Origin: Halomontanus rarus
GTDB taxonomy: Archaea; Halobacteriota; Halobacteria; Halobacteriales; Natrialbaceae
Length of the DNA stretch: 64,000 nucleotides
NCBI RefSeq assembly: GCF_017357405.1
Contig: NZ_CP071597.1
Location: 744,001-808,000 of the forward strand
Reading direction: 5' to 3'
Shown here: one piece after another, positions 1 to 64,000 of the stretch
Position numbering within the stretch: the stretch's first letter is position 1
How the letters are laid out: the number at the start of each line of letters is the position of its first letter
Program-made: the position numbers and the translations under genes
Notes under the pieces: model-generated
The model's input: the letters and a program-made list of their open reading frames with translations, nothing else
Database searches by the model: none
What the model was told of the DNA's origin: nothing

Positions 1-2258
1 GTCTCCTGCTCGAGTTCCACGGTGTAGTTCGTGGTTTCGTTGAGGGTGAGTTCGCCCGTGAACTCCTGTTCGGCGAACCGATCGTCGTTCTCGGGCGGGG
101 AGACGCGCACTCGAGCGTCGCCGGCGAGTTCGATGCCGGGTTCGTCCGCGTTGGGATGGTGGTACAGCCCGTCCGCGGTCGTCAGCTGCGAGCCGATTCC
201 AGTTCTGTGTTCGTTCCGAACGTCGAAGACGTGAACCGTCGCGTTCTCGACGGGGTCGCCGTAGCCGTCGACGACGGACACGTTCAGCAGGTGCCCCTCG
301 GGAACGGTAAGGTTCACGTCGGTGTCGTTCACGCCAAGGTCGACCGGTTCGAACTGGTAGAGGTCGGCGACGCCGTTTCGCCGCGGTTCGAAGCCGCGAT
401 CGCCGATCGCCTTGTAGGTCACGGTCTGGGTGGTGTTCGCTCGGACGGTCGCGCTGTAACTCCCGTTGGCGTCGAGTTCGACGCTGGTGTGGCTCCCGTC
501 GTCGGAGCGAACGGACAGCCGGTCGCCGGCGAGATCGATCCCGCTGGCGGCGGAAACCGTCCCCGAGAGTTCGACGACATCGACCGTCGGCGACTCGAGC
601 GCGGCGATCGATGACGGGAGCCCGAGGTACAGTCCGCCGTCGTCAGCCACCGTCCCGGGGATCCAGTCGTCGGTCCGGTAGAGCAGTTCCGACTTGCCGC
701 TGTCGGCGTGGAGTCCGACGACGGTATCGTGTCCGTCGTCGACGACGCCGACGAGCGTATCGCCGCTCTCGACGACGGTGTCCGCCTCGAGCGCCCGGTC
801 TTCGGTCCACGCCGGCCGGTAGTTCTCGTCGAGGCGGATCGTCGAATCGCCGATCGCGTAGAGACCGGTCGTGCCGTCGTAGAACTCGTACCGACCGGGG
901 TGATCCCACAACTCCTCCGTCTGGCCGTCAGGCGTGAGGTGGTGAACGTGTGTCCACCCGTCCTCGGGGTACTCGACGGTGAACAGGTAGCCGTCGTCGA
1001 CGTCGACTGCGTCGCCGAACTGCGGGTAGTCGTCGATGGGGACGGTCGTGTTCGTCCCGGTTCGAACGTCGTATCGGGCCATCGCCGCGTCGTCCCAGAC
1101 GAGCACCGTGCCGTCGAGGCCGCGTTCGATCTCCCAGAACCCGTCGTTCGCCGGCGCGGGCTCGCTCCACAGCGTCGTCCCGTTCGGGGCGACCGCGCGG
1201 ACCTCGTCCTCTTCGTCGGCACTGCTCAGGTTCGAACCGACGGCGTAGATCGCGTCGGCGTCGCCAACGACGGCGTCCGGTGCGAACGCCGACACGTTCG
1301 TTTCGACGGTACCTGTCGTCTCGTTCAGCACGAGCAGCGATTCGTTAGTCGGCGCGTACACCGCGTTCCGGTCCGTATTCACCGTCGCATCTCCCCACTC
1401 GAACGTCACGGTCTCGGTGTGCGACCACTTCTCGTCACCGGTTACGGGATCGTACGCGGTGAGCTCGCTCTCGCCGTCCCGTTCTTCGACGGCGACGACG
1501 TACTCACCGACGCCGACGATCCACGTCAGGTGGTCGTTCGTGATGTTCCAGCGTTCGCCGCCGTCGGCCGTCTCGAGCGCTTCGAGGACGAACTCGTTGG
1601 TCTCGAAGCTCCCGTCACCGGTGTCGTTGATGGCGACAGAGAAGACGCCGTCGTGGCCGACCGCGAGGGGGCTCTCCTCGATCGAACCGGCGAGGTCGGT
1701 CTCCCAGCTCGGCTCCGGCAGCGGTTCGACGACGGTCAGCCACGTCGGTTCGTCGCCGTCGTCGACAACGTCGTAGCTGGTTCCGTTTCCGTCGCCGATC
1801 GCCTTGGCAAACGTATCGATCGGCGTTTCGCCGGGACCGGTGGTTTCGATCGTCGCCGTCGCGAGGACCACCTCACCGGTGGCGTTCGGCTCGAGTACCT
1901 GGTCACCGTAGGCGACGTCGAGCAGGGCGACTTCGCCATCATCCACGATCGTCGCGTTGCCGCCGTAAGCCGGATCTCCGGCCGGTTCGACGGCGGTGAT
2001 CCGGGCGACGTCGGGCTCGGGAACGACGACGTCGAGTTCGTACGCTCCAACGTCTCCGTCTTCGGGAATCGACGCGACGATATCCACCGCGACCGTTTCG
2101 TTTGATTCGGCCTCGAGTTCGTTCGGCGACGTTCCGACGGTGGCGTTGTCGGCGCTCTGTGCCGTCGCGCCGCCCGCTCCCGCGAGCGCGAGGCCGAGGA
2201 CAACGACCGTCGCGACGAGCACCAGTCGAGTGCCGGTTCCGAGACGACCGTCGCTCAC
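1..2258 (-). CDS. Secreted cohesin-like / PQQ beta-propeller protein (3' end outside window)
   Basis: The minus-strand frame is open from base 2258 to the window edge, so about 752 residues are visible and the C-terminus is missing. A GTG start is chosen because a strong GGAGGTGA Shine-Dalgarno lies six bases before it and the GTGA overlaps the stop of the upstream gene. Residues 1-35 form a signal peptide with hydrophobic core (LVLVATVVVLGLALAGAGG). Residues about 40-150 resemble a cohesin domain (AVDIVASIPEDGDVGAYELDV, later VLATATIETTG). Residues about 175-550 contain repeated W-x-T-D/WSHT-like blades of a PQQ-type propeller, such as YDPVTGDEKWSHT. An Ig-like or carboxypeptidase-regulatory-like segment follows. 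The protein is probably extracellular and may bind the dockerin protein encoded just upstream. The cohesin call is by pattern only and needs a profile search. Confidence 0.85.
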   Translation of the reverse strand, partial: MSDGRLGTGTRLVLVATVVVLGLALAGAGGATAQSADNATVGTSPNELEAESNETVAVDIVASIPEDGDVGAYELDVVVPEPDVARITAVEPAGDPAYGGNATIVDDGEVALLDVAYGDQVLEPNATGEVVLATATIETTGPGETPIDTFAKAIGDGNGTSYDVVDDGDEPTWLTVVEPLPEPSWETDLAGSIEESPLAVGHDGVFSVAINDTGDGSFETNEFVLEALETADGGERWNITNDHLTWIVGVGEYVVAVEERDGESELTAYDPVTGDEKWSHTETVTFEWGDATVNTDRNAVYAPTNESLLVLNETTGTVETNVSAFAPDAVVGDADAIYAVGSNLSSADEEDEVRAVAPNGTTLWSEPAPANDGFWEIERGLDGTVLVWDDAAMARYDVRTGTNTTVPIDDYPQFGDAVDVDDGYLFTVEYPEDGWTHVHHLTPDGQTEELWDHPGRYEFYDGTTGLYAIGDSTIRLDENYRPAWTEDRALEADTVVESGDTLVGVVDDGHDTVVGLHADSGKSELLYRTDDWIPGTVADDGGLYLGLPSSIAALESPTVDVVELSGTVSAASGIDLAGDRLSVRSDDGSHTSVELDANGSYSATVRANTTQTVTYKAIGDRGFEPRRNGVADLYQFEPVDLGVNDTDVNLTVPEGHLLNVSVVDGYGDPVENATVHVFDVRNEHRTGIGSQLTTADGLYHHPNADEPGIELAGDARVRVSPPENDDRFAEQEFTGELTLNETTNYTVELEQE

Positions 2259-4900
2259 GACCGGTCACCTCCGTACCGTCTGACACGCTCGTACAACGCC
2301 TGCACGTCCGCGATCGTCACCTCGTTCGGATCGGTCCCGGAGAAGTTGAACGCGGCTGCGTGGTCCTGCACGGCGGCGGTCTCGCAGTGCTGAAAGAGCG
2401 CCTGAACGTCCACGATGTTGGCCCTGCCGTCGCCGTTGACGTCGTCGAGCAGTCCGTCGCCGGTCGTGTCGGTCGCCGGGGTTCCGTCGCCGGTCACGTC
2501 GACGCTCGGGGGGTCGTCGTACGAGACGACGATCGGCTTCGTCACCGTGTCCGACTCACCGTTCTCGTCCGTGACGATCAGCGTGATCTCGTACTCGCCG
2601 GCCTCGGCGAACTCGTGGGTAATCTCCGGGCCCGTCTCGTCGGTCACACCGTCACCCGTCAGCTCCCACTCGTAGGTAGCGATCGCCGCGTCGGGGCTGG
2701 ACGTGCTGGCATCCGTGAGAGTGACCGTCTCGCCGACGCCCGGTTCCTGCGGGGTCACGGTAAAGTCCGCGGTGAGCACCTCCGCGACGTCGACGGGGTA
2801 CTGTGCCAGTAACGTCTCTCCGTTGGCTCCGACGAACACGAGGCCGACGTATATCCACCCGCCCGGTTCGGCGTCCCCGGGAACGCTGAATTCACCGGAT
2901 CCGTCCTGTGGGACGATGGTCGCAGTTCCGTTCCGACGGGCCGGACACATCGCGATCGCCGAGACGTCCGTCTCCGACGCGTTCGTATAACTGATGGTGA
3001 ACGTCTCTCCGGGGGCCGGCGTCGCCGGCGTGAGAGTCGGTTCGTCGACCGTGAGTGACGTCACGGGCCACCCGCCGATCGTTCTCATTTTGCCGTAGGG
3101 CGTGACGGCCCTCACCTCCACAGTGTTCGTGGCGTCGTCCGGAATGTCGAGTTCGATCCGCCCCTCGCCGTTCGCATCCGTGGTCGTTCGTCCGGCGTCG
3201 AACGTTTCCGCGTCGACGTTCCAGCGGTTTCCGAACGCCGTCACGTCGATTCCCGATTTCGGGTCACCCGTCGCCCGGTCCGTGGCGACGACGTCGACGG
3301 GACCGGTTCCGCCGCTGATCGCACCGGCGTCGGTCTCGATATCGTAGCGTTCGATCGACAGCGAGTGGGTCCTGATCTGCACGCCCTCGTCCTCGAGTTC
3401 GACGCTGCCGACGACGGAGATCCACTCCCCGTCGGGGGCGGTTTCGGGGACCGTGAGAGTGTGCGTCGCCGTCCCCGTCTCGTCCGTTTTGACGGTGGTG
3501 TATTCGAACGGGACGCCGTCGTATCGGTACGAGTACGAGAGGGTCACCGTCTCGTTCGAAATCGGCTCATCGTCTCGGAGGAGCTGGACGGTGACCGGCG
3601 CGTCCGTCCCGATACCAGTCGTGTAGTCCTTAACCGAAATGTCGAACGAGATCGGACCCGAGCCGCCAGAAGACGTCGAGGAGTCGACGAATACCAGTTC
3701 ACTGTCCGCGAGGAAAACTGGCGCTCCATCCGCTTCGATCTCGATCCCGTAGTTGGTCTCTTCGGACGGCGCATCGAACGTGATCGTGAACTGGCCGAAC
3801 TCGTTGGTCGTCGGTGAAAGGACGACGGCGTCCTCATCGGTCGAGAGATCTCGAAGCGTGACCACCAGATCGAGGTTCGAGACGGGCACACCGTCGCGGA
3901 CGACGTGTGCGGCCCACGTCACCGGCTCGTCGATATCGTGTTCGGTCCGTCCGAAAAAGGGCGTCAACGCCTTCAGTTCGCTACTCTCGATTCGAACTCC
4001 CGAAACGGGGGACTTGGCACCGCTAATTCCGTAGGTTCCAGCCAGTCCGGGCGTGATCGAGAGCATCCCGATTCCGTCGTCGAACGTCTGCGTCCGTCCC
4101 AACCTCTCGCCGGCCGGATCCTCGACGACGATCGTTCGGTCGGTGTTCGACTCCGGGACGCCGCCGAGTTCGGAGTAGATCCCCAGCGTCGTTTCGACGC
4201 CGGTGGTCATCGACGTCCGGTGGGGAACGACGGACGTGTACGGGCCCACGAAAACGTACGCCGTGTCGGTCGAACTGGTCGCGTCCGACTCGACGCGAAC
4301 CACGTGCATCCCGACGGACACACCGTCGAGACCGAACTCGAGTCGCACGTTCCCGTCGCCGACCGTCGTCCCGGTTGCCGTCTCGAGTTCGTTCCCCTTC
4401 GCATCCTCGAGCGCCACGCGTATCTCGACATTCTCGACGGGTCGTCGATCCATACCGTACTCCTGCTCGACGGCGCCCGCCCACACCGTCATCGTGTCGC
4501 CCGGCGCCACGTGGCCGGCGGTCGTCGCCGTATCCGTCAGAACCCGAAGCGAGGGCTCGTCGGTCGCCGTCGCTTCGAACGTCCCGCCCTCGACGGTGAA
4601 TTGAGTCGTCCGCTCGGTGAGCCGGCCTCCGTCTCGGAGGATCTCGACGACGTCGTACGTGCCCGGCTCGAGGGTCGCTCGAGGAATCGCCTCTCGACTC
4701 GCGTAGTACGATCGCGTCCCGGTCTCGCGGTTGATGACCTCGACGCCGAGTACGTAATCGTCGGTCGTCTCAGTCGCTGCGGAATCGATCGTCCCACCGG
4801 TCTCGGACCACTCGACCACACCGGTAGCGGTTCCGGTCGCACCGAGGAATCCTGCCATTCCCAGTGCGGTCAGAAATGATCTCCGATCGTGATTTTCCAT
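2255..4900 (-). CDS. Tat-exported multidomain protein with PKD and C-terminal dockerin
   Basis: The protein has 881 residues. The N-terminus (DRRSFLTALGMAGFLGATG) is a twin-arginine signal. The middle is a chain of Ig-like beta domains of no family I can name. A PKD domain lies at about 705-790 (FTVTPQEPGVGETVTLTDAS ... YEWELTGDG ... HEFAEAGEYEITL). A type I dockerin fills about 815-875: the first calcium loop is canonical (DVNGDGRANIVDVQALF), while the second (FSGTDPNEVTIADVQALY) is degenerate. There is no C-terminal anchor, so the dockerin may tether it. Its stop overlaps the GTG of the cohesin-like gene (GTGA), so the two are almost certainly cotranscribed and could be a matched dockerin-cohesin pair. 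Confidence 0.9.
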   Translation of the reverse strand: MENHDRRSFLTALGMAGFLGATGTATGVVEWSETGGTIDSAATETTDDYVLGVEVINRETGTRSYYASREAIPRATLEPGTYDVVEILRDGGRLTERTTQFTVEGGTFEATATDEPSLRVLTDTATTAGHVAPGDTMTVWAGAVEQEYGMDRRPVENVEIRVALEDAKGNELETATGTTVGDGNVRLEFGLDGVSVGMHVVRVESDATSSTDTAYVFVGPYTSVVPHRTSMTTGVETTLGIYSELGGVPESNTDRTIVVEDPAGERLGRTQTFDDGIGMLSITPGLAGTYGISGAKSPVSGVRIESSELKALTPFFGRTEHDIDEPVTWAAHVVRDGVPVSNLDLVVTLRDLSTDEDAVVLSPTTNEFGQFTITFDAPSEETNYGIEIEADGAPVFLADSELVFVDSSTSSGGSGPISFDISVKDYTTGIGTDAPVTVQLLRDDEPISNETVTLSYSYRYDGVPFEYTTVKTDETGTATHTLTVPETAPDGEWISVVGSVELEDEGVQIRTHSLSIERYDIETDAGAISGGTGPVDVVATDRATGDPKSGIDVTAFGNRWNVDAETFDAGRTTTDANGEGRIELDIPDDATNTVEVRAVTPYGKMRTIGGWPVTSLTVDEPTLTPATPAPGETFTISYTNASETDVSAIAMCPARRNGTATIVPQDGSGEFSVPGDAEPGGWIYVGLVFVGANGETLLAQYPVDVAEVLTADFTVTPQEPGVGETVTLTDASTSSPDAAIATYEWELTGDGVTDETGPEITHEFAEAGEYEITLIVTDENGESDTVTKPIVVSYDDPPSVDVTGDGTPATDTTGDGLLDDVNGDGRANIVDVQALFQHCETAAVQDHAAAFNFSGTDPNEVTIADVQALYERVRRYGGDRS
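2265..2272 (-). promoter_or_regulatory. Strong Shine-Dalgarno inside the upstream gene
   Basis: The minus strand reads GGAGGTGA six bases before the GTG at 2258. It lies in the last codons of the dockerin gene, whose TGA overlaps the GTG. This fixes the start of the cohesin-like gene and suggests translational coupling of the pair. Confidence 0.75.
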
Positions 4901-5222
4901 TCGTATATACTATTCTCTAATCCATACCTTATTATTCTGCTGACAGTATGATTTGAAATCAGTTGTGGCTATTTTATCGTATCTATCCGATAAACAACCG
5001 AAATAGTAGCTGAATATAGTAATTCGGTTCTATCGTGGCAATACTAAAGTATGTATATTAACGCAGAATTATGACCTTCCACACCCATTTTAATTTCATA
5101 TCAAAATAGTACTCTAACTGTCGGTGGTCGAAACCGAAACCCGACCCCATTCCGACTTGACGACAAACGGGTGAACACCGTTCGAACCACGTGATCTCGA
5201 GGCGGTTCACGAGGTTCAGCCT
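4901..5222. other. AT-rich intergenic region, no gene seen
   Basis: About 320 bases between two minus-strand genes. It is markedly AT-rich and holds TATA-like stretches (for example AGTATATA just upstream of 4900 on the minus strand), so it probably carries the promoter of the dockerin operon and the 3' end of the giant gene. No RNA gene or ORF is supported. Confidence 0.5.
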
Positions 5223-8200
5223 TCAGTGACCGTGTTGTCGACGCAGTACTGCTGCTGCGAGCAGTGCTATCACGGCCGCCGCGACGCCAAAGCCGGGGAC
5301 CTCGTAGGCGACTTCGGACTCGTCGTCCGTGCCGTCGTCATCCGCCAAGTCATCGTCTCGGGGATCGTGGACGTCCAACGACCCCGTCTCGTTGTCGTCA
5401 CCGACGGTAAGTGACTGCGTGGTCTCGCCTGCGGATCCGTCGGGGACGGTACTCTCAAGCGTTACCGACGTCGTCTCGTCTGTGCCCAGTTCGACCGTGG
5501 TTTCGTCGACGACCGTCCCGTCAATCGCGTAGGTGACCGTTCCGGAGGTGGACTGTTCACCTGCGTTTCCGACGACGGCAGTCACCGCAACGGACTGCCC
5601 GGCGTCGGCTTCGGTCGGGAAGTCGACCTCGTCGAGAACGAGTTCGGCATCGGGACCGTTATCGGACGACTCGACGGAAACGGTCGCGGTCGCCTCGTCG
5701 TCCTCGCTTTCGGCGGTGACCGTCACATCCTGACCGGCCATCGACTCGGCGATGGCCGCCGACGCGGAGATCATTGCCGTCTCGCCGCTTCCGAGCTGGA
5801 CGTCTTCTCGTTGGACGACGTTGCCGTCCAAAGCGAGTGTGACCTCCCGTTCGCCGTCAGCGTCGCCGACGTTTTCCACGGCGACATCGATGGAGAGTTC
5901 TTCTCCGACGGCCGCCTCGTCTGCAACGTCGTTGATCGTCACTTCGAATTCTGGCGACTCCGAACCGGGTTCGGGGAGCACGATCCCACCGTCACCACCT
6001 TCGTTCTCCGCCCCATCGTTTTCGCCACCGAGTTCGAGCGTTCCAGTCATCTCGTCGTCGGCATCCGCTCTCTGTTCGGCGTTCACCCACGCGGCGATGT
6101 CGAGGGTATCACCGTCGGCTCCACCACTGACATCGACGGTAATCGTGTACGACGAGTTTCCCGCGGCGGGTTCAAGGAATTTGACACGGTTGTCTTCGAT
6201 GGTGAGCGCATCGTCGCTCGCGAGTTGGACGTCGAATCCGTCCGGATCGAATTCGACGGTCGTGCCCGCGGAGGCATTGGTTTTGACCGTGACGTTGAAT
6301 TGGCCATCGGGACTCACGTTTCCGGAGTGCTCGAGTGAGTCGACCAACCCTGTGGTCGCTTCACTTTCGGAGACCGTCAGCGTTCGACTCGTCGAGTCGT
6401 TCTCGCTGGAGACCGTCACATCGGTGCCGTCGTCGGCGAGTTGGATGTCGGAGGTGAACCAGACATCTTGGCTCTCGCCGGTCTCGAGGTGAACGATTTC
6501 GGTCGTCTCGACACCGTTCCTTTCGGTCGCAAACGCGATCGGCTGCACGCCCGCTCGCTCGCCCGTGTTTTCGATCGTCGCAGTGACGCCCATCTCTTCG
6601 CTCTCGGTGACCTGAGTGTTGCTCTCGTCATCGTTGATGGCCACTTCGAAGAACGCCGAGCCGGAATCTGTGCCGACATTGACTGCAGAGACCGTCTCGG
6701 CGTCCGCATCGGTCCTGTTCTGTGCGTTCGTCCACGCAGCGATGTCGACGAGATCGCCGTCACTGCCGCCGATCACGTCCGCGGAGATCGTATACGTCGA
6801 GTCGCCTGCCGTGGGATCGAGGAACTCGACGCGTCCGTTGTCGATTGCGACCGCATCGTCGCTCGAGAGTTCGACGTCGAATCCGTTCGGAGCGAACTCG
6901 ACGACCGTACCCGCTGAGTCTTCGGTTTCGACCGTGACGTCGAACGTCCCATCCGGACTCACGTTCGCCGGATGCTCGAGCGAGACGGCGTTACGCTGGG
7001 TATCGTTCTGGTCGTCTCCGTTGCGATCGCCCTCGATATTGATCGTCGAGGTGACGTTGTCGTCGGCATCTTCCCGGGATTCGGCGTTTATCCACGCGTC
7101 GATGTCGATGGTATCGCCGACACTCCCATTGACGACGTCGACGGTGATGGTGTACGTCGAGTTGCTCGCGGCGGCATCGAGGTACTCGACGCGGTTGCCC
7201 TCGATGGTGACCGCAGACCCGCTCTCGAGATCGAGGTCGACGTCGGAGCCGTTCGGAGCGAACTCGACGACCGTGCCCGCTGAGTCTTCGGTTTCGACCG
7301 TGACGTCGAACGTTCCGTTCTGGCTCACGTTCGCCGGGTGCTCGAGCGAGACGAGTCCTCTCTCGCCTTCGTTTCGGACCTGTTCGTCGCTGTCGTTCTG
7401 GGAACCGTCATCACCGCCGCTTTGATTACCGTCGTCGCTGTCGTTCTGGTCGCCGCCGTCCTGTCCGTCGATCTCGAACGTCGTATTCGCCTCGCCGTCG
7501 GCCTCCGCCCTCTGTTCGGCGTTCGTCCACGCGGCGATGTCGCCGGTGTCGCCGTCGCTACCGCCGATTACGTCCGCGGTGATCGTATACGTCGAGTTGC
7601 CCGCTGTGACGTCGAGGAACTCGACGCGATTGTTCTCGACGGTGACCGCATCGTCGCTCGCGAGTTCGACGTCGAACCCACTCGGATCGAACTCGACGAT
7701 CGTGCCAGCGGAGTCTTCGGTTTCGACCGTGACGTTGAATCGACCGTCCGGACTCACGTTCGCCGGATGTTCGAGCGAGACGCCTTCGCCGGCTCCGCTC
7801 TCGGCGTTCGTCGAATCGATCGTCATCTCGGTCGTCTGCGTCGAAGTCTGGGCCTCCTCCTGATACCACTGGATGAGGTCGACCAGATCCTGAAACGCGA
7901 TTTCGGTCTGGTCGACGACCCCGTCGGCCTGATAGGCCTGTATCGCGTCGACCAGGTCCTGGAAGGAGAGGTCGCCACTGGCACCGTTCTGTCCCGTGAC
8001 CGCGTCCCAGACGCCCTGGTCGACGCCGGACGGGTGGCCCTCGGTGACGGTCAGCGTGCCGTTGATCGAATCGTTGTCGGACGAGACCGCGTACGTGTAC
8101 GTGCCCGGATCGAAGTCACCGGCGGGGACGCCGTCGAAGGCGACCGTCTCGTTCGCCTTGCCGGCGAGTGAGACGTTCGCAGCCGTCCCCTCGAAGACCA

Positions 8201-11200
8201 CGGTACCGGTGTCGGAAGCGACGACCTGCATCTCGAGATCCTGCACACCCGACTCGGTGCCGGTGTTTTCGACGGTGGCGCTCACGTCGATCGGATCGCC
8301 GCCCACCCCAACTGCGGTGTCAGTCGGCGTTAATCCCGATAGCTCGTAGGTCGCCGGCGTCTCCGTGGCGTCGACGGTCAGCGTTCGCGTTGCGGAGTCG
8401 TTTTCGCTCGCGACCCGTACGTCGGTACCGTCGTCGTCGCGGTCAACCCGATGGGTAAACGTGAGCGACCGACTCCCAGACGAGGCGAGTTGGACCGGTT
8501 CGGTCGCGACGGTCTCGTTGCCGACCGTAAACGTAACCGTCTGCGTCGCCGGTGATTCGCCAGTGTTCTCGACTGTCGCGTCGATCTCGAGCACCTCTCC
8601 CTCGGTGACCGGGTCGTTCGTGTCGCCGATCTCGACGGCGACGTATCCCTCGTCGGGTTCGGAATTCACCTCGACCGACACGGTGTCTTCCCCGTCGTCG
8701 CTCGAGACCGACGCGGTGTAGGTGCCGGCGTCTCCAGATTCCGTCGGAAGGGTGAATGTGTGTGTGTCCGATTCGGCGGCCCCGAGCGAGAGGGTCGTCG
8801 AGTCAGTTCCCACGCCGGGAACGTCGAGTTCGACGGTCTGCGTTTCAGAGACGTCACCGGTATTTTCGACTTTCGCCGTCACCTCGAGTTCGCCGCCCTC
8901 GACCGGGTCGTTCGTGTCGACGATCTCGACCTCGAACAACGCCTGCTCGAGCACGGTGATAGACGCACTCTCGGACGCGTTATCGCTCTCGACCGTCGCC
9001 GTATACGACCCGGCGTCGGATTCGCCCGTGGGGATCGAGAGCGTCTCGGTCGTCGACTCGCCGCCGTCCAACGAGACGCTCGTCGAGTTACTCCCCAGCC
9101 CGTCGATCTCGAGGGAGACCGTCTGTGCGTCGGAGACGTCACCCGTGTTCGTGATCGCGACATCAACCTTGACGGGCCCACCTTCGGCGGATTGGGTGGC
9201 CTCCACGCTCTCGATCGAGAAGAACGGATCGTCCTGGATCTGGTCTAGCGTAATGTTTTCGTCCGCGGGTGGAGAGACGCTGGTCCGGGTCGTCGAGTGA
9301 TATTCGTCCGCGTCGACTTCGATATCGTAGGTTTCGGTGACCGGTCGATCGCCGCTCCACGGAGTCGTTCCGACGTGGGTCCCGTCGAGGTAGACGTCCG
9401 CGTTCTCCGGCGTGGACGTCACCGAGAGCGTTCCGTACTCGATCTCGAGATCGAAGTACTCCTCTGCCCCTGGCGTTACACCGGACCGCGTCACCGACTG
9501 ATAGTCGTCGGCATCGACCGTGATCTCGTAGGATTCGGTAACTGGCCGATCGCCACTCCAGGGGGTCGTCCCGACCAAATTCCCGTCGAGATAGACGTCG
9601 GCACCGGTCGGTGAGGACGTCACCGAGAGCGTGTCTTCCTGCGGCTCGAGATCGAAGTGTTCCTCGGCACCGGGAGACACGCCGGTCCGCGTCATCGACT
9701 GGTAATTGTCGGCGTCGACCTCGATATCGTAGGAGTCGGTGACCGGCCGGTCGCCGCTCCACGGAGTAGTTCCGACTCGGTTCCCGTCGAGATAGACGTC
9801 CGCGTTCTCCGGCGCGGACGTCACCGATATCGTCTCTCGTTGCGGTTCGAGATCGAAGTACTCCTCGGAACCGGGCGAAACACCGGTCCGCGTCACCGAC
9901 TGGTAGCCGTCGGCGTTAACTTCGATATCGTAGGTGTCGGTGACCGGGCGATCCCCGCTCCACGGGGTCGCCCCGACTAGATTTCCGTCGAGATAGACGT
10001 TAGCACCGGTCGGTGAGGACGTCACCGAGAGCGTCTCCTGTTGGGGCTCGAGGTCGAAGTGTTCCTCGGCACCCGGCGTCACACTAGTTCGCGTCTTCGA
10101 GTGATAGTTGGCGGCGTCGACGGTGATATCGTACGACTCGGTGACCGGGCGATCCTCGCTCCACGGGGTCGTTCCGACGTGAGTCCCGTCGAGGTACACG
10201 TCGGCGCCGTCCGGCGCGGACGTTACGGAGAGCGTCTCCTGCTGGGGCTCGAGGTCGGCGTCGAGTTCGTCCACCGACGCCGGATCGACGTCGGAGAACG
10301 TCTTCGATTGGTAGTTGTCGGCATCGACGACGACCTCGTAGGTGTCGAGTCCGTAAATCTGATCCTGCCACGTCGTCTGTCCGACGTGTTCCCCGTCGAT
10401 CGTGACGTCGGCACCAGAGGGCGACGACGTCACCTGCAGCGTTTCCTGTGCGTTCGTCTCGGCGTTCAGGTCGATGCTGTCGACGGTGTATCCCGCCGAG
10501 TAGCTTTCGAGACCTTCCGGAACCTCGAACGAGACTGTATTCGACTGCTGCAATTGTGACGGGTCCACCGAGACGGTGTGGGTCCCTTCGCTGGTCGTCG
10601 TGTCGACGCGGTGTCCGTTGACGAACACGAGAAGCGACACCGACGACGAGCTTTCATCGGCGACGTCACTGACGTCGTACGTTAACTCGAGGTCGCCCTC
10701 CATGCTCTCGAGTTGCTGTGAGGTGAGGGAGAAATCCTGGATCTCCCGATAGTTGTGCTGGTCGTCCATGATGATCGTCCACTCCGGATTGGACATCACC
10801 GCCTTGTCGTCGGCACGAATCAGCCGAGTCTTCATATTTTCTCCCGACGCACTGATCGAGAAGCCGGGGTCGACACCAGGTTCGTTCGTATCGTATATCC
10901 GATCAACAACGTAATCCGTTCTCATCGTGTTGGTGTCTCGCCACGGAGGATCCCCCCAACTGAGATACTGGTTACTTTGGGGGAACGGGACGTCGCCCAA
11001 TCGGGTGTAGAAATTGACCTCATCCTCATTGGCGTTTACCTCCTCCCAGAGAATACTGTATTCGATCCGGTTCACGCTGGTCGCGTACCCCTCGAACGGC
11101 GGTGCACCGATCTTCTGGGCGACCGTCTCTTGGTCGACCAGCGTCACGTATTGCTTCCCGATCGAGTCATCTGTACTACCCGTATTTTCGGGAGTCAACG

Positions 11201-11546
11201 TTATCTGCGAATCGTGCGAGTACTCTTCCTCGTACCAGTTTATCGTGTAAATCTGCCAGTCGACGTCCTCGCTGATCCGGACATCGTCGACGGATCGATC
11301 GATCGACGCCGTCGTATATTCCGAATCGGTGAGCGCCACCGAACGGTCGTCGGCGTACGACTGGTCGTCATCCGCTATCGATCCCGAGTCGACCATCAGG
11401 CTCGTCCGGTCGTGGCTCTCTGCCGTCCCGTCTCCGAGCGCCATCCCGGTCCCCATCGCAAAAAGGGACAGACAGACCACGGCTGTGAAGACGAGCGCAG
11501 AAACGAAGTGGCGACGGTCGATCGTGCTCGCTCGAGTCACCGCCAC
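5223..11546 (-). CDS. Giant PGF-CTERM surface protein with PEGA, CARDB-like and dockerin-like modules
   Basis: The protein has 2107 acidic residues. An N-terminal signal segment (FVSALVFTAVVCLSLFAMG) is followed by a unique domain to about residue 365. Six PEGA repeats of about 67 residues fill roughly 368-765 (motifs such as GADVYLDGTHVGTTPWSGDR). Four CARDB-like domains with V.NTG motifs lie at about 770-1165. A dockerin-like module sits at about 1172-1230 (LSFQDLVDAIQAYQ, then FQDLVDLIQWYQ). Four copies of a domain beginning SLEHPANVSPDG, acidic Asn/Asp/Gly linkers and further CARDB-like domains follow. The tail PGFGVAAAVIALLAAA plus basic residues is a PGF-CTERM signal, normally cut by archaeosortase ArtA and linked to lipid. 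The start is GTG at 11546. GTG at 11540 is better spaced from a GAGGTG and cannot be excluded. Probably a surface scaffold or adhesin. Confidence 0.92.
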   Translation of the reverse strand: MAVTRASTIDRRHFVSALVFTAVVCLSLFAMGTGMALGDGTAESHDRTSLMVDSGSIADDDQSYADDRSVALTDSEYTTASIDRSVDDVRISEDVDWQIYTINWYEEEYSHDSQITLTPENTGSTDDSIGKQYVTLVDQETVAQKIGAPPFEGYATSVNRIEYSILWEEVNANEDEVNFYTRLGDVPFPQSNQYLSWGDPPWRDTNTMRTDYVVDRIYDTNEPGVDPGFSISASGENMKTRLIRADDKAVMSNPEWTIIMDDQHNYREIQDFSLTSQQLESMEGDLELTYDVSDVADESSSSVSLLVFVNGHRVDTTTSEGTHTVSVDPSQLQQSNTVSFEVPEGLESYSAGYTVDSIDLNAETNAQETLQVTSSPSGADVTIDGEHVGQTTWQDQIYGLDTYEVVVDADNYQSKTFSDVDPASVDELDADLEPQQETLSVTSAPDGADVYLDGTHVGTTPWSEDRPVTESYDITVDAANYHSKTRTSVTPGAEEHFDLEPQQETLSVTSSPTGANVYLDGNLVGATPWSGDRPVTDTYDIEVNADGYQSVTRTGVSPGSEEYFDLEPQRETISVTSAPENADVYLDGNRVGTTPWSGDRPVTDSYDIEVDADNYQSMTRTGVSPGAEEHFDLEPQEDTLSVTSSPTGADVYLDGNLVGTTPWSGDRPVTESYEITVDADDYQSVTRSGVTPGAEEYFDLEIEYGTLSVTSTPENADVYLDGTHVGTTPWSGDRPVTETYDIEVDADEYHSTTRTSVSPPADENITLDQIQDDPFFSIESVEATQSAEGGPVKVDVAITNTGDVSDAQTVSLEIDGLGSNSTSVSLDGGESTTETLSIPTGESDAGSYTATVESDNASESASITVLEQALFEVEIVDTNDPVEGGELEVTAKVENTGDVSETQTVELDVPGVGTDSTTLSLGAAESDTHTFTLPTESGDAGTYTASVSSDDGEDTVSVEVNSEPDEGYVAVEIGDTNDPVTEGEVLEIDATVENTGESPATQTVTFTVGNETVATEPVQLASSGSRSLTFTHRVDRDDDGTDVRVASENDSATRTLTVDATETPATYELSGLTPTDTAVGVGGDPIDVSATVENTGTESGVQDLEMQVVASDTGTVVFEGTAANVSLAGKANETVAFDGVPAGDFDPGTYTYAVSSDNDSINGTLTVTEGHPSGVDQGVWDAVTGQNGASGDLSFQDLVDAIQAYQADGVVDQTEIAFQDLVDLIQWYQEEAQTSTQTTEMTIDSTNAESGAGEGVSLEHPANVSPDGRFNVTVETEDSAGTIVEFDPSGFDVELASDDAVTVENNRVEFLDVTAGNSTYTITADVIGGSDGDTGDIAAWTNAEQRAEADGEANTTFEIDGQDGGDQNDSDDGNQSGGDDGSQNDSDEQVRNEGERGLVSLEHPANVSQNGTFDVTVETEDSAGTVVEFAPNGSDVDLDLESGSAVTIEGNRVEYLDAAASNSTYTITVDVVNGSVGDTIDIDAWINAESREDADDNVTSTINIEGDRNGDDQNDTQRNAVSLEHPANVSPDGTFDVTVETEDSAGTVVEFAPNGFDVELSSDDAVAIDNGRVEFLDPTAGDSTYTISADVIGGSDGDLVDIAAWTNAQNRTDADAETVSAVNVGTDSGSAFFEVAINDDESNTQVTESEEMGVTATIENTGERAGVQPIAFATERNGVETTEIVHLETGESQDVWFTSDIQLADDGTDVTVSSENDSTSRTLTVSESEATTGLVDSLEHSGNVSPDGQFNVTVKTNASAGTTVEFDPDGFDVQLASDDALTIEDNRVKFLEPAAGNSSYTITVDVSGGADGDTLDIAAWVNAEQRADADDEMTGTLELGGENDGAENEGGDGGIVLPEPGSESPEFEVTINDVADEAAVGEELSIDVAVENVGDADGEREVTLALDGNVVQREDVQLGSGETAMISASAAIAESMAGQDVTVTAESEDDEATATVSVESSDNGPDAELVLDEVDFPTEADAGQSVAVTAVVGNAGEQSTSGTVTYAIDGTVVDETTVELGTDETTSVTLESTVPDGSAGETTQSLTVGDDNETGSLDVHDPRDDDLADDDGTDDESEVAYEVPGFGVAAAVIALLAAAVLRRQHGH
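9240..10440 (-). repeat. Tandem PEGA-coding repeats, about 201 bp period
   Basis: Six tandem units encode PEGA domains, with boundary strings near 10230, 10029, 9827, 9627 and 9423. The five downstream units are very similar and share the DRPVT, DADxYxS and EEHFDLEPQ segments. The first unit is divergent. The likeness suggests recent duplication or gene conversion. Confidence 0.85.
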
Positions 11547-11975
11547 ACCACCTCATGGAACCGAACGCGACTCCGGTGAGCGCGAGATGTTCTCAGTTCC
11601 CCCAACGGCGGAGAGCGATTCTTTCTTTCAAAAGAACTCTCTGTCGTTCCCATTAGTAACTCAAACATATTATCGGCGATTAATTAGTTTTTGGGTGACG
11701 TGTCTGTCTTGCTGCTCCTTTCGATTCGGACGCGTGTGTCGAACCGATAATTCAGATACCTCGGTACGCCATCGACCGTCACCGGTCCCGATTCGCGTGG
11801 GTTCAGCGAATCCGCCCGTTGATTGGAAACGGCTCGAATCTTGTGGACCGCACTCGAGTGGTAGGAATACTCGGTCCCGTCAGAGTCCGCGTTCCAACCG
11901 GAATCTCTCTTCAGTTAGTATATTCTCTCCTGAGTATCACCAGTATTTATGAATTATGGGTAACATCACACTATC
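11547..11975. promoter_or_regulatory. Divergent promoter region of two surface-protein genes
   Basis: These 429 bases separate the minus-strand giant gene from the plus-strand Tat protein. A TATTTAT at about 11944-11950 lies about 26-32 bases before the ATG at 11976, the spacing expected for a TATA box giving a leaderless or near-leaderless transcript. AT-rich text at 11660-11700 could hold the opposite promoter. No ORF is supported here. Confidence 0.5.
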
Positions 11976-14900
11976 ATGGACGGATTCGAGATTAACCGGC
12001 GCAATATGCTTACACTCACTGGAGCGAGTGTGTTCGGCGTTGCGTCCGCGTCTGGCGCACAGGATACCGGGGATCAACAGCTCTCGTACGGCGACACCAT
12101 CGAAAGTTCGCTGTCACAGGACAGTCCGTACGACGAGGGGTACAACGGGTACCACGAGACCTATACGTTCTCCGGCGAGGAAGGGGACGTCGTCTCGATC
12201 GAGATGCGACCGACCGTCGGGGACGGCGTCGCGGAAGCAGATCACGCGGCTAGACTCGAGCTGTACGATCCCGCCGGTGAAGAGATCAGAGACGCGGATC
12301 CGTACAACCCCGGCTACGGAGCGGCAGGTATAAACGAAGCTCAGTTGGAAACGACGGGAACGTACACGATCGTCGCAACCACCGCGGATTACAGCAGAGT
12401 CAGTTCGTACGACAACGACGAGGAGAGTTTCAATGATACGTTCTCCTACGAACTCCGCCTCCACGAATTTCTGGGTGCGGGAACGGAGATCGGCTACGAC
12501 TCGACTACGACCAGCGAACTCACCACCGAGAGCAACTTCCAGTACGAGATAGATCTGAACGGCTACTACGACGTCTACACGTTTTCCGGCACGGAAGGCG
12601 ACATTATCTCTCTCGAGATACGGCCAGACGTCGAGGGCGGGGTTACGGCAGAAGACTATGCGCTCCGACTCGCACTGTACGACCCCGCCGGCGAAGAGCT
12701 TAGAGACGCGTTTCCGCACAACGTTGGCTACGGGGCGACGGGGATGAACGAGGTCGAATTACCGACAGATGGAACGTACACGCTCATTGTAACGACAGCA
12801 CAGCCCGACTACGTCAGTGCGTACGCGAACAACGACGAGAGCTTCTATGATACGTTCGCGTATGAACTTCGCCTCCACGAACTCCTCGGGGATGGCACGG
12901 AGATCGATTATAACTCGAGCACGACCGGCGAACTTACTAGCGAGAGTAACTTCCAGTACGAGATAGATCTGAACGGCTACTACGACGTCTACACGTTTAG
13001 TGGCGAAGAAGACGACGTCATCTCCCTTGAGATGCGCCCGCAACGGGGTGAGAACGTCGACATAACAGAACACGCTCCCAGACTTGCGCTGTACGACCCC
13101 GCCGGTGAAGAGATCGAAGACGCGTTTCCGAACGACGTCGGCTACGGAGCGACAGGAATGAACGAAGTCCAGTTGGAATCGACCGGAACGTACACCGTCA
13201 TCGCGACCACAGCTCGGGCCGACTACGTCAGTGCCTACGTGGGCGACGAGAGCTACTACGATACGTTCGCCTACGAACTCCGCCTGCACGAGTTCCTGGG
13301 TGCGGGAACAGAAATAAACCACAACTCAAGTATCAACGGCGAACTCTCCAGAGAGAGTAACTTTCAAGATTATACCGGTCTCAACGGCTACTACGACGTC
13401 TACACGTTCTCCGGTCAGAGTGGGGACGCGGTCGATATCTCGGTCGTTCCGGACGCGTATCCGGACGGAACCGATCATGCGGTTCGAATCGAACTCCTTG
13501 ATCCGACCGGAGCAGAGATTCAGGACACATTCCCGAACAGCGTTGGGTACGGGGCGACGAGTCTGGACGATGTCGAGTTACCCGTCGACGGGATGTACAC
13601 CATTGTCGTCACTACGGCGAACCACACCAGTATCACGTCGTATTCTAATCGGGAAGAGTGCTACTACGACACCTTCGGATACACGCTCCAGTGTTACGGC
13701 GTTTCCGACGGGGTCGATCGATCACTCGAGTACGGCGAGACGGTCACTGATACGATCACGACCGACGATATCTACGCCGATCGTCTCACCGGCTACCACA
13801 AGCGGTACTCGTTCGAGGGTGAGGAGGGGACGACGATCTCGGCCGAAATGCGCATGGCCGTCCCAGACGGACACGCCGCCCACCTCCGCCTCTACGGCCC
13901 CGACGGGACTCGAGTTGAGGAGAGAGAGGCTGAGAGCGGTGCCGTGCAGCTAGACCGCGTCGAACTGGAGGCGTCCGGAACGCACACCCTCGTCGCGACG
14001 ACCGCGGAGGCGTCGACGGCTACCGTGTACGATTCCACCGAAGCGGCCCGAACCGCCACTCCACAGTACGAACTCCGATTCTACGAGTACGTCGGCGACC
14101 GCGAACTCCTCGTCGACGGCGACACCGTCACCACCGAGTTGAATTCGACGGCCAACTTCCTCGAGTCCCTCGACGGCTACTACGACGCGTACGTGACGAC
14201 CCTGAGCGAGGGCGACGAGTTGTCCGTCCAGATGAACATCGACCAGCAAGAGAGCAACGCGGCACAACTCATCGTACTGGAACCGGACGAGTCGACCGCG
14301 GAGGACACCAACGTGGACAGCGGCCACGCGTCGATCGACGGGTTGACCGCCGAGATGACGGGCGAGCACACCATCGTCGCCACCTCCGAACCCTCGAGTA
14401 GCGTCTACGACACTACTGTAGCGGGACAGCGGGCGAGCTTCCAGTACGAACTGACCGTCGACGGGCCGGCCAACAATCCGCCGATGGTCGAAGCGATCAC
14501 GGCGGAACCCGAGCGGGCGGCCGTCGGCGACCTCGTCGAACTCTCCGTCGATGCACTCGATCCGAACGGCGACGACCTCGCGTACCAGTGGGCGCAGGTG
14601 ATCGGGGCGTTCCCCGATCCGGAGGCCGACATCGACGCCGCGACGTCGCCCACGGCGAGTTTCGTCGCGCCCGAGGCGGACGGCGAAACGCAACTCACCT
14701 TCGAGGTGACGGTCTCGGATACCGCCGGCGGTGAACTGACCAAGCAGGTCACGATGATCGTCGATCCCGAGCTCGACTCCACGACCGATCCAGCCGCCGC
14801 GTTCGACGTCACCCCGGCCGATCCGGCCGTCGACGAAACGGTGACGTTCGACGCGTCGAACGCGACCGGCACCATCGTCGAGTACCGCTGGGACTTCGAC

Positions 14901-15242
14901 TTCGGGGGAACGTTCAGCGCCGATGCGACGACGGCCGACCCCGTTACGACCCACGCCTACGGCGAGTCTGGCACGCGGACGGTTGCCCTCGACGTCGAAA
15001 ACGAGGCGGGAACCGTCGACAGAAAAACGATCGACGTGACCGTGATCGACGGCTCGGAACACGCTTCGGGTGTCGACCAGAGCGTCTGGGACGCGGTCAC
15101 CGACCAGAACGGTGGCGAGGACGAACTGACCTTCCAGGACCTCGTCGACGGCATTCAAGCCTACCAGAACGACGAGCCGGTCGGCGGCCTCGAGCTCTCC
15201 TATCAGGATCTGGTCGACCTCATCCAGTGGTACCAACAGTGA
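11976..15242 (+). CDS. Tat-exported repeat protein with PPC-like, PKD and C-terminal dockerin-like modules
   Basis: The protein has 1088 residues. The Tat signal is NRRNMLTLTGASVFGVASASG-like. Six modules of about 120-130 residues follow to about residue 830. Four are close copies (NGYYDVYTFSGEEGD, LALYDPAGEE, VGYGATGMNEVQL, GTYTVIATTA) and resemble bacterial pre-peptidase C-terminal (PPC) beta-sandwiches. Two Ig/PKD-like domains lie at about 832-1025 (YRWDFDFGG in the second). The last 60 residues are a dockerin-like module (LTFQDLVDGIQAYQ, YQDLVDLIQWYQQ) nearly matching the internal one of the giant protein across the intergenic region. It has no hydrophobic C-terminal anchor, so it could be retained through this module. 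No enzymatic domain was recognised. Confidence 0.9.
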   Translation: MDGFEINRRNMLTLTGASVFGVASASGAQDTGDQQLSYGDTIESSLSQDSPYDEGYNGYHETYTFSGEEGDVVSIEMRPTVGDGVAEADHAARLELYDPAGEEIRDADPYNPGYGAAGINEAQLETTGTYTIVATTADYSRVSSYDNDEESFNDTFSYELRLHEFLGAGTEIGYDSTTTSELTTESNFQYEIDLNGYYDVYTFSGTEGDIISLEIRPDVEGGVTAEDYALRLALYDPAGEELRDAFPHNVGYGATGMNEVELPTDGTYTLIVTTAQPDYVSAYANNDESFYDTFAYELRLHELLGDGTEIDYNSSTTGELTSESNFQYEIDLNGYYDVYTFSGEEDDVISLEMRPQRGENVDITEHAPRLALYDPAGEEIEDAFPNDVGYGATGMNEVQLESTGTYTVIATTARADYVSAYVGDESYYDTFAYELRLHEFLGAGTEINHNSSINGELSRESNFQDYTGLNGYYDVYTFSGQSGDAVDISVVPDAYPDGTDHAVRIELLDPTGAEIQDTFPNSVGYGATSLDDVELPVDGMYTIVVTTANHTSITSYSNREECYYDTFGYTLQCYGVSDGVDRSLEYGETVTDTITTDDIYADRLTGYHKRYSFEGEEGTTISAEMRMAVPDGHAAHLRLYGPDGTRVEEREAESGAVQLDRVELEASGTHTLVATTAEASTATVYDSTEAARTATPQYELRFYEYVGDRELLVDGDTVTTELNSTANFLESLDGYYDAYVTTLSEGDELSVQMNIDQQESNAAQLIVLEPDESTAEDTNVDSGHASIDGLTAEMTGEHTIVATSEPSSSVYDTTVAGQRASFQYELTVDGPANNPPMVEAITAEPERAAVGDLVELSVDALDPNGDDLAYQWAQVIGAFPDPEADIDAATSPTASFVAPEADGETQLTFEVTVSDTAGGELTKQVTMIVDPELDSTTDPAAAFDVTPADPAVDETVTFDASNATGTIVEYRWDFDFGGTFSADATTADPVTTHAYGESGTRTVALDVENEAGTVDRKTIDVTVIDGSEHASGVDQSVWDAVTDQNGGEDELTFQDLVDGIQAYQNDEPVGGLELSYQDLVDLIQWYQQ

Positions 15243-15467
15243 CGCAGTCACCGATCACGCCTACAGTCGTCTGAACCGCTTTGAGAGCGAATGACTCAGG
15301 ACCTTTTCCTCTCATCGTTGAGAGAAACCGTTGGTATTACAAACGACACGAAGCAACGCTTCGCTCAGTAACGTAGACCGGTGGGTTTTGAACAACCTGA
15401 AGCAATTACTTGTACTGGCTGTCGATGACAATTTGCACCTGCCGTCGAAGATTCGAATTCCGACTCG

Positions 15468-16037
15468 TCACTCTATTACGGAATCGAACAACGGCATCAG
15501 CGATGAAACCGTCTTTCGATCGTGTACTGTCGGATCGAGTTGATAATAGGCAATCGACTCAGCAATCTGGACTCGCTTCGTGAGATACGAAAGGAATCTG
15601 AACCCCGTCTCGAGCGATGTCGACTCTATAAGCGCCGTTATCGAGTCGAACCACAGCAGTGGGACGGCACTCTCGTCCCACTCTGTCAGGTACTCGTGAA
15701 TCAAACTGGCAATAACGGTCAGATCGGCGTTCACAACAGTCGTAACACGAACACCGTTGATCTCGCAGGTAGTCGAGCGTCTCGAAGATAGCCCATTCAC
15801 GTCTTCGGATGCGATAATCGCGACAGGAGGCGGACATTCAGTTGCGTAGGACTGCCACTTCTCGAGTATCTCTCTCGGAGAATCGTTCGGAGAGACGAAA
15901 AGCACGGGCGTTGTGATCTCCGAAGACAAAGGCTGAGGGAACCAATCCTCTACCAACTCCGACTCGAGTTCGTCGGGAGAAACGAGTACTAGCGTGTTCG
16001 ATCCAGGAGTGACGTTCCTCTTTCTCCACTGACTCAT
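15468..16037 (-). CDS. DUF7504-like haloarchaeal protein
   Basis: The protein has 189 residues with no signal or membrane segment. The layout resembles the haloarchaeal DUF7504 family, distantly RecA/KaiC-like: an N-terminal strand (SNTLVLVSPDELESE), a central VPLLWFDSITALIES strand-helix and the C-terminal signature YYQLDPTVHDRKTVSSLMPL ending in FDSVIE. I see no Walker A motif, so ATP hydrolysis is doubtful. The ATG at 16037 follows an AT-rich stretch. Neighbours do not suggest an operon. Function is unknown; family members often sit near signalling genes. Confidence 0.8.
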   Translation of the reverse strand: MSQWRKRNVTPGSNTLVLVSPDELESELVEDWFPQPLSSEITTPVLFVSPNDSPREILEKWQSYATECPPPVAIIASEDVNGLSSRRSTTCEINGVRVTTVVNADLTVIASLIHEYLTEWDESAVPLLWFDSITALIESTSLETGFRFLSYLTKRVQIAESIAYYQLDPTVHDRKTVSSLMPLFDSVIE

Positions 16038-16125
16038 ACTCGTATATCTCGTCAGTGGACTGTTAATATATGTTCGGTTTAACTACCATGTGTAGTTATG
16101 AGAGTCAATATACTATGCATGTATC

Positions 16126-16269
16126 ATGGGACGTGACTCGAGTTCATCCGCCTGTGCCAGTGGAGAGCACGAACCGGAATGGGATTCGAAGAAGGGTACG
16201 ACGGTGTGCCAAAAATGTGGCCGCTCAGCAACAGAGATCGTGAACGAACTTGAACATCGTCTCTACTGA
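16126..16269 (+). CDS. Small zinc-binding protein, 47 residues
   Basis: A short ORF divergent from the DUF7504-like gene. It has a Cys and a His in the first half (SACASGEHEPEW) and a CxxC pair in the second (VCQKCGRSA), so a single zinc site is plausible. Such proteins are common in haloarchaea, mostly without known function. Codon use is GC-biased at third positions, in keeping with a real gene. Confidence 0.5.
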   Translation: MGRDSSSSACASGEHEPEWDSKKGTTVCQKCGRSATEIVNELEHRLY

Positions 16270-16367
16270 CTCAATTCTCGGTTCTTCGTCTCTCTTTTGA
16301 GTCGAAGATTGGACGCAGACGAAGCGAAGGGGTACCTTCCCTCGAGACCAACACTGTCTCCGCGAAA

Positions 16368-16568
16368 TCAATCTTCCTTCGATTTGCGACGGTATTCTAG
16401 ATTCGTAATATACAGGAACACTTTCTCGATGTAACTCTTCGAAGTTGTACTCTCGTCCGATGATTCCTGCACCTCCTCGTTTTCGACTTCTTCGATCGCT
16501 GCTCTCACATCTTTCTGTGATGCCTGCCCGCACTCACTCGCTTGATCGATACGGTGAGAGTTCTGCAT
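16368..16568 (-). CDS. Possible small hypothetical protein, 66 residues
   Basis: The frame encodes an acidic helical stretch (DVRAAIEEVENEEVQESSDE) and a short aromatic/basic tail. The N-terminal part reads less like coding DNA. It overlaps the weak plus-strand ORF at 16542. I do not recognise a family, and it may be spurious. Confidence 0.3.
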   Translation of the reverse strand: MQNSHRIDQASECGQASQKDVRAAIEEVENEEVQESSDESTTSKSYIEKVFLYITNLEYRRKSKED

Positions 16569-16820
16569 GCGATATCAACATATGTGAATCACAAAAGCGT
16601 TTGTATCCCAATATGGAGGATAGCAGACGTAATTGGGTTTGGATATGGATATCTCAAAGCGATGACCACCATCGGTCTACAGGCAGAGCAGGCAGAGTGT
16701 CTCGGAGTCGCTCGAGAGATCTTCGACCTTCCAACCACTTGCTTCCTGGACGGGCCACGGATAGTTCTCGCACAGCATCTTGACTACGAAGTCGATGAGT
16801 CTATTTTTGAGGGTTTCTGA
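16542..16820 (+). CDS. Possible hypothetical protein or gene remnant, up to 92 residues
   Basis: Only a TTG start is available. The second half (from about 16650) reads like real coding sequence (ECLGVAREIFDLPTTCFLDG, then RIVLAQHLDYEVDES), whereas the first half is AT-rich. It may be the C-terminal remnant of a larger gene. It overlaps the 3' end of the convergent regulator by 20 bases. No family recognised. Confidence 0.3.
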   Translation: MIDTVRVLHAISTYVNHKSVCIPIWRIADVIGFGYGYLKAMTTIGLQAEQAECLGVAREIFDLPTTCFLDGPRIVLAQHLDYEVDESIFEGF

Positions 16821-17163
16821 TGTCGTCCTCTTCAGACTCCCCACGAGCTAAACTACTCTGAGACGCTGCCGAACCGTGTGAACTCGGGTCTGGACCACGA
16901 ATCAAGGATTCGAAATCGTCAACGTCTTCGTATTGGTCCTCGTGGATGAGGGCGGATTTTCCATCTGCTGTGATTTCGTACAGTCCGGACCTCTCTGCCG
17001 GTCCGATCTTCTCGACAAGCCCATAATCGGCCAGCACCGGCAGTCGAGTATTGATATTTTCACGGCTTTTGTCCGTATGTGCCTCGAGGTTCGTCGCGAC
17101 GTTTCGGCCAGTTTCCTCGAGTGCCTCGAGAATCCGGAAGTCTGTTGGTTGCCTGAGTTTCAT
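16801..17163 (-). CDS. PhiH1-repressor-like winged-helix regulator
   Basis: The protein has 120 residues. Residues 1-75 form a winged helix-turn-helix: TDFRILEALEETGRNVATNL, a recognition helix around SRENINTRLPVLADYGLVEK, and a wing ending YEITADGKSAL. This is the usual pattern of haloarchaeal PhiH1 repressor-like and related wHTH proteins. The C-terminal 45 residues are acidic, serine-rich and probably disordered. A 20-bp palindrome lies about 220 bases upstream (17386-17405), but a link to this protein is only a guess. Target genes are unknown. Confidence 0.8.
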   Translation of the reverse strand: MKLRQPTDFRILEALEETGRNVATNLEAHTDKSRENINTRLPVLADYGLVEKIGPAERSGLYEITADGKSALIHEDQYEDVDDFESLIRGPDPSSHGSAASQSSLARGESEEDDIRNPQK

Positions 17164-17385
17164 ACACTCTTCCCATCAACACTCTATGAACTCCCAACAG
17201 CTAACATTTTCGGTCGAGAAGATATGCAGGAGGACAATAATCACCAATCACACGTGGACCAGTTGAAGTTTGTCGCGGATCTTTCTTCAAAACCGTTTCT
17301 TCTCTCGCCTTCTCATCAGATGGTGATCGAGAGATGAACTCAGATGTGGAATATTGCTACTAGAAATCGTCTTTAGGAATCGCTA

Positions 17386-17405
17386 TTACAAACATAGGAA
17401 TGTAA
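17386..17405. promoter_or_regulatory. Copy 1 of a TTACA-N10-TGTAA palindrome
   Basis: The sequence TTACAAACATAGGAATGTAA has matching 5-base arms 10 bases apart. The 38 bases that follow resemble those after the copy at 42637. Nothing coding is evident in 17164-17657 around it. It could be an operator or the end of an unrecognised element. Confidence 0.4.
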
Positions 17406-17657
17406 TTGTGGTCAGTAAGTCAAATTTGACTGAACAATTGGCAGGCTCAATATCAGACACCGAGAGGAAGTCGATCGATGATCCTCGTCTCGAAAGCGGA
17501 TACGAGATAGCTACCGGTTCCAGAACGCTGCGGAGAGTCGGTCACTGCTGAGCTGTGAGTTCGGAGCGTGTCTCACTCGAGTTCTCGTCCCTGATCACTG
17601 TCGCTCTGACTCGGTTCGCACCAGTTTTCGATGATGCGTCCGTCGTCGCGAGATCGC

Positions 17658-17804
17658 TCAAAAGTTATAGGTCACAATCTCCTTCGAGCCACAGACGGGG
17701 CACTCAGTCGTGTCTTCAGAGCACTTTGTGCCACACTGTCGACACTCGGTTAGAGTCGTCTCTCTATAGGAGAGTCGTTTTCGCAACCCATTGAGGATCC
17801 CCAT
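17658..17804 (-). CDS. Small double-CxxC zinc-ribbon protein (paralogue 1)
   Basis: A 48-residue protein. It starts MGILNGLRKR and carries TECRQCGTKC, then TECPVCGSKEIVTY, so four cysteines form a compact zinc ribbon. It shares its length, start and TECRQCGTKC block with the ORF at 44105-44251, and a looser match lies at 41104-41262. The basic N-terminal helix may bind a membrane surface or nucleic acid. Function is unknown. The ATG at 17804 is the only reasonable start. Confidence 0.6.
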   Translation of the reverse strand: MGILNGLRKRLSYRETTLTECRQCGTKCSEDTTECPVCGSKEIVTYNF

Positions 17805-18362
17805 CTCGAAGGAAGATACTTTACCTTCATAATTAACTTTTCGGGTGACATATATCCAAATTCCGTTTCCATAGGGGATCTCTTGTGGTATTGTGCTGAC
17901 GTTCGGGATTCTATCTCATTACCGCACGAGTCCTCGATTTACATCCGATTCCAGGCTACAGAGTACTATACACTATGATCATTCTCACTGTAACATTTTC
18001 CCACCGACCAATGTATTACAATCGTATATCTGTAAATGTATCAAATATTCTCAGAAATATAGAGTAGGGTCGAATGTAACCTCACTGGTTGAGTTCGAAG
18101 GGCACGAAGCAGTTTCGCGTACAACGCAGCCGGGTACGAGTCAACGTCGAACAGCTCTCCTGCGTTTACAGGTTGTCGAGGCGAATGTTACGGGGTTTGA
18201 CCCCCGAGGCGCTTCACGTGTCTGACTCGTGGGTGGCGTCGGCGACTCTCGCTCGAGTGATCGATGTGGGCACGCTCACAATCGGATCGTACCGGCGTCT
18301 CGAAGTATCGAGAGTCACCTGTCGTCAGTCTCCTTTCAATGACCAATGGACGCGATCGCCGG
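17805..18362. other. Intergenic, no gene seen
   Basis: About 560 bases without a supported ORF. The only clear feature is the 20-bp palindrome at 18016-18035, about 210 bases upstream of the zinc-ribbon gene. Confidence 0.4.
18016..18035. promoter_or_regulatory. Copy 2 of the TTACA-N10-TGTAA palindrome
   Basis: The sequence TTACAATCGTATATCTGTAA is followed by ATGTA, as is the copy at 35132. It lies in AT-rich intergenic DNA. Its role is unknown. Confidence 0.4.
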
Positions 18363-19751
18363 TCAGTCCGAACCTTCGACCTCGAGCGAGGTCAGTTGGC
18401 CGCCGTCGTCTCCGACGAGGATCGCACCGTCGGCGACCACCGGAGAGGACGTGAGTTGCGAGTCGGATGCGTAGCGCCACAGGCGGTCGCCCTCCGCGAG
18501 GGAGACGGCGACCAGCCCGGACTCGGCGGCGACGAGCGCGACGTCGCCGACGATCGTCGGCGAGGTCTCCGGCGACGCCACCTGTCGCGTCGACATCGTC
18601 GTTCTCCTCCTGGACGCGAACGACGCTCGCTCGTCGAGCGGCGTCTTCCACCGAGCGGAGCCGTTCTCGGCCTCGAGAGCGACCAGTCGCTGTCCGCCGT
18701 CGTTGACAACGACGAGGTCGTCCGCGACGGCGACCGAGGAACCCACCGCGGGCGAGCGTTGCTGTAACAGCTCGAACGGTGCCGTACGTCGGGAACGCGT
18801 GGACGAGAACGCGTCCTCGCTTCGCCACCGCTCGGTGCCGCTGCTCGCCTCAAGCGCCAACGGAACGCGACCGTCGACGTAGACCGTTCCGTCGACGACC
18901 GCGGGCGACGCTCGGACCGCCCAGTCTGTGGCGTGGTCCCACTCGCGGGTCCCGTCAGTCGCGTCGACAGCGGCGACACCCGAGTCGGTGCCGACGACGA
19001 CCAGCCCGTCGGTAACCGCAGGCGAGGAGAGGCCCGGTTCCGGCGCCGGTTGCCGCGACTGGAATTCGAACTCCGTCGGCGCGACTCGCCACTCCACGGT
19101 CCCTTCTGCGAGTGCGACGGCGACGAGGTCGCCCGCCGACGTCCCGACGTAGGCGATGCCGTCGACGACCGCGGGCGAGGAGTACGTCGGTGCAGATTGT
19201 TCCTGATAGCTCGCGAAACTCGCCGCGGAGTCGGCCAGGTCGATCCGTCGCACGTCACCACCCGAGTGATCGGTGACGACGAGCGTCTCACCCGCCGGAC
19301 AGACGACCAGGTCGTCGGTGACCGCCGGCGAACCGGTGACCGAGGCCTCGAGGTCGACCGTCCAGTTTGTCTCGCCGCCCTCGAGCGCGTGGAGCGTCGC
19401 GTCGACGCCGACGTAGACCGTTCCGTCGTCGACCGACGGCTCCGTCCGAAGCGCGGTGGAAAGGTCGGCACTCCACACCAGTGACGGCTCGCTTCGCGGA
19501 CTGACCGCGTCTACGAATCCGTCGTTCGTCGGTCCGGAGCGGAAGGACCGCCAGTCGTTTGGTTCCGTGTCGTCCGTCGCCTCGGTGCTCGAGGTATCGG
19601 CTGTGTCGTTCGAGTCGGTTGTCGTCTCGCTACTCGAGTCATCGGTCGTATCGTTCGGCGACTCGTCCTCAGAATTCCCGACGCACCCCGCACAGAGCGA
19701 TAGCACTCCGGCACTCGCCGTCAGTATCCCTCGTCGCGATTGCAGTCGCAT
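18363..19751 (-). CDS. Tat lipoprotein with PQQ-type beta-propeller
   Basis: The protein has 462 residues. The N-terminus (SRRGILTASAGVLSLCAGC) joins a twin-arginine motif to a lipobox with Cys23, so it should be exported folded and lipid-anchored. A Ser/Thr/Asp-rich linker spans about residues 25-65. The rest repeats blades of the form SPAVxDGxVYVGxxxGxLxALxxxxGxxxW, as in outer-membrane BamB-like and PQQ-dehydrogenase propellers. No dehydrogenase catalytic residues are evident, so it is probably a binding or scaffold protein. The gene stands alone. Confidence 0.88.
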   Translation of the reverse strand: MRLQSRRGILTASAGVLSLCAGCVGNSEDESPNDTTDDSSSETTTDSNDTADTSSTEATDDTEPNDWRSFRSGPTNDGFVDAVSPRSEPSLVWSADLSTALRTEPSVDDGTVYVGVDATLHALEGGETNWTVDLEASVTGSPAVTDDLVVCPAGETLVVTDHSGGDVRRIDLADSAASFASYQEQSAPTYSSPAVVDGIAYVGTSAGDLVAVALAEGTVEWRVAPTEFEFQSRQPAPEPGLSSPAVTDGLVVVGTDSGVAAVDATDGTREWDHATDWAVRASPAVVDGTVYVDGRVPLALEASSGTERWRSEDAFSSTRSRRTAPFELLQQRSPAVGSSVAVADDLVVVNDGGQRLVALEAENGSARWKTPLDERASFASRRRTTMSTRQVASPETSPTIVGDVALVAAESGLVAVSLAEGDRLWRYASDSQLTSSPVVADGAILVGDDGGQLTSLEVEGSD

Positions 19752-20464
19752 CGCGTGAAAGTACAGTTCGATCCAATAAATAAACCGTTATTTCGTTCCG
19801 TTCGATAGACTTTCGTGATACCACGAGTGGCTTCAGTTTGGGAGGGGTGCCTGGTACTATAGAATGTGGTAGTTACGTCAGTATAAAGAATGGAAGTGAT
19901 CCGATGTCCGCTCCCAACACAGGTTGCCCAGTACGGAGCAGTCACTTTCGGAACATGGTTCGAAACGAGATCTGACGGATGCAAAATACGAAACTCGAGC
20001 GGAGATACCAACTGACGTCAGCATCTGCTCTCAATTGGCACAACACGACTCGCGGAATTCGAGAGGGGGAGCCCCCACCTCTCGATGTGGAATCGGACGG
20101 CGGGGTAATCGGTAGCTATCTGTTGGTGGGTCGGTAACTACGATCTCCCGCCAGACACATATTAAGGGTTACTGATAATAAAACCGTAGGTCCGTTATTG
20201 CAATAGCCAACGGTTTCAAAAATCGATACGTCGAGAATACGCTGCCGAACGGTGGCCTTGCGAGTGCGTTTGTTCGTTCGACTTCCACACTCCAGGGAGA
20301 GACCGAGAGTCGTACTCATACTTGAGGTTCCCTGTCAGCTCAAAGATGGTACCGGCTGAGGGAATCACAAAAGCTGCGGACCACTGCGCTCGCGGTTGTT
20401 TGCCTGATTGATCACAGAAGGGGAGTCTACTGACGAACTAGATGATTTATTATCGGCCCTCAAT
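19752..20464. other. Intergenic, no supported gene
   Basis: About 710 bases; the short ORFs here read like chance. TTTATTA at about 20445-20451 is a candidate TATA box for the membrane protein downstream. It is 26 bases before the second in-frame ATG at 20477. Confidence 0.4.
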
Positions 20465-21226
20465 ATGAAAGGCCGTATGGGTGTCTCGATCAACGGAACC
20501 GTTCGGGGAATGGGTAATCAGGCGAATCCTGCCTTCGCCGTCGGTGCAGTCGTCGTCCCGATCGCTGCATTAGTGTATGCGGTACAGTTCGGAACGATCC
20601 AACACCACACCTACGTCCACGTCATGGCCGGTGTCCTCTGGACCGGGATCGACCTGTTCATGGCGATCGTTCTCGGACCCGTTCTCGGTAGTCTTAGCGT
20701 GTCCGAACGGTCCAGTGTATTCGAGCGCTTCACGCCGAAGATGACGTTTCTGATGCCGACGCTAGCCCTGGTGACTATCTTCGGCGGGATCACGCTCGCC
20801 ATGCGGCTGGGGATCTTTTCTCACGCGCAGCCGTGGATCGCTCTGTTCTCGACGGTCGCCGTCATCCCCGCTCTACTTTTGATCGGTCACCAGTTCAATG
20901 CCTTCCGCGACCGGCGGTGGCAAGCGCTCTTCGCAATCGTCGCGGTCGCACACATCGCGTACCTCGCCACAACTCTTCCTGAGTTCGCGTTAACCCGCCC
21001 GTCGATCATGCTCGCGCTCGCGATCGTGACCGTCCTCACCGTCCTCGGGTTCGGCGTCTTGATGCCCGGTGAAGCTCGCATCTACCTCGAGTCGGTTTCG
21101 GCGAATCCGGACCAAAACGTGATCAGTCACTACGGCATGCGCAACGCGAAACTCAGCGCGGTTCAGGGAGTCTTCCAGCTGGCGATTATTGTCGTCATGG
21201 TCTACATCCGCTGGGGCGGGTTATAG
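20465..21226 (+). CDS. Polytopic membrane protein, DUF2269-like
   Basis: A protein of 253 residues with about six transmembrane segments (for example FAVGAVVVPIAALVYAVQF, VVPALLLIG-type and FQLAIIVVMVYIRW near the C-terminus). An early HVMAGVLWTGIDLFM segment, with His and Trp in the helix, resembles DUF2269/copper-resistance-D-type membrane proteins. ATG at 20465 is used; 20477 is equally possible from the TATA spacing. A decayed paralogue lies at 34320-34721, so the family has been duplicated here. Function is unknown. Confidence 0.8.
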   Translation: MKGRMGVSINGTVRGMGNQANPAFAVGAVVVPIAALVYAVQFGTIQHHTYVHVMAGVLWTGIDLFMAIVLGPVLGSLSVSERSSVFERFTPKMTFLMPTLALVTIFGGITLAMRLGIFSHAQPWIALFSTVAVIPALLLIGHQFNAFRDRRWQALFAIVAVAHIAYLATTLPEFALTRPSIMLALAIVTVLTVLGFGVLMPGEARIYLESVSANPDQNVISHYGMRNAKLSAVQGVFQLAIIVVMVYIRWGGL

Positions 21227-21494
21227 GGCGGCGGCCAGTCGTCGGTCGCCACGACTCGCTTCGGATCAACCGATTCGTTGGATACGAACGCACGCACGAG
21301 GAGTCCGACTCCACATTTGCAATCGAACACTCGCTCACGACTCGTGTGAACTTACTGTTTCATCCGCATAGAAGTCTGATCGAGCGGGATATGCGGTGAA
21401 CTCCTAACCAACGGGTATGCAAGGCCCGATGGTGTACTATTCCTTTGGTATCGGTTGACACAATTGCTATGTGGGGTGACCGATATCTGGACGT

Positions 21495-23237
21495 ATGGAC
21501 GACGAGATTCGTATTCTCCACGTCGACGACGAGGCGGACTTTGCGGATCTCAGCGCGGTATTTCTCGAACGCGAAGACGGACGATTTGCCGTCGAAACTG
21601 CGACCCATGTGAGTGAGGGCCTGAATCGACTCGCTGAGCGCGAATTCGACTGCATCATCTCGGACTACGAGATGCCCGACACGAACGGGATCGAGTTCCT
21701 CGAAACCGTTCGCGAGGACGATCCGAATCTCCCGTTTATTCTGTTCACCGGGAAGGGCAGCGAGGAAGTTGCCAGCGATGCGATCTCGGCGGACGTAACC
21801 GACTATCTCCAGAAAGAACCCGGAACTGAACAGTACGCGATTTTGGCGAATCGCGTCGCAAACGCCGTCGAACGGCGACGAACCGAACGCCAACGCCAAC
21901 GTCAACTGCAAGCCATCGAAGCAGCGCACGAAGGGATATGCATTCTCGACGAGACGGGTCGATTCATTTTCGTCAACGAGGCGTACGCCGACCTCTACGA
22001 GTACGAACCCGAGACGTTGATCGGCGAACACTGGGAGTACACCTGTCCCGACGAGGAAGTCGACTTCGTATACGAGACGATCCTTCCCGCGGTCAGTACC
22101 AACGGGTACTGGCAAGGCGAAACGACCGGTTTGCGAGCGGACGGGACTACCTTCCTCGAGCGTCACACTGTCGCCGGAACGGAATACGACGGACTCGTCT
22201 GCGCGGTCCGGGATATCTCGGAGGAAAAAGAGCGAGCGCAGCAACTCGAGGACCTGATCGGGTTCCGGGACGCGGTCATCGACAGCGCAAACATCTGGAT
22301 CAACGTTCTCGACGCCGAGGGTAACGTCGTCATCTGGAACGAGGCCGCCGAAGAGATCAGCGGGTATTCCGCACACGACGTCGTCGGTCACGGGAAGATT
22401 TGGGGGTGGCTCTATCCGGACGAGTCGTATCGAACCGAGATCCTGAGCCACGTCAGTGAAATCTTGGCCGGTGAGAAGGCTGTCGAGGAGTTCGAGACGA
22501 CGATCACGACGAAAGATGGCGACGAACGGATCATCTCGTGGAATCAGAACCTCATCCTGTCCGACGATCGATTAGAGGGAGCAGTCGCGATCGCACGGGA
22601 CGTTACGGAGCACAAGAAGCGGAAACAGCAACTCGAGCGGTTTGCTAGTATCGTCTCCCACGACTTGCGAAATCCGGTGAACGTCGCCTCCCTCCGTCTC
22701 GAACTCGCCCGCGAGGAGTGCGACAGTGACCACTTCGATGCCATCGCCCAAGCTCTGAACCGAATGGACACGCTGATCGATGATCTCCTAGGGCTCACAC
22801 GCGAAGGGGAGTCGCTCTTCGAACCCGAAGCGGTCGACGTCGCGGAGACAGTTCGGGATTGTTGGAGAAACGTCGTGACAGAGAACGCGCGCCTCGAGGT
22901 TACCGCCGGCTGCGTGATCAAGGCCGACCGGAGTCGCTTCAAGCAACTCGTGGAGAACCTCGTGCGCAACGCCGTCGAACACGGCGGCGACGGGGTAACG
23001 ATCACGGTCGGCGAACTCGACGACGGATTCTACGTGGAAGACGACGGGCCCGGAATCCCTTCGGACGAGTTGGATGCGGTACTGGAGACCGGATACTCCA
23101 CGTCGGAGGACGGAATCGGCCTCGGGCTGAGCATCGTGCAACGGATCGCAGCGGCCCACGACTGGGAGATCGACGTGACTCCCGGGTCGGACGGCGGCGT
23201 GCGATTCGAGTTCACCGGCGTCGAGTTCGTCCAGTAA
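21495..23237 (+). CDS. REC-PAS-PAS histidine kinase
   Basis: The protein has 580 residues and no membrane segment, so it is a cytosolic sensor kinase. A receiver domain spans about 5-125 with phospho-acceptor Asp57 (CIISDYEMPDTNG) and the conserved Lys in FTGKGSEE. Two PAS domains follow (about 135-250 and 260-375). The HisKA helix carries His389 (FASIVSHDLRNPV). The HATPase has N box (LVENLVRNAVEHGG), G1 (EDDGPGIP) and G2 (GLGLSIV). This is the haloarchaeal layout in which REC receives or relays phosphate from another kinase. The ligand is unknown and no partner regulator is adjacent. Confidence 0.92.
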   Translation: MDDEIRILHVDDEADFADLSAVFLEREDGRFAVETATHVSEGLNRLAEREFDCIISDYEMPDTNGIEFLETVREDDPNLPFILFTGKGSEEVASDAISADVTDYLQKEPGTEQYAILANRVANAVERRRTERQRQRQLQAIEAAHEGICILDETGRFIFVNEAYADLYEYEPETLIGEHWEYTCPDEEVDFVYETILPAVSTNGYWQGETTGLRADGTTFLERHTVAGTEYDGLVCAVRDISEEKERAQQLEDLIGFRDAVIDSANIWINVLDAEGNVVIWNEAAEEISGYSAHDVVGHGKIWGWLYPDESYRTEILSHVSEILAGEKAVEEFETTITTKDGDERIISWNQNLILSDDRLEGAVAIARDVTEHKKRKQQLERFASIVSHDLRNPVNVASLRLELAREECDSDHFDAIAQALNRMDTLIDDLLGLTREGESLFEPEAVDVAETVRDCWRNVVTENARLEVTAGCVIKADRSRFKQLVENLVRNAVEHGGDGVTITVGELDDGFYVEDDGPGIPSDELDAVLETGYSTSEDGIGLGLSIVQRIAAAHDWEIDVTPGSDGGVRFEFTGVEFVQ

Positions 23238-23431
23238 CGACCGCCCAGTTCCTATCCTTCGCTCTCGACGTCGTGGCTTCTCTTCCGTGACGACGAGAGA
23301 GAGAACTGCTCTCTCGAATCAGAACCGCTCGAGCACCTCGAACGACGCGCTGATCTGGACTGTCGAAACCATTCTTCTTCTGTGCAGCGATCTCGACCAG
23401 TTCTCCCGCTTTATCTAGAGTGGTATCGAGC

Positions 23432-23818
23432 ATGGCTCAAATTGTCGAAGAGAGACGGAACTGGGATAATGAGACGTCAACTGTTAAGGCACATGGCGAT
23501 GAATTGGCAGATATGCCCCCTGAGACGGATGGTTTGACGACACATTCCACTCTCAGTTCATTCGTTCGTACTGCACTTAGTGTCCGCAACCTCGTGATGG
23601 TGACCGCGGGGGTTCTGGCCGGAGCCAGCCTTGCTGTCTTGGGAAAGGAGGCTGTTGTCGTTCCCCTTCTCGGAGCACTCCCTGGAGCACTGGTTGGTGT
23701 GGTCGGACTCGCCGTCGCTCTCACCGTGTATCGACAAGGGAGTTGTTGCGACAACTGTGGTGCCAAAGAGTGTGGTTGCACGGGAGACTGTGGCGATCGT
23801 TGTTCGTACGATCCATGA
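23432..23818 (+). CDS. Small membrane protein with Cys-rich tail
   Basis: A 128-residue protein. About 55 hydrophilic residues precede two adjoining transmembrane helices (LVMVTAGVLAGASLAVLG; ALPGALVGVVGLAVALTVY), then a tail with eight cysteines (SCCDNCGAKECGCTGDCGDRC). The tail may bind metal or form disulfides, depending on which side it faces. ATG at 23432 is preferred over GTG at 23420. I do not recognise the family. Confidence 0.65.
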   Translation: MAQIVEERRNWDNETSTVKAHGDELADMPPETDGLTTHSTLSSFVRTALSVRNLVMVTAGVLAGASLAVLGKEAVVVPLLGALPGALVGVVGLAVALTVYRQGSCCDNCGAKECGCTGDCGDRCSYDP

Positions 23819-23978
23819 CGGTTACTGGAAGTGATATACCCGGAGAACGCACATGGGAAAATTTTTAGTTTTGTTACCTGGTATATTGACCCGAATTGTA
23901 CTCGTACAGCGGTTCTGACTAACTGGCTGTCTCACTCCTGCGAAACGTATTTAGGATACAATGAAATAGTTGACAGTT

Positions 23979-24236
23979 ATGCCAAGTTCCGCTACTGTTC
24001 GGCGATGGCAGGACCGTCTCGCGTGGCCTGTTATACTTGCTGTCCTCTGGTTCGTTCTGTACACGAGTTATATGGTACTTGGCATCGCGTTCGGCAATCC
24101 GGAGGAAAGCGCCGTAAGAATTCTCTTTTCCTCGGAACACCTCTCTCTCCTCCGTGGTTGGTTGTTCCTTCTCTCGTTGATCGTCAGCGTTGCAGGAGGC
24201 CTCTTTCACACTTACGTGGTGGTGGCTGGACATTAA
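23979..24236 (+). CDS. Small membrane protein, 85 residues
   Basis: Two hydrophobic helices (WPVILAVLWFVLYTSYMVLG; LLRGWLFLLSLIVSVAGGLF) flank a short polar loop. The ATG at 23979 is used rather than the TTG at 23970. The neighbouring minus-strand gene also encodes a small membrane protein. No family recognised. Confidence 0.6.
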   Translation: MPSSATVRRWQDRLAWPVILAVLWFVLYTSYMVLGIAFGNPEESAVRILFSSEHLSLLRGWLFLLSLIVSVAGGLFHTYVVVAGH

Positions 24237-24252
24237 CGACAAAATTCTCCTA

Positions 24253-24417
24253 CTAACTTCGAACTTTCCGATTTGGACAGATGAATTCGAAGGCCTTCAC
24301 TAGTTCAGCGAGCGCATACAGAATAACGAGAGCGTCGGACAAAACTCCAATTTCACCTAATAATTGATTTCGTGGAGCAACCGTAGTCTGGGAGACAACT
24401 AGTAAGGCGACCAACAT
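24253..24417 (-). CDS. Small membrane protein, 54 residues, possibly N-terminally truncated
   Basis: The minus frame encodes MLVALLVVSQTTVAP, then LLGEIGVLSDALVILYALAE, then FEFICPNRKVRS before TAG. This reads as a genuine membrane protein. The frame stays open before the ATG for about 50 bases (YFRSHRLLAVLG), which also looks coding, but no start codon lies there before a TGA. The true N-terminus may have been lost. It converges on the plus-strand gene ending at 24236. Confidence 0.45.
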   Translation of the reverse strand: MLVALLVVSQTTVAPRNQLLGEIGVLSDALVILYALAELVKAFEFICPNRKVRS

Positions 24418-24511
24418 GCCGAGAACGGCAAGTAGTCGGTGCGAGCGGAAATATAAAAATAACCATCAATCAAACATGAACCGTTCGATTCAGACGACTC
24501 ATGTATCACCA

Positions 24512-24975
24512 CTATGGCCACGAGTCACAGTCAGGTGTGAAGCTGGTTACTGAAGCGTCGTCTTCAATCTTGAGTCGCACTGAGTAACACGTGGCCTCAT
24601 CAGTGGTTGAAATCTCCACGTGTGCCACGATGTCTGTTCGTCAACTCTGGTATAAATTGTCCAGTCACCGGTTTTGCTAGTCCATGCATCTTTCTCAAGA
24701 ACGGCGCTATCGACGCTGCCAAAATCGTTCTCTGCGTCGGGTTCTGAAACGGGATCAAGCTCGTGTGCCGACCCATGAATGAGATCAGTCCCGCGCTCGA
24801 CAGCAACGTGGATTGTATGGGGCTCGTCATCTGCGTTTTCGACGGTAATCTCGTCAAGCTCCGGCTCTGAGCCGGTAAGTGCACTCGAAACAGATGAACA
24901 CCCAGAAACGAGCGGGAGTGTACCTAGTAATCCCGCAGCAATGACTTGTCGACGGGTACTTGTATCGGGGACCAT
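24512..24975 (-). pseudogene. Tat lipoprotein with a C-terminal frameshift
   Basis: The N-terminal frame (from 24975) gives a Tat lipoprotein signal (TRRQVIAAGLLGTLPLVSGC, Cys26) and a domain with DEPHTIHVAVERG and WTIYTRVDEQTSWHT. After about 24622 that frame turns into improbable sequence and stops at 24547. The adjacent frame gives a convincing continuation, VEISTTDEATCYSVRLKIED, then DASVTSFTPDCDSWP with a stop at 24512. One missing base near 24620-24627 explains this. It could be a real mutation or a sequencing error. Homologous haloarchaeal lipoproteins are of unknown function. Confidence 0.65.
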
Positions 24976-25143
24976 GTATTACATGTTTGTTTAGCAGATA
25001 ATAACCATTGCGTCTATTCTGGTTAATTAATGTATGAGAAAAGAACAGATCTCTCGATATTGAGTAGAATCATCTGACGAGCGTCACTCCTTTTCGGCCT
25101 GTAAACAGGCTCTCAGAAAGTAGAGGGTTGTGATCTCGAGTCG

Positions 25144-25371
25144 CTATTCGAGTTGGAGGTTCACATCACTCGGCTCGAGGCCATGCAACTTACACAGTTT
25201 CTGAGTGATCTTCCACGCCCTCAAGGCGAGCTCGGACTCAACGTCTTCGAAGTCCGTCGAGAACCAGCACAATACTGCGGCGATCAACCGGTTATCCCGT
25301 GGATATCGAGGGATAATGGCATCGCCGGGTCTGGCTACGTGATTGGTGGAAAACCTGTTCCTGTCGCCGTC
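25144..25371 (-). pseudogene. C-terminal remnant of an unidentified gene
   Basis: The minus frame is open and reads like coding sequence (STNHVARPGDAIIPRYPRDN, LIAAVLCWFSTDFEDVESEL, then KITQKLCKLHGLEPSDVNLQ) up to a TAG at 25144. It has no Met and is closed upstream by a TGA at 25372-25374. A further minus-strand stretch at 25580-25647 (MDYIDRLEADLLKAIVNDRG) might be the N-terminus of the same gene. I do not recognise the family. Confidence 0.4.
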
Positions 25372-26129
25372 TCAATCTATGATTCTGCTCCAATAGTTTA
25401 TTATGATTGATGCTTATATAGTAGATAGCCGGGTTGGGAGAGACAACCTCATTGTATTATGGACACCCTTCCCCATCCTGTCGCCCCCAACCCGGTTACC
25501 ATTCGAAGTCTGTACTGGACGAAAATCGTGCTGTATCTTTCCAGAAGCTATCCTCGTGCATAATGAGAGAGGATACTGCCCGCGTTCTCCACGATCGTTG
25601 ACGATTGCCTTCAGGAGGTCAGCCTCGAGGCGGTCGATGTAGTCCATACCTGTTGGTACCGAGGGTACGCTAAGAAAAGGTGAGCCACGCGAAGTGGAAG
25701 TAGAGTGGCTAAGATCGGAACTGGTGGTTTGATGGTTTGGGGAACACTGAGAGAGGGAACCTCTTCCATCCCTCAGTATTGGAATCTAGTAGACGGGGGA
25801 TGTGATGATCACGTTGTCTACAGATGGTGGGTCGGTAGCCAACTCCCCGCCAATTGAACTCTCAATCTCATTGATAATAAATCAATCGACATTAATTAGC
25901 AATCTCCAATGGACATATCACGGTACGAAAGGGTCATCAGCTCTAATTAGTCCTTTGGGAGAGAAATTCAAGCCTATATTTCCCCTCTTTATTCAATTGA
26001 ATATTAGCAGAATATCTATGTGATATCAAAATTCATAGGTATATCGATTGTAGTAATATTTGATAAAATATACTTTTCTAACAGATCTGGTACCTCGGTA
26101 GAGTCACATCTCTATTCAATGGAGAGAAT
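25372..26129. other. Intergenic, remnants only
   Basis: Apart from the possible N-terminal remnant ending near 25647, no gene is evident. 25850-26110 is AT-rich and probably holds the promoter for the frameshifted gene at 26130. Confidence 0.35.
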
Positions 26130-26626
26130 ATGAGCAATTCGGAGCACGTGGCAACGGACCAACCCGCTTACCAGCGGGCGAACACGAGTATACCACGAGC
26201 AGTCATTCACAAGCAAATCCTGAACGCCGCAGCGTCGGACCCAGACGCATCACTGGAAACGATTGCGAACGACGTTAGCGGTGCGACTACGGCGCTCGTC
26301 GAGAAAGTCCTCGAGGGTATGGTGATCCCGGATCCGATGGTGAAGACAAGGACGAAGTCGAGAGCGATGAGACGAAAAAAGACGAAAAGAACGACGAAAC
26401 ACCGGCGGTCGAGACAGCGACATCCTTCCTCGAGTCCGAACCAGAATTGGACGACTCCGACTCGGTCTCGGATACGCCTAATGTGCGGCCACTCGAGTAT
26501 TTAGAAAGAGACGACGAGTCGAAAACGTACGATCTGGCTACGGTGTTCGTGTCCGCAACAGATAGCCCGCGCCGAGCAACACGACGACCGCCGGCAGGAG
26601 ACCGAAGCCGGGCGAACCGTCGCTGA
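26130..26626 (+). pseudogene. Frameshifted and truncated wHTH-type haloarchaeal gene
   Basis: The first 62 residues read well (YQRANTSIPRAVIHKQILNA, ETIANDVSGATTALVEKVLE). One base is then missing near 26316: restoring it turns GAG-GG-TAT into EEYGDP and continues as DGEDKDEVESDETKKDEKND. The C-terminus, which in similar haloarchaeal proteins should be a winged-helix domain, is absent; the restored frame runs into the antisense of the next gene's 3' end and stops at 26626. So there are two lesions: a frameshift and a 3' truncation. Family recognition rests on memory of similar proteins. Confidence 0.6.
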
Positions 26627-29600
26627 TCTCGTAGAGGACGTCGTCCTCGTCGTTTGACTCGGCTCTCCCCGTTCCGTCGTCTTCGCTTGCGTCCCGTTCG
26701 TCCGTACCCGTTTCGTTGCCGTCGTCCCCTTCCGGCTCGTCCGTTTCAGGTTCGGGATCGCTCTCGGTATCGTCCTCACTCTCGTCAGCGTCGACCGTCA
26801 GCGTCGCCGAGGTCGACCCCTCGGACGTCTCGACAGTCAACTGGTGGTCGCCAGTTGTAGACGGGGCTTCGAGGTCGTACTCCACGGTCGTTTCTCCGCC
26901 ACCCTTGAGGGAGATATCGGTTTCGGAGACGACCGAGTCGCCGACTGTGAGTACGACGTCGTCGTCAATTTGCGTCTCGGCGATGTTTTCGACTGTGACC
27001 GAAACCGTCAGCGACTCACCTGGATCGACGGTACCGGGTGCATCGATGTCTCCGAGTGCCAGAGACTCGTCGTCCGACGATGGTGGGGGCATGAAGGGGA
27101 TTTCCTCCTCGGGAGCTTCGACCGTGATCGACGATGCGGTTTCACTGGCTTCGGATTCGACGGTTACCGACAATTCGTCGCTCTCGAGCTCCTCGGGAAC
27201 GGTGTACGCGAACGCGATATCCGTACTGGACCCGGGACCGAGCTTGAGGTCGGATTCGGTTTCGACGTACTCTCCGCCAGCGTAGAAGTCGACATCCCGG
27301 CTCCCGGACAGGTCTCCGGTGTTCGTGACGTTCGCGGTGACGGTTAGTTCGTCACCCGGCGCGACCGATCCGTCGGTTTCGCCGTCGACGATAGCGACAT
27401 CGAAGGACGGGTCGTCCGGTACGGTAATCGTCAACGGTACCGCATCCGTATCGTTCGCCGTTTCTACACCAAGTTCGTGGTCGTCCGGAGCAGCATCACT
27501 CGTATTCCACGTCAGGGTGATCTCTTCTTTCTCCTCACCGCCCAGTTCGACGGATTTTGCGGTCAGCGGATTGCCGTTGATCGTCAGAGTAACGTCCTGC
27601 GTGGCCTCGGTACCGCCGAGGTTTTCGATCGTCGCATTCACTGTGAGATCGTCCCCAAGGAACACTTCGTCGGGTGCGTCGACGATTTCGACGTTGAAGA
27701 ACGCCTCCGCTTGCGATGCCCCGACTATAACCTCGCTCGAGGCAGAGTCGTCTTCAGTGCTGACCGTCAGTTCGGTAGTTCCAATGTCTTCGGCGCTCGT
27801 TTCCCACGTTAGGAATACTGTTTTGGTCTGATTATCGATCAACTCGACTGTTCGCGAATCGACGACTTCTTCGTCGACTGTGAGATTGACGGTTTTTGTG
27901 GCCCCGGTATCACCGATGTTCTCGACGGCCGCTGAAACGTTCACATCGTCACCTGCCGTCACGTCGTCGTACTGCTCGAGCGAAACGTCGAAGACGGCAC
28001 CCTGGGGTGGATCAGCGACCGGGATCGTGGTCGACTCGGTATCGTCTTCGGACGTGATTTCGATCGGGATTTCGTCGTCCTCGACGGTCACGTACGTCAG
28101 GTTCACCGTCATGGACTCGCCACCCTCGAGCGTGACGGTTTCCGAGTCGACCGTCGTTTCGCCGACCAGAATCTCGATATCTTGCGTTTCGGTTTCATTT
28201 CCGGTGTTTTCGACGGCGGCGGTCACGTTCAGTTGCTCGCCTTTCGTGATCGGCGCGTTCGTCTCGACGACCTCGACGGTGACTCCCTCTCCCTCCGAGT
28301 CGTCGAGTTCGATTTCGACCAGTTCGGGCTCGCGGTCGGTGACACGAACGTCGTATACACCGGGTTCGCTGAACTCCGTTACGAGAGTAGCAGTTCCGGT
28401 ACCGTCCGCTTCCACGAAGACCGTTCGTTCGTCTACTGGTTGGCCGTCGACGAAGAGTTCGACAGTCTTCTCGCCGTCCTCTTCTCCACCGTTCTTAACG
28501 GTCACTTCAGCGGTAAGTTCGACCGTTTCTCCGACGGTCTGCGCGGTGAACTCGTTGTCGACTACCTGTAGATCCGAATCCGACGATCGCTCTTGTAATT
28601 CGACGCCGATGTCCGTTGGTATCGCCGTGGTGATCTCTTCAGGTTCGTAGCCGTTCTTGTCGATCGTGATCGTAACCTCGTCGCTCGGAAGACGCTCGAG
28701 TTCTACCGGCGTCCTTCCAACGTCTTCGCCGTCGATCGTCACGTTCGCATCCGATGGTGTCGACGAGATGCGAACGGGTGCCTCAAGGCGTACTGAATCC
28801 GCTTCGGTTCGGTCGAGTACCCGGCTCTCTTCGAGGTCGGTCCCTCCGGGAACCTCCGCGAGGACGGTGAGATCGCTCACACCGTCCACATCAGCCGGCA
28901 CTTCGGCGGCGATTTCGACTCGAAGTTCGGTCGGGCAGTCGACGCCATCGGTTCCCGTGCAGTCGATCGCGGCGCGATCAACGCCCGCAATCGTCGCCTC
29001 TTCGCCGTCGACCAGGACGGCAACTTCGCTCGCATCGAACACCTCCTCGGGCGAAATCTCGCCGGAGTACTCGACGGTCGTGTTGACGACGATAATATCG
29101 TCGTCCGGACCAACGGCCGGGTCATCAGATGTCGGGGACTCGATGTGCAACTCCTCAGCGACGAGCGCCTCGTCCGCGGGTGTGACTGTAACGGTCTCTT
29201 CGTAAGTGATTCCGTCAGCATCACGGACGACGAGATCAATATCCGTCTGTCCCGGCTCTTGCAGTTCGATGGTGAGCGGTTCCTCGACTCCTTCGCCGGG
29301 ATCGAGATCCACGGTCGTCGATTTCCGGACGTCGTCGTTCGTGACGACGTCGACCGTGACCGTCCCTGGTCCGTTACCGACGTTCTCTACGTATCCGACC
29401 ATCGGAAATTCGTCGCCGACTTCGAGGTCCTCGTCCGGTGCGGTTTCGAACTCGGCCTCGAAGACCGGGTCGCCGTCTTCCGGCGGCACGACCTCGATCG
29501 AGTTTTCGACGAACTCCCCATCGAGACGGGTTTTCAACTCGTGGCGATCGCTTTCGAGCCAGACCGTGGTGAGCAATTCGAACTCGCCGACTAACGATTC

Positions 29601-32600
29601 CTCTTCGACGGTCCAAGATACCGTCACGGTTTCCGATTCGTCCGGCTCGAGCGTCACGGTCGTTCCCGTCGTTCCATCGTTGTCGAAGTCGTTTCCGTGC
29701 GGACCAAACGCGGAGTAGCCGACGAAGAACGTCTCCGGTTCGTCGCCGGTGTTCGTGACCTCGACCGTCGTTTCGACGTTCTCGCCGGCCAGGAACTCTC
29801 CATCCGGCTCCTCGAGGACGGTTATCGACGCGTCTTCGGGTTCGAGTTGCTGGCGTTCTGACACCAGATACTCTTCGAGCGTCTCTAACTGCTCGAGAGC
29901 GACCTCTTTCGAGTCGGCGCGCTGTGCGTCTGTTGCTTCCAACGTCACCCTCCACTCGCGCAACTCAACGAGCGTCTCGTCGATCGCGTCCGCCGCTTCG
30001 GCGTCGTTACCCTCGTTCAGGTGGTGCTCCACGTCGCCTAACCGTCCCTGGAACTCCGTGATATTCGTCTCGCTCTCGTTAGCGGATTCTGCGAGCAGTG
30101 CGGCCGTTTCCATATCTTCGACCGAACCGAGCAGCGGGACGACACGGTTGTCGTAGGTCTCGTACAGTACCTTCAGCGGCGAGATGAGCCCCTTCTTTTT
30201 GTGAACATCCTTCAACATACTGGACGTCTTGTCCAGCGTGTAGGTCGTCGGATCCTCGATACCGGTCTCTTCCAAGACGGTGACTAGGGAGGTGTCCGAC
30301 CACCAGTACGGATCGGTGGTCCGGTTGAACGAGTCGAACGCGACGGATCGAGCACCGGTTTCCGTGTCGTCGACGACCCTCACCGTCGTCTCGTACGAGC
30401 GCGTGAAGTTACCCGCTGACGTCGTCCCCTCGACAGCGAACGCGTGGGCTCCTTCGCCCAGTTCGCTCGCGTCGATCTCGACCGAAGCCGCGTATCCCGG
30501 TGCGCGCTGAGTCGTCAGCGGGAAGGTAGTCAGGAGTTGATCTTCCGGTCGATCGATCTCGTACGCCTCTTCCGGAAGTCCGTCGACGGTGAGCTCGACC
30601 TCCGGCATGTGCCGGGGTGGATCCGTTTCGAACCCGTCCTCCGACATCGGAACGAGATACAGTTTCGTCGTGTTCTCCTCCATGAGAACCTGTGACGACC
30701 AGACCGCAGCGACATCGAAGTCGAAGACTTCAACCTCGGGCTCTACCCGGATCGGGTACGTTTCCTCTTCGGGGAATCGGGTTGCATCGTAGCTGCTCGA
30801 TTCGTTCTCGAAGCGGAGGAACACGTTGACGGACTCGTCATCACCAATTTGGTCGGCCTCCCATCGAACGGAGAATTCCCCGTCTTCATTCGTCGTTGCC
30901 GACGCGAGTTTCTCGTCGAGAATCGTTCCCGCGGCGACGAGATCAACGGGCTGGTTAGCGACGGTGTCACCGGTCGCCTCTTCTACGAGTCGTCCCTCGA
31001 TAATCACGGTATCACCGTCCGTTTCCGCCGGAAGATCGACCGCTAGCTCGGTTGCCGCTCGATCGCCGATTTCGACGGTCTTCCGTTCGGTGGTGTCGCT
31101 TTCGGTCCCCCACCAGCCGTCCTCTTCGACCGCTCCGTAAAGTTCGACCTCGTCTCCCGGATCAAAATCGGTCGTTTCGACGCTGACCGTCTCCGTGAAT
31201 TCACCGGAGACTTCGGTGGACGCGAGCGTACGATCGAGTAGACCCGACTCACGGAAACGGAATTCGCCGTTGTCTGCCACCTCTCCCGACACCGTGACCT
31301 CGAACGTGTCGCCGTAGCCGGTCGTCTCCGGCGGTTCGGTCACCCACTCGACGACGGTCGCGGGGGCGATTTCGATCGAAGCCGGTTCCGTCTCGTCGTT
31401 GGGAGCGGTCGCCTGCACGGTGAGTTCGTCGCCGGGATCGGCTCCGAACTCCGCGGCGTCAATCGTGAGCGTATACTCGAAGTTACCAACCTCGACGCTC
31501 CGACAGTCGCTGAAGCCGCCGAAGCCGGTCTCCTCGAGACAAACGTCACCGGCTTCGGATGTCGTTCCGGTTACACCAACGGTGATCGTTCCGTCCGGCT
31601 CTATTTCTTCCGGTGGCTGGGGATCCCAAGAAATCTCGTCCGAGATATCGGAGACCGTCATCGTCTCAGTCTCGGTTCGGTCCGTCTCAGTTCCCCACCA
31701 GCCACTCTCTTCGACGTCACCGTACAGTTCGAGTTCATCCCCCGGTTCGTATTCCGCGGTGTCGATTTCGAAGGTCTCCGTGAATTCACCTGAGACGGAT
31801 TCGGACCCGAGCGTGCTGTCGAGCAATCCGGATTCGCGTAGGCGGAGTTCGCCATCTCCGTCGACCTCGCCGGTGAGCGTCACTTCGATCGCCTCACCGT
31901 GTCTGATCTCTTCCGGCGGGCTTTCTTCCCACTCGACGACGGTCGCCGGTGCGACGCCGACCGATCGTTCCGTCGTCTCCACAGTCGGACTGGTACCGTA
32001 TAACTCGGTTTCGTCACCGGGAGCCAGCCCCAGATCATCCGCAGCGACGCTGAACGAGACGGTGAAGTCGCCGACGCCGACGCTCTCACAGTCGCCGTAC
32101 CCCCCGAATCCGGGTTCTTCGAGACAGACGTCACCGGCTTCGGACGTCGAACCGGTGAGTTCGACCGTAAAATTCTCGTCTTCGTCGATCTCGTCCGGTG
32201 GCGCGATCGACCAGTCGAGGTCGTCTGCAACGTCTGCGATCTCGAGGACCTGGGTCGTCGTCGTATCGCTCTCGGTTCCCCACCACCCGCTCTCCTCGAG
32301 TTCACCGTACAGCTCGAGTTCGTCACCGGGATCGTACTCCGATGCGTCGATCTCGAAGGTCTCTGTAAACTCGCCGGAAACGGCCGTGGACTCGAGCGTG
32401 CTGTCGAGCAATCCGGATTCGCGTAGGCGGAGTTCGCCATCTTTGTCTACCTCTCCGGTGAGCGTCACTTCAGCCGTCTCGCCGTGCTCGACGGTAACCG
32501 GCGGCGTCTCCTCCCACTCCACGAAGGTGGCCGGAACGACACCGACCGACCGCTCCGACGTTTCCGCAGTCGGACTAACTCCGATCAGATCGGCCTCTTC

Positions 32601-34163
32601 GCCGGAATCGAGTCCGAGGTCGCTATCGGCGACGGTGAACGAGACGGTGAAGTCGCCGACGCCGACGCTCTCACAGTCGCCGTACCCTCCGAACCCGGGT
32701 TCTTCGAGACAGACGTCACCGGCTTCAGACGTCGAACCGGTGAATTCGACCGTGAAATCCTCGTTTTCGTCGATCTCGTCCGGTGGCGCGATCGACCAGT
32801 CGAGGTCGTCCGGAACGGACTCCATTTCGACGGTTTCGGTCGTCGTCGTATCGCTCTCGGTTCCCCACCAGCCGTCTTCTTCAACCGCTCCGTGGAGATC
32901 CGTCGAGTCGCCGGGACCGAGACCGAGGTCGTCGACGGAATCGATGGTGAACGATTCAGTGAACGAACCGGAGACGTCTCTACAGGCACCGTAGCCTCCG
33001 AACCCGGATTCCTCGAGGCAGACTTCCCCCTCGTCTTCGACCTCTCCGGTCACTTCGGTGGTAAAGGTCTCACCGTATTCGACGGTCGCCGGAGGAGAAC
33101 CGGCCCCCTCCCATTCGACGTACGTGGCCGGTTCGACGCCGACGGACTGCGTCGAGGTTTCGTCTCCCGGGCTCGTGCCGAGTAATGACGTTTCCTCACC
33201 CGGCTCTAGCCCGAGATCAGACGACGAGACGGTAAAGTCAACCGTGAAATCGCCGACCTCGACGCTTTCGCACTCACCGTATCCACCCCAGCCCGACTCT
33301 TCGACGCAGACGTCACCCGCGGACGATGTGGAGCCGTAAAACTCCACAACGAACGCGCCACCGTCGGATATTTCGTCGGGTGGAGTGATGGACCAGGAGA
33401 TCTCGTCGGGAATACTCTCCATTTCGACGGCTTCGGTCGTCGTCGTATCGCTCTCGGTTCCCCACCAGCCGTCTTCTTCGACCGTTCCGTGGAGATCCGT
33501 CGAGTCGCCGGGATCGAGTCCAAGGTCGTCGACGGAATCGATCGTGAACGATTCGGTAAACGAATCGGAGACGTCTGCGCAGTTACTGTATCCCCCGAAC
33601 CCGGATTCCTCGAGACAGACCTCGCCTTGGTCTTCGACCTCTCCGGTCACTTCGGCGGTAAAGGTCTCGCCGTATTCGACGGTCGCCGGAGGAGAACCGC
33701 TCCAACTCCACTCGACGTCCGTCGTCGGTTCGACGCCGATGGCTTCGGTCGTGGTCGTATCGCTCTCGGTCCCCCACCAGCCGTCGTCTTCGACCTCGAC
33801 GTGCAGCTCGGTTTCTTCACCCGGTCCGATCCCGAGGTCGTCGTCCGCGTTCACAGTGAAGGATTCGGAAAAGGAGTTGCTCACATCTCGGCAATCACTA
33901 TAACTGAAATAGCCGGATTGTACCAAACAGACCTCCCCGTCCCCGTCGACATCGCCCGTGACGGACACAGTAAACTCGTCACCGTCCTCGACCATCTCGG
34001 GCGGACCGTCCGTCCAGCTCACCGATGTTGCTGCGGCGATCGCCGGTCCAGCAGCCAGTACGAGACCCGTCACGGCGACGAGAATTAGCGATACCCGAAA
34101 TGCGGTGCTCCTTCGGATCGAAGCTGATATCTCTCGAATTGACGTTCTAATCCCGTTAGTCAT
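26538..34163 (-). CDS. Giant PGF-CTERM surface protein with alternating Cys-pair modules
   Basis: The protein has 2541 acidic residues. A signal segment (FRVSLILVAVTGLVLAAGPA) is followed by ten modules of about 95-100 residues (to about residue 1040) in the order A-A then B-A four times. A modules end in GWWGTESDTTT. Seven modules hold a cysteine pair about 11 residues apart (VCLEESGFGGYGDC). Next come an Ig-like region, a helical region at about 1310-1450, then CARDB-like domains interrupted by one PEGA domain (STPSDANVTIDGEDVGRTPV). The tail ends in an acidic linker and SPGFGLLPAVVVLLGAG plus basic residues, a PGF-CTERM anchor for archaeosortase. Probably an extracellular adhesin or scaffold; ligand unknown. 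A TATATATAA lies about 30 bases before the ATG. Confidence 0.92.
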   Translation of the reverse strand: MTNGIRTSIREISASIRRSTAFRVSLILVAVTGLVLAAGPAIAAATSVSWTDGPPEMVEDGDEFTVSVTGDVDGDGEVCLVQSGYFSYSDCRDVSNSFSESFTVNADDDLGIGPGEETELHVEVEDDGWWGTESDTTTTEAIGVEPTTDVEWSWSGSPPATVEYGETFTAEVTGEVEDQGEVCLEESGFGGYSNCADVSDSFTESFTIDSVDDLGLDPGDSTDLHGTVEEDGWWGTESDTTTTEAVEMESIPDEISWSITPPDEISDGGAFVVEFYGSTSSAGDVCVEESGWGGYGECESVEVGDFTVDFTVSSSDLGLEPGEETSLLGTSPGDETSTQSVGVEPATYVEWEGAGSPPATVEYGETFTTEVTGEVEDEGEVCLEESGFGGYGACRDVSGSFTESFTIDSVDDLGLGPGDSTDLHGAVEEDGWWGTESDTTTTETVEMESVPDDLDWSIAPPDEIDENEDFTVEFTGSTSEAGDVCLEEPGFGGYGDCESVGVGDFTVSFTVADSDLGLDSGEEADLIGVSPTAETSERSVGVVPATFVEWEETPPVTVEHGETAEVTLTGEVDKDGELRLRESGLLDSTLESTAVSGEFTETFEIDASEYDPGDELELYGELEESGWWGTESDTTTTQVLEIADVADDLDWSIAPPDEIDEDENFTVELTGSTSEAGDVCLEEPGFGGYGDCESVGVGDFTVSFSVAADDLGLAPGDETELYGTSPTVETTERSVGVAPATVVEWEESPPEEIRHGEAIEVTLTGEVDGDGELRLRESGLLDSTLGSESVSGEFTETFEIDTAEYEPGDELELYGDVEESGWWGTETDRTETETMTVSDISDEISWDPQPPEEIEPDGTITVGVTGTTSEAGDVCLEETGFGGFSDCRSVEVGNFEYTLTIDAAEFGADPGDELTVQATAPNDETEPASIEIAPATVVEWVTEPPETTGYGDTFEVTVSGEVADNGEFRFRESGLLDRTLASTEVSGEFTETVSVETTDFDPGDEVELYGAVEEDGWWGTESDTTERKTVEIGDRAATELAVDLPAETDGDTVIIEGRLVEEATGDTVANQPVDLVAAGTILDEKLASATTNEDGEFSVRWEADQIGDDESVNVFLRFENESSSYDATRFPEEETYPIRVEPEVEVFDFDVAAVWSSQVLMEENTTKLYLVPMSEDGFETDPPRHMPEVELTVDGLPEEAYEIDRPEDQLLTTFPLTTQRAPGYAASVEIDASELGEGAHAFAVEGTTSAGNFTRSYETTVRVVDDTETGARSVAFDSFNRTTDPYWWSDTSLVTVLEETGIEDPTTYTLDKTSSMLKDVHKKKGLISPLKVLYETYDNRVVPLLGSVEDMETAALLAESANESETNITEFQGRLGDVEHHLNEGNDAEAADAIDETLVELREWRVTLEATDAQRADSKEVALEQLETLEEYLVSERQQLEPEDASITVLEEPDGEFLAGENVETTVEVTNTGDEPETFFVGYSAFGPHGNDFDNDGTTGTTVTLEPDESETVTVSWTVEEESLVGEFELLTTVWLESDRHELKTRLDGEFVENSIEVVPPEDGDPVFEAEFETAPDEDLEVGDEFPMVGYVENVGNGPGTVTVDVVTNDDVRKSTTVDLDPGEGVEEPLTIELQEPGQTDIDLVVRDADGITYEETVTVTPADEALVAEELHIESPTSDDPAVGPDDDIIVVNTTVEYSGEISPEEVFDASEVAVLVDGEEATIAGVDRAAIDCTGTDGVDCPTELRVEIAAEVPADVDGVSDLTVLAEVPGGTDLEESRVLDRTEADSVRLEAPVRISSTPSDANVTIDGEDVGRTPVELERLPSDEVTITIDKNGYEPEEITTAIPTDIGVELQERSSDSDLQVVDNEFTAQTVGETVELTAEVTVKNGGEEDGEKTVELFVDGQPVDERTVFVEADGTGTATLVTEFSEPGVYDVRVTDREPELVEIELDDSEGEGVTVEVVETNAPITKGEQLNVTAAVENTGNETETQDIEILVGETTVDSETVTLEGGESMTVNLTYVTVEDDEIPIEITSEDDTESTTIPVADPPQGAVFDVSLEQYDDVTAGDDVNVSAAVENIGDTGATKTVNLTVDEEVVDSRTVELIDNQTKTVFLTWETSAEDIGTTELTVSTEDDSASSEVIVGASQAEAFFNVEIVDAPDEVFLGDDLTVNATIENLGGTEATQDVTLTINGNPLTAKSVELGGEEKEEITLTWNTSDAAPDDHELGVETANDTDAVPLTITVPDDPSFDVAIVDGETDGSVAPGDELTVTANVTNTGDLSGSRDVDFYAGGEYVETESDLKLGPGSSTDIAFAYTVPEELESDELSVTVESEASETASSITVEAPEEEIPFMPPPSSDDESLALGDIDAPGTVDPGESLTVSVTVENIAETQIDDDVVLTVGDSVVSETDISLKGGGETTVEYDLEAPSTTGDHQLTVETSEGSTSATLTVDADESEDDTESDPEPETDEPEGDDGNETGTDERDASEDDGTGRAESNDEDDVLYEISDGSPGFGLLPAVVVLLGAGYLLRTRTP
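31040..34035 (-). repeat. Ten alternating A/B module repeats
   Basis: Ten units of about 290-300 bp encode the N-terminal half of the giant protein. A units share WWGTESDTTT and the TESFTIDSVDDLGL or TETFEID strand. B units share PPDEI, GSTSEAGDVCLEE and VGVGDFTVSF. Units 4-6 of type A lack the cysteines and instead carry RLRESGLLDSTL. The order and likeness suggest duplication of an A-B pair. Confidence 0.8.
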
Positions 34164-34192
34164 CGTTCGGTTTTCCGAAGTTGTTATTGCTA

Positions 34193-34202
34193 TTATATAT
34201 AA
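34193..34202 (-). promoter_or_regulatory. TATA box of the giant surface-protein gene
   Basis: The minus strand reads GGTTATATATAA. Its end is about 30 bases before the ATG at 34163, so transcription should begin only a few bases upstream of the start codon. Confidence 0.55.
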
Positions 34203-34319
34203 CCACTTGTCCGTTCATTCGTCTTCACCGATAATTAGATCGGATTGGCATCTTCCTGTAAGCTCGAGCGAGCAGTAGAGCGGGCTATGCCAGCGATCAG
34301 GAGTTCACCATCCTCCTTC

Positions 34320-34721
34320 ACAGTTACCCACGCACAGCCGTGGATCGTCCTGTTCTCGACGGTCGCCGTCGTCCCCGCCCTGCTCCTGATCGGCTACCAG
34401 TTCGAAGCTTTCTGCGACCGGAGGTGACAAGCCTTCTTTGTGATCGCGGTGGTCGCACACGTAGGGAATCTTCCCGCGACGCTTCCCGCGTTCGCGCTGA
34501 CCAAGTCATCGATCATGATCGCGCTTACGATCGTGACTGTCCTTGGACCGAGCATCCTGCTGCCCAGTGAAGCTCGCATCTATCTCGAGATGGTGTCGAC
34601 TGAACCAGACCTGAATGTGATCCGCTACTATGGGATGTACAACGCAAAACGTAGCACGATTCAGATCTTTCAGCTGGCGATCATCGTCGTGATGGTCTCC
34701 ATCCGCTGGGGCGGATTCTAG
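34320..34721 (+). pseudogene. Decayed paralogue of the 20465-21226 membrane protein
   Basis: The frame matches the last 130 or so residues of the intact gene (THAQPWIVLFSTVAVVPALL against SHAQPWIALFSTVAVIPALL; ending VVMVSIRWGGF against VVMVYIRWGGL). The 5' half is missing, the Trp codon TGG after the DRR motif is now TGA at 34425-34427, and three residues are deleted in the next segment. The frame otherwise stays intact to TAG at 34721. It is a truncated, non-functional duplicate. Confidence 0.8.
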
Positions 34722-34728
34722 GCGATGA

Positions 34729-35060
34729 TCAGTCGTCGATCGCCATAATTCGCTTCGCGTCTACTGATTGGTGTTGCGTCGCGTACGGTGCAAGCGCGCC
34801 GTAGAGGCCAATCTCGTCGCCAAGGGTTGTCGGTTGAATCTCGGAGACTTCCGGGAGGGTGTACTGTCCGAGACACAGTCGAGTGCGCTCGAGGATGGTT
34901 TCGAACTTGGAGGCGCCGACGCCGCCCCCAATCGTGATCAGGTCCGGATTGTAGGCGTTAATCACCGCACCAAGTCCAGCAGCATTGTGCTCACAGATTC
35001 GATCCAGAGGGTGGACCGGCCGGGTATCTCGAGGTTCGACACTGGAAAGGTCACTTCTTC
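34729..35060 (-). pseudogene. ROK-family sugar kinase C-terminal fragment (copy A)
   Basis: The minus frame gives DRICEHNAAGLGAVINAYNP, then DLITIGGGVGASKFETILER, then a DEIGLYGALAPYA end, which is the C-terminal lobe of ROK kinases (glucokinase or amino-sugar kinase type). The N-terminal ATP- and substrate-binding regions are missing, and sequence before about 35050 no longer fits. A second, independent fragment with the same ending lies at 40563-40930. Confidence 0.7.
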
Positions 35061-35131
35061 TCCCGGACGAAAACTGGAACGCTATATCGAACGAAATATT
35101 TCTACAAGTATTTACTAGTTTTAGAGTGATA

Positions 35132-35151
35132 TTACAATTGTACATTTGTAA
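35132..35151. promoter_or_regulatory. Copy 3 of the TTACA-N10-TGTAA palindrome
   Basis: The sequence TTACAATTGTACATTTGTAA is followed by ATGTA, as is copy 2. It lies just beyond the broken end of ROK fragment A. Its inner part (TTGTACA) is itself palindromic. Confidence 0.4.
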
Positions 35152-36014
35152 ATGTAGTTTCTCAGGCCACTAATAGTAAATGCAACAGACATATCGAAAT
35201 GTGGCTCTCTCGCCCTAATTCGAAGGAAACACCCGGTAGAACGCTCTCCTGTAAAATGATTGCGGACGAGTTGTTTGAGTCGCTCGGAAGGCAGTCAATC
35301 AGCGACGAGTGAACGACATTACCTGCAGTCCGCGATACCGACACAGTTCTGTGTACTACCGCTGTCTCTATCTGTCAGATGTGTGGTTCGTATGGCCGTC
35401 TCGCGGTATAGTACTGGGTGAACCGAACAAGGCATTCACTCACACTCGGTCGATTAACACCCTCGAGATATTGATGCGATCAACGCTCAGTTTGAACGGT
35501 CACATCCGATTTTCGGACAGAATTTGTTGGTATAGAGGCGATCTGACTCTGATATCGAATCGAAAGCGATCAGTAAAGCGACGTTCTCGACGAGGAGGTC
35601 GTTTTACTACGAGCGGGCTTCTCGGTCGACCAGCGTACGAATACGGTGGATGGATCGACCCTCCGTGAGAGTAATATCGAAACCGAGTGTTGACCTCCTC
35701 TATTGTAGAACACCAGCAATACTATTGGCTGTTGCTATCGGTAATTATTGTATTATTGGCGCCTCGAGATGACTGCACTGTCCGTGGGTACGATGATCCG
35801 GTTCGTCTGGTCGTCTACTGAGACGAGTCCATTTTGCTTCGAAGACCATACGAATTGTACTGGAATCGAGAGTTGAGATTCGTCAGAGCCGGGATTCAGT
35901 GAATTTCTGGCGTGCTTCGGCGAGGTACACTAGATTGATGGTGAGTCTACTATTTCTCATCCGTTCAATAGGAAAAGTCTATCTACCTGAAAGATAATAC
36001 TCTATCCGGGGGAA
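35152..36014. other. Intergenic, no confident gene
   Basis: About 860 bases. A plus-strand stretch ending near 35311 (MIADELFESLGRQSISDE before TGA) reads a little like coding sequence but cannot be tied to a gene. Nothing else is supported. Confidence 0.3.
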
Positions 36015-36128
36015 TGACAATCGCATACTGTCCAGACTGTGAGGAGGAGCAAGAGATCAGATCAACCGTCCCCTGGCAGCCGGATATCTGCACCGTTTGT
36101 GGGGCAAACATTCAGACTGACGACTGAC
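36015..36128 (+). CDS. Tiny two-CxxC zinc protein, about 37 residues
   Basis: The ORF gives MTIAYCPDCEEEQEIRSTVP, then DICTVCGANIQTDD: two CPxC/CxxC knuckles about 20 residues apart, as in many haloarchaeal micro zinc proteins. The end coordinates may be off by a base. Function unknown. Confidence 0.45.
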
Positions 36129-36606
36129 TCGTCAATTACTTTTCGATCAAGTTAGGTGATAACGGTCATACTGAATGCCCGTTCTCGAGTATGCTTTATT
36201 CACTGTCTTTAACAGTGTCCGTGCTCATCCCACTTTGAGAAACATCCATACCGTACTTCGGCTCGATTGAGGGTGTTTCGACATAAGCGAATAAAGTGTG
36301 ATATTCAGACCAGTATCAGTGAGTTATTTGCAATTACGCACCAATAGTATGGACTCGATTTTCGCTGTCGTCCTCGCTGGGAGGGAGGAATCACGGCTGT
36401 CGTGGTTCAATCGGTTGTCACTGCGGCCGATTTCGTCTCTATTTTCCAACGTAGCCGCTGCCGATGACCGTGATGTGCAGTAGAGACGACGCTCGAGTCG
36501 AACTGTGTTCTGATTGTGATGGGAGAGTGAGACAGTACAGATTATTCTGTATTTCATTTCACCGGAACGACTATATAGTTAGTATTACCATGCTACGATA
36601 ACACAC
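36129..36606. other. Intergenic, no gene seen
   Basis: About 480 bases without a supported ORF. The stretch before 36607 is AT-rich and should contain the promoter of the zinc-ribbon protein. Confidence 0.35.
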
Positions 36607-37497
36607 ATGGCAGACAATTGCCAACGCTGTGGGACACAACTCGCAGTACACGACTGGTTTTGTACATTTTGTGGCAAAGAACGTCCGACATGCCCAGACT
36701 GTGGTGCAGAGATGGATGAGAAGCAATGCAAGAACTGTGGGACTCCACGGCAAGCACCTTGTGGGAACTGCGGCTTAGAGATCGCAGGAACAGTAAAAGA
36801 GTGTCCCCACTGTAGATATAATAAGAGTGAAAAAGTCATCCAAAAATCTAACGGACGAAAAAAGAAAGCACTTGGACTCAGTGGTGTCGGTGTCCTACTG
36901 TATTTGGTTGCCAGTGCCGCTACTCCCGGCCCAGGTATCCTCGGCGCACTCGTAGGGTTGATCCTCGGCGTGCCGTTCATCATCTGGGGCGGTTTAATTG
37001 CGTTCTACTACAATACGAAGGAGACAGGGGCCGAAGATCTCACAGCTACGGACCTTTCGAAGGGGAGAGAACAACACAAAACGAAGGAGTGGCGGGAAAT
37101 GAAGATGGACGAGCGAAAGGAAATGCTGAACGCGGCCTCAAAGGGACTCAGCACGGTTGCCAGTGCAGCCAACGCCTATAGTGAGCGGAAACGAAAACAG
37201 CAGAAAGAACAGCAGCTCGACGAAAAACTCGAGTCTGCTGATCAGATGATCGCTGATGTCCAACAGGAAAAAGAGCTCGCACAGCAGGAGCACGAAAAAG
37301 CACTGCAAAAGCAACAACACGCAGAACAAAAACAAAAACAAATTGACGAATCCATCCCAGACGTTCCCCGAGGCTGCCCACGATGTCACACGAAGTGGCG
37401 TGGAAGCGGCGGGTTACTCAGTGGAGCTGCCTTCGAGGAACTGGCACCAGGCAAATTCCAGTGTCTCGAGTGTGGGGAAACAGTCAATCTTGGTTAA
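36607..37497 (+). CDS. Multi-zinc-ribbon membrane protein with coiled coil
   Basis: The protein has 296 residues. The first 75 carry four CxxC-type pairs of a double zinc ribbon (CQRCGTQL, CTFCGKE, CPDCGAEM, CKNCGTP, CGNCGLE, CPHCRYN). Two transmembrane helices lie at about 90-135 (GVGVLLYLVASAATPG; LVGLILGVPFIIWGGLIAFY). A Gln/Glu/Lys-rich coiled coil covers about 185-255. A final zinc ribbon (CPRCHTKW ... CLECGETV) ends the protein. Zinc ribbons plus coiled coil suggest a membrane-tethered protein- or nucleic-acid-binding factor. It is probably transcribed alone; function unknown. Confidence 0.82.
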   Translation: MADNCQRCGTQLAVHDWFCTFCGKERPTCPDCGAEMDEKQCKNCGTPRQAPCGNCGLEIAGTVKECPHCRYNKSEKVIQKSNGRKKKALGLSGVGVLLYLVASAATPGPGILGALVGLILGVPFIIWGGLIAFYYNTKETGAEDLTATDLSKGREQHKTKEWREMKMDERKEMLNAASKGLSTVASAANAYSERKRKQQKEQQLDEKLESADQMIADVQQEKELAQQEHEKALQKQQHAEQKQKQIDESIPDVPRGCPRCHTKWRGSGGLLSGAAFEELAPGKFQCLECGETVNLG

Positions 37498-37576
37498 TTG
37501 TCCGCCGGATTTCTTGGAGTCTTCGTTAGCCACTCTTCGATCCCCGATTTTCTGACAAGCAACAGTTCGCGTTGCG

Positions 37577-38208
37577 TTCCAGGCAGTTGTTCTCGCAGCG
37601 GGTGAAGGGACGCGGCTTCGGCCGCTGACCGAAGATACGCCGAAAGGAATGGTCGAAGTCGATGGAGAGCCGATCTTGATACACTGTTTCGACCAGCTCG
37701 TCGACCTCGGGGCTGAGGAGTTCGTGGTCGGCTCCCTCACGGAGACAATCATCGACCACTGCAGCGATGCACCGTGGTGTTCCGATCACATACGCATACC
37801 AGCGCGACCAGCAGGGGCTCGCCCATGTACTGTTGCCCGTCGAGGAGCATATCGACGACGACTTCATGCTGACGCTCGGCGACACCAACCTCGAGGACGT
37901 CGTCCGGCGCCACCGGGACACACGGGCGGATGCCGCCTTTCTCGTCGAGGAGATACCCTGGGAGGACGCCTCGCGGTATGGCGTCTGTGCCACCAACACG
38001 TACGGCGAGATCACCGATGTCGGCGAGAAACTCGACGAGCCGCCGTCGACCCTCGTGCTGACCGGCTTCGATCCGTTTACGCCGGAAATCTTCCACGCAT
38101 GCCACCCGGTGCGGCCGTCGAATCGCGGGGCGTACGAGATCAGCGAGGCGATCGGCCTGTTGATCCAGTCCGGGCGCACGATCGATGCGATCGCGCTCGA
38201 GAGGGAGA
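37577..38208 (+). pseudogene. Broken sugar-phosphate nucleotidyltransferase (GlmU/AglF-like)
   Basis: Frame one from 37577 gives QAVVLAAGEGTRLRPLTEDT, then PKGMVEVDGEPILIHCFDQL, the nucleotide-binding signature of sugar nucleotidyltransferases. The expected start codon is TTC and a stop lies just upstream. Near 37768 the reading shifts to another frame (GVPITYAYQRDQQGLAHVLL, later EEIPWEDASRYGVC and RGAYEISEAIGLLIQSGRTI). The usual GDNIF active-site region is shortened to LGDTNLED, and sequence after about 38208 no longer fits. At least three lesions make it non-functional. Confidence 0.8.
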
Positions 38209-38619
38209 GTGTGTCTCGCTCGTCGAACCCGCTCCGTTTTGAGCCGGGTGCCGTCTCGCGTTCGGTCGCTCCTCGTCTCCCGTCCATTGTCGATCGATGG
38301 ACACCTCGCTCACGAGCGATGGGCGCTAACCGAGAGGGAGACACGCAACTCACTGGCGGCGTCACGAGCTCCCTGTTGAAGAGGGTGTCAGAGAACGGTT
38401 TGGCTCTGGTGAATCACTAGGCGGCGACTCACCGTGGGCGAGTACGTCGCTCGAGGCGTCATGTGGGAACGATCATGACTGTAACCTCGAGGAATCGAGC
38501 GGGAGACGAACCGATTGAGTGGCGTCAGGAAGATACTGAGACACAATAACCCGACGCAGTATAGCGATTCACCAGAACCAACGGTTTGCATACCCTTTCT
38601 GCGGCTACGACGAATGATA

Positions 38620-38860
38620 TGTGCAGGGCAAGGAGTTACCGCGGCGGTTGGGCCGCAAGCGCAGCACCCGCGAACGAGCGAAGCGAGTGAGCGGCCTTTT
38701 TAGCGTAGATTTTTGGAGGAGCGGTGAGCGAGCAACGCGAGCGAACCTGACGAGAAAAAGGTACTTCTGCACGTGCACTAAGCACAGTCCTCGTCCGACT
38801 GGACGTGCGATCCCGGACAAGGATGAGTTGCTTAGTATAAAGTAAACAGATTCCATAACT
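38620..38860. repeat. Haloarchaeal GAGCGAAGCGAGTGAGC-type repeat
   Basis: This segment contains GAACGAGCGAAGCGAGTGAG near 38672 and the related GGTGAGCGAGCAACGCGAGC about 50 bases on, separated by an AT-rich TTTTTAGCGTAGATTTTTGG. Such strings recur near gene ends in haloarchaeal genomes. 38421-39020 otherwise shows no gene. Confidence 0.4.
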
Positions 38861-39020
38861 CCTGTAACTCATCCTGCTCTACTTCCTATTTTCAGACATT
38901 CAACCAAACCCTATGAACTATTTAATAAAGGTGATGGTGGAGACTCAGAAGGCAGTCCGAATATGACGAATTAAGTAAGAAGAACAGGGGGTCTTGCCGC
39001 CACAAAATGAGAGAAAAACC

Positions 39021-39674
39021 ATGACAAAGAACGAATCTCACAAGGGACCGACTCGGCGAACAGTATTAAAAATAACTTCCCGCAGTGCAGTCGGTGCTGG
39101 CGCGCTTGGAGTACTCGCGGGCGGTGCAGCTGCGTCTCAACATACGTTTACTGCACATGGGGTGACGGTAACTCTCGTCGATTGTACAGACGAGAACGGG
39201 AGCGTTCTCGGAAGCTTTGAGGTGTCTGGTGAGGTTTCACGGGGCACGCTAGTGTCTATCAACGGGCAACCGCAAGTGACCCTCAATCCATCTAGTCCGG
39301 AGAGCCAAACGTTTACAGTCGTTGGCTCTGGTTCCACGTTCGATGTGGAAATCCGTCAAGGGAGGCAGGCTGAATCCGGCGAGGTAACCTGTGAAGAAGA
39401 CTGCACCGTCACTATAACCTTTATCTCAGATCCGCCTCCAGAAAACGCCGAGTGCTTGTACAGATTCGAGAACGAATGTGACGAAACGGCAACGATCTCG
39501 TTCGAAGTCGTCAGCGAACAAGAGTTCCCGAACTTCGAAGCGCCCGATGATATCGTCTTGGAAGGGGGAGCGACTGCAGACGTGAGGCTTGTGCACTACT
39601 ACCGCTGGGAGGCAACGATCGACGGTGAGATAGTGAACTCCGGAGTTGACGGTTGTGAGTTTCCCGAGCCTTAA
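39021..39674 (+). CDS. Tat-exported hypothetical protein
   Basis: A 217-residue protein. The signal (PTRRTVLKITSRSAVGAGAL) is twin-arginine type, with a small-residue cleavage region around GGAAAS. The mature protein is an all-beta chain (TVTLVDCTDENGSVLGSFEV, FEVVSEQEFPNFEAPDDIVL) with six cysteines, perhaps disulfide-bonded. ATG at 39021 is used, not the TTG at 38994. No family recognised. Neighbours on both sides are pseudogenes, so it may be a recent arrival. Confidence 0.75.
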   Translation: MTKNESHKGPTRRTVLKITSRSAVGAGALGVLAGGAAASQHTFTAHGVTVTLVDCTDENGSVLGSFEVSGEVSRGTLVSINGQPQVTLNPSSPESQTFTVVGSGSTFDVEIRQGRQAESGEVTCEEDCTVTITFISDPPPENAECLYRFENECDETATISFEVVSEQEFPNFEAPDDIVLEGGATADVRLVHYYRWEATIDGEIVNSGVDGCEFPEP

Positions 39675-39785
39675 CCATCATAAATCCGACTGAACTCCCA
39701 TGCTCCGCTCCTTTCGTCTCTTTTGTCGCGTTTTTGTTCTAGGAGGGCTTAGGACGTGAGGAGTATGGACTGCTCGAGGGAGTGA

Positions 39786-40436
39786 TCCGATCGGATCGAG
39801 CTGTACATCCGAGCCGGTCCGGAGATCGGCGTCGCCGCGACGAAGACGTTCGCGAGTCAGCAGGTCGCGTTGGCGATGCTCTCGAGGGTGCTATCTGAGA
39901 AGTGTTCGCCGGAATTTGTAGAGCGGGTGCGCGATCTCCCCGATCACGTCCAACAGGTGTTGGATGGGTCGACTGCGCGCGCTATCGCTGAGGCCTACGA
40001 GGAGGCGGACGGGTACTTCTTCATTGGGCGCGGGTGTAACGCGCCAGTCGCTCTCGAGGGTGCATTGAAGATGAAGGAGATCACGTACAAGCATGCCGAG
40101 GGGTTCGCCGCTGGTGAGTTGAAGCACGGGCCACTGGCGCTCGTGACCGAGAAGATGCCGGTCTTTGCACTGCTCACCGGGTCGGACATCTCGAAGACGC
40201 TCGGAAACGTGAAAGAGGTAGAGGCGCGTGGTGCACCCGTGGTTGCGGTGACCGACTCGCCGGACGAGGTCGGACAGTACGCGGATTACGTGTTGGAGGT
40301 CCCAGACGCGGGACCGTGGTTTACGCCGATTCTCGCGAACATCCAGTTGCAGCTGATCTCGTACTGGGTTGCAAACCGGATGGGGCGATCGATCGACAAG
40401 CCGCGGAATCTGGCGAAGAGTGTGACCGTGGAGTAA
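39786..40436 (+). pseudogene. glmS: GlmS C-terminal fragment
   Basis: The open frame from 39786 reads IGVAATKTFASQQVALAMLS, then EADGYFFIGRGCNAPVALEG, then YKHAEGFAAGELKHGPLALV and ends LAKSVTVE. This is the second SIS (isomerase) domain of glucosamine-6-phosphate synthase. The N-terminal glutaminase and most of the first SIS domain are absent, and a TGA closes the frame at 39783-39785. It may still produce a peptide from an internal ATG at 39870 but cannot be a working synthase. Confidence 0.85.
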
Positions 40437-40562
40437 TCACTCCGATGAATGAGGTTCTGAGTTTTCTCCTCAAATCTGTGTAACGTGCTTCTGGTTGACG
40501 GTAGAGTAGGTTAGTGGTTCAAGTTACACGGTATCGTGGAGCCGAGTCACGGCTGCCATAGT

Positions 40563-40930
40563 TCAATCGATTGTCACTTCGGCTAATTTCGTCTCTATTG
40601 GTGTGTGTTGCGTCGCGTACGGTGCCAGTGCGCCGTAGAGGCCGATCTCGTCGCCGAGCCGTGTCGGCTGGATCTCGGGGATCGCCGGGAGGGTATACTG
40701 CTCGAGGTGGGGTCGGGTGCGCTCGAGGACCGTCTTGACGTTCGCGGCACCGACGCCGCCGCCGCCGACGGTGAGCAGGTCCGGATTGTAGGCGTTGATG
40801 AGCGTCCCGAGGCCAGCGGCGTTGTACGCACAGATGCGATCCAGATCATCGTTCGCGACCGGGTCGTCCTCCTCGACGGCGTCGAAGAGGTCTCGAGCGA
40901 TTGTTGGGAAGCGAAACCGGGGAGTCGAAC
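40563..40930 (-). pseudogene. ROK-family sugar kinase C-terminal fragment (copy B)
   Basis: The minus frame gives ARDLFDAVEEDDPVANDDLD, then RICAYNAAGLGTLINAYNPD, then DEIGLYGALAPYATQHTPIE and a stop. It matches copy A at 34729 but is not identical (for example LLTVGGGGVG against LITIGGGVG) and extends further upstream. The ATP- and sugar-binding N-terminal part is lacking. It converges on the GlmS fragment. Confidence 0.75.
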
Positions 40931-41103
40931 GGGATCGGTCACCAGTCGTGTACGGTCCGTCATAGAGAAAGCCGTCCTGAATTGTGGGGAGGATGTCACG
41001 GTCCCCCTCTCCGCTCGAGCGGTGATTGTCGTCGAGCAATCGATCCAATGGACTCAAGACCAGATGGAACTGGCGATGGCGCGTCCTGCGGGGAAGACGA
41101 TGG

Positions 41104-41262
41104 TCACGTTGCAGTCAGAACTCGTACTCTGTGCATCGCGCGCGACCCACAGGAAGCACACTCTCCAGCAGCCACCGCGAGGTTCGTCCCGCAGTGGCGA
41201 CATTCGGGCAGCGTCCCGTCCCGGTTGTGGAGTCGTTTTCCGACGGCGGTGAGCAACCCCAT
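41104..41262 (-). CDS. Small zinc-ribbon protein (paralogue 3)
   Basis: A 52-residue protein starting MGLLTAVGKRL, with PECRHCGTNLAVAAGECASC, then GSRAMHRVRV. The four cysteines and the MG(I/L)L start mirror the 48-residue proteins at 17658-17804 and 44105-44251, though this copy has diverged more. The internal ATG at 41262 is chosen by that comparison. Function unknown. Confidence 0.5.
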   Translation of the reverse strand: MGLLTAVGKRLHNRDGTLPECRHCGTNLAVAAGECASCGSRAMHRVRVLTAT

Positions 41263-41549
41263 TTCGTATCGCTCGAGTCGAGCCCCATGCGTGAGTCTAT
41301 TCGTGACTGCCGCGAGCCTATCAAGGTCGTACCGCTGACGTGCCACATTTGTCACAGACCACGGGCCCATCTGACTGCAACACAGTTCGTGTGGGCATCA
41401 CGAGAACAGTTCCTGACAAGTACCATTTTCGTTCAAACTGATCCCCCTCGAGTCATTGCATCTCAGTCTCTACACAATTAGTGACTAAACGTGTATCTGA
41501 CCCATCTCGAATACTATAGATTTATATGATATTACTCGTGTGATGATTC

Positions 41550-41705
41550 ATGGTCCACTATCCGGAAGGTCGGTGCTCGGACTGCGGGGAACGGAAATAC
41601 TCAACTAGTTATGGTTCCTTCTGGTGTCCAAACTGTTCCGAAAAAGACTCACGTTCTGACGAGAACCAATCACAGTCTACCGAGAAACACCGCGTATCGA
41701 GCTAA
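41550..41705 (+). CDS. Small zinc protein, 51 residues
   Basis: The ORF begins MVHYPEGRCSDCGERKYS and has a second knuckle, FWCPNCSEKDS, then a polar Ser/Gln-rich tail. Two CxxC pairs suggest one zinc site. TTTATATGATATT lies about 28 bases upstream, fitting a TATA box. Function unknown. Confidence 0.5.
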   Translation: MVHYPEGRCSDCGERKYSTSYGSFWCPNCSEKDSRSDENQSQSTEKHRVSS

Positions 41706-41875
41706 GGGACAGATTTCAGAGGAGTCGTTCCGGGTAGGTGAAGACTGAGGAACAGACCCCTGGACGCGAGTAAAATCCTTGCAGACCGCTACACGAGCTC
41801 GCTCGTCGTGGAAACAGGAAGCCCCACCCTCACGGATCGAACGGCCTCAGCCGTGCGCGAGTAGGGGGACGGAAG

Positions 41876-42436
41876 TCACTGTGCCGATATTGTGGGTCGC
41901 AAATCGTAGTACTCGTGGACGTCGTTGAGTCGTTGGCCGATCGCCTCGATATTGCCGGGGGAGATGGGGTCAAAGAACGTTTGTGCCTGTTGTCGACTCC
42001 GGTCTTCGTGCGCTTGGCGATCGGCAGCCGTCGTCTCGACCGCAAACGATGTGTCGAGGCGATAGTCATCTCCGAAACACTGTTCGAAAATATAGGCGGC
42101 ACGGTCCATATGATACTCGGCAGTCACGAGTGTGATCGTGTCGGGCGTGTCCGTGAGGTCGTCGACGAGACGTCGTGTGAAGTAGGCGTTCCCGATCGTA
42201 TCGAGCGAGCGGTCTTCGACGAGGATCCGGTCCGGATCGATACCCCGTTCGCGTGCCCACTCCCCCATGACCGCGCCCTCTGTCCGTGGGATGGCCTCGT
42301 TCGTCCGTCCGCCAGAACAGAGAAGATACGACGCGTTCGTCGACCGGAACGCTGTGAGTCCTGCCTCGAGTCGTGTCCGAAGCTGTGAATGTATTCCGTC
42401 CTTCGAGAGTTGTTGTCCAAGAACGACGACAACCAT
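41876..42436 (-). CDS. YdcF-like DUF218 protein
   Basis: A protein of 186 residues. It opens MVVVVLGQQLSKDGIHSQLR and holds the DUF218 hallmarks LCSGGRTNEA, EDRSLDTIGNAYFTRRLV and TLVTAEYHMDRAAYIFEQ. DUF218 proteins are thought to act at the envelope in sugar or vancomycin-resistance-type metabolism, but the chemistry is not settled. The ATG at 42436 is preferred over upstream in-frame ATGs because AGGAG lies five bases before it and homology starts there. The longest frame begins at 42559. A palindrome lies at 42637-42656. It fits the surface-glycan neighbourhood. Confidence 0.82.
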   Translation of the reverse strand: MVVVVLGQQLSKDGIHSQLRTRLEAGLTAFRSTNASYLLCSGGRTNEAIPRTEGAVMGEWARERGIDPDRILVEDRSLDTIGNAYFTRRLVDDLTDTPDTITLVTAEYHMDRAAYIFEQCFGDDYRLDTSFAVETTAADRQAHEDRSRQQAQTFFDPISPGNIEAIGQRLNDVHEYYDLRPTISAQ

Positions 42437-42636
42437 ATCCTCTCCTACGAGTGATTCCACATATCTTTTTTGAAAAGACAGTGTCATGGACACCATATTG
42501 TTGTTGGATTGATGGTTAGGTGATTCACCCTGCCCGTTTGGCGTCTCGCGAGTGTTCATTATCGTCTTCGGTAACAGTCCGAGTCACGTTCCATCCCAAA
42601 TCCACTCACCGGCCTGGTTCTCAACGGTTATTTGTG

Positions 42637-42656
42637 TTACAAACATATGTTTGTAA
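42637..42656. promoter_or_regulatory. Copy 4 of the TTACA-N10-TGTAA palindrome (perfect)
   Basis: TTACAAACATATGTTTGTAA is a perfect 20-bp palindrome. The next 38 bases (ATTGCGGCCAGAAATTTAAT, then TTTGTCCAACAATTGG) closely resemble those after copy 1 at 17386. It is about 80 bases upstream of the longest DUF218 frame. Confidence 0.5.
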
Positions 42657-42986
42657 TTGCGGCCAGAAATTTAATTTTGTCCAACAATTGGTGTGGCGTT
42701 CGTGAGAGAGACATGTCTCTGTGAAATCACTACATCGTGACGGAATGGCCCGCTCCATCGAACGGTCACTGCGGAGGCTCGGAAACGTTTCCTATCAACT
42801 GATCCTCAGGACTATCGAAACCACCGCTAGTGAGGGTTGAAACCGACTGGATGTACTCTCGTCGCCGGTGAACGTCACTGTTCACCCGGCATCTACTTGC
42901 CGAGGGATCCTCAGATGAAAGGACACCGATACGCCGCTCGTTCTGGTGCTGTCGTGGTCGCGATGCGATTGTGGGTCGGTGACCCG

Positions 42987-43928
42987 TTATTGGTACGGTG
43001 CACAGACGCGCTCGAGTCCGTCTTCAAGGGAGATCTGTGGTTCCCAACCGGCTTCTTCACGGATCTTGCTCGAGTCAGCACAGGTGTCGTGGACGTAGAC
43101 GCTGTCAGGGATGGGGTTCTCGATGTACTCCGGTTGGATGTCGGTGTCGAGTTCGTCGTTGAGCATCTCGACGAGTTCGTTGAAGCTGTAGGCATCACCG
43201 GTCCCGAGGTTGTAGACGCCGGTGAGTTCATGCTCTGCGGCGCACTCAAGGCCGCGAACGATGTCGTCGACGTGGGTGAAGTCCCGTGTCTGCGTCCCGT
43301 CGCCGTAGAGCACCGGTGGGTTTCCGTCGGCGAGGTCGCCGGCGAACTGGGCGATCACGTTGGCATACTCGCCTTTGTGTTCCTCGGCTCCCTCGAAGCC
43401 CTGATAGACCGAGAAAAAGCGCATTCCTGCCATATTCATGTCGTAGTGGTTTCCGAAGTACTCCGCGTAGCGTTCACGCGCGAGTTTCGACGCCTCGTAG
43501 CCAGTATTTACTGCGACTGGCATGTCCTCGGGAGAAGGCTCTGTCTGGCTCCCGTAGATCGAAGACGTCGAGGCGTAAACCACGGTGTCACAACCGTCCT
43601 GCCGGGCCTGGTCGACCGTATTCACGAATCCTTCGACGTTGACGCGGGCGCCTTTCGTGGGGTTCTCCTCGTGCATCGCATAGGAAGAAAGCGCAGCAAG
43701 GTGGAACACGACATCGACGTCCGTCGGGAGGTCATCCTCGAGGACGCTAACTGGCTGATAGTCGACGTTCGTCTCGAGGTTTTCTGGAGTACCGAGATAC
43801 TCGTCGTCGATCGCGATCACGTCGTTGTCAGCAGCGAGAGAATTCGCCAGGTTCGATCCGATGAATCCTGCACCACCTGTAATCAGAACGCGTTTGTCTT
43901 GCATATCTCGATTCTGTCTGTCAACCAT
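42987..43928 (-). CDS. NAD-dependent nucleotide-sugar epimerase/dehydratase
   Basis: A 313-residue extended short-chain dehydrogenase. The NAD site is GGAGFIGSN near residue 18. The catalytic Thr/Ser and YxxxK follow in STSSIYG and GYEASK. The substrate loop carries VYQGFEGAEEHKGEYANVIA where most UDP-sugar epimerases have YGPRQ. It probably makes a UDP-sugar for surface glycans; UDP-glucose 4-epimerase-type activity is the best guess, without proof of substrate. ATG at 43904 (MQDKRVLITGG) is an alternative start. It stands close to the other glycan genes but not in an obvious operon. Confidence 0.85.
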   Translation of the reverse strand: MVDRQNRDMQDKRVLITGGAGFIGSNLANSLAADNDVIAIDDEYLGTPENLETNVDYQPVSVLEDDLPTDVDVVFHLAALSSYAMHEENPTKGARVNVEGFVNTVDQARQDGCDTVVYASTSSIYGSQTEPSPEDMPVAVNTGYEASKLARERYAEYFGNHYDMNMAGMRFFSVYQGFEGAEEHKGEYANVIAQFAGDLADGNPPVLYGDGTQTRDFTHVDDIVRGLECAAEHELTGVYNLGTGDAYSFNELVEMLNDELDTDIQPEYIENPIPDSVYVHDTCADSSKIREEAGWEPQISLEDGLERVCAPYQ

Positions 43929-44104
43929 GATAACTGCACCTGTTTTCGATTCGTCGCTGATTTCTGATTCGATTGCTATAGTTTCGTCGGTGAAAACACG
44001 AAAATAAACTGATGATCTTCTCGCGTCTCTATATGAATCAACCTTCTGCTAGTGCTAGCTCACAAACCGAACTGCGCAAGAGTGCTCCGAGTAACAGCGT
44101 CCGG

Positions 44105-44251
44105 TCATAGTTCGTACGTCGCAATCTCGCCAGACCCGCATGTAGGACACTCAGACACGTCTTTCGAACATTTTGTACCGCATTGTCGGCACTCAGTCAC
44201 CGTTGTGTGTCTCCCGGTGATCCGATTTTGAATCCATCCCAAGATCCCCAT
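44105..44251 (-). CDS. Small double-CxxC zinc-ribbon protein (paralogue 2)
   Basis: A 48-residue protein: MGILGWIQNRITGRHTTV, then TECRQCGTKCSKDVSECPTC and GSGEIATYEL. It matches the 17658-17804 protein in length, start and cysteine spacing. An upstream in-frame ATG at 44293 exists, but homology begins at 44251. Function unknown. Confidence 0.6.
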   Translation of the reverse strand: MGILGWIQNRITGRHTTVTECRQCGTKCSKDVSECPTCGSGEIATYEL

Positions 44252-44483
44252 CCCGACTATCCACGTCTTGTTAGAGAATGGGTCAGATATCACGGACGTG
44301 AATGTCGCAGCCTCTAGTATTGTACGTCGGTTGCCTCAACAGTAACGGATTCATCCCACGACGAGTCGTGGGCCTTCTTCTCACTCATATCTAACAGAGA
44401 GGTCTGCAACCGGCTGGAGAAAATATGGGCCCGAGTCGGGAAGTGAACTGATCCGTCACGACCCAGTTCGAGGACTGGTGCCG

Positions 44484-44651
44484 TTACCAGATCTGTGCGG
44501 CGGGCGTTCCACACTTTGCACAGACGGCCGCATCGTTCCCTTTGTAGACCTCTGCCTCGAGTGTTCCGGGATCGCAAAATTGGCAGTCAGTTCCCGCAAG
44601 TGCCTCGAGTACCGGCGATGATTCCGAAGAGTGGGTCCTCAGCTGTTGCAT
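44484..44651 (-). CDS. HVO_A0556-like zinc finger protein
   Basis: A 55-residue protein: MQQLRTHSSESSPVLEALAG, then TDCQFCDPGTLEAEVYKGND and AAVCAKCGTPAAQIW. Two CxxC knuckles about 22 residues apart, with an EYKGN-like link and a final QxW, fit the small haloarchaeal HVO_A0556-type family. The ATG at 44651 is preferred over 44681 because homology starts there. Role unknown. Confidence 0.65.
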   Translation of the reverse strand: MQQLRTHSSESSPVLEALAGTDCQFCDPGTLEAEVYKGNDAAVCAKCGTPAAQIW

Positions 44652-45763
44652 GTCATTTGCCTCCACTCTTGTTAGATGCATAAAACTTTGGGCTAGGTAC
44701 TCATCCTATACTGGGAAATCTAGCTGAATGTGGGGTTTGAATTGATGATAATCACCATAATTCTACCAGATAATAGACGTATGTCCACAATATCCTGGCA
44801 CAAAATATAATTCATAAGTGAGTATAATACATACTCGCTGCCGATGTACTCTATCGTGGCTTCGTCAACGTCGCAGAGCGCATCCGCACGAGAGTCGACT
44901 GCTCGAGTACAGTGTTACTCTTCCACCGTAATTCTCGGTGGGTTGTGCACGTTACCTACGAGCGGTTGCTGCAGAGTCTCCGCTCGCGACTCACGGTCCG
45001 TCGCGGTGGAGACTCGAGTCGACGAGTGCTGTCCAGCCATCCATGGCGAACGTTGGAGGCGTGAGGTGATGTCATCTGGGCCCTGCCGGCGCTGACAGCT
45101 GTCTCCGTCGTGGAATGGCTCCGGGCGTCGTCTCGGGAGGTTGTGCTTCGGTTCGGTGTAAGCACGCTCTGAGACCGACCAGTGACACTGGTGGCTGACC
45201 TGGTGTTACCGTCGGACCGGCTGGCGATGGGATTGCTCTCGTTAATCGTCGTCGCGGAGGCCACCAATTGGCGTGTACTGTTCTTTGGCGTACTCGCGAC
45301 CGCGCGGGTGCTCCAGAAGCCCCCAGTAGAGGAGCGCCCGATGGAGGCGCAAGCCGATGCGCTTCCGGCGGTCCATGCGAATCGTTCGGGAAGGGCGTGA
45401 ATAGAACCGCCCCTGGCCAGTGCAGGCGATGACGGTGCCGAGATGGGTGATTTCACGTGTTTGCGAGGGTGAAACGGGGTCGATATCGCTTGTCGTTTCG
45501 TCTCTCTTGTATCCGGTCACGACAGAACTCCGCCTCCCACGGGACGTAATTCGCCTCTCCGGTCGTCGGTTCCGAGCCGGACACTGTCGGACACGACGTC
45601 TCGTGTGCGTTCTCCGCGAGCAACTCTGGCTACCGGTGTCAAGGTGTCGCATCCCGGTGGCTCACGGTCGTCGGGAGCAGGAGCCACTTGGTCGGTGGCT
45701 TGAGTTCTCTGCGCTGAGCGTCAGCCTGGCATCGACCGTCGATGCAGGGTCTCGAGACGACCG
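44652..45763. other. Long intergenic region, at most one tiny gene
   Basis: About 1.1 kb. The only stretch that reads like coding sequence is on the minus strand, 45242-45376: MDRRKRIGLRLHRALLYWGL, then EHPRGREYAKEQYTPIGGLR. It would be 44 residues and is not recognised. The rest shows no supportable gene. Confidence 0.35.
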
Positions 45764-46741
45764 TCAGCGATCGGTCGGTCCGTCGAGCGTTATCTGCGGG
45801 CCGATAAGTGCCGATTGCAGGTCCACGTCCTGAACGTCGGCTCCAGTGGCGACGATCGATCGCTCGAGCGTACAGTCGACGATAGTGGCGTCCGGAAAGA
45901 CGACGCTGTCGCGGACGGTCGCGTTCTCGACGTGTGCGCCTTCCATAATGTAGACGTTCGCGCCGATCGTGGTTCCCTCGACCGTCGCGTCGGGATGGAT
46001 GGACCTGTCGCCGTCGAGTTTCCACGCGACCGCATCGAGGTAACTTTCGGGCGTGCCAATATCGAACCAGGCGCCATCGAACGTGAACGCGTCGACGCGG
46101 TCGCGCTCGACGAGCCACTGGATGAACCACCCCGGTTCGTCGGGGTTGTTCTCCGCTCCGAGGTACGTCTCGAGCAAGTCGAGGTCGGCCGCACGGAACC
46201 CGTAGCAGGCGACCGAGACGAGCGTGCTCGGTGGGTCCTCGGGTTTCTCCTGGAAGGCGCGGATTTCGTGGTCGTCGCCGATCCCGAGGACGCCATACGA
46301 TGTCGCGCGGTCGTAGTCACCGACGTCGTACGCGGCGAGTATCGGGCGCTCTCGTTCGTCGAAGTAGTCGATAAACTCGCTTACGTCGAAGCTGATGAGG
46401 TTGTCACCCGCAATGATGAGCGTGTCGTCTTCGAGCCCCTCGCGGTCGACGAGCTGGGCGAGCGCGCCGATGACGCCGAACTTCTCGTCCTCGCCGCTCG
46501 TCTCCTCGATTGAGAGCTGGGTCTTCTCGTAGCGTTGGGCCTCGAGGTGCTCCTCGAAATCATCCGCGAAGCGTTCGTTTGTCGAGATGTAGACGTCTTC
46601 GATCCGGGCGTTGGACTCGAGGTCCTCGAGGACGTCGTCGATGACCGTAGTGTTACCGACCGGGAGGAACATCTTCGGTCGCTCTTTCGTGATCGGCCAC
46701 AGACGCGTGGCGTATCCCCCTGCCAGTACGATGGCATCCAT
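45764..46741 (-). CDS. Sugar-1-phosphate nucleotidyltransferase
   Basis: A 325-residue protein. The signature MDAIVLAGGYATRLWPITKE plus RPKMFLPVGN binds nucleotide; IIAGDNLISFD supplies a metal-binding Asp, and GVLGIGDDHEIRAFQEKP and FDIGTPESYLDA complete the fold. The last 75 residues form a left-handed beta-helix (IHPDATVEGTTIGANVYIME). It should activate a sugar phosphate, most likely glucose-1-phosphate to UDP- or dTDP-glucose, for surface glycan assembly, like AglF of Haloferax. The start follows an ACAATATGAG stretch, suggesting a short leader. It is intact, unlike the related pseudogene at 37577. Confidence 0.88.
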   Translation of the reverse strand: MDAIVLAGGYATRLWPITKERPKMFLPVGNTTVIDDVLEDLESNARIEDVYISTNERFADDFEEHLEAQRYEKTQLSIEETSGEDEKFGVIGALAQLVDREGLEDDTLIIAGDNLISFDVSEFIDYFDERERPILAAYDVGDYDRATSYGVLGIGDDHEIRAFQEKPEDPPSTLVSVACYGFRAADLDLLETYLGAENNPDEPGWFIQWLVERDRVDAFTFDGAWFDIGTPESYLDAVAWKLDGDRSIHPDATVEGTTIGANVYIMEGAHVENATVRDSVVFPDATIVDCTLERSIVATGADVQDVDLQSALIGPQITLDGPTDR

Positions 46742-47746
46742 GTGATTCGCATCTCATATTGTACAGAAAACAGTTTGCTTTCGGGTGTGAGATTTCCGCC
46801 CGATCGCAGTCCAGGGACCTCGAGAGCGCAGGTACGGTCCTGAGATGAGGGGTCTCGAGAACGATTGGCCACCAGGTTCTCACACGGTGTGAGCCAGATA
46901 CCGCTTACGAGAGGAGACTGTGGCCGTCCATCTCAGTGGGGTCTGTCTCGATCTCCATCAGATCGAGTATCGTCGGCGTGATATCGAACAGATCGGCGTC
47001 CGACAGCTCGAGGGTGTCGTTAGTCGAGAACAAGCACGCATTGTCGAACTTGTGCATTCCGTTCCGCGGGCCTTCGGTGAAGACGGCGTCCTTCCCTTTG
47101 AAGCCGGCCTTGAGATCGAAGCCGTCAGCGGGAATGATGACGAGATCGGGCGCGATCTCCGTCTGAGGGCCCTCGAACGCGTCTTCACCTTTCACGATCC
47201 GCTGGCAGACGGTGCGACCGTCGGGGCCGGTGAGCTGTTCGAGCTCGGCGATCAATTCCTCTCGGACGGTTTCGTAGTCGGATTCGGGAACGGATCCATC
47301 GGGTTCGCGGCCGTCGAGGTTGAGGAAGAGCCGGCCCGGAATGAGCGAGTACGCGCGCGTGTCCGCGCTGATATCGGCCAGTTCCTCGTGGTCTGCCGTT
47401 GCATACGAGAGCCAGCCGTTGTCGGCGAGCCACTGGTTGACGTTGACCTCGTACTCGAGGTGCGTGAAGCCGTGATCGGAGGCGACCACGAACGTCGTGT
47501 CATCAGCCAGGTTTTCCCGGATGTCCCCGATGTACGCGTCGAGCGTCCGATAGAACTCGAGAAACTCCTCTTTGTACTCGCCGTCGGTCGCATAGTCGCC
47601 GAACAGGAAGTGATACAAAACGATAGCGCATACCCGCGTCTTTAGGCGCGGGTCGAGTGGTAGGCATAGTTTATCAACCACCGTAAACCAGCCGCCCTAA
47701 TTTCCCAACCGAAGTGTTTAAGTTAACACAAAGTATAAATGCTGGC

Positions 47747-47893
47747 ATGGAGGGCCGCTTCGAAATCAACGGCCACGAAGTCATCGAGGGCGAGGTCAAA
47801 CCCACCGGTAACGGCGCACACGTCCTCGTCCCCAAAGCCTGGTGCGGAGCCGACGTCAAAATCGTCCGCACCAGTCACCCCAACGAGGAATAA
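47747..47893 (+). CDS. DUF2080 transposon-associated protein
   Basis: A 48-residue protein: MEGRFEINGHEVIEGEVKPT, then GNGAHVLVPKAWCGADVKIV. It is a small beta-rich, AbrB-like family usually found directly before haloarchaeal tnpB. It ends three bases before the tnpB ATG, so the two are cotranscribed. It may regulate the element or bind its ends; this has not been shown. Confidence 0.75.
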   Translation: MEGRFEINGHEVIEGEVKPTGNGAHVLVPKAWCGADVKIVRTSHPNEE

Positions 47894-47896
47894 CTT

Positions 47897-49081
47897 ATGG
47901 ACGGTCTCACGGAGACACTCACGCTCAAACTCGTCAGCCCTAACGCACACAAAGAGAGCAAACTCCGTGAAACCAAAGACGAATACCAACTCGCACTCCA
48001 CGACGCGTTCACCCAAAACTGCGACACGCAAGGCAAAGCCAACGACGTAGTCGTCGAATACGACTTATCCGGCTACGCGAAAAACGCGTTGAAACAATAT
48101 GTTCCCAACCTCCTCGACGGCGATACCTATGGGGCGAAAGAACTCCGTGACGGAGACCACCCTGTGCGATTCACGAACGCAGGTCCAAAACTCGACCACA
48201 AGCCACAGAATGCCATCGAGTGGTACGTGAAAATCCCACACCACGAAGACTACCACTTGTGGCTCCCCGCACAACCCAGATCGAATCAGAGGGAGTGGCT
48301 CGAAGCCTTGTATCATGGGGACGCTAAAATGGGTGAGTGTCAACTCATCAAGCGTGACGGCGAGTGGTATTTCCATGTGAGTACGACGATGGAAGTCGAA
48401 CAGTCCAGTTCGGTGTCTGTTGCGGAGCAGACGCCGATTGGAGTGGATATCGGGGAAGCTGCGTTAGCTACGGTGTGTCACCGTACTGAGTGCGACTCTC
48501 CGGCCAATCCAACACTCTGGAGCAGCGAAGGCAGAGAAGTCCGACGGCTCCGCGAAACCTACTTCAGCGCCGTCAAACGACTCCAAGAACGCGATAGCGA
48601 ACGTCTCGCTGAAGAGTACGGCGACGAACTCTGGACGCGAATCGACGATATTCTCCACACTGTCTCGAGTGACATCGTCGAGTACGCCCAGCAGGTTGAC
48701 AATCCCTTACTTGTTATCGAGGACTTGATACACATCCGAGAGAACATGGATTACGGTGGATTCATAAATCGGCGTTTGCACGGGTGGGCGTTCGCGAAAC
48801 TCCACGCACAAATCACGTACAAAGCGAAGGAACGCGGTATCCCAGTGGAAACCGTTGACCCTGCGTATACGTCGAAGGGGTGCCACGCGTGTGGTGAGCA
48901 TGGATACCGTCCGCGACAAGCGGTGTTCACGTGTTCGAACGCGGAGTGTTGGGTTGGCGAGTATCAGGCGGATTTAAACGCCGCACTCAACTTAATTGAG
49001 AGATACTACGCCAGTTGTGAGAGCCACGTCCGAACAGACTCGGAGTTTTCATCCGACGAGAAGGAGGCGGCAGTGACATGA
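47897..49081 (+). CDS. tnpB: TnpB RNA-guided nuclease
   Basis: A protein of 394 residues, the usual TnpB length. The RuvC-like site is complete by sequence: Asp184 in GVDIGEAALA, Glu275 in LLVIEDL and Asp359 in ADLNAALNL. The zinc knuckle is Cys329/Cys332 and Cys346/Cys351. TnpB is an RNA-guided DNA nuclease that uses a right-end RNA to cut empty target sites, which helps such elements persist. The N-terminal half contains the WED/REC-like region (YEYDLSGYA-type and WLPAQPRSNQ). It is intact, so nuclease activity is plausible. Confidence 0.93.
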   Translation: MDGLTETLTLKLVSPNAHKESKLRETKDEYQLALHDAFTQNCDTQGKANDVVVEYDLSGYAKNALKQYVPNLLDGDTYGAKELRDGDHPVRFTNAGPKLDHKPQNAIEWYVKIPHHEDYHLWLPAQPRSNQREWLEALYHGDAKMGECQLIKRDGEWYFHVSTTMEVEQSSSVSVAEQTPIGVDIGEAALATVCHRTECDSPANPTLWSSEGREVRRLRETYFSAVKRLQERDSERLAEEYGDELWTRIDDILHTVSSDIVEYAQQVDNPLLVIEDLIHIRENMDYGGFINRRLHGWAFAKLHAQITYKAKERGIPVETVDPAYTSKGCHACGEHGYRPRQAVFTCSNAECWVGEYQADLNAALNLIERYYASCESHVRTDSEFSSDEKEAAVT

Positions 49082-49276
49082 CTGGCGACGGGGCGTGTTT
49101 GACCGCGCCACAAGACACTCACACTGACACGAACTCTAGCACCCAGTGGTTAGGCTCTGCGGGGAGGGAGTGGTTGACGTGTGAACGTATGCGTCTTGAA
49201 ACCTTAAACGCGTAACAGCAGCGACGCGGAAATCCCATGGTGGGATCCCACGGCCTGAAGGCCGTGGAGGAGGTCA
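49082..49276 (+). ncRNA. Predicted right-end omega RNA (reRNA) of the TnpB element
   Basis: The untranslated 3' end from the tnpB stop to the right boundary holds two hairpins and a short AT-poor tract, the position of the TnpB guide scaffold. The RNA may begin within tnpB. If it reads through the boundary, its guide would start at 49277 with ATCACCCGGTCCGTGGTCAT, which is the interrupted phosphodiesterase gene. Inferred from the family; no promoter was identified. Confidence 0.55.
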
Positions 49277-50129
49277 ATCACCCGGTCCGTGGTCATGAAG
49301 ACACCGAAGAACAGGTCCCAATCGTCCTGGGCGAGGTACTGCACAAAGGTCTTGTACCGAGCCTCGAGCGTTTTCCTGGCGTTGTCGATGAACGCCTGTT
49401 TGTCGTCGTCGTGTCCGAGCTGTGCGTTTACGTCGATCCGGTAGTCGAGGTTCTCGAGTGTCTGCTGGAGTTCCGTACTACTCGTGGCGTCTTCGACGGA
49501 GGGAGACAGGAACCCCGAGACGTGTCGTTGAATCCGCGGTGATGGCGGGAACGTGACCGGGACGTTGAACACGGAAGTGTTCCGGCCGTTCGCCGTCACG
49601 AGATCCCAGATACGGTCGGCTTGGACGTGGCTTCCCATCGGAACGTACGTCTCGTATGAATCCGACTTGCGATCTTGGAAGCCATACACACCGGTTTGGC
49701 CGGGATTCTTGCCGGTGGTGAGACTCGGCCAACAGGCGCTCGATTCCGGCGGGACGATACTCGAGATCTGCCCGCCACTGCCCTCCTCTGCGATCGCAGT
49801 CAGGTTCGGAAAGACGTCCGGATGTCGTTCGATGAGGTCGTATGGGACCCCGTCGATCCCAAGAAAGACGACTCGGTGACGGAACTGCCGCGAATTCGGT
49901 CGAATAAACCCATGACAGGGGAAGTATTCTGGACCGAGAAAGCCCTTCGGATATTTCGCTTCTCTGTTGCCCGGTGATTCAATCACCGACCGATGCGTTC
50001 GGGCTCTCGCGTGCACTCGGTGCTGGTCGCGAGGCCTCTGGGGACATGATTACGTCTCGGTGTCTCTCAATTCTCGTCTAGGTTCCTCTGACTCGCCACG
50101 AAGGGGAGCCAGGTGCTTCTTCATAGCTC

Positions 50130-50365
50130 TCACGGCGGACATCCTGACCCTTGATGGCTTTGAGAGAACGGAGCCGAGAAGAGCCAGTGGCGACACGGCC
50201 GCCCAGCTGGCCGCTGCCGTTCCGGAATCCGTCGATGGCGACTCCACTGCTGGGGACGGGGAGGACCCGTCTCTCCAGTATAGGATGAAAAGGCGGTCGA
50301 CGTCACACGGATGGGCCTCGAGGCGTCCAAACTCGACGGCGTGATCGTCGTGGCGACCCGCTGAG
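50130..50365 (+). pseudogene. Possible frameshifted gene remnant
   Basis: Two neighbouring plus-strand frames read like coding sequence: TADILTLDGFERTEPRRASG, then DTAAQLAAAVPESVDGDSTA at about 50135-50275, and DEKAVDVTRMGLEASKLDGV, then IVVATR and a stop near 50365. Their third positions are GC-rich. Together they look like a broken small gene. Function unknown; 50366-50799 has nothing further. Confidence 0.3.
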
Positions 50366-50799
50366 TCGAACGAGAGTAAAAGATGTGATTACTCACGGAA
50401 CTCACTCCATAGCAGTCAGCTCTGCGCTGCCCACGATGTGACAGAACAGATCTGTACCGCGTCTATCACCACTCCTAAATACCACTACTATTGGAGGCAT
50501 TCGTGTCCAGAAATCGTCTGTGCGAACAGTCTCTGAAAACAATCTATTTCTAAGCGCGTCATCGACTCGAAGGTGGTATATAAAAGGCTATCGCCCAATA
50601 ATTTTGGGATTAGTGGAGAGAGGATAGAGATGGTTTATGAGTGACATCCCTGTCTGAGACTCTTGGGATTCGATATGGAACGGACGCCAGCTGCCATCAA
50701 CGACGGGCGCGTCACACGATTGCGCTCTCAGTCTACTGGAATCGATGCACACGAACGGGGGCATCGCGGATGCTCTGTGCGGACCCACTCACGTCACCC

Positions 50800-52068
50800 A
50801 TGAGTTCAGATTCCGAGCCGTCGACACAGGACGGGCGTACAGCTACTGACCACCCGAGACCGGATAGCGGCCCACAGCCCCACGTCCCCGGCCAGTCGAC
50901 GACAGCGTCGCACCCTGCCGATGAGTTGCTGCTCGAGGCTGACAGCAACGCCACACCACATCTCAGTGTCGTGTTGCCGACGCTGAACGAGGAAGCGGGC
51001 GTCGGCGAGTGTCTCGAGCGCGCGAAGAACGCCATCGCCGAACTGGGTGTGCCCGCCGAAATCATCCTCAGCGACAGTTCGACCGACCGCACGCCCGAGA
51101 TTGGCCGGGAGATGGGCGCGATCGTCGTCGAACCCGACAGGAAGGGCTACGGCTACGCCTACCGCTACGCCTTCGACCGGGCGCGCGGCGACTACCTCGT
51201 CATGGGGGATGCGGACACGACGTACGACTTCGAGCAGATTCCGCGCCTCCTCGATTACCTCCGTGAGGCGGACGCAGATATGGTCATGGGGAGTCGGTTA
51301 GACGGCAAGATCTCCCCCGGGGCGATGCCAGCGTTGCACCAGTACGTCGGCAATCCACTCCTGACGACGTTCCTGAACGTGTTCTACGGTGCTGGCGTTA
51401 GCGACGCCCACAGCGGCTTCCGCATCATCAGGCGAGAGGCCTACGAGTCGATGACGTTGACATCGACCGGGATGGAGTTCGCTTCGGAGATGATCATGGA
51501 AGCCGGCGCTCAGGACCTCGATATCGTCGAAGTGCCGATCGTCTACCACGAACGCGAGGGCGAGGAAACGCTCGAGAGTTTCAGCGATGGCTGGCGCCAC
51601 GTCCGGTTCATGCTGGTCAACGCCCCCGGCTACCTGTTCTCGGTGCCCGGCCTAGTGTTGAGTGGACTCGGCCTGGCAGTGATGGGAGTTGCCGCCAGTG
51701 GCGTGTCAGTCGGTGGGGTGAATCCTGGACTCCACTCGATGATCGCCGGCAGTCTGCTGACGATCGTCGGCTACCAGATCGGCACGCTGGGGATTTTCGC
51801 GGCGGTCTCGAGCGATCCGATCCAGCAACTCGAGGACCCGATTACGACGTGGGCGACCGACTCGTTCTCGCTCGAGCACGGGGCGACCGCCGGGGTGCTT
51901 GTCTTTACCGCCGGTGGTGGCTACGCCGGGCTATTAGTGTCGCAGTGGCTCTCGAGCGGGGTCGGGTCGGTAGCGTTCACGATGGAGGCGCTCGTCGCGT
52001 TCACGGCGATCGTGATCGGGATTCAGACCGTGTTCTCGTCCTTTTACCTGAGTGCCGTGTCCGACTGA
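50800..52068 (+). CDS. DPM1-like family 2 glycosyltransferase with membrane tail
   Basis: A protein of 422 residues. Residues about 50-290 form a GT-A fold: HLSVVLPTLNEEAGVGECLE, ILSDSSTDRTPEIGREMGAI and the metal-binding GDADTTYDFEQIPRLLDYL (DxD). GSRLDGKISPGAMPALHQYV is typical of dolichyl-phosphate mannose or glucose synthases. The last 150 residues hold about four transmembrane helices. It probably charges dolichol phosphate with a hexose for N-glycosylation, like AglJ or AglD, but the sugar is unknown. The ATG at 50800 is preferred over the GTG at 50641 because the upstream stretch reads as non-coding. Confidence 0.85.
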   Translation: MSSDSEPSTQDGRTATDHPRPDSGPQPHVPGQSTTASHPADELLLEADSNATPHLSVVLPTLNEEAGVGECLERAKNAIAELGVPAEIILSDSSTDRTPEIGREMGAIVVEPDRKGYGYAYRYAFDRARGDYLVMGDADTTYDFEQIPRLLDYLREADADMVMGSRLDGKISPGAMPALHQYVGNPLLTTFLNVFYGAGVSDAHSGFRIIRREAYESMTLTSTGMEFASEMIMEAGAQDLDIVEVPIVYHEREGEETLESFSDGWRHVRFMLVNAPGYLFSVPGLVLSGLGLAVMGVAASGVSVGGVNPGLHSMIAGSLLTIVGYQIGTLGIFAAVSSDPIQQLEDPITTWATDSFSLEHGATAGVLVFTAGGGYAGLLVSQWLSSGVGSVAFTMEALVAFTAIVIGIQTVFSSFYLSAVSD

Positions 52069-52697
52069 CGGGATCGGGACCGCGACGGGGTGGGGGGGGG
52101 GAATCGGTGCCATCCCCGAGCTGTCCGCGGGACGGGCGACGTCTCGCATCGATCGGTGGTCGACACCGCTGTCACCGATGCCGTCGAGCGGGTTCGATTT
52201 CTATCGTTCGATCACTCGGGTTGCGCGTCTGTCACTACTGGTTTCGAGATCACATCTCGAACCGAACCCAGTTCTGTCCCACTTGGTGCCGGTCTGCCCG
52301 ATCGCAGTCTGGGAGGCTTCGAGAGCATGATGAACGATACGGTCCCAGTCGTACCATGCGGCTGCGTCGATCGGATCACCAGTCGGTCGCCCTCGAACGC
52401 TCGTTCGAGGATAGAGATGATACGAGGTATGGATCGAGAGCCGTCTCGAGCGGGTGCCGAATGCGTTCCGAATCCGTTTCCGCCTAGTACCGTCGCTTGC
52501 GAGCGTCGATTTCGGTCGGAATGTCCGAACCCACATCCGCCAATTCGGTGGCTGGCCCGCTTCCGGTGGCTGTGTGTCCCCGATGATCTCGGTAAGACGT
52601 CAAATGCTCCACTGGCGACGTCCCGGTAACCGCGGCACGGCTCAGGTCCCAGCCGAGACAGTGCGATTATGTATCGGGGCGTGAAACGAATGGGGTG
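52069..52697. other. Intergenic with a 10-base G run
   Basis: About 630 bases with no convincing gene. A homopolymer of ten G at 52092-52101 follows GGGGT. Overlapping ORFs on both strands read like chance. Confidence 0.4.
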
Positions 52698-53234
52698 ATG
52701 GATCTCCTCACGCATCTTTTCTTACCGATCGCCGTCGTCTACGTGCTTCGACCGGCGTTGTTTGAGCATCCGCTCGCGTTCGGACTGGCCGGCTTCGCAA
52801 TCTTCCCCGATGTGGACAAGCTCGTGCCCGTCCCGGGCGGGTTTCACTCACTGCTGACATTGCTCCCGATCGCGTTGCTCGTAGTCGGTCTCGAGCGACT
52901 GTCCCTCGGGACACGTCGATACGCGCCTGTCGCGATCGCTCTCCTCTATAGCCATTTGTTGCTCGATATCGTCGACGGGAATTTCGTGACGCTCCTTTCC
53001 CCACTTGTCAAAACGGGAATCCAGTTGCAGTATCCTGGTCACGTCGTGTTGGGCGGTGCATGGCCGATCGTGGTTCAGGGTGACTTGCTCTCGCTCGCTG
53101 TTGGGAAGCCACAGCCAGGGTCCGGTGGCCCCGGGACCTATCCGCTCGTCCAGAAGTATGGCGTGCTCTCCGTCCTGGTATTTCTCTCGGTGATTGCCCC
53201 GCGTCTTTCCCGCTCCCCCGAGGCGTCCGAGTGA
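52698..53234 (+). CDS. Membrane-bound metal-dependent hydrolase-like protein
   Basis: A protein of 178 residues with several hydrophobic helices (THLFLPIAVVYVLR; FGLAGFAIFPDVDKLVPV; ALLYSHLLLDIVDGN). The H-x-F/L and SHLLLD motifs, with Asp pairs in helices, resemble the YdjM/DUF457-type membrane metal-dependent hydrolases. The substrate is unknown. ATG at 52698 is used, just after an in-frame GTG at 52695. It ends only four bases before the first direct repeat. Confidence 0.7.
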   Translation: MDLLTHLFLPIAVVYVLRPALFEHPLAFGLAGFAIFPDVDKLVPVPGGFHSLLTLLPIALLVVGLERLSLGTRRYAPVAIALLYSHLLLDIVDGNFVTLLSPLVKTGIQLQYPGHVVLGGAWPIVVQGDLLSLAVGKPQPGSGGPGTYPLVQKYGVLSVLVFLSVIAPRLSRSPEASE

Positions 53235-53237
53235 CTG

Positions 53238-53462
53238 TGAACGCAAACCAAGAGCAGTCATCACCGGCAAGTTGTCGTAAGAAAGTCTATTCGAAATCTG
53301 ATCGGTAGCTGTACCAGCGACTATCGGACCGTCCTCTGTGGACTCTAGACGCATTTTCTGGCAGTGAGCAGCTTTCAGATCGAACTCGAGAAGCTGGCTC
53401 TTGTGAGACATGTCTTAGATGACGTTCCGAAAACCGTTCCATCGGGACGTGCTTGATACAGA
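53238..53462. repeat. Direct repeat copy 1 (225 bp)
   Basis: It begins TGAACGCAAACCAAGAGCAG and ends TGCTTGATACAGA. It is about 85% identical by eye to 55645-55869, in the same orientation. On the minus strand two frames are open in both copies; one shares FDLKAAH, RLESTE, GTATDQIS and VMTALGLR. The source gene, if any, is unrecognised. Confidence 0.75.
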
Positions 53463-53469
53463 CAAAGAA

Positions 53470-54139
53470 AAGATCAATGGACTGCTGCCTGCCACGCCTG
53501 GATGGAACTCGGCGTCTCATATTGTCACAACTGACGATAATTGTGTTATAGGGATTTGGCAGACATCAACAGATAGCACAAACGACGCAGCACCCGGTCA
53601 CCGAGGGGGGCTTACTAACCATTACCCAGATGGAATAAAGATATGGCGACTGACGGGTGATGCTGGCGAAACGATAGAGGAACTGAGCCTCTATGGAAAC
53701 GATGACGACCCATATACAGGTTCGAGTAGTCCCGCAACGAGAAAGCTGATGAACATCCAGACGACAGGTGGAATGCAGCGTTCTATCTCATTGACGGATT
53801 TATTTTGACAGGCACAGTTCTGAGAACCTAAAGTTCAAACTCCGTCGAAATGATGACTCATCAAATACCATATTTGACTGGAAAAACTCGACAGGAGACA
53901 CACTTTACCGACAGCGACTAGATCTCAACGGATTCTGGACGTTGGAAGATGGTACCAACCCAGTCATACAATTGCAAGGAGGGATAATCGCGTTCGATTT
54001 ACTCGTAACGCGCGGTTCGACCCCAAATCATTCCCACCCAATGGACGGGGATGTTGTGTATGCCACCGGGACTAAATGGGTGCCTGGTAGTGGTAAGGGA
54101 TTCTACGGAAGAGAAAATAGAAGTTGGACCAAACTCTGA
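53470..54139 (+). pseudogene. Doubly frameshifted gene of unknown function
   Basis: Three frames in turn read as one protein: NHYPDGIKIWRLTGDAGETI and EELSLYGNDDDPYTG to about 53740, then EKADEHPDDRWNAAFYLIDG to about 53800, then YFDRHSSENLKFKLRRNDDS and HSHPMDGDVVYATGTKWVPG to the stop at 54139. Two single-base lesions fit this. Base composition is AT-richer than the flanks. It ends five bases from the convergent asparagine-synthase-like gene. No family recognised. Confidence 0.55.
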
Positions 54140-54144
54140 AACTC

Positions 54145-55620
54145 CTATACAAATAGCGACATTACCCGCCTCATTGCCTCTTTTGGGTTGTTGATCGCTT
54201 TGCGAGCTAATGATTCGTATTTCCGATAGTCCTCAAATTCATTAAACGATAATTTGGTCAACTCAGGCCACTGCTGCTCAATCATATGTGGTACCGCTGA
54301 ATCCTCTCCACGCATTTCTGGTGGGATCATATGCATTGCCTTGATTGTCGACCGATAACATAGTGGTCCAATTAGATCTATGACAGGAGCAGAACCCAGT
54401 TGCTGTGGCCCTGCCCAGCAACCCAAACGGAACTCCTGATAGAGGAGGTCAAGTGTAGTATATGTATCCTCTTCGGAAACCTCATCCAACCATTCACTAA
54501 CCTCCTCAATGAGTTCAGGTTCCTTTGGACGGTTCATCCGGTTTAGGGTGTTTCTGGGTGTTAGCGTTGTATCTAAATCATCACCTTTCTCCCAGTAGTA
54601 TCCTCTGCCGATCTCTCCACCCAATCCTACAAGACGTGCATCGCCAGAAATAGATGCAAGCGTGGGGTGTATCTCCATAATTCCACTGCCGACTGAGTGA
54701 CCTGTTTTACGGAGCCATTGATCTTGTTCGCTTTCGGACGCATATCTCCGTGGAATGCTCTCCCAATGAATTTCAACATCGTTGGCGATAATTTTTGCAG
54801 CGTAGAGATCTTCATCAAGACGATCATCCGACCCGAACGTAAAATAATTAACATCTCCGTTCAGGGAATGCTTATGGCTGGCCGCAAGCAATAATCGTGA
54901 ATCGCGGCCTGCAGTGAGTGAACTGTAGAGGGTATCATATTTACCGATTGCATGATCTATTATCTCATTCGTGTTTGAAAGGATAGTGTCTGCCGCCGTC
55001 TCAAGATCATGCCCATCTGACAAGTCTCCTTCACACGGCCAATGACGGCGCGATTCCCAACTCTCGAGGTTTAAGTAGTGATTCGGGAGTAGTCGTCTTA
55101 CGCCATTGTGGTATGTCTGTCGCCCTGGCAACCATACACCGTTGTCTGTTTCAAACCGGTTGTAGAGATCTTCCCGAAACTGTTCATCGTAGTCGATGCT
55201 GAGCATGGCGGGTGAGGAGGCTATCTCGCGCACTTGGCCAGTCCGATATACTACTGGGAGAAACCCACCAGGATCCATATAGAGGCGATCATAGTCCCCT
55301 GAGGCGAGTAGCCCAACATAACGGCCAGCAAGTCGGTAAAGCGTCTCTTCAAAAGCGTTTGGGATCGATTGGTCTGGATCAATTGAGATAGTCTCATCCG
55401 ATGAGATGACTTCTTGTGGATCGAGGATAGACCCCCAGATAAGGCCAATTTCCTCACCACCAACAAATACTCGAAACTGTTCAAGGCTTTCGCCAACAGC
55501 AACATTCCAACATCCGACATCTGACGTTTTTGTATGAAACCGAGAACAGTTATCCGTTCCTACCTTTGTTATTGTGTACTCTAAGCCAGTCATATTAACA
55601 TACATTCCTTCACTGACCAT
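54145..55620 (-). CDS. Asparagine-synthase-like amidotransferase
   Basis: A protein of 491 residues. The PP-loop is SLTAGRDSRLLLAA near residue 245. FGSDDRLDEDLYAAKIIAND and GYYWEKGDDL fit the ATP-pyrophosphatase fold of asparagine synthetase B. The N-terminal part resembles the Ntn glutaminase fold but does not start with Met-Cys, so glutamine hydrolysis is doubtful; ammonia may be used, or the enzyme may be inactive. Similar proteins amidate uronic acids in surface glycans. The ATG at 55620 excludes a leader that belongs to the direct repeat. The gene is AT-richer than its neighbours and is bounded by repeats, which suggests transfer. Confidence 0.78.
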   Translation of the reverse strand: MVSEGMYVNMTGLEYTITKVGTDNCSRFHTKTSDVGCWNVAVGESLEQFRVFVGGEEIGLIWGSILDPQEVISSDETISIDPDQSIPNAFEETLYRLAGRYVGLLASGDYDRLYMDPGGFLPVVYRTGQVREIASSPAMLSIDYDEQFREDLYNRFETDNGVWLPGRQTYHNGVRRLLPNHYLNLESWESRRHWPCEGDLSDGHDLETAADTILSNTNEIIDHAIGKYDTLYSSLTAGRDSRLLLAASHKHSLNGDVNYFTFGSDDRLDEDLYAAKIIANDVEIHWESIPRRYASESEQDQWLRKTGHSVGSGIMEIHPTLASISGDARLVGLGGEIGRGYYWEKGDDLDTTLTPRNTLNRMNRPKEPELIEEVSEWLDEVSEEDTYTTLDLLYQEFRLGCWAGPQQLGSAPVIDLIGPLCYRSTIKAMHMIPPEMRGEDSAVPHMIEQQWPELTKLSFNEFEDYRKYESLARKAINNPKEAMRRVMSLFV

Positions 55621-55644
55621 AAATCCTCCCTGACTGTTCTTTGC

Positions 55645-55869
55645 TGAACGCAAACCAAGAGCAGTCATCACCGATAAGCTGTCGTAAGAAAGTATATGCG
55701 AAATCTGATCGGTAGCTGTACCAGATACGATCGGACCGTATTCTGTGGACTCTAAGCGTATTCTCTGGTGGTGAGCAGCTTTTAGGTCGAACTTGAGAAG
55801 ATGGTATTTGTGGAATGTGTCGAAGATGACGCTTCGAAAACTGTTCTATCGGGACGTGCTTGATACAGA
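55645..55869. repeat. Direct repeat copy 2 (225 bp)
   Basis: This is the partner of 53238-53462. It reaches almost to the start of the asparagine-synthase-like gene and adds the in-frame MMTALGLR leader upstream of its likely start. The two copies bracket 2.2 kb of foreign-looking DNA. Confidence 0.75.
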
Positions 55870-55893
55870 GGACTCGCGTATTGATCGGATCCG

Positions 55894-56330
55894 TCACCAG
55901 TGATGTTCGCTTGCCCATTGATACGTCGCCGCCTGGTCGGTGATGGTGTCCCAGTCGTGCTGGCGGGCATGCTTGACCGGGTCGTCGGTCGGTGTGTCGC
56001 CCTCGTGCGTCTGCCGGAGCGCATCGGTAATCGATTCGACAACGAAACCGGCATTACCGATGACTTCGCTGGCTGGACTTTCCGGGTGGTCGGCCCCAAT
56101 CACGGTGCAGTTGGCGGCCATCGCCTCAGCGTAGGTAATCCCGAATCCTTCGCGCGTGGACGGGGACGCGAAAATTTCGGCGGTCTGCATCTGTGCGAGG
56201 ACGTCGTCGTACGCTTCGAGGAATCCTTTGAAGGTGATGCCGTCAGCGTGTTCGAGGGTTCGTACTTTGTCCTCAAGTCGGTCTCGCTTGCGACCATAAC
56301 CGAGCGACGTTCCTGTCTTTACTGTTGTGC
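55894..56330 (-). pseudogene. Family 4 glycosyltransferase C-terminal fragment
   Basis: The open minus frame gives GYGRKRDRLEDKVRTLEHAD, then GITFKGFLEAYDDVLAQMQT and the donor-site signature FASPSTREGFGITYAEAMAA, ending WASEHHW. This is the nucleotide-sugar-binding half of a GT4 enzyme. The acceptor half is missing and no gene start is present. Confidence 0.75.
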
Positions 56331-56391
56331 TAGTTGGTTTCAGCGAGCGAGTCGACCAAGACGGCGTTGAGACTCTGATTATTACTTGGTC

Positions 56392-56847
56392 TTAATAAAA
56401 GTCATTTAGATATGTGTTTATGTATTCGTGGAATTCTTCACTTTGTTCCGAGGCCCACCGGGTCTCCGTGTGTTGGGCATCAAGTGAGATTGTCGGTTGA
56501 TCACCGGTCGGGGTAACATGATAGACAATATTGATCGTGTGCCTGCTAGGTTGGCCTTGTTCTGCACTCGTTTCCCAGAAGTGAGTGTAGACCCCAAATC
56601 GATCTTCGATTTCGACCTCGAGTCCTAACTCCTCTTCGGCCACTCTGTGAGCAGCGTCTTCCAGTGGTTCACCCTTGTATAAGCGACCACCGGGCCAGAA
56701 CCACTCGCCTTGTACTGGTTCGTTTGTCCGTTTCGCTAAGAGGACGCCGTTGTCAGTCTCAACGAGAACTTCAACGCACACTTGTGGCATCTGAGCGATG
56801 AATTCTGAGAACAATTCGTCAGGGATATGTTCGTCGTGAACTCGCAT
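56392..56847 (-). CDS. Nudix hydrolase, GDP-mannose mannosyl hydrolase type
   Basis: A protein of 151 residues, the usual Gmm length. The Nudix box is GGRLYKGEPLEDAAHRVAEE plus ELGL. LLAKRTNEPVQGEWFWPGGR and YTHFWETSAEQGQPSRHTIN match GDP-mannose mannosyl hydrolases (the latter replaces the mutT-type pattern). It probably hydrolyses a GDP-hexose, controlling the pool of GDP-mannose or GDP-fucose. It lies divergently beside the GDP-mannose dehydratase gene, in keeping with this role. Substrate not proven. Confidence 0.82.
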   Translation of the reverse strand: MRVHDEHIPDELFSEFIAQMPQVCVEVLVETDNGVLLAKRTNEPVQGEWFWPGGRLYKGEPLEDAAHRVAEEELGLEVEIEDRFGVYTHFWETSAEQGQPSRHTINIVYHVTPTGDQPTISLDAQHTETRWASEQSEEFHEYINTYLNDFY

Positions 56848-56952
56848 ACGAAACCGGAGGCCAGTATCCTCAAAGTCCTTCCGTTATTCGGTTCTGGCGA
56901 CCATTCACTAAATTAGCAAATTAGAAATAGGAGACGCCGCAACGACTGCTTA

Positions 56953-58014
56953 ATGGATATTGAATCCAAAGTCGTTGATCGTCCGGTTTTCGTTACAGGT
57001 GCAGACGGATTCGTGGGTTCTCATCTCGTTGATCAGCTTGTGGAGTATGGCGCGGATGTCCACGTATTCGTTCGTGCGACCTCGAGCGGTGAACTCAATA
57101 ACATCGTTCACCAGTCTGACAACGTTACAGTTCACCGAGGCGACCTTCGGGACATCCACTCCGTCCGCGAAGCCTTGTCGGCCCTCCAAGACCACAGCGA
57201 CTCGCTAATTTTCCACCTCGCTGCGCAGGCACACGTCGGCGAGTCCTGGGATCGCCCATACGAAACTGTCGAGACAAACGTTACAGGCACGTTGAACCTC
57301 TTGCAGTCGGTCGTGGATCTCGATCTGGACGTCGCGAAGATCGATACTGCCGGGACGAGCGAAGAGTACGGCAACGTTAAAGAGGAGATGGCCGAAAAAC
57401 ACGAGTTCGAAGACGACGGCCGTGTCCTGCTGAGCGAGCGGTCCCCGGTCAATCCGACGAGCATCTACGCGACATCGAAGCTCGCATCGGATTTCTTGAC
57501 GATGAACTACTACGACGGGTACGGACTGCCAACCGTCACGACACGGATGTTCAACAATTATGGTCCGCGCCAGAATCCCCGATATATTACGGGGACGATC
57601 ATCACCCAGGCACTCGAGAACGACGTCGTCAAGCTCGGTAACCTCCAACCGAAACGGGACATGTGTTACGTGAGCGACGGCGTTCGTGGTCACCTCCACG
57701 TTGCACTTGAGGGATCACCCGGTGAGCAGTACGTCTATGGCTACGGAGAGAACATCTCTATGCGAGACTGGACTGAACTCATCCTTGAGGTCGGAAGCGA
57801 GAATGGATACTGGGATACTCCCGAAATCGTCCAGCGCGATGATCGATATCGGCCGGGCGATAGCGACGTCGAAGAACTTCTCGTCGGATACGAGAAACTC
57901 AACGAAGAGACCGGATGGAAGCCCGAAGTGAGTTGGGAAGAGGGTGTCTTGGAGACGATCGACTGGTACGATAAGAATCGAGAACAGTGGTACGGCCGGG
58001 TGGATTGGCGATGA
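56953..58014 (+). CDS. gmd: GDP-mannose 4,6-dehydratase-like enzyme
   Basis: A protein of 353 residues of the extended SDR family. [20 protein letters not shown] binds the nucleotide. [16 protein letters not shown] supplies the catalytic Thr/Ser-Glu pair typical of sugar dehydratases, and [12 protein letters not shown] the Yxxx[21 protein letters not shown] binds the substrate. The product should be GDP-4-keto-6-deoxymannose, passed to the fucose synthase encoded next: the two genes overlap by ATGA. It is a little longer at the front than bacterial Gmd, with a diverged core, so a related dehydratase is possible. Confidence 0.83.
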
Positions 58015-58973
58015 GCCACGAGTACTGGGACGACAAGACGGTGATGGTGACTGGTGGGGCCGGATTCCTCGGGAGCCATCTCGTCGAAGAACTGGAATCA
58101 CGATCCGAGGATGTGGAGGTCTTCGTCCCTCGCAGTGACGAGTACGATCTCCGGGAACGCGCCGATATCAGGCGAGCGTTCCGGACAGCTGGTGCCGATG
58201 TAGTGTTGCACTTAGCTGCGACGGTCGGTGGGATCGGTGCGAACCGCGAGAACCCCGGTCGGTACTTCTACGACAATGCCATCATGGGCATCGAACTGAT
58301 GGAGATGGCCAAGCAGTTCAACGTTGAGAAGTTCACGATCCTCGGTACGATCTGTTCGTATCCCGAGAACACACCGGTTCCCTTCCAGGAGGAGGACCTC
58401 TTCGACGGCTATCCCGAACCGACGAACGCTCCGTACGGGATCGCCAAGAAAGCGCTTCTCACACAGTCGAAGGCCTACCGCAAACAGTACGATTTCGACA
58501 GCATTTATCTGATGCCCGTGAACCTCTACGGCCCTCGGGACGATTTCGATCTCGAGACGTCACACGTGATTCCGGCGATCATCCGCAAGTGCGTCGAAGC
58601 GCGCGAACGAGGCGATGATGCGATTACAGCGTGGGGGACTGGCGAACCGACGCGCGAGTTCCTGTACGTTGAAGACGCGGCCGACGGCATTCTCGACGCG
58701 ACGGAACGATATAACCGCAGCGAGCCCGTCAACCTTGGCAGTGGGACAGAGATCAGTATTCGAGACCTCATCGAGACCATTGCAGCAGTGACCGACTTTG
58801 ATGGTGACGTCGAGTGGGACACCTCGAAGCCCGACGGACAAATGCGCCGACAACTGGACGTCTCTCGAGCGAAGGAGTACTTCGATTGGGAAGCGGCAAC
58901 GGAATTCGAGGACGGGTTACGGAAGACCGTCAAGTGGTACGAAGCTCACCGCGATGAGATCGTCGAAGAGTAG
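58011..58973 (+). CDS. fcl: GDP-L-fucose synthase
   Basis: A 320-residue SDR enzyme. [20 protein letters not shown] binds [45 protein letters not shown] and [18 protein letters not shown] (Tyr and Lys of YxxxK) are all characteristic of GDP-fucose synthase (epimerase-reductase). It turns GDP-4-keto-6-deoxymannose into GDP-L-fucose. The ATG at 58011 overlaps the stop of the upstream gene, so the start is firm. With the neighbour it makes a complete GDP-fucose branch. Confidence 0.88.
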
Positions 58974-59050
58974 GTGGACTGACTCTCGAGAGTTGTCCTA
59001 GTCTAGTTTTCTGATAATGTTGTATTTGGTTAGAAACGATGTGCTAGCTC

Positions 59051-60301
59051 TTAGTTCGTAGTACCTTCGGTCAGAAGCTGATAGTACGCATCGATCGACT
59101 GATCTGTCGTGAAGTTCTCCTCAAATACCTGACGAGCGTTCTGTCCCTGTTCCCGTACTAACTCTGGATCGTTTCGCCAGGTTTCGATCGCCTCTACGAC
59201 TCCGTCGGTATCGTCCTGTGTGACCTGAATTCCCGAATCGTTCCCCTCTACGAGCCGTGCTTCATCATCTTTCGGCTGTGAGATACAGAGAATTGGCATC
59301 CCAGCGGCCATCGCCGTATAGAGTTTACTCGAGACGCAGACCCCTTCGAATCCTTCGCGGACTGCGACGATCGAGACGTCACCAGACGTCAAACTGTAGG
59401 GCAGATCGTCCCAGTCCTGATACGGGAGGAACTTCACTGTGTCTCCTCGCAATCCGTGCTTTTCGGCTAATTGAATGATATTCGCTTTGTTGTCTCCTTC
59501 GCCTATGATCTGCACCTGGACGTTCTCGTCCTCGAAATCGGCCGCCGCTCTGACGACTGTCTCGAGGTCGTGGAACTCCCCAATGTTCCCGGAGTAGAGA
59601 ATCGTGAACGGTTCGACGAGATCGTGTTCTTGACTAAACCAGTTGTCCTCTTTTTCGACGGGTTCGATGAACTCCTCGTCTTCCCAGTTGTGGATGATCT
59701 CTACCGTATCCGGATCGAATCCTTGACCCGCATTACGGGTGATTCGCTCTTTCATCACCGGTCCGAGGGCAACGATGTGCTTGGCGTTCTGGAACGTCTT
59801 CTGGTGCAGTCTCGACCAGATCCGTGCGAGAACACCATCCTCAGACAGATAATCTAGTTCGACCGGCTGATCGGGGTAAAGATCGTGCACGATATACGTG
59901 TACTCCCAGCCTCTGATCTTGCACACCAGCCACATTGCAATCGGGAGCATCGGCGGATTCGAAACGAAGACGAGCTCTCGGTCCCGGCGCGGTCTGCTGA
60001 TCAATAGTGCAAAGAACATCCAGACCGTGAAAATCGTCCAATTGAATAGTCGACGAATCAATGATGACTGTCGGAACTGTGGTGTACGGATTCGTTTTAC
60101 GAGTACACCATCGTGCGTGGCGACTCGAGGCTGTTTGTCGTTGTCTCCACTGTGGTAATTCGGTTGGCCAGTGTAGACAGTCATATCGATCTCGCGCTCC
60201 TGCAGTCCTACAGCGAGATCGGTCATTAGTTGGCCAGTCGTCGCTGTATCTGGATGGAAATACTCCGTCACGAGGACAACTTCGGTCTCGGAATCAACCA
60301 T
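59051..60301 (-). CDS. Family 4 glycosyltransferase, WbuB-like
   Basis: A protein of 416 residues. The N-terminal half (VVLVTEYFHPDTATTGQLMT; HDLYPDQPVELDYL) and the C-terminal donor half (FTILYSGNIGEFHDLETVVR; EGFEGVCVSSKLYTAMAAGM) match GT4 enzymes close to WbuB/WcaI, which transfer fucose or aminosugars in O-antigen pathways. One hydrophobic stretch near 90-115 may attach it to the membrane. With the GDP-fucose genes next door, a fucosyltransferase is a fair guess but not shown. Confidence 0.85.
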   Translation of the reverse strand: MVDSETEVVLVTEYFHPDTATTGQLMTDLAVGLQEREIDMTVYTGQPNYHSGDNDKQPRVATHDGVLVKRIRTPQFRQSSLIRRLFNWTIFTVWMFFALLISRPRRDRELVFVSNPPMLPIAMWLVCKIRGWEYTYIVHDLYPDQPVELDYLSEDGVLARIWSRLHQKTFQNAKHIVALGPVMKERITRNAGQGFDPDTVEIIHNWEDEEFIEPVEKEDNWFSQEHDLVEPFTILYSGNIGEFHDLETVVRAAADFEDENVQVQIIGEGDNKANIIQLAEKHGLRGDTVKFLPYQDWDDLPYSLTSGDVSIVAVREGFEGVCVSSKLYTAMAAGMPILCISQPKDDEARLVEGNDSGIQVTQDDTDGVVEAIETWRNDPELVREQGQNARQVFEENFTTDQSIDAYYQLLTEGTTN

Positions 60302-60373
60302 TCTTCATCTATTCTATGTCTGGCGGATTGTTGCGTAATAGCTTTCCGTTAAAAGTCGCCTATATGACGACTC

Positions 60374-61711
60374 TCAAAGGTAGCCGAGATCCTCTAGTCG
60401 ATCTTCTACGTCCCCCTCAACCTCATCCTCTAAGCGACGCGTCTCAACATCGAGTTCGTCGAGTCGATCGAGCACGGCTTTTCGCACCGTCACATCCGGA
60501 TGTTCTTCGATAGCGACTCGTTCAAACCTGTTGTCTCGAAGATCGAACAGCCGGTGTTCGTCGTGTATTTCATCTCCTTCGTACAGCCAATTCTTGGAGC
60601 GCGCACCTACAATAATATTTCCGTTAACCTCGTGTTCGGCCATGATGTATTCTCGTTCCGGATCGACTCCGGGACGTTGCCCTTCGTATTCATCGGGAAT
60701 GTCGAGATCGAGTGCCTCGTGGATCATCGGTGGGATATCGAGGAGACTCACCAGTTGGTCCGTCGCATTTTCGAGGTAATCGGGACCGTTTGCGACGAAA
60801 AGCGGGACGTGTAGTAACTCGTCGTACATCCGTTCCGGCTTTCCGTACTGATCATACTCGCCGAATAGTTCACCATGATCGGATGTGATTATGATTAATG
60901 TGTTCTCGAATTTGCTGGCCTCTTTGAGATGTATGATAATGCGATTAATCTGATCGAAGACATACTGTATCGCACCTTCATACAGTCGACACAGGTCTTT
61001 AATATCCGTCTCGGAGAGAGACTCGGGTTCTCGAAGAAGCGCAGAGTAGAGTTCAGACACTTCGGATTGTGTTACATCGGCCACTCCATTGGCCTCTCGA
61101 TATTCTTCGGGAGGATGGCAGGGATGATGAACGTCCATGTAATGAGCCCAGCAGAAGAATGGATCATCTGTCCGTTTCATCCACTCTATCGTATCGTCAG
61201 TAATGACTTCAGCGCTGACGTAGGGGCGAGGCTTCCCTTTTACGAGTTGGTAAGTCTTTTTAATGGCGTCAGTAACGTGAAGTGTCTCGTCGATGCGCTT
61301 AAGATTTGGATTGTTAATCTCGATCCCGCGAGGGAATATTTTGGTTGCAATCCCCATCAGAGGATTTTGATAGTCCTTAAATGTACTATATCCTCGGTCG
61401 TAGTTAAAATAAGAGGATAAGAATGGGTTACATTGGAATGCAGCTGTCTTTTTGCCAGCATTTCGTAATTCTTCACTCACACGCGGTCTCGATTCTGAGA
61501 GTGGACCCAACCCTCCATATGATAGTGGAGAGGTTCCCGTAAGCATAGCCGGAAACGAAGGGGTTGTTCCTGGGCCAGTTGCGAACGCAAAGTTAAGTGA
61601 AAGACCATTTGGGAGTGCTTCAACTACATCGTGCATATGATTATTTTCTTGTGTTAGGGGAGTATCCCTACGGAGGGAGTCAATAGTGATAAGTACTACA
61701 TTCTCTACCAT
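60374..61711 (-). CDS. Sulfatase-superfamily protein without the Cys/Ser formylglycine site
   Basis: A protein of 445 residues. VVLITIDSLRRDTP gives metal-binding Asp near the front; LIIITSDHGELFGEYDQYGK gives the DH pair; HYMDVHHPCHPP another His. The position of the sulfatase CxPSR is TTPSFPAMLTG: Thr replaces the formylglycine Cys or Ser. It may act like a Thr-based phosphotransferase or phosphodiesterase. The C-terminus is acidic, and no signal peptide is seen, so it is cytosolic or exported by another route. It could modify glycan precursors. Confidence 0.82.
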   Translation of the reverse strand: MVENVVLITIDSLRRDTPLTQENNHMHDVVEALPNGLSLNFAFATGPGTTPSFPAMLTGTSPLSYGGLGPLSESRPRVSEELRNAGKKTAAFQCNPFLSSYFNYDRGYSTFKDYQNPLMGIATKIFPRGIEINNPNLKRIDETLHVTDAIKKTYQLVKGKPRPYVSAEVITDDTIEWMKRTDDPFFCWAHYMDVHHPCHPPEEYREANGVADVTQSEVSELYSALLREPESLSETDIKDLCRLYEGAIQYVFDQINRIIIHLKEASKFENTLIIITSDHGELFGEYDQYGKPERMYDELLHVPLFVANGPDYLENATDQLVSLLDIPPMIHEALDLDIPDEYEGQRPGVDPEREYIMAEHEVNGNIIVGARSKNWLYEGDEIHDEHRLFDLRDNRFERVAIEEHPDVTVRKAVLDRLDELDVETRRLEDEVEGDVEDRLEDLGYL

Positions 61712-61948
61712 TCTTGGACATTTTTTGTGTGTTCGGATAATATATCTTACGGATATATCCCCCTATAAAGACTCCTACTAGATATAACCATCAGTAATTT
61801 CGTAATCATATTAGATCGTTATAGTATTCCGAACAAATGATAATAAAATCCCAAAGTGAAGCGCCTGTCAATTATTTCGTATTTACTGGCATATAATTCG
61901 ATGGTTTTAATAGATAGTCCTTCCAAGATGGCAGACCCACCTTTACAA
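61712..61948. promoter_or_regulatory. AT-rich divergent promoter region
   Basis: A very AT-rich 237-base region between the sulfatase-like gene and the glycosyltransferase pair. Several TATA-like stretches are present and no single one can be assigned. Confidence 0.4.
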
Positions 61949-63112
61949 ATGAAAATTGTTCATGTGACTCCGACATATATTCCTCAATTAGGATATCAAG
62001 AGAATTATCTCCCTTTTGAACAGGCTAAACGGGGTCATGAAGTCCACATTCTCACATCTAATTCTTCTCGTGTATCGATACATAATGATGATATTTCTCT
62101 TCCAGATGTTGGAACATACAGACGAAATAATGTCACTATTCACAGGATTCCATCCTACTCAATCGATCAATTAGGTGTCAAAATATTCTCACCCCATTTG
62201 GAAAGTCGACTAGTGAAAGAAAAACCCGATATTATTCACTCACATGAAATAACGAATATCAGTAGTCTTCGAGCATCTCTTTCTGCCTCATTTTTAGGCT
62301 GCAAATCTATAGTAGATGTACACATAGACAATGATAACTTCAAACTGGATAGTTGTTTGAAGAAATGCTTATTTAACACCTATCGGAAAATCATAGTTCC
62401 AGTAATGATGGAATCAACAGATGGATTTTTGGCTGTGAATCCGGAAGCAAAAATATTTCTGGAGGAGGAGCTCTCCATTCCCAGAGATAGAATTGATTTT
62501 CTCCCATTAGGAGTGGATATAGATGAATTCCCAGATATGAGTAGTAGTTCTCAGATTACCCGAGAAGACCTTGGAATACCTCAAGAAGATCTTCTCGCTA
62601 TAACTGTCGGGAACTTAAATGAAACGAAGGACATAGATATTTTATTAGAGTCAATGAAAAAACTCTCAGATGAGTCACTGCACTTACTGATAATTGGAAC
62701 AGGACCAAAAGAATATATGAAAGAACTAAAACATCGTGTGAAATCGAATGGAATCGATGAGAAAGTAACTTTCCTAGGTGTAGTACCACATGAAGAGTTA
62801 CACCAGTATTATAATGCTGCAGATATCGGGATCTGGCCGGGTAAATTAGGTGTATCAATTATAGAAGCAATTTCAACTGGCTTACCAATAATTGTGTGTA
62901 GTTCGCCAGCAACAGAATATTATGCATCTTATGATAATGGCCTCACTTTTGATAGAGGCAATCAAAAAGAGCTACGCGATAGAATATCAAAATATATGAG
63001 GTGTGAGGAGTTACGCCAAAAACATGCGAAGAACTCACGCGAATTTGCTGCCGAGAACCTTGCTTGGCCAGAAATAGCGGAAAAAAGCCTTAATATCTAT
63101 AAGGGACATTAA
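61949..63112 (+). CDS. Family 4 glycosyltransferase
   Basis: A protein of 387 residues if started at ATG 61949 (MKIVHVTPTYIPQLGYQENY, the usual GT4 N-terminus); GTG 61856 would add 31 unlikely residues. The acceptor half binds with HSHEITNISSL. The donor half has AITVGNLNETKDIDILLESM, then FLGVVPHEELHQYYNAADIG and GKLGVSIIEAISTGLP, with the EX7E Glu. Base composition is far more AT-rich than the window average. It is followed by a second glycosyltransferase overlapping by TAATG, so the two are coexpressed. Confidence 0.85.
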   Translation: MKIVHVTPTYIPQLGYQENYLPFEQAKRGHEVHILTSNSSRVSIHNDDISLPDVGTYRRNNVTIHRIPSYSIDQLGVKIFSPHLESRLVKEKPDIIHSHEITNISSLRASLSASFLGCKSIVDVHIDNDNFKLDSCLKKCLFNTYRKIIVPVMMESTDGFLAVNPEAKIFLEEELSIPRDRIDFLPLGVDIDEFPDMSSSSQITREDLGIPQEDLLAITVGNLNETKDIDILLESMKKLSDESLHLLIIGTGPKEYMKELKHRVKSNGIDEKVTFLGVVPHEELHQYYNAADIGIWPGKLGVSIIEAISTGLPIIVCSSPATEYYASYDNGLTFDRGNQKELRDRISKYMRCEELRQKHAKNSREFAAENLAWPEIAEKSLNIYKGH

Positions 63113-64000
63113 TGCACGTTCTAATGCTTCCATTCAGCGATAAGAATCCATATCAAGAACAACTATCTCAGGCGCTCCAAAAACAGGGTGTTACTATCAC
63201 CACTACTAGTGATAATCCCTTACAGATAACCACTAATCTACTCCAGAATGGAATGTTTGATATAATTCACCTTCATTGGTTATATCCGATCATTAATGGT
63301 GGTGGTAAGAAGATTTCTATTCTTAGAGCTCTAATGCTTTATTCTGTGCTAAAAATATGTAGTGTTATTGGGATACAGATAGTTTGGACGGTCCACAATC
63401 TATCTGGACATGATAGTGATATGAAGGATTTCGAGATGGATTTTTATAGTTGCTTAGCAAAGGAGATAGCAGATCGGTTAATTGTTCATTCTTGTAATTC
63501 AAAAGAAATAGTAGCCCGAGAATACAGTATCCAGACGAAAGAAAAGATTCTGGTGATCCCCCACGGTAATTACATAAACTATTACAAAAATACCATAGCA
63601 AAGAAAGATGCCCGACTTCAATTAGGTGTCCAAGAAGATACATTTGTATATCTCTTCTTAGGCCAAATTCGGAGCTACAAAAACGTCCCACAGCTTATTA
63701 ATGTGTTTAAATCAATAGAGAAGGATCATGCACGGCTATTAATAATAGGGAAACCAGAATCGGAAGAATATGGGTTATATATCAAAGGACTGTGTGAAAA
63801 CGATGATCGAATTATCCCTCGTTTAGAATTCATTCCGGACGATGAAATTCAAATATTCATGAACGCTGCAGATGTACTTGTCCTTCCTTATGATGAAATT
63901 CTCACATCAGGTTCAGCTATCTTAGGAATGTCTTTTTCTACACCGATAGTTGCTCCTACCCAAGGATGTCTATCCGAAATACTCTCTGATGAGAATAACT
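63112..64000 (+). CDS. Family 4 glycosyltransferase (3' end outside window)
   Basis: The frame is open to the window edge, about 296 residues. MHVLMLPFSDKNPYQEQL opens it; VWTVHNLSGH and LIVHSCNSKEIVAREYSI belong to the acceptor half; FLFLGQIRSYKNVPQLINVF-type text and LEFIPDDEIQIFMNAADVLV, then LPYDEILTSG, belong to the donor half. The ATG overlaps the stop of the upstream gene by one base (TAATG), indicating coupling. Like its neighbour it is very AT-rich. Confidence 0.82.
   Translation, partial: MHVLMLPFSDKNPYQEQLSQALQKQGVTITTTSDNPLQITTNLLQNGMFDIIHLHWLYPIINGGGKKISILRALMLYSVLKICSVIGIQIVWTVHNLSGHDSDMKDFEMDFYSCLAKEIADRLIVHSCNSKEIVAREYSIQTKEKILVIPHGNYINYYKNTIAKKDARLQLGVQEDTFVYLFLGQIRSYKNVPQLINVFKSIEKDHARLLIIGKPESEEYGLYIKGLCENDDRIIPRLEFIPDDEIQIFMNAADVLVLPYDEILTSGSAILGMSFSTPIVAPTQGCLSEILSDENN

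Follow-up and report, generated by a model that had tools for sequence, protein, structure and literature searches.

A putative dockerin-cohesin surface coupling and a cellulosome-like gene island in the haloarchaeon Halomontanus rarus

Described cohesin-dockerin systems

To our knowledge, the cellulosome, a machine for digesting plant fibre, has otherwise been described from anaerobic bacteria and fungi. One survey of 305,693 genomes recovered such gene sets from 33 species of bacteria (PMC11557425), and the passages on archaea found in a 2025 review (PMC12484212) concern only the pair from Archaeoglobus fulgidus, as a tool. That pair is non-cellulosomal (PDB 2xdh for its cohesin) and is among the nearest known systems to those considered here. 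By comparison, the pair in our window (the whole 64,000-nucleotide stretch of Halomontanus rarus DNA that we analysed) has overlapping genes, a PGF-CTERM-like tail, and propeller and macroglobulin-like partners, while an island elsewhere in the genome has multi-cohesin and glycoside hydrolase parts. Scaffoldin-like proteins with up to five cohesins plus a dockerin are described from the archaeal ANME (PMC9012536; compare our G336, G127 and G267), but these are tied to transporters and other proteins, whereas the island holds a polysaccharide-degrading run.

The island resembles the clostridial cellulosome in its multi-cohesin protein, its dockerin-bearing glycoside hydrolases and its candidate one-cohesin surface protein. 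It differs in having an archaeal, haloalkaliphilic host, cohesins that Pfam does not recognise, predicted Tat-type export, a scaffoldin that itself carries GH5, and a PGF-CTERM-like tail rather than the SLH or sortase anchors of bacteria (PMC9012536); the island's complex is a putative one. A homologous island of the same genus, the GH5 cluster of Natronoglomus mannanivorans, has had its genes tabled (PMC10963439); in that paper the scaffoldin homolog appears as a GH5/CBM6 endoglucanase (1,755 aa) and the protein with one cohesin as a 258-aa S-layer glycoprotein, and its main text has no occurrence of 'cohesin', 'cellulosom' or 'scaffold'. Natronoglomus, a named relative, is described as aerobic. 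We suggest that haloarchaeal sets have been overlooked because many of their cohesins lie below Pfam's sight and their dockerins are read as carbohydrate-binding domains.

The overlapping gene pair

An earlier note on this DNA proposed a surface assembly encoded by four open reading frames (ORFs), all of which lie where it placed them (Table 1); the one read at 1-2258 is cut by the window edge and encodes 1487 aa at full length. The part of this protein beyond the edge holds another cohesin-like domain (about 754-895), followed in our annotation by CARDB repeats and by a tail of PGF-CTERM type that scores 22.6 bits, below the cut-off of 24.5. The propeller ascribed to it has little backing in the window protein (BamB, E 0.011), whereas three orthologs show it plainly (PQQ_2, 8e-49 to 1e-111).

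Table 1. Positions of genes, predicted modules and motifs in the window
Feature	Positions	Strand	Description
Cohesin gene, in-window part	3..2258	-	First 752 of 1487 aa: putative cohesin, propeller-like region, CarboxypepD_reg
Predicted cohesin domain W1, residues 35-182 (core 37-173)	1713..2156	-	hhalign and ortholog PF00963
Overlap GTGA	2255..2258	-	4 bases: dockerin-gene stop and cohesin-gene start
GGAGGTGA, ribosome-binding-like motif for cohesin gene	2265..2272	-	Within dockerin-gene end; ends 6 bases ahead of start codon
Dockerin gene	2255..4900	-	881 aa: Tat-like start, macroglobulin-like (MG2/MG4) and PKD domains, putative C-terminal dockerin
Predicted dockerin module, residues 802-873	2282..2497	-	Calcium-loop-like repeat 1 DVNGDGRANIVD complete, repeat 2 degenerate
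2107-aa surface protein	5223..11546	-	6 PEGA, 7 CARDB stretches, PGF-CTERM
PGF-CTERM sorting motif, 2107-aa protein	5238..5300	-	TIGR04126, 29.4 bits
Internal double-repeat module (SGVDQGVWDAV..FQDLVDLIQWYQ), 2107-aa protein	7857..8036	-	68% identity to other copy
1088-aa protein	11976..15242	+	4 PPC stretches, PKD-type domains
Double-repeat module, C-terminal copy, 1088-aa protein	15060..15239	+	Similarity to copy in 2107-aa protein

A PF00963 HMM search of the predicted N-terminal cohesin region (W1), which the earlier note had suggested, returned nothing at E <= 1, and PF00963 was silent on the window proteins in general; no other Pfam family matched W1 on the window protein at this threshold, and simple HMMs made from island cohesins (A1, A7) did not detect W1 either. 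A search for proteins homologous to the W1 region found none at E <= 0.001. On the other hand, a profile built from W1 and three orthologs was aligned by hhalign to a haloarchaeal module family of predicted cohesin fold at 96.7% (E 3.2e-10) and to 15 PF00963-positive haloarchaeal proteins at 93.7% (E 2e-7), with 0.9-8% for the negative control, CARDB. Scaffoldin-type and W2-type profiles reached 9% and 10%, respectively, against the same PF00963-positive proteins. The ortholog of the W1 protein in the genome G110 matches PF00963 (E 4.9e-5, 24.0 bits, cut-off 24.1). What had been called a cohesin from pattern is very probably one (residues about 37-173), as judged from its profile homology to PF00963-positive cohesins, although PF00963 is silent on the window protein itself.

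The 881-aa partner protein is recognised by Pfam through PKD_4 (4e-13) and MG2 (1e-7), and its start scores 14.2 bits with TAT_signal (cut-off 16.7). The window dockerin (residues about 802-873) falls under the PF00404 cut-off (Dockerin_1, E 0.05, 14.2 bits, cut-off 22.9), but residues 795-873 are 44% identical (E 9.8e-12) to G007:C42:52169-52399, itself PF00404-positive above cut-off (E 5.3e-6), which independently supports the reported dockerin as a type-I-like one ending the protein. Its counterpart in G039 scores E 4.8e-4 (20.7 bits) with PF00404, and the window dockerin is 50-58% identical to seven dockerins of its class. Of its two candidate F-hand repeats, the first looks complete on inspection and the second degenerate. 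A dockerin HMM built here scores it at 3.8e-28, a value that gives no independent support since the window dockerin is among the seeds.

The GTGA coupling of the two genes is borne out by the sequence, and the pairing once deduced from it now has comparative support. Among 125 genomes searched, 12 match the 1487-aa protein and four of these matches cover the W1 region; in all four, which represent four genera, a dockerin gene lies directly upstream, overlapping the cohesin gene by 4 bases (our genome and G110), 1 base (G034), or 8 or 17 bases depending on the start chosen (G039). Since this adjacency is kept in four genera though the other partner domains differ, it argues for a docking pair. 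Our genome has a second such pair (L117, 1-base overlap). The two overlapping genes appear to encode a dockerin plug and a cohesin socket for cell-surface complexes. The 1487-aa protein, probably held on the cell by its PGF-CTERM-like tail, would offer W1 at its N terminus; the 881-aa protein, probably exported via Tat, would plug its C-terminal dockerin specifically into W1, and this docking would display a macroglobulin/PKD-type head on the cell.

Cellulosomal cohesins may have partners that are not encoded beside them. The genome is rich in cohesins and has 31 dockerin matches, and the window dockerin might therefore bind elsewhere, to the scaffoldin of the island or to some other cohesin, leaving W1 to other dockerins and the overlap to shared expression only. 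We regard this as unlikely: the adjacency with W1 is conserved as described above, and the window dockerin is on average 33% identical to the 12 island dockerins compared and lacks their TT/VT loop residues. The same mean identity disfavours the window dockerin as a member of the island. A dedicated, non-cellulosomal surface coupling, one of several such systems in the genome of which the cellulosome-like island is the largest, is in our judgement quite likely from these sequence comparisons. In agreement with the earlier note, Pfam finds no glycoside hydrolase at E <= 1 among the four proteins of the locus, the 14 window ORFs scanned show none, and by its predicted domains the locus is non-cellulosomal; the adhesion or surface display suggested for it fits the partner domains (macroglobulin-like, PKD, GLUG and propeller).

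When the 168 window ORFs were scanned with five models built here, no cohesin or dockerin turned up beyond those described, although the seeds of the dockerin and W-type HMMs include modules from the window itself; the module model gave one extra weak match at 57987-58973 (0.00013). The giant protein of the locus does end in a PGF-CTERM motif, its TIGR04126 score exceeding the cut-off of 24.5. It shares with the 1088-aa protein a double-repeat FQDLVDLIQ module (68% identity across 60 aa), a repeat that is real but whose proposed identity as a dockerin is unsupported, since profile comparison with dockerins gives no more than 12%. A calcium-free dockerin that would bring both proteins into the window assembly is accordingly improbable, even though their genes cluster with the pair, the module is built of two repeats, the loop FDTDNDGNIEVGE of one relative (the second ORF of L142) resembles an EF-hand, and a G089 homolog of the 881-aa protein (28% identity, residues 111-822) has another two-repeat module in place of the C-terminal dockerin. 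The profile reaches 0.8% with that G089 module, the copy in the 2107-aa protein is internal, no receptor was found for the module, and a search of 392 genomes from the order recovered it in 4 (E <= 0.001).

A cellulosome-like island on the same contig

The earlier picture of an assembly with no enzymatic side does not extend to the genome, because a cellulosome-type island sits elsewhere on the same contig (C1:1622552-1659782). It has 13 PF00404 matches within 37 kb, and 8 of the 12 island dockerin ORFs scanned carry GH5, GH10 or GH81 domains. Eleven cohesin-type modules accompany them, 10 in tandem in a GH5 protein and 1 in a PGF-CTERM-like protein (tail 20.8 bits, under the cut-off of 24.5). 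The GH5 protein would serve as scaffoldin, the one-cohesin protein as surface anchor, and the 13 proteins with dockerins, for the most part enzymes of GH5, GH10 and GH81, as cargo. No dockerin was seen on our scaffoldin, and Pfam called no carbohydrate-binding module on it at E <= 0.01.

Pfam does not call the island modules cohesins, and no cohesin came up when the PDB was searched by sequence with a profile of scaffoldin modules alone. A mixed profile, A2, gave 18 matches, of which the best 5 were cohesins or scaffoldins (E 0.002-0.017), and with profile A3, 1 of 4 was a cohesin (E 0.0075). A structure model of an island-type module from a homolog (pLDDT 93.4) placed cohesins at the top of the PDB list, and on this model we assign the island modules a predicted cohesin fold. 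Pfam called a cohesin on 1 of 13 anchor-type proteins. Over our own genome PF00963 found L003:8955-9800 only, and since the family-wide PF00963 run missed even this locus, its counts are lower bounds; a further count scored up to 10 candidates per genome and gives 'at least' values.

Dockerin patterns and the possible reach of cellulosomes

Haloarchaeal dockerins might instead work by themselves, as end caps that bind substrate or are stabilised by calcium, while the cohesin-fold modules would be repeats of a stalk or of an adhesion device with other ligands. PMC13260240, with reference to Natronoglomus, ascribes to a haloarchaeal dockerin a likely part in substrate binding, and PMC10963439 lists the type I dockerin with putative carbohydrate-binding domains; in addition, cohesin and dockerin identities over genome pairs are not significantly correlated (Spearman 0.41, p 0.12). 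Several patterns make lone action doubtful. Dockerins are homogenised within genomes regardless of the enzyme carrying them, being 74-86% identical within six genomes versus 29-37% for the remainder of the same proteins (65 modules of at least 58 aa: G000 12, from 13 island matches of which one was lost to an ORF call on the opposite strand, G007 15, G085 17, G066 11, G096 5, G010 5). The pair list of this comparison contains identities of 1.00 that come from very short overlaps. In cross-genus pairs of at least 250 aligned residues, dockerin identity was below both within-genome means in 72 of 72, a set whose pairs are not independent because each enzyme's best match in the other genome was taken (G000-G007, one genus, left out). 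Subtilases carry dockerins too, and dockerin and cohesin genes come as coupled pairs. Moreover, the multi-module genomes tend to be rich in dockerins: of 13 genomes that have a multi-module frame, 11 show at least four dockerin matches, versus 2 of 112 others (multi-module and dockerin-rich genomes tallied by eye from tables). The 13 are related, 7 of them sharing one genus, and a Fisher p value therefore exaggerates this association.

We therefore favour docking over lone action, and consider it likely that true cellulosomes are built by archaea that are aerobic and extremely halophilic. Sets of a multi-cohesin scaffoldin and dockerin-bearing glycoside hydrolases would be present in several genera of haloarchaea, some with a one-cohesin anchor, and the same kit would also serve protein breakdown, as in G031, where a 14-cohesin protein adjoins dockerin-bearing subtilases, and one-to-one docking, as in the window. 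Because its partner genes overlap, the window pair offers a direct test of specificity. If the cellulosome reading is true, this machine would be known from a further domain of life, and would work in the presence of oxygen and in salt close to saturation; it would help to explain the natronoarchaeal attack on insoluble mannan and cellulose, and would offer a source of salt-proof cohesin-dockerin pairs.

The overlapping genes of a probable dockerin-cohesin pair

The window corresponds to bases 744001-808000 of contig C1 (NZ_CP071597.1) in a genome of 5.17 Mb, which falls in one genus with Natronoglomus mannanivorans AArc-m2/3/4. All four ORFs listed in the earlier note were recovered with identical coordinates, as was the overlap it had described: the gene of the 881-aa protein lies upstream of and shares GTGA with that of the 1487-aa protein, with a GGAGGTGA motif ahead. 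The latter gene is truncated by the window edge, its full product having 1487 aa. The C-terminal module of the 881-aa protein shows, by inspection, a complete first and a degenerate second dockerin repeat; the Pfam dockerin model PF00404 scores 14.2 bits on it, below its cut-off, and it shares 44% identity (E 9.8e-12) with a PF00404-positive place in Natronoglomus.

The cohesin call on the 1487-aa protein is very probably right: profile homology and an ortholog point to a cohesin, while PF00963, the Pfam cohesin model, is silent on the window protein itself. The first candidate domain, W1 (residues ~37-173), had no match in a Pfam scan of this protein, and was missed in a scan of the window ORFs with HMMs built from the cohesins of the island described below. 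In profile-profile comparisons, a profile of W1 and its three orthologs (from genomes G110, G039 and G034) scored 96.7% (E 3.2e-10) against the haloarchaeal cohesin-like module family and 93.7% (E 2e-7) against a set of 15 PF00963-positive proteins from haloarchaea, versus 0.9-8% for the negative control, CARDB domains from the same protein. On the G110 ortholog, PF00963 gives E 4.9e-5 and 24.0 bits, marginally below the cut-off of 24.1. The second domain, W2 (residues ~754-895), lies outside the window edge; a profile of its type scores 97.5-97.6% against the module family, yet only 10% against the PF00963-positive proteins.

The 1487-aa protein, called a propeller protein in the earlier note, has matches at E <= 1e-10 in 12 of the 125 genomes of the family, only four of which, counting its own, cover the W1 region. 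A dockerin gene lies directly upstream with overlapping frames in all four, the overlap being 4 bases in the window genome and in G110, 1 base in G034, and 8 or 17 bases in G039, according to which start is taken. The upstream protein is of macroglobulin/PKD type in the window and of GLUG type in G110 and G039; on the downstream side, PQQ propellers occur in the proteins of the other three genomes. The two modules are retained together as their passenger domains vary, matching the prediction for a docking pair. Moreover, at a Natronoglomus locus with a neighboring gene in common with the window locus (L102), a PPC-like dockerin protein adjoins a W2-type cohesin ORF, and the window genome has a second pair (L117; see the table), in which a subtilase with a dockerin precedes a two-cohesin PGF-CTERM-like protein with a one-base overlap. 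Gene order gives good support to the prediction that the window pair adds a new case to the class of non-cellulosomal cohesin-dockerin systems of archaea.

The double-repeat module

The 2107-aa and 1088-aa proteins have in common a 60-residue double-repeat module (68% identity), internal in the former and C-terminal in the latter. The earlier note had called this module dockerin-like, but its 12% profile match to dockerins is unconvincing. It may nevertheless do a dockerin-like job, as hinted by an EF-hand-like loop in one relative (second ORF of L142), and by another two-repeat module at the C-terminal end of the homolog of the window dockerin protein in G089, although this and the double-repeat module show no mutual profile match (0.8%). 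At the G089 locus (L101, contig C42), the two-repeat module (VxTxGLRxAIDDWR..LLRDVIDxWR) ends five consecutive complete proteins and a sixth in L115; one of them is this homolog, which lacks a dockerin.

Cellulosome-like islands and their dockerins

At least one cohesin-like module was detected in 53 of the 125 family genomes (E <= 0.001), and a broader model found modules in at least 135 of 392 genomes and at least 45 of 95 genera of the order (E <= 1e-9). Two or more modules in one frame occur in 13 of the 125 genomes, 11 of which have four or more PF00404 matches at E <= 0.01, versus 2 of the 112 others (Fisher p 3e-12, ignoring kinship, with 7 of the 13 from one genus). These two, G029 and G031, both have PF00963 multi-cohesin frames. 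The one-cohesin anchor was not seen in the stretches fetched for G096 and G010. Multi-cohesin proteins are also present in G127 (probably Halococcoides cellulosivorans HArcel1), G336 and G267; several of these proteins bear a dockerin as well, which would permit stacked scaffoldins. In G031, all four dockerin proteins scanned beside a 14-cohesin protein (L111, L112) belong to the S8 subtilases, and some of them carry cohesins themselves, suggesting a protease counterpart of a cellulosome.

Cohesin, dockerin and other features (C1, contig of the window genome; L, fetched stretch; G, genome compared)
Feature	Location	Strand	Content
Cohesin gene	window 3-2258	-	1487 aa in full, cut by the window edge
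Dockerin gene	window 2255-4900	-	881 aa
Propeller protein	window 18363-19751	-	462 aa, free-standing PQQ_2 (8.4e-39)
Giant protein	window 26538-34163	-	2541 aa, CARDB (5.8e-34) and PEGA; make-up akin to 2107-aa protein
TnpB-like protein	window 47897-49081	+	Cas12f1-like TNB domain (2.6e-17); probably belongs to a transposon
Second pair, window genome	L117:1707-6247 (C1 near 976-980 kb)	+
Phosphatase-like protein (by inspection), window genome	L003:2055-4292	+	745 aa, combining a cohesin-like domain with a dockerin; the only PF00963 match found in this genome lies 4.6 kb away
Island, window genome	C1:1622552-1659782 (L037, L038, L039)		10 cohesin-like modules in tandem on a GH5 protein; one-module PGF-CTERM-like protein; 13 dockerin matches
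Island, Natronoglomus			8+1 modules
Island, G085			5 modules in frame cut by contig end, plus 1; GH5, GH9, GH81 on dockerin proteins
Island, G066			3+1 modules; GH5, GH10, PL11
Island, G096			3 modules
Island, G010			2 modules
Multi-cohesin protein, G336	L150:10102-13200	-	own C-terminal dockerin
Multi-cohesin protein, G127	L153:4363-8427	+	own C-terminal dockerin
Multi-cohesin protein, G127	L155:3690-5888	+	own C-terminal dockerin
Multi-cohesin protein, G267	L154:12140-13774	-	own C-terminal dockerin
14-cohesin protein, G031	L111:6162-12425	-	2087 aa, PGF-CTERM type, 14 PF00963 stretches

Within each of six genomes, island dockerins share on average 74-86% identity, versus 29-37% for the rest of the same proteins, and between genera dockerins share 44-68%. 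Among 72 cross-genus best pairs (rest identity >= 0.5 over >= 250 residues), mean identity was 0.64 for the rest and 0.48 for the dockerin, which was the less conserved part in 68 pairs and fell under both within-genome means in all 72. This within-genome likeness indicates that dockerins follow something common to each genome, for which its cohesins would be the natural candidate; the correlation between cohesin and dockerin identity across 15 genome pairs was positive and not significant (0.41, p 0.12). By inspection, S/T frequently replaces the D of other dockerins in the first loop of the island dockerins of this genus (L037-L039, L105-L107; TGSGSTTTTD), an exchange that might suit the low calcium of soda brines.

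Relation to described systems

ANME archaea have been described as encoding scaffoldin-like proteins that hold as many as five cohesins (PMC9012536), thus archaeal multi-cohesin proteins as such are not new. The main text of the Natronoglomus paper (PMC10963439) contains no instance of 'cohesin', 'cellulosom' or 'scaffold'; PMC10267330 counts cellulosomes among four bacterial models in its introduction, and has 0 occurrences of 'dockerin' and 'cohesin'. By title or start of abstract, no description of a haloarchaeal cellulosome was found among the papers listed from the open-licence PMC literature, which leaves preprints outside, and subscription papers may hold more. If cohesin-dockerin binding is shown, the island, with no earlier counterpart found in that literature, would be a cellulosome in Archaea.
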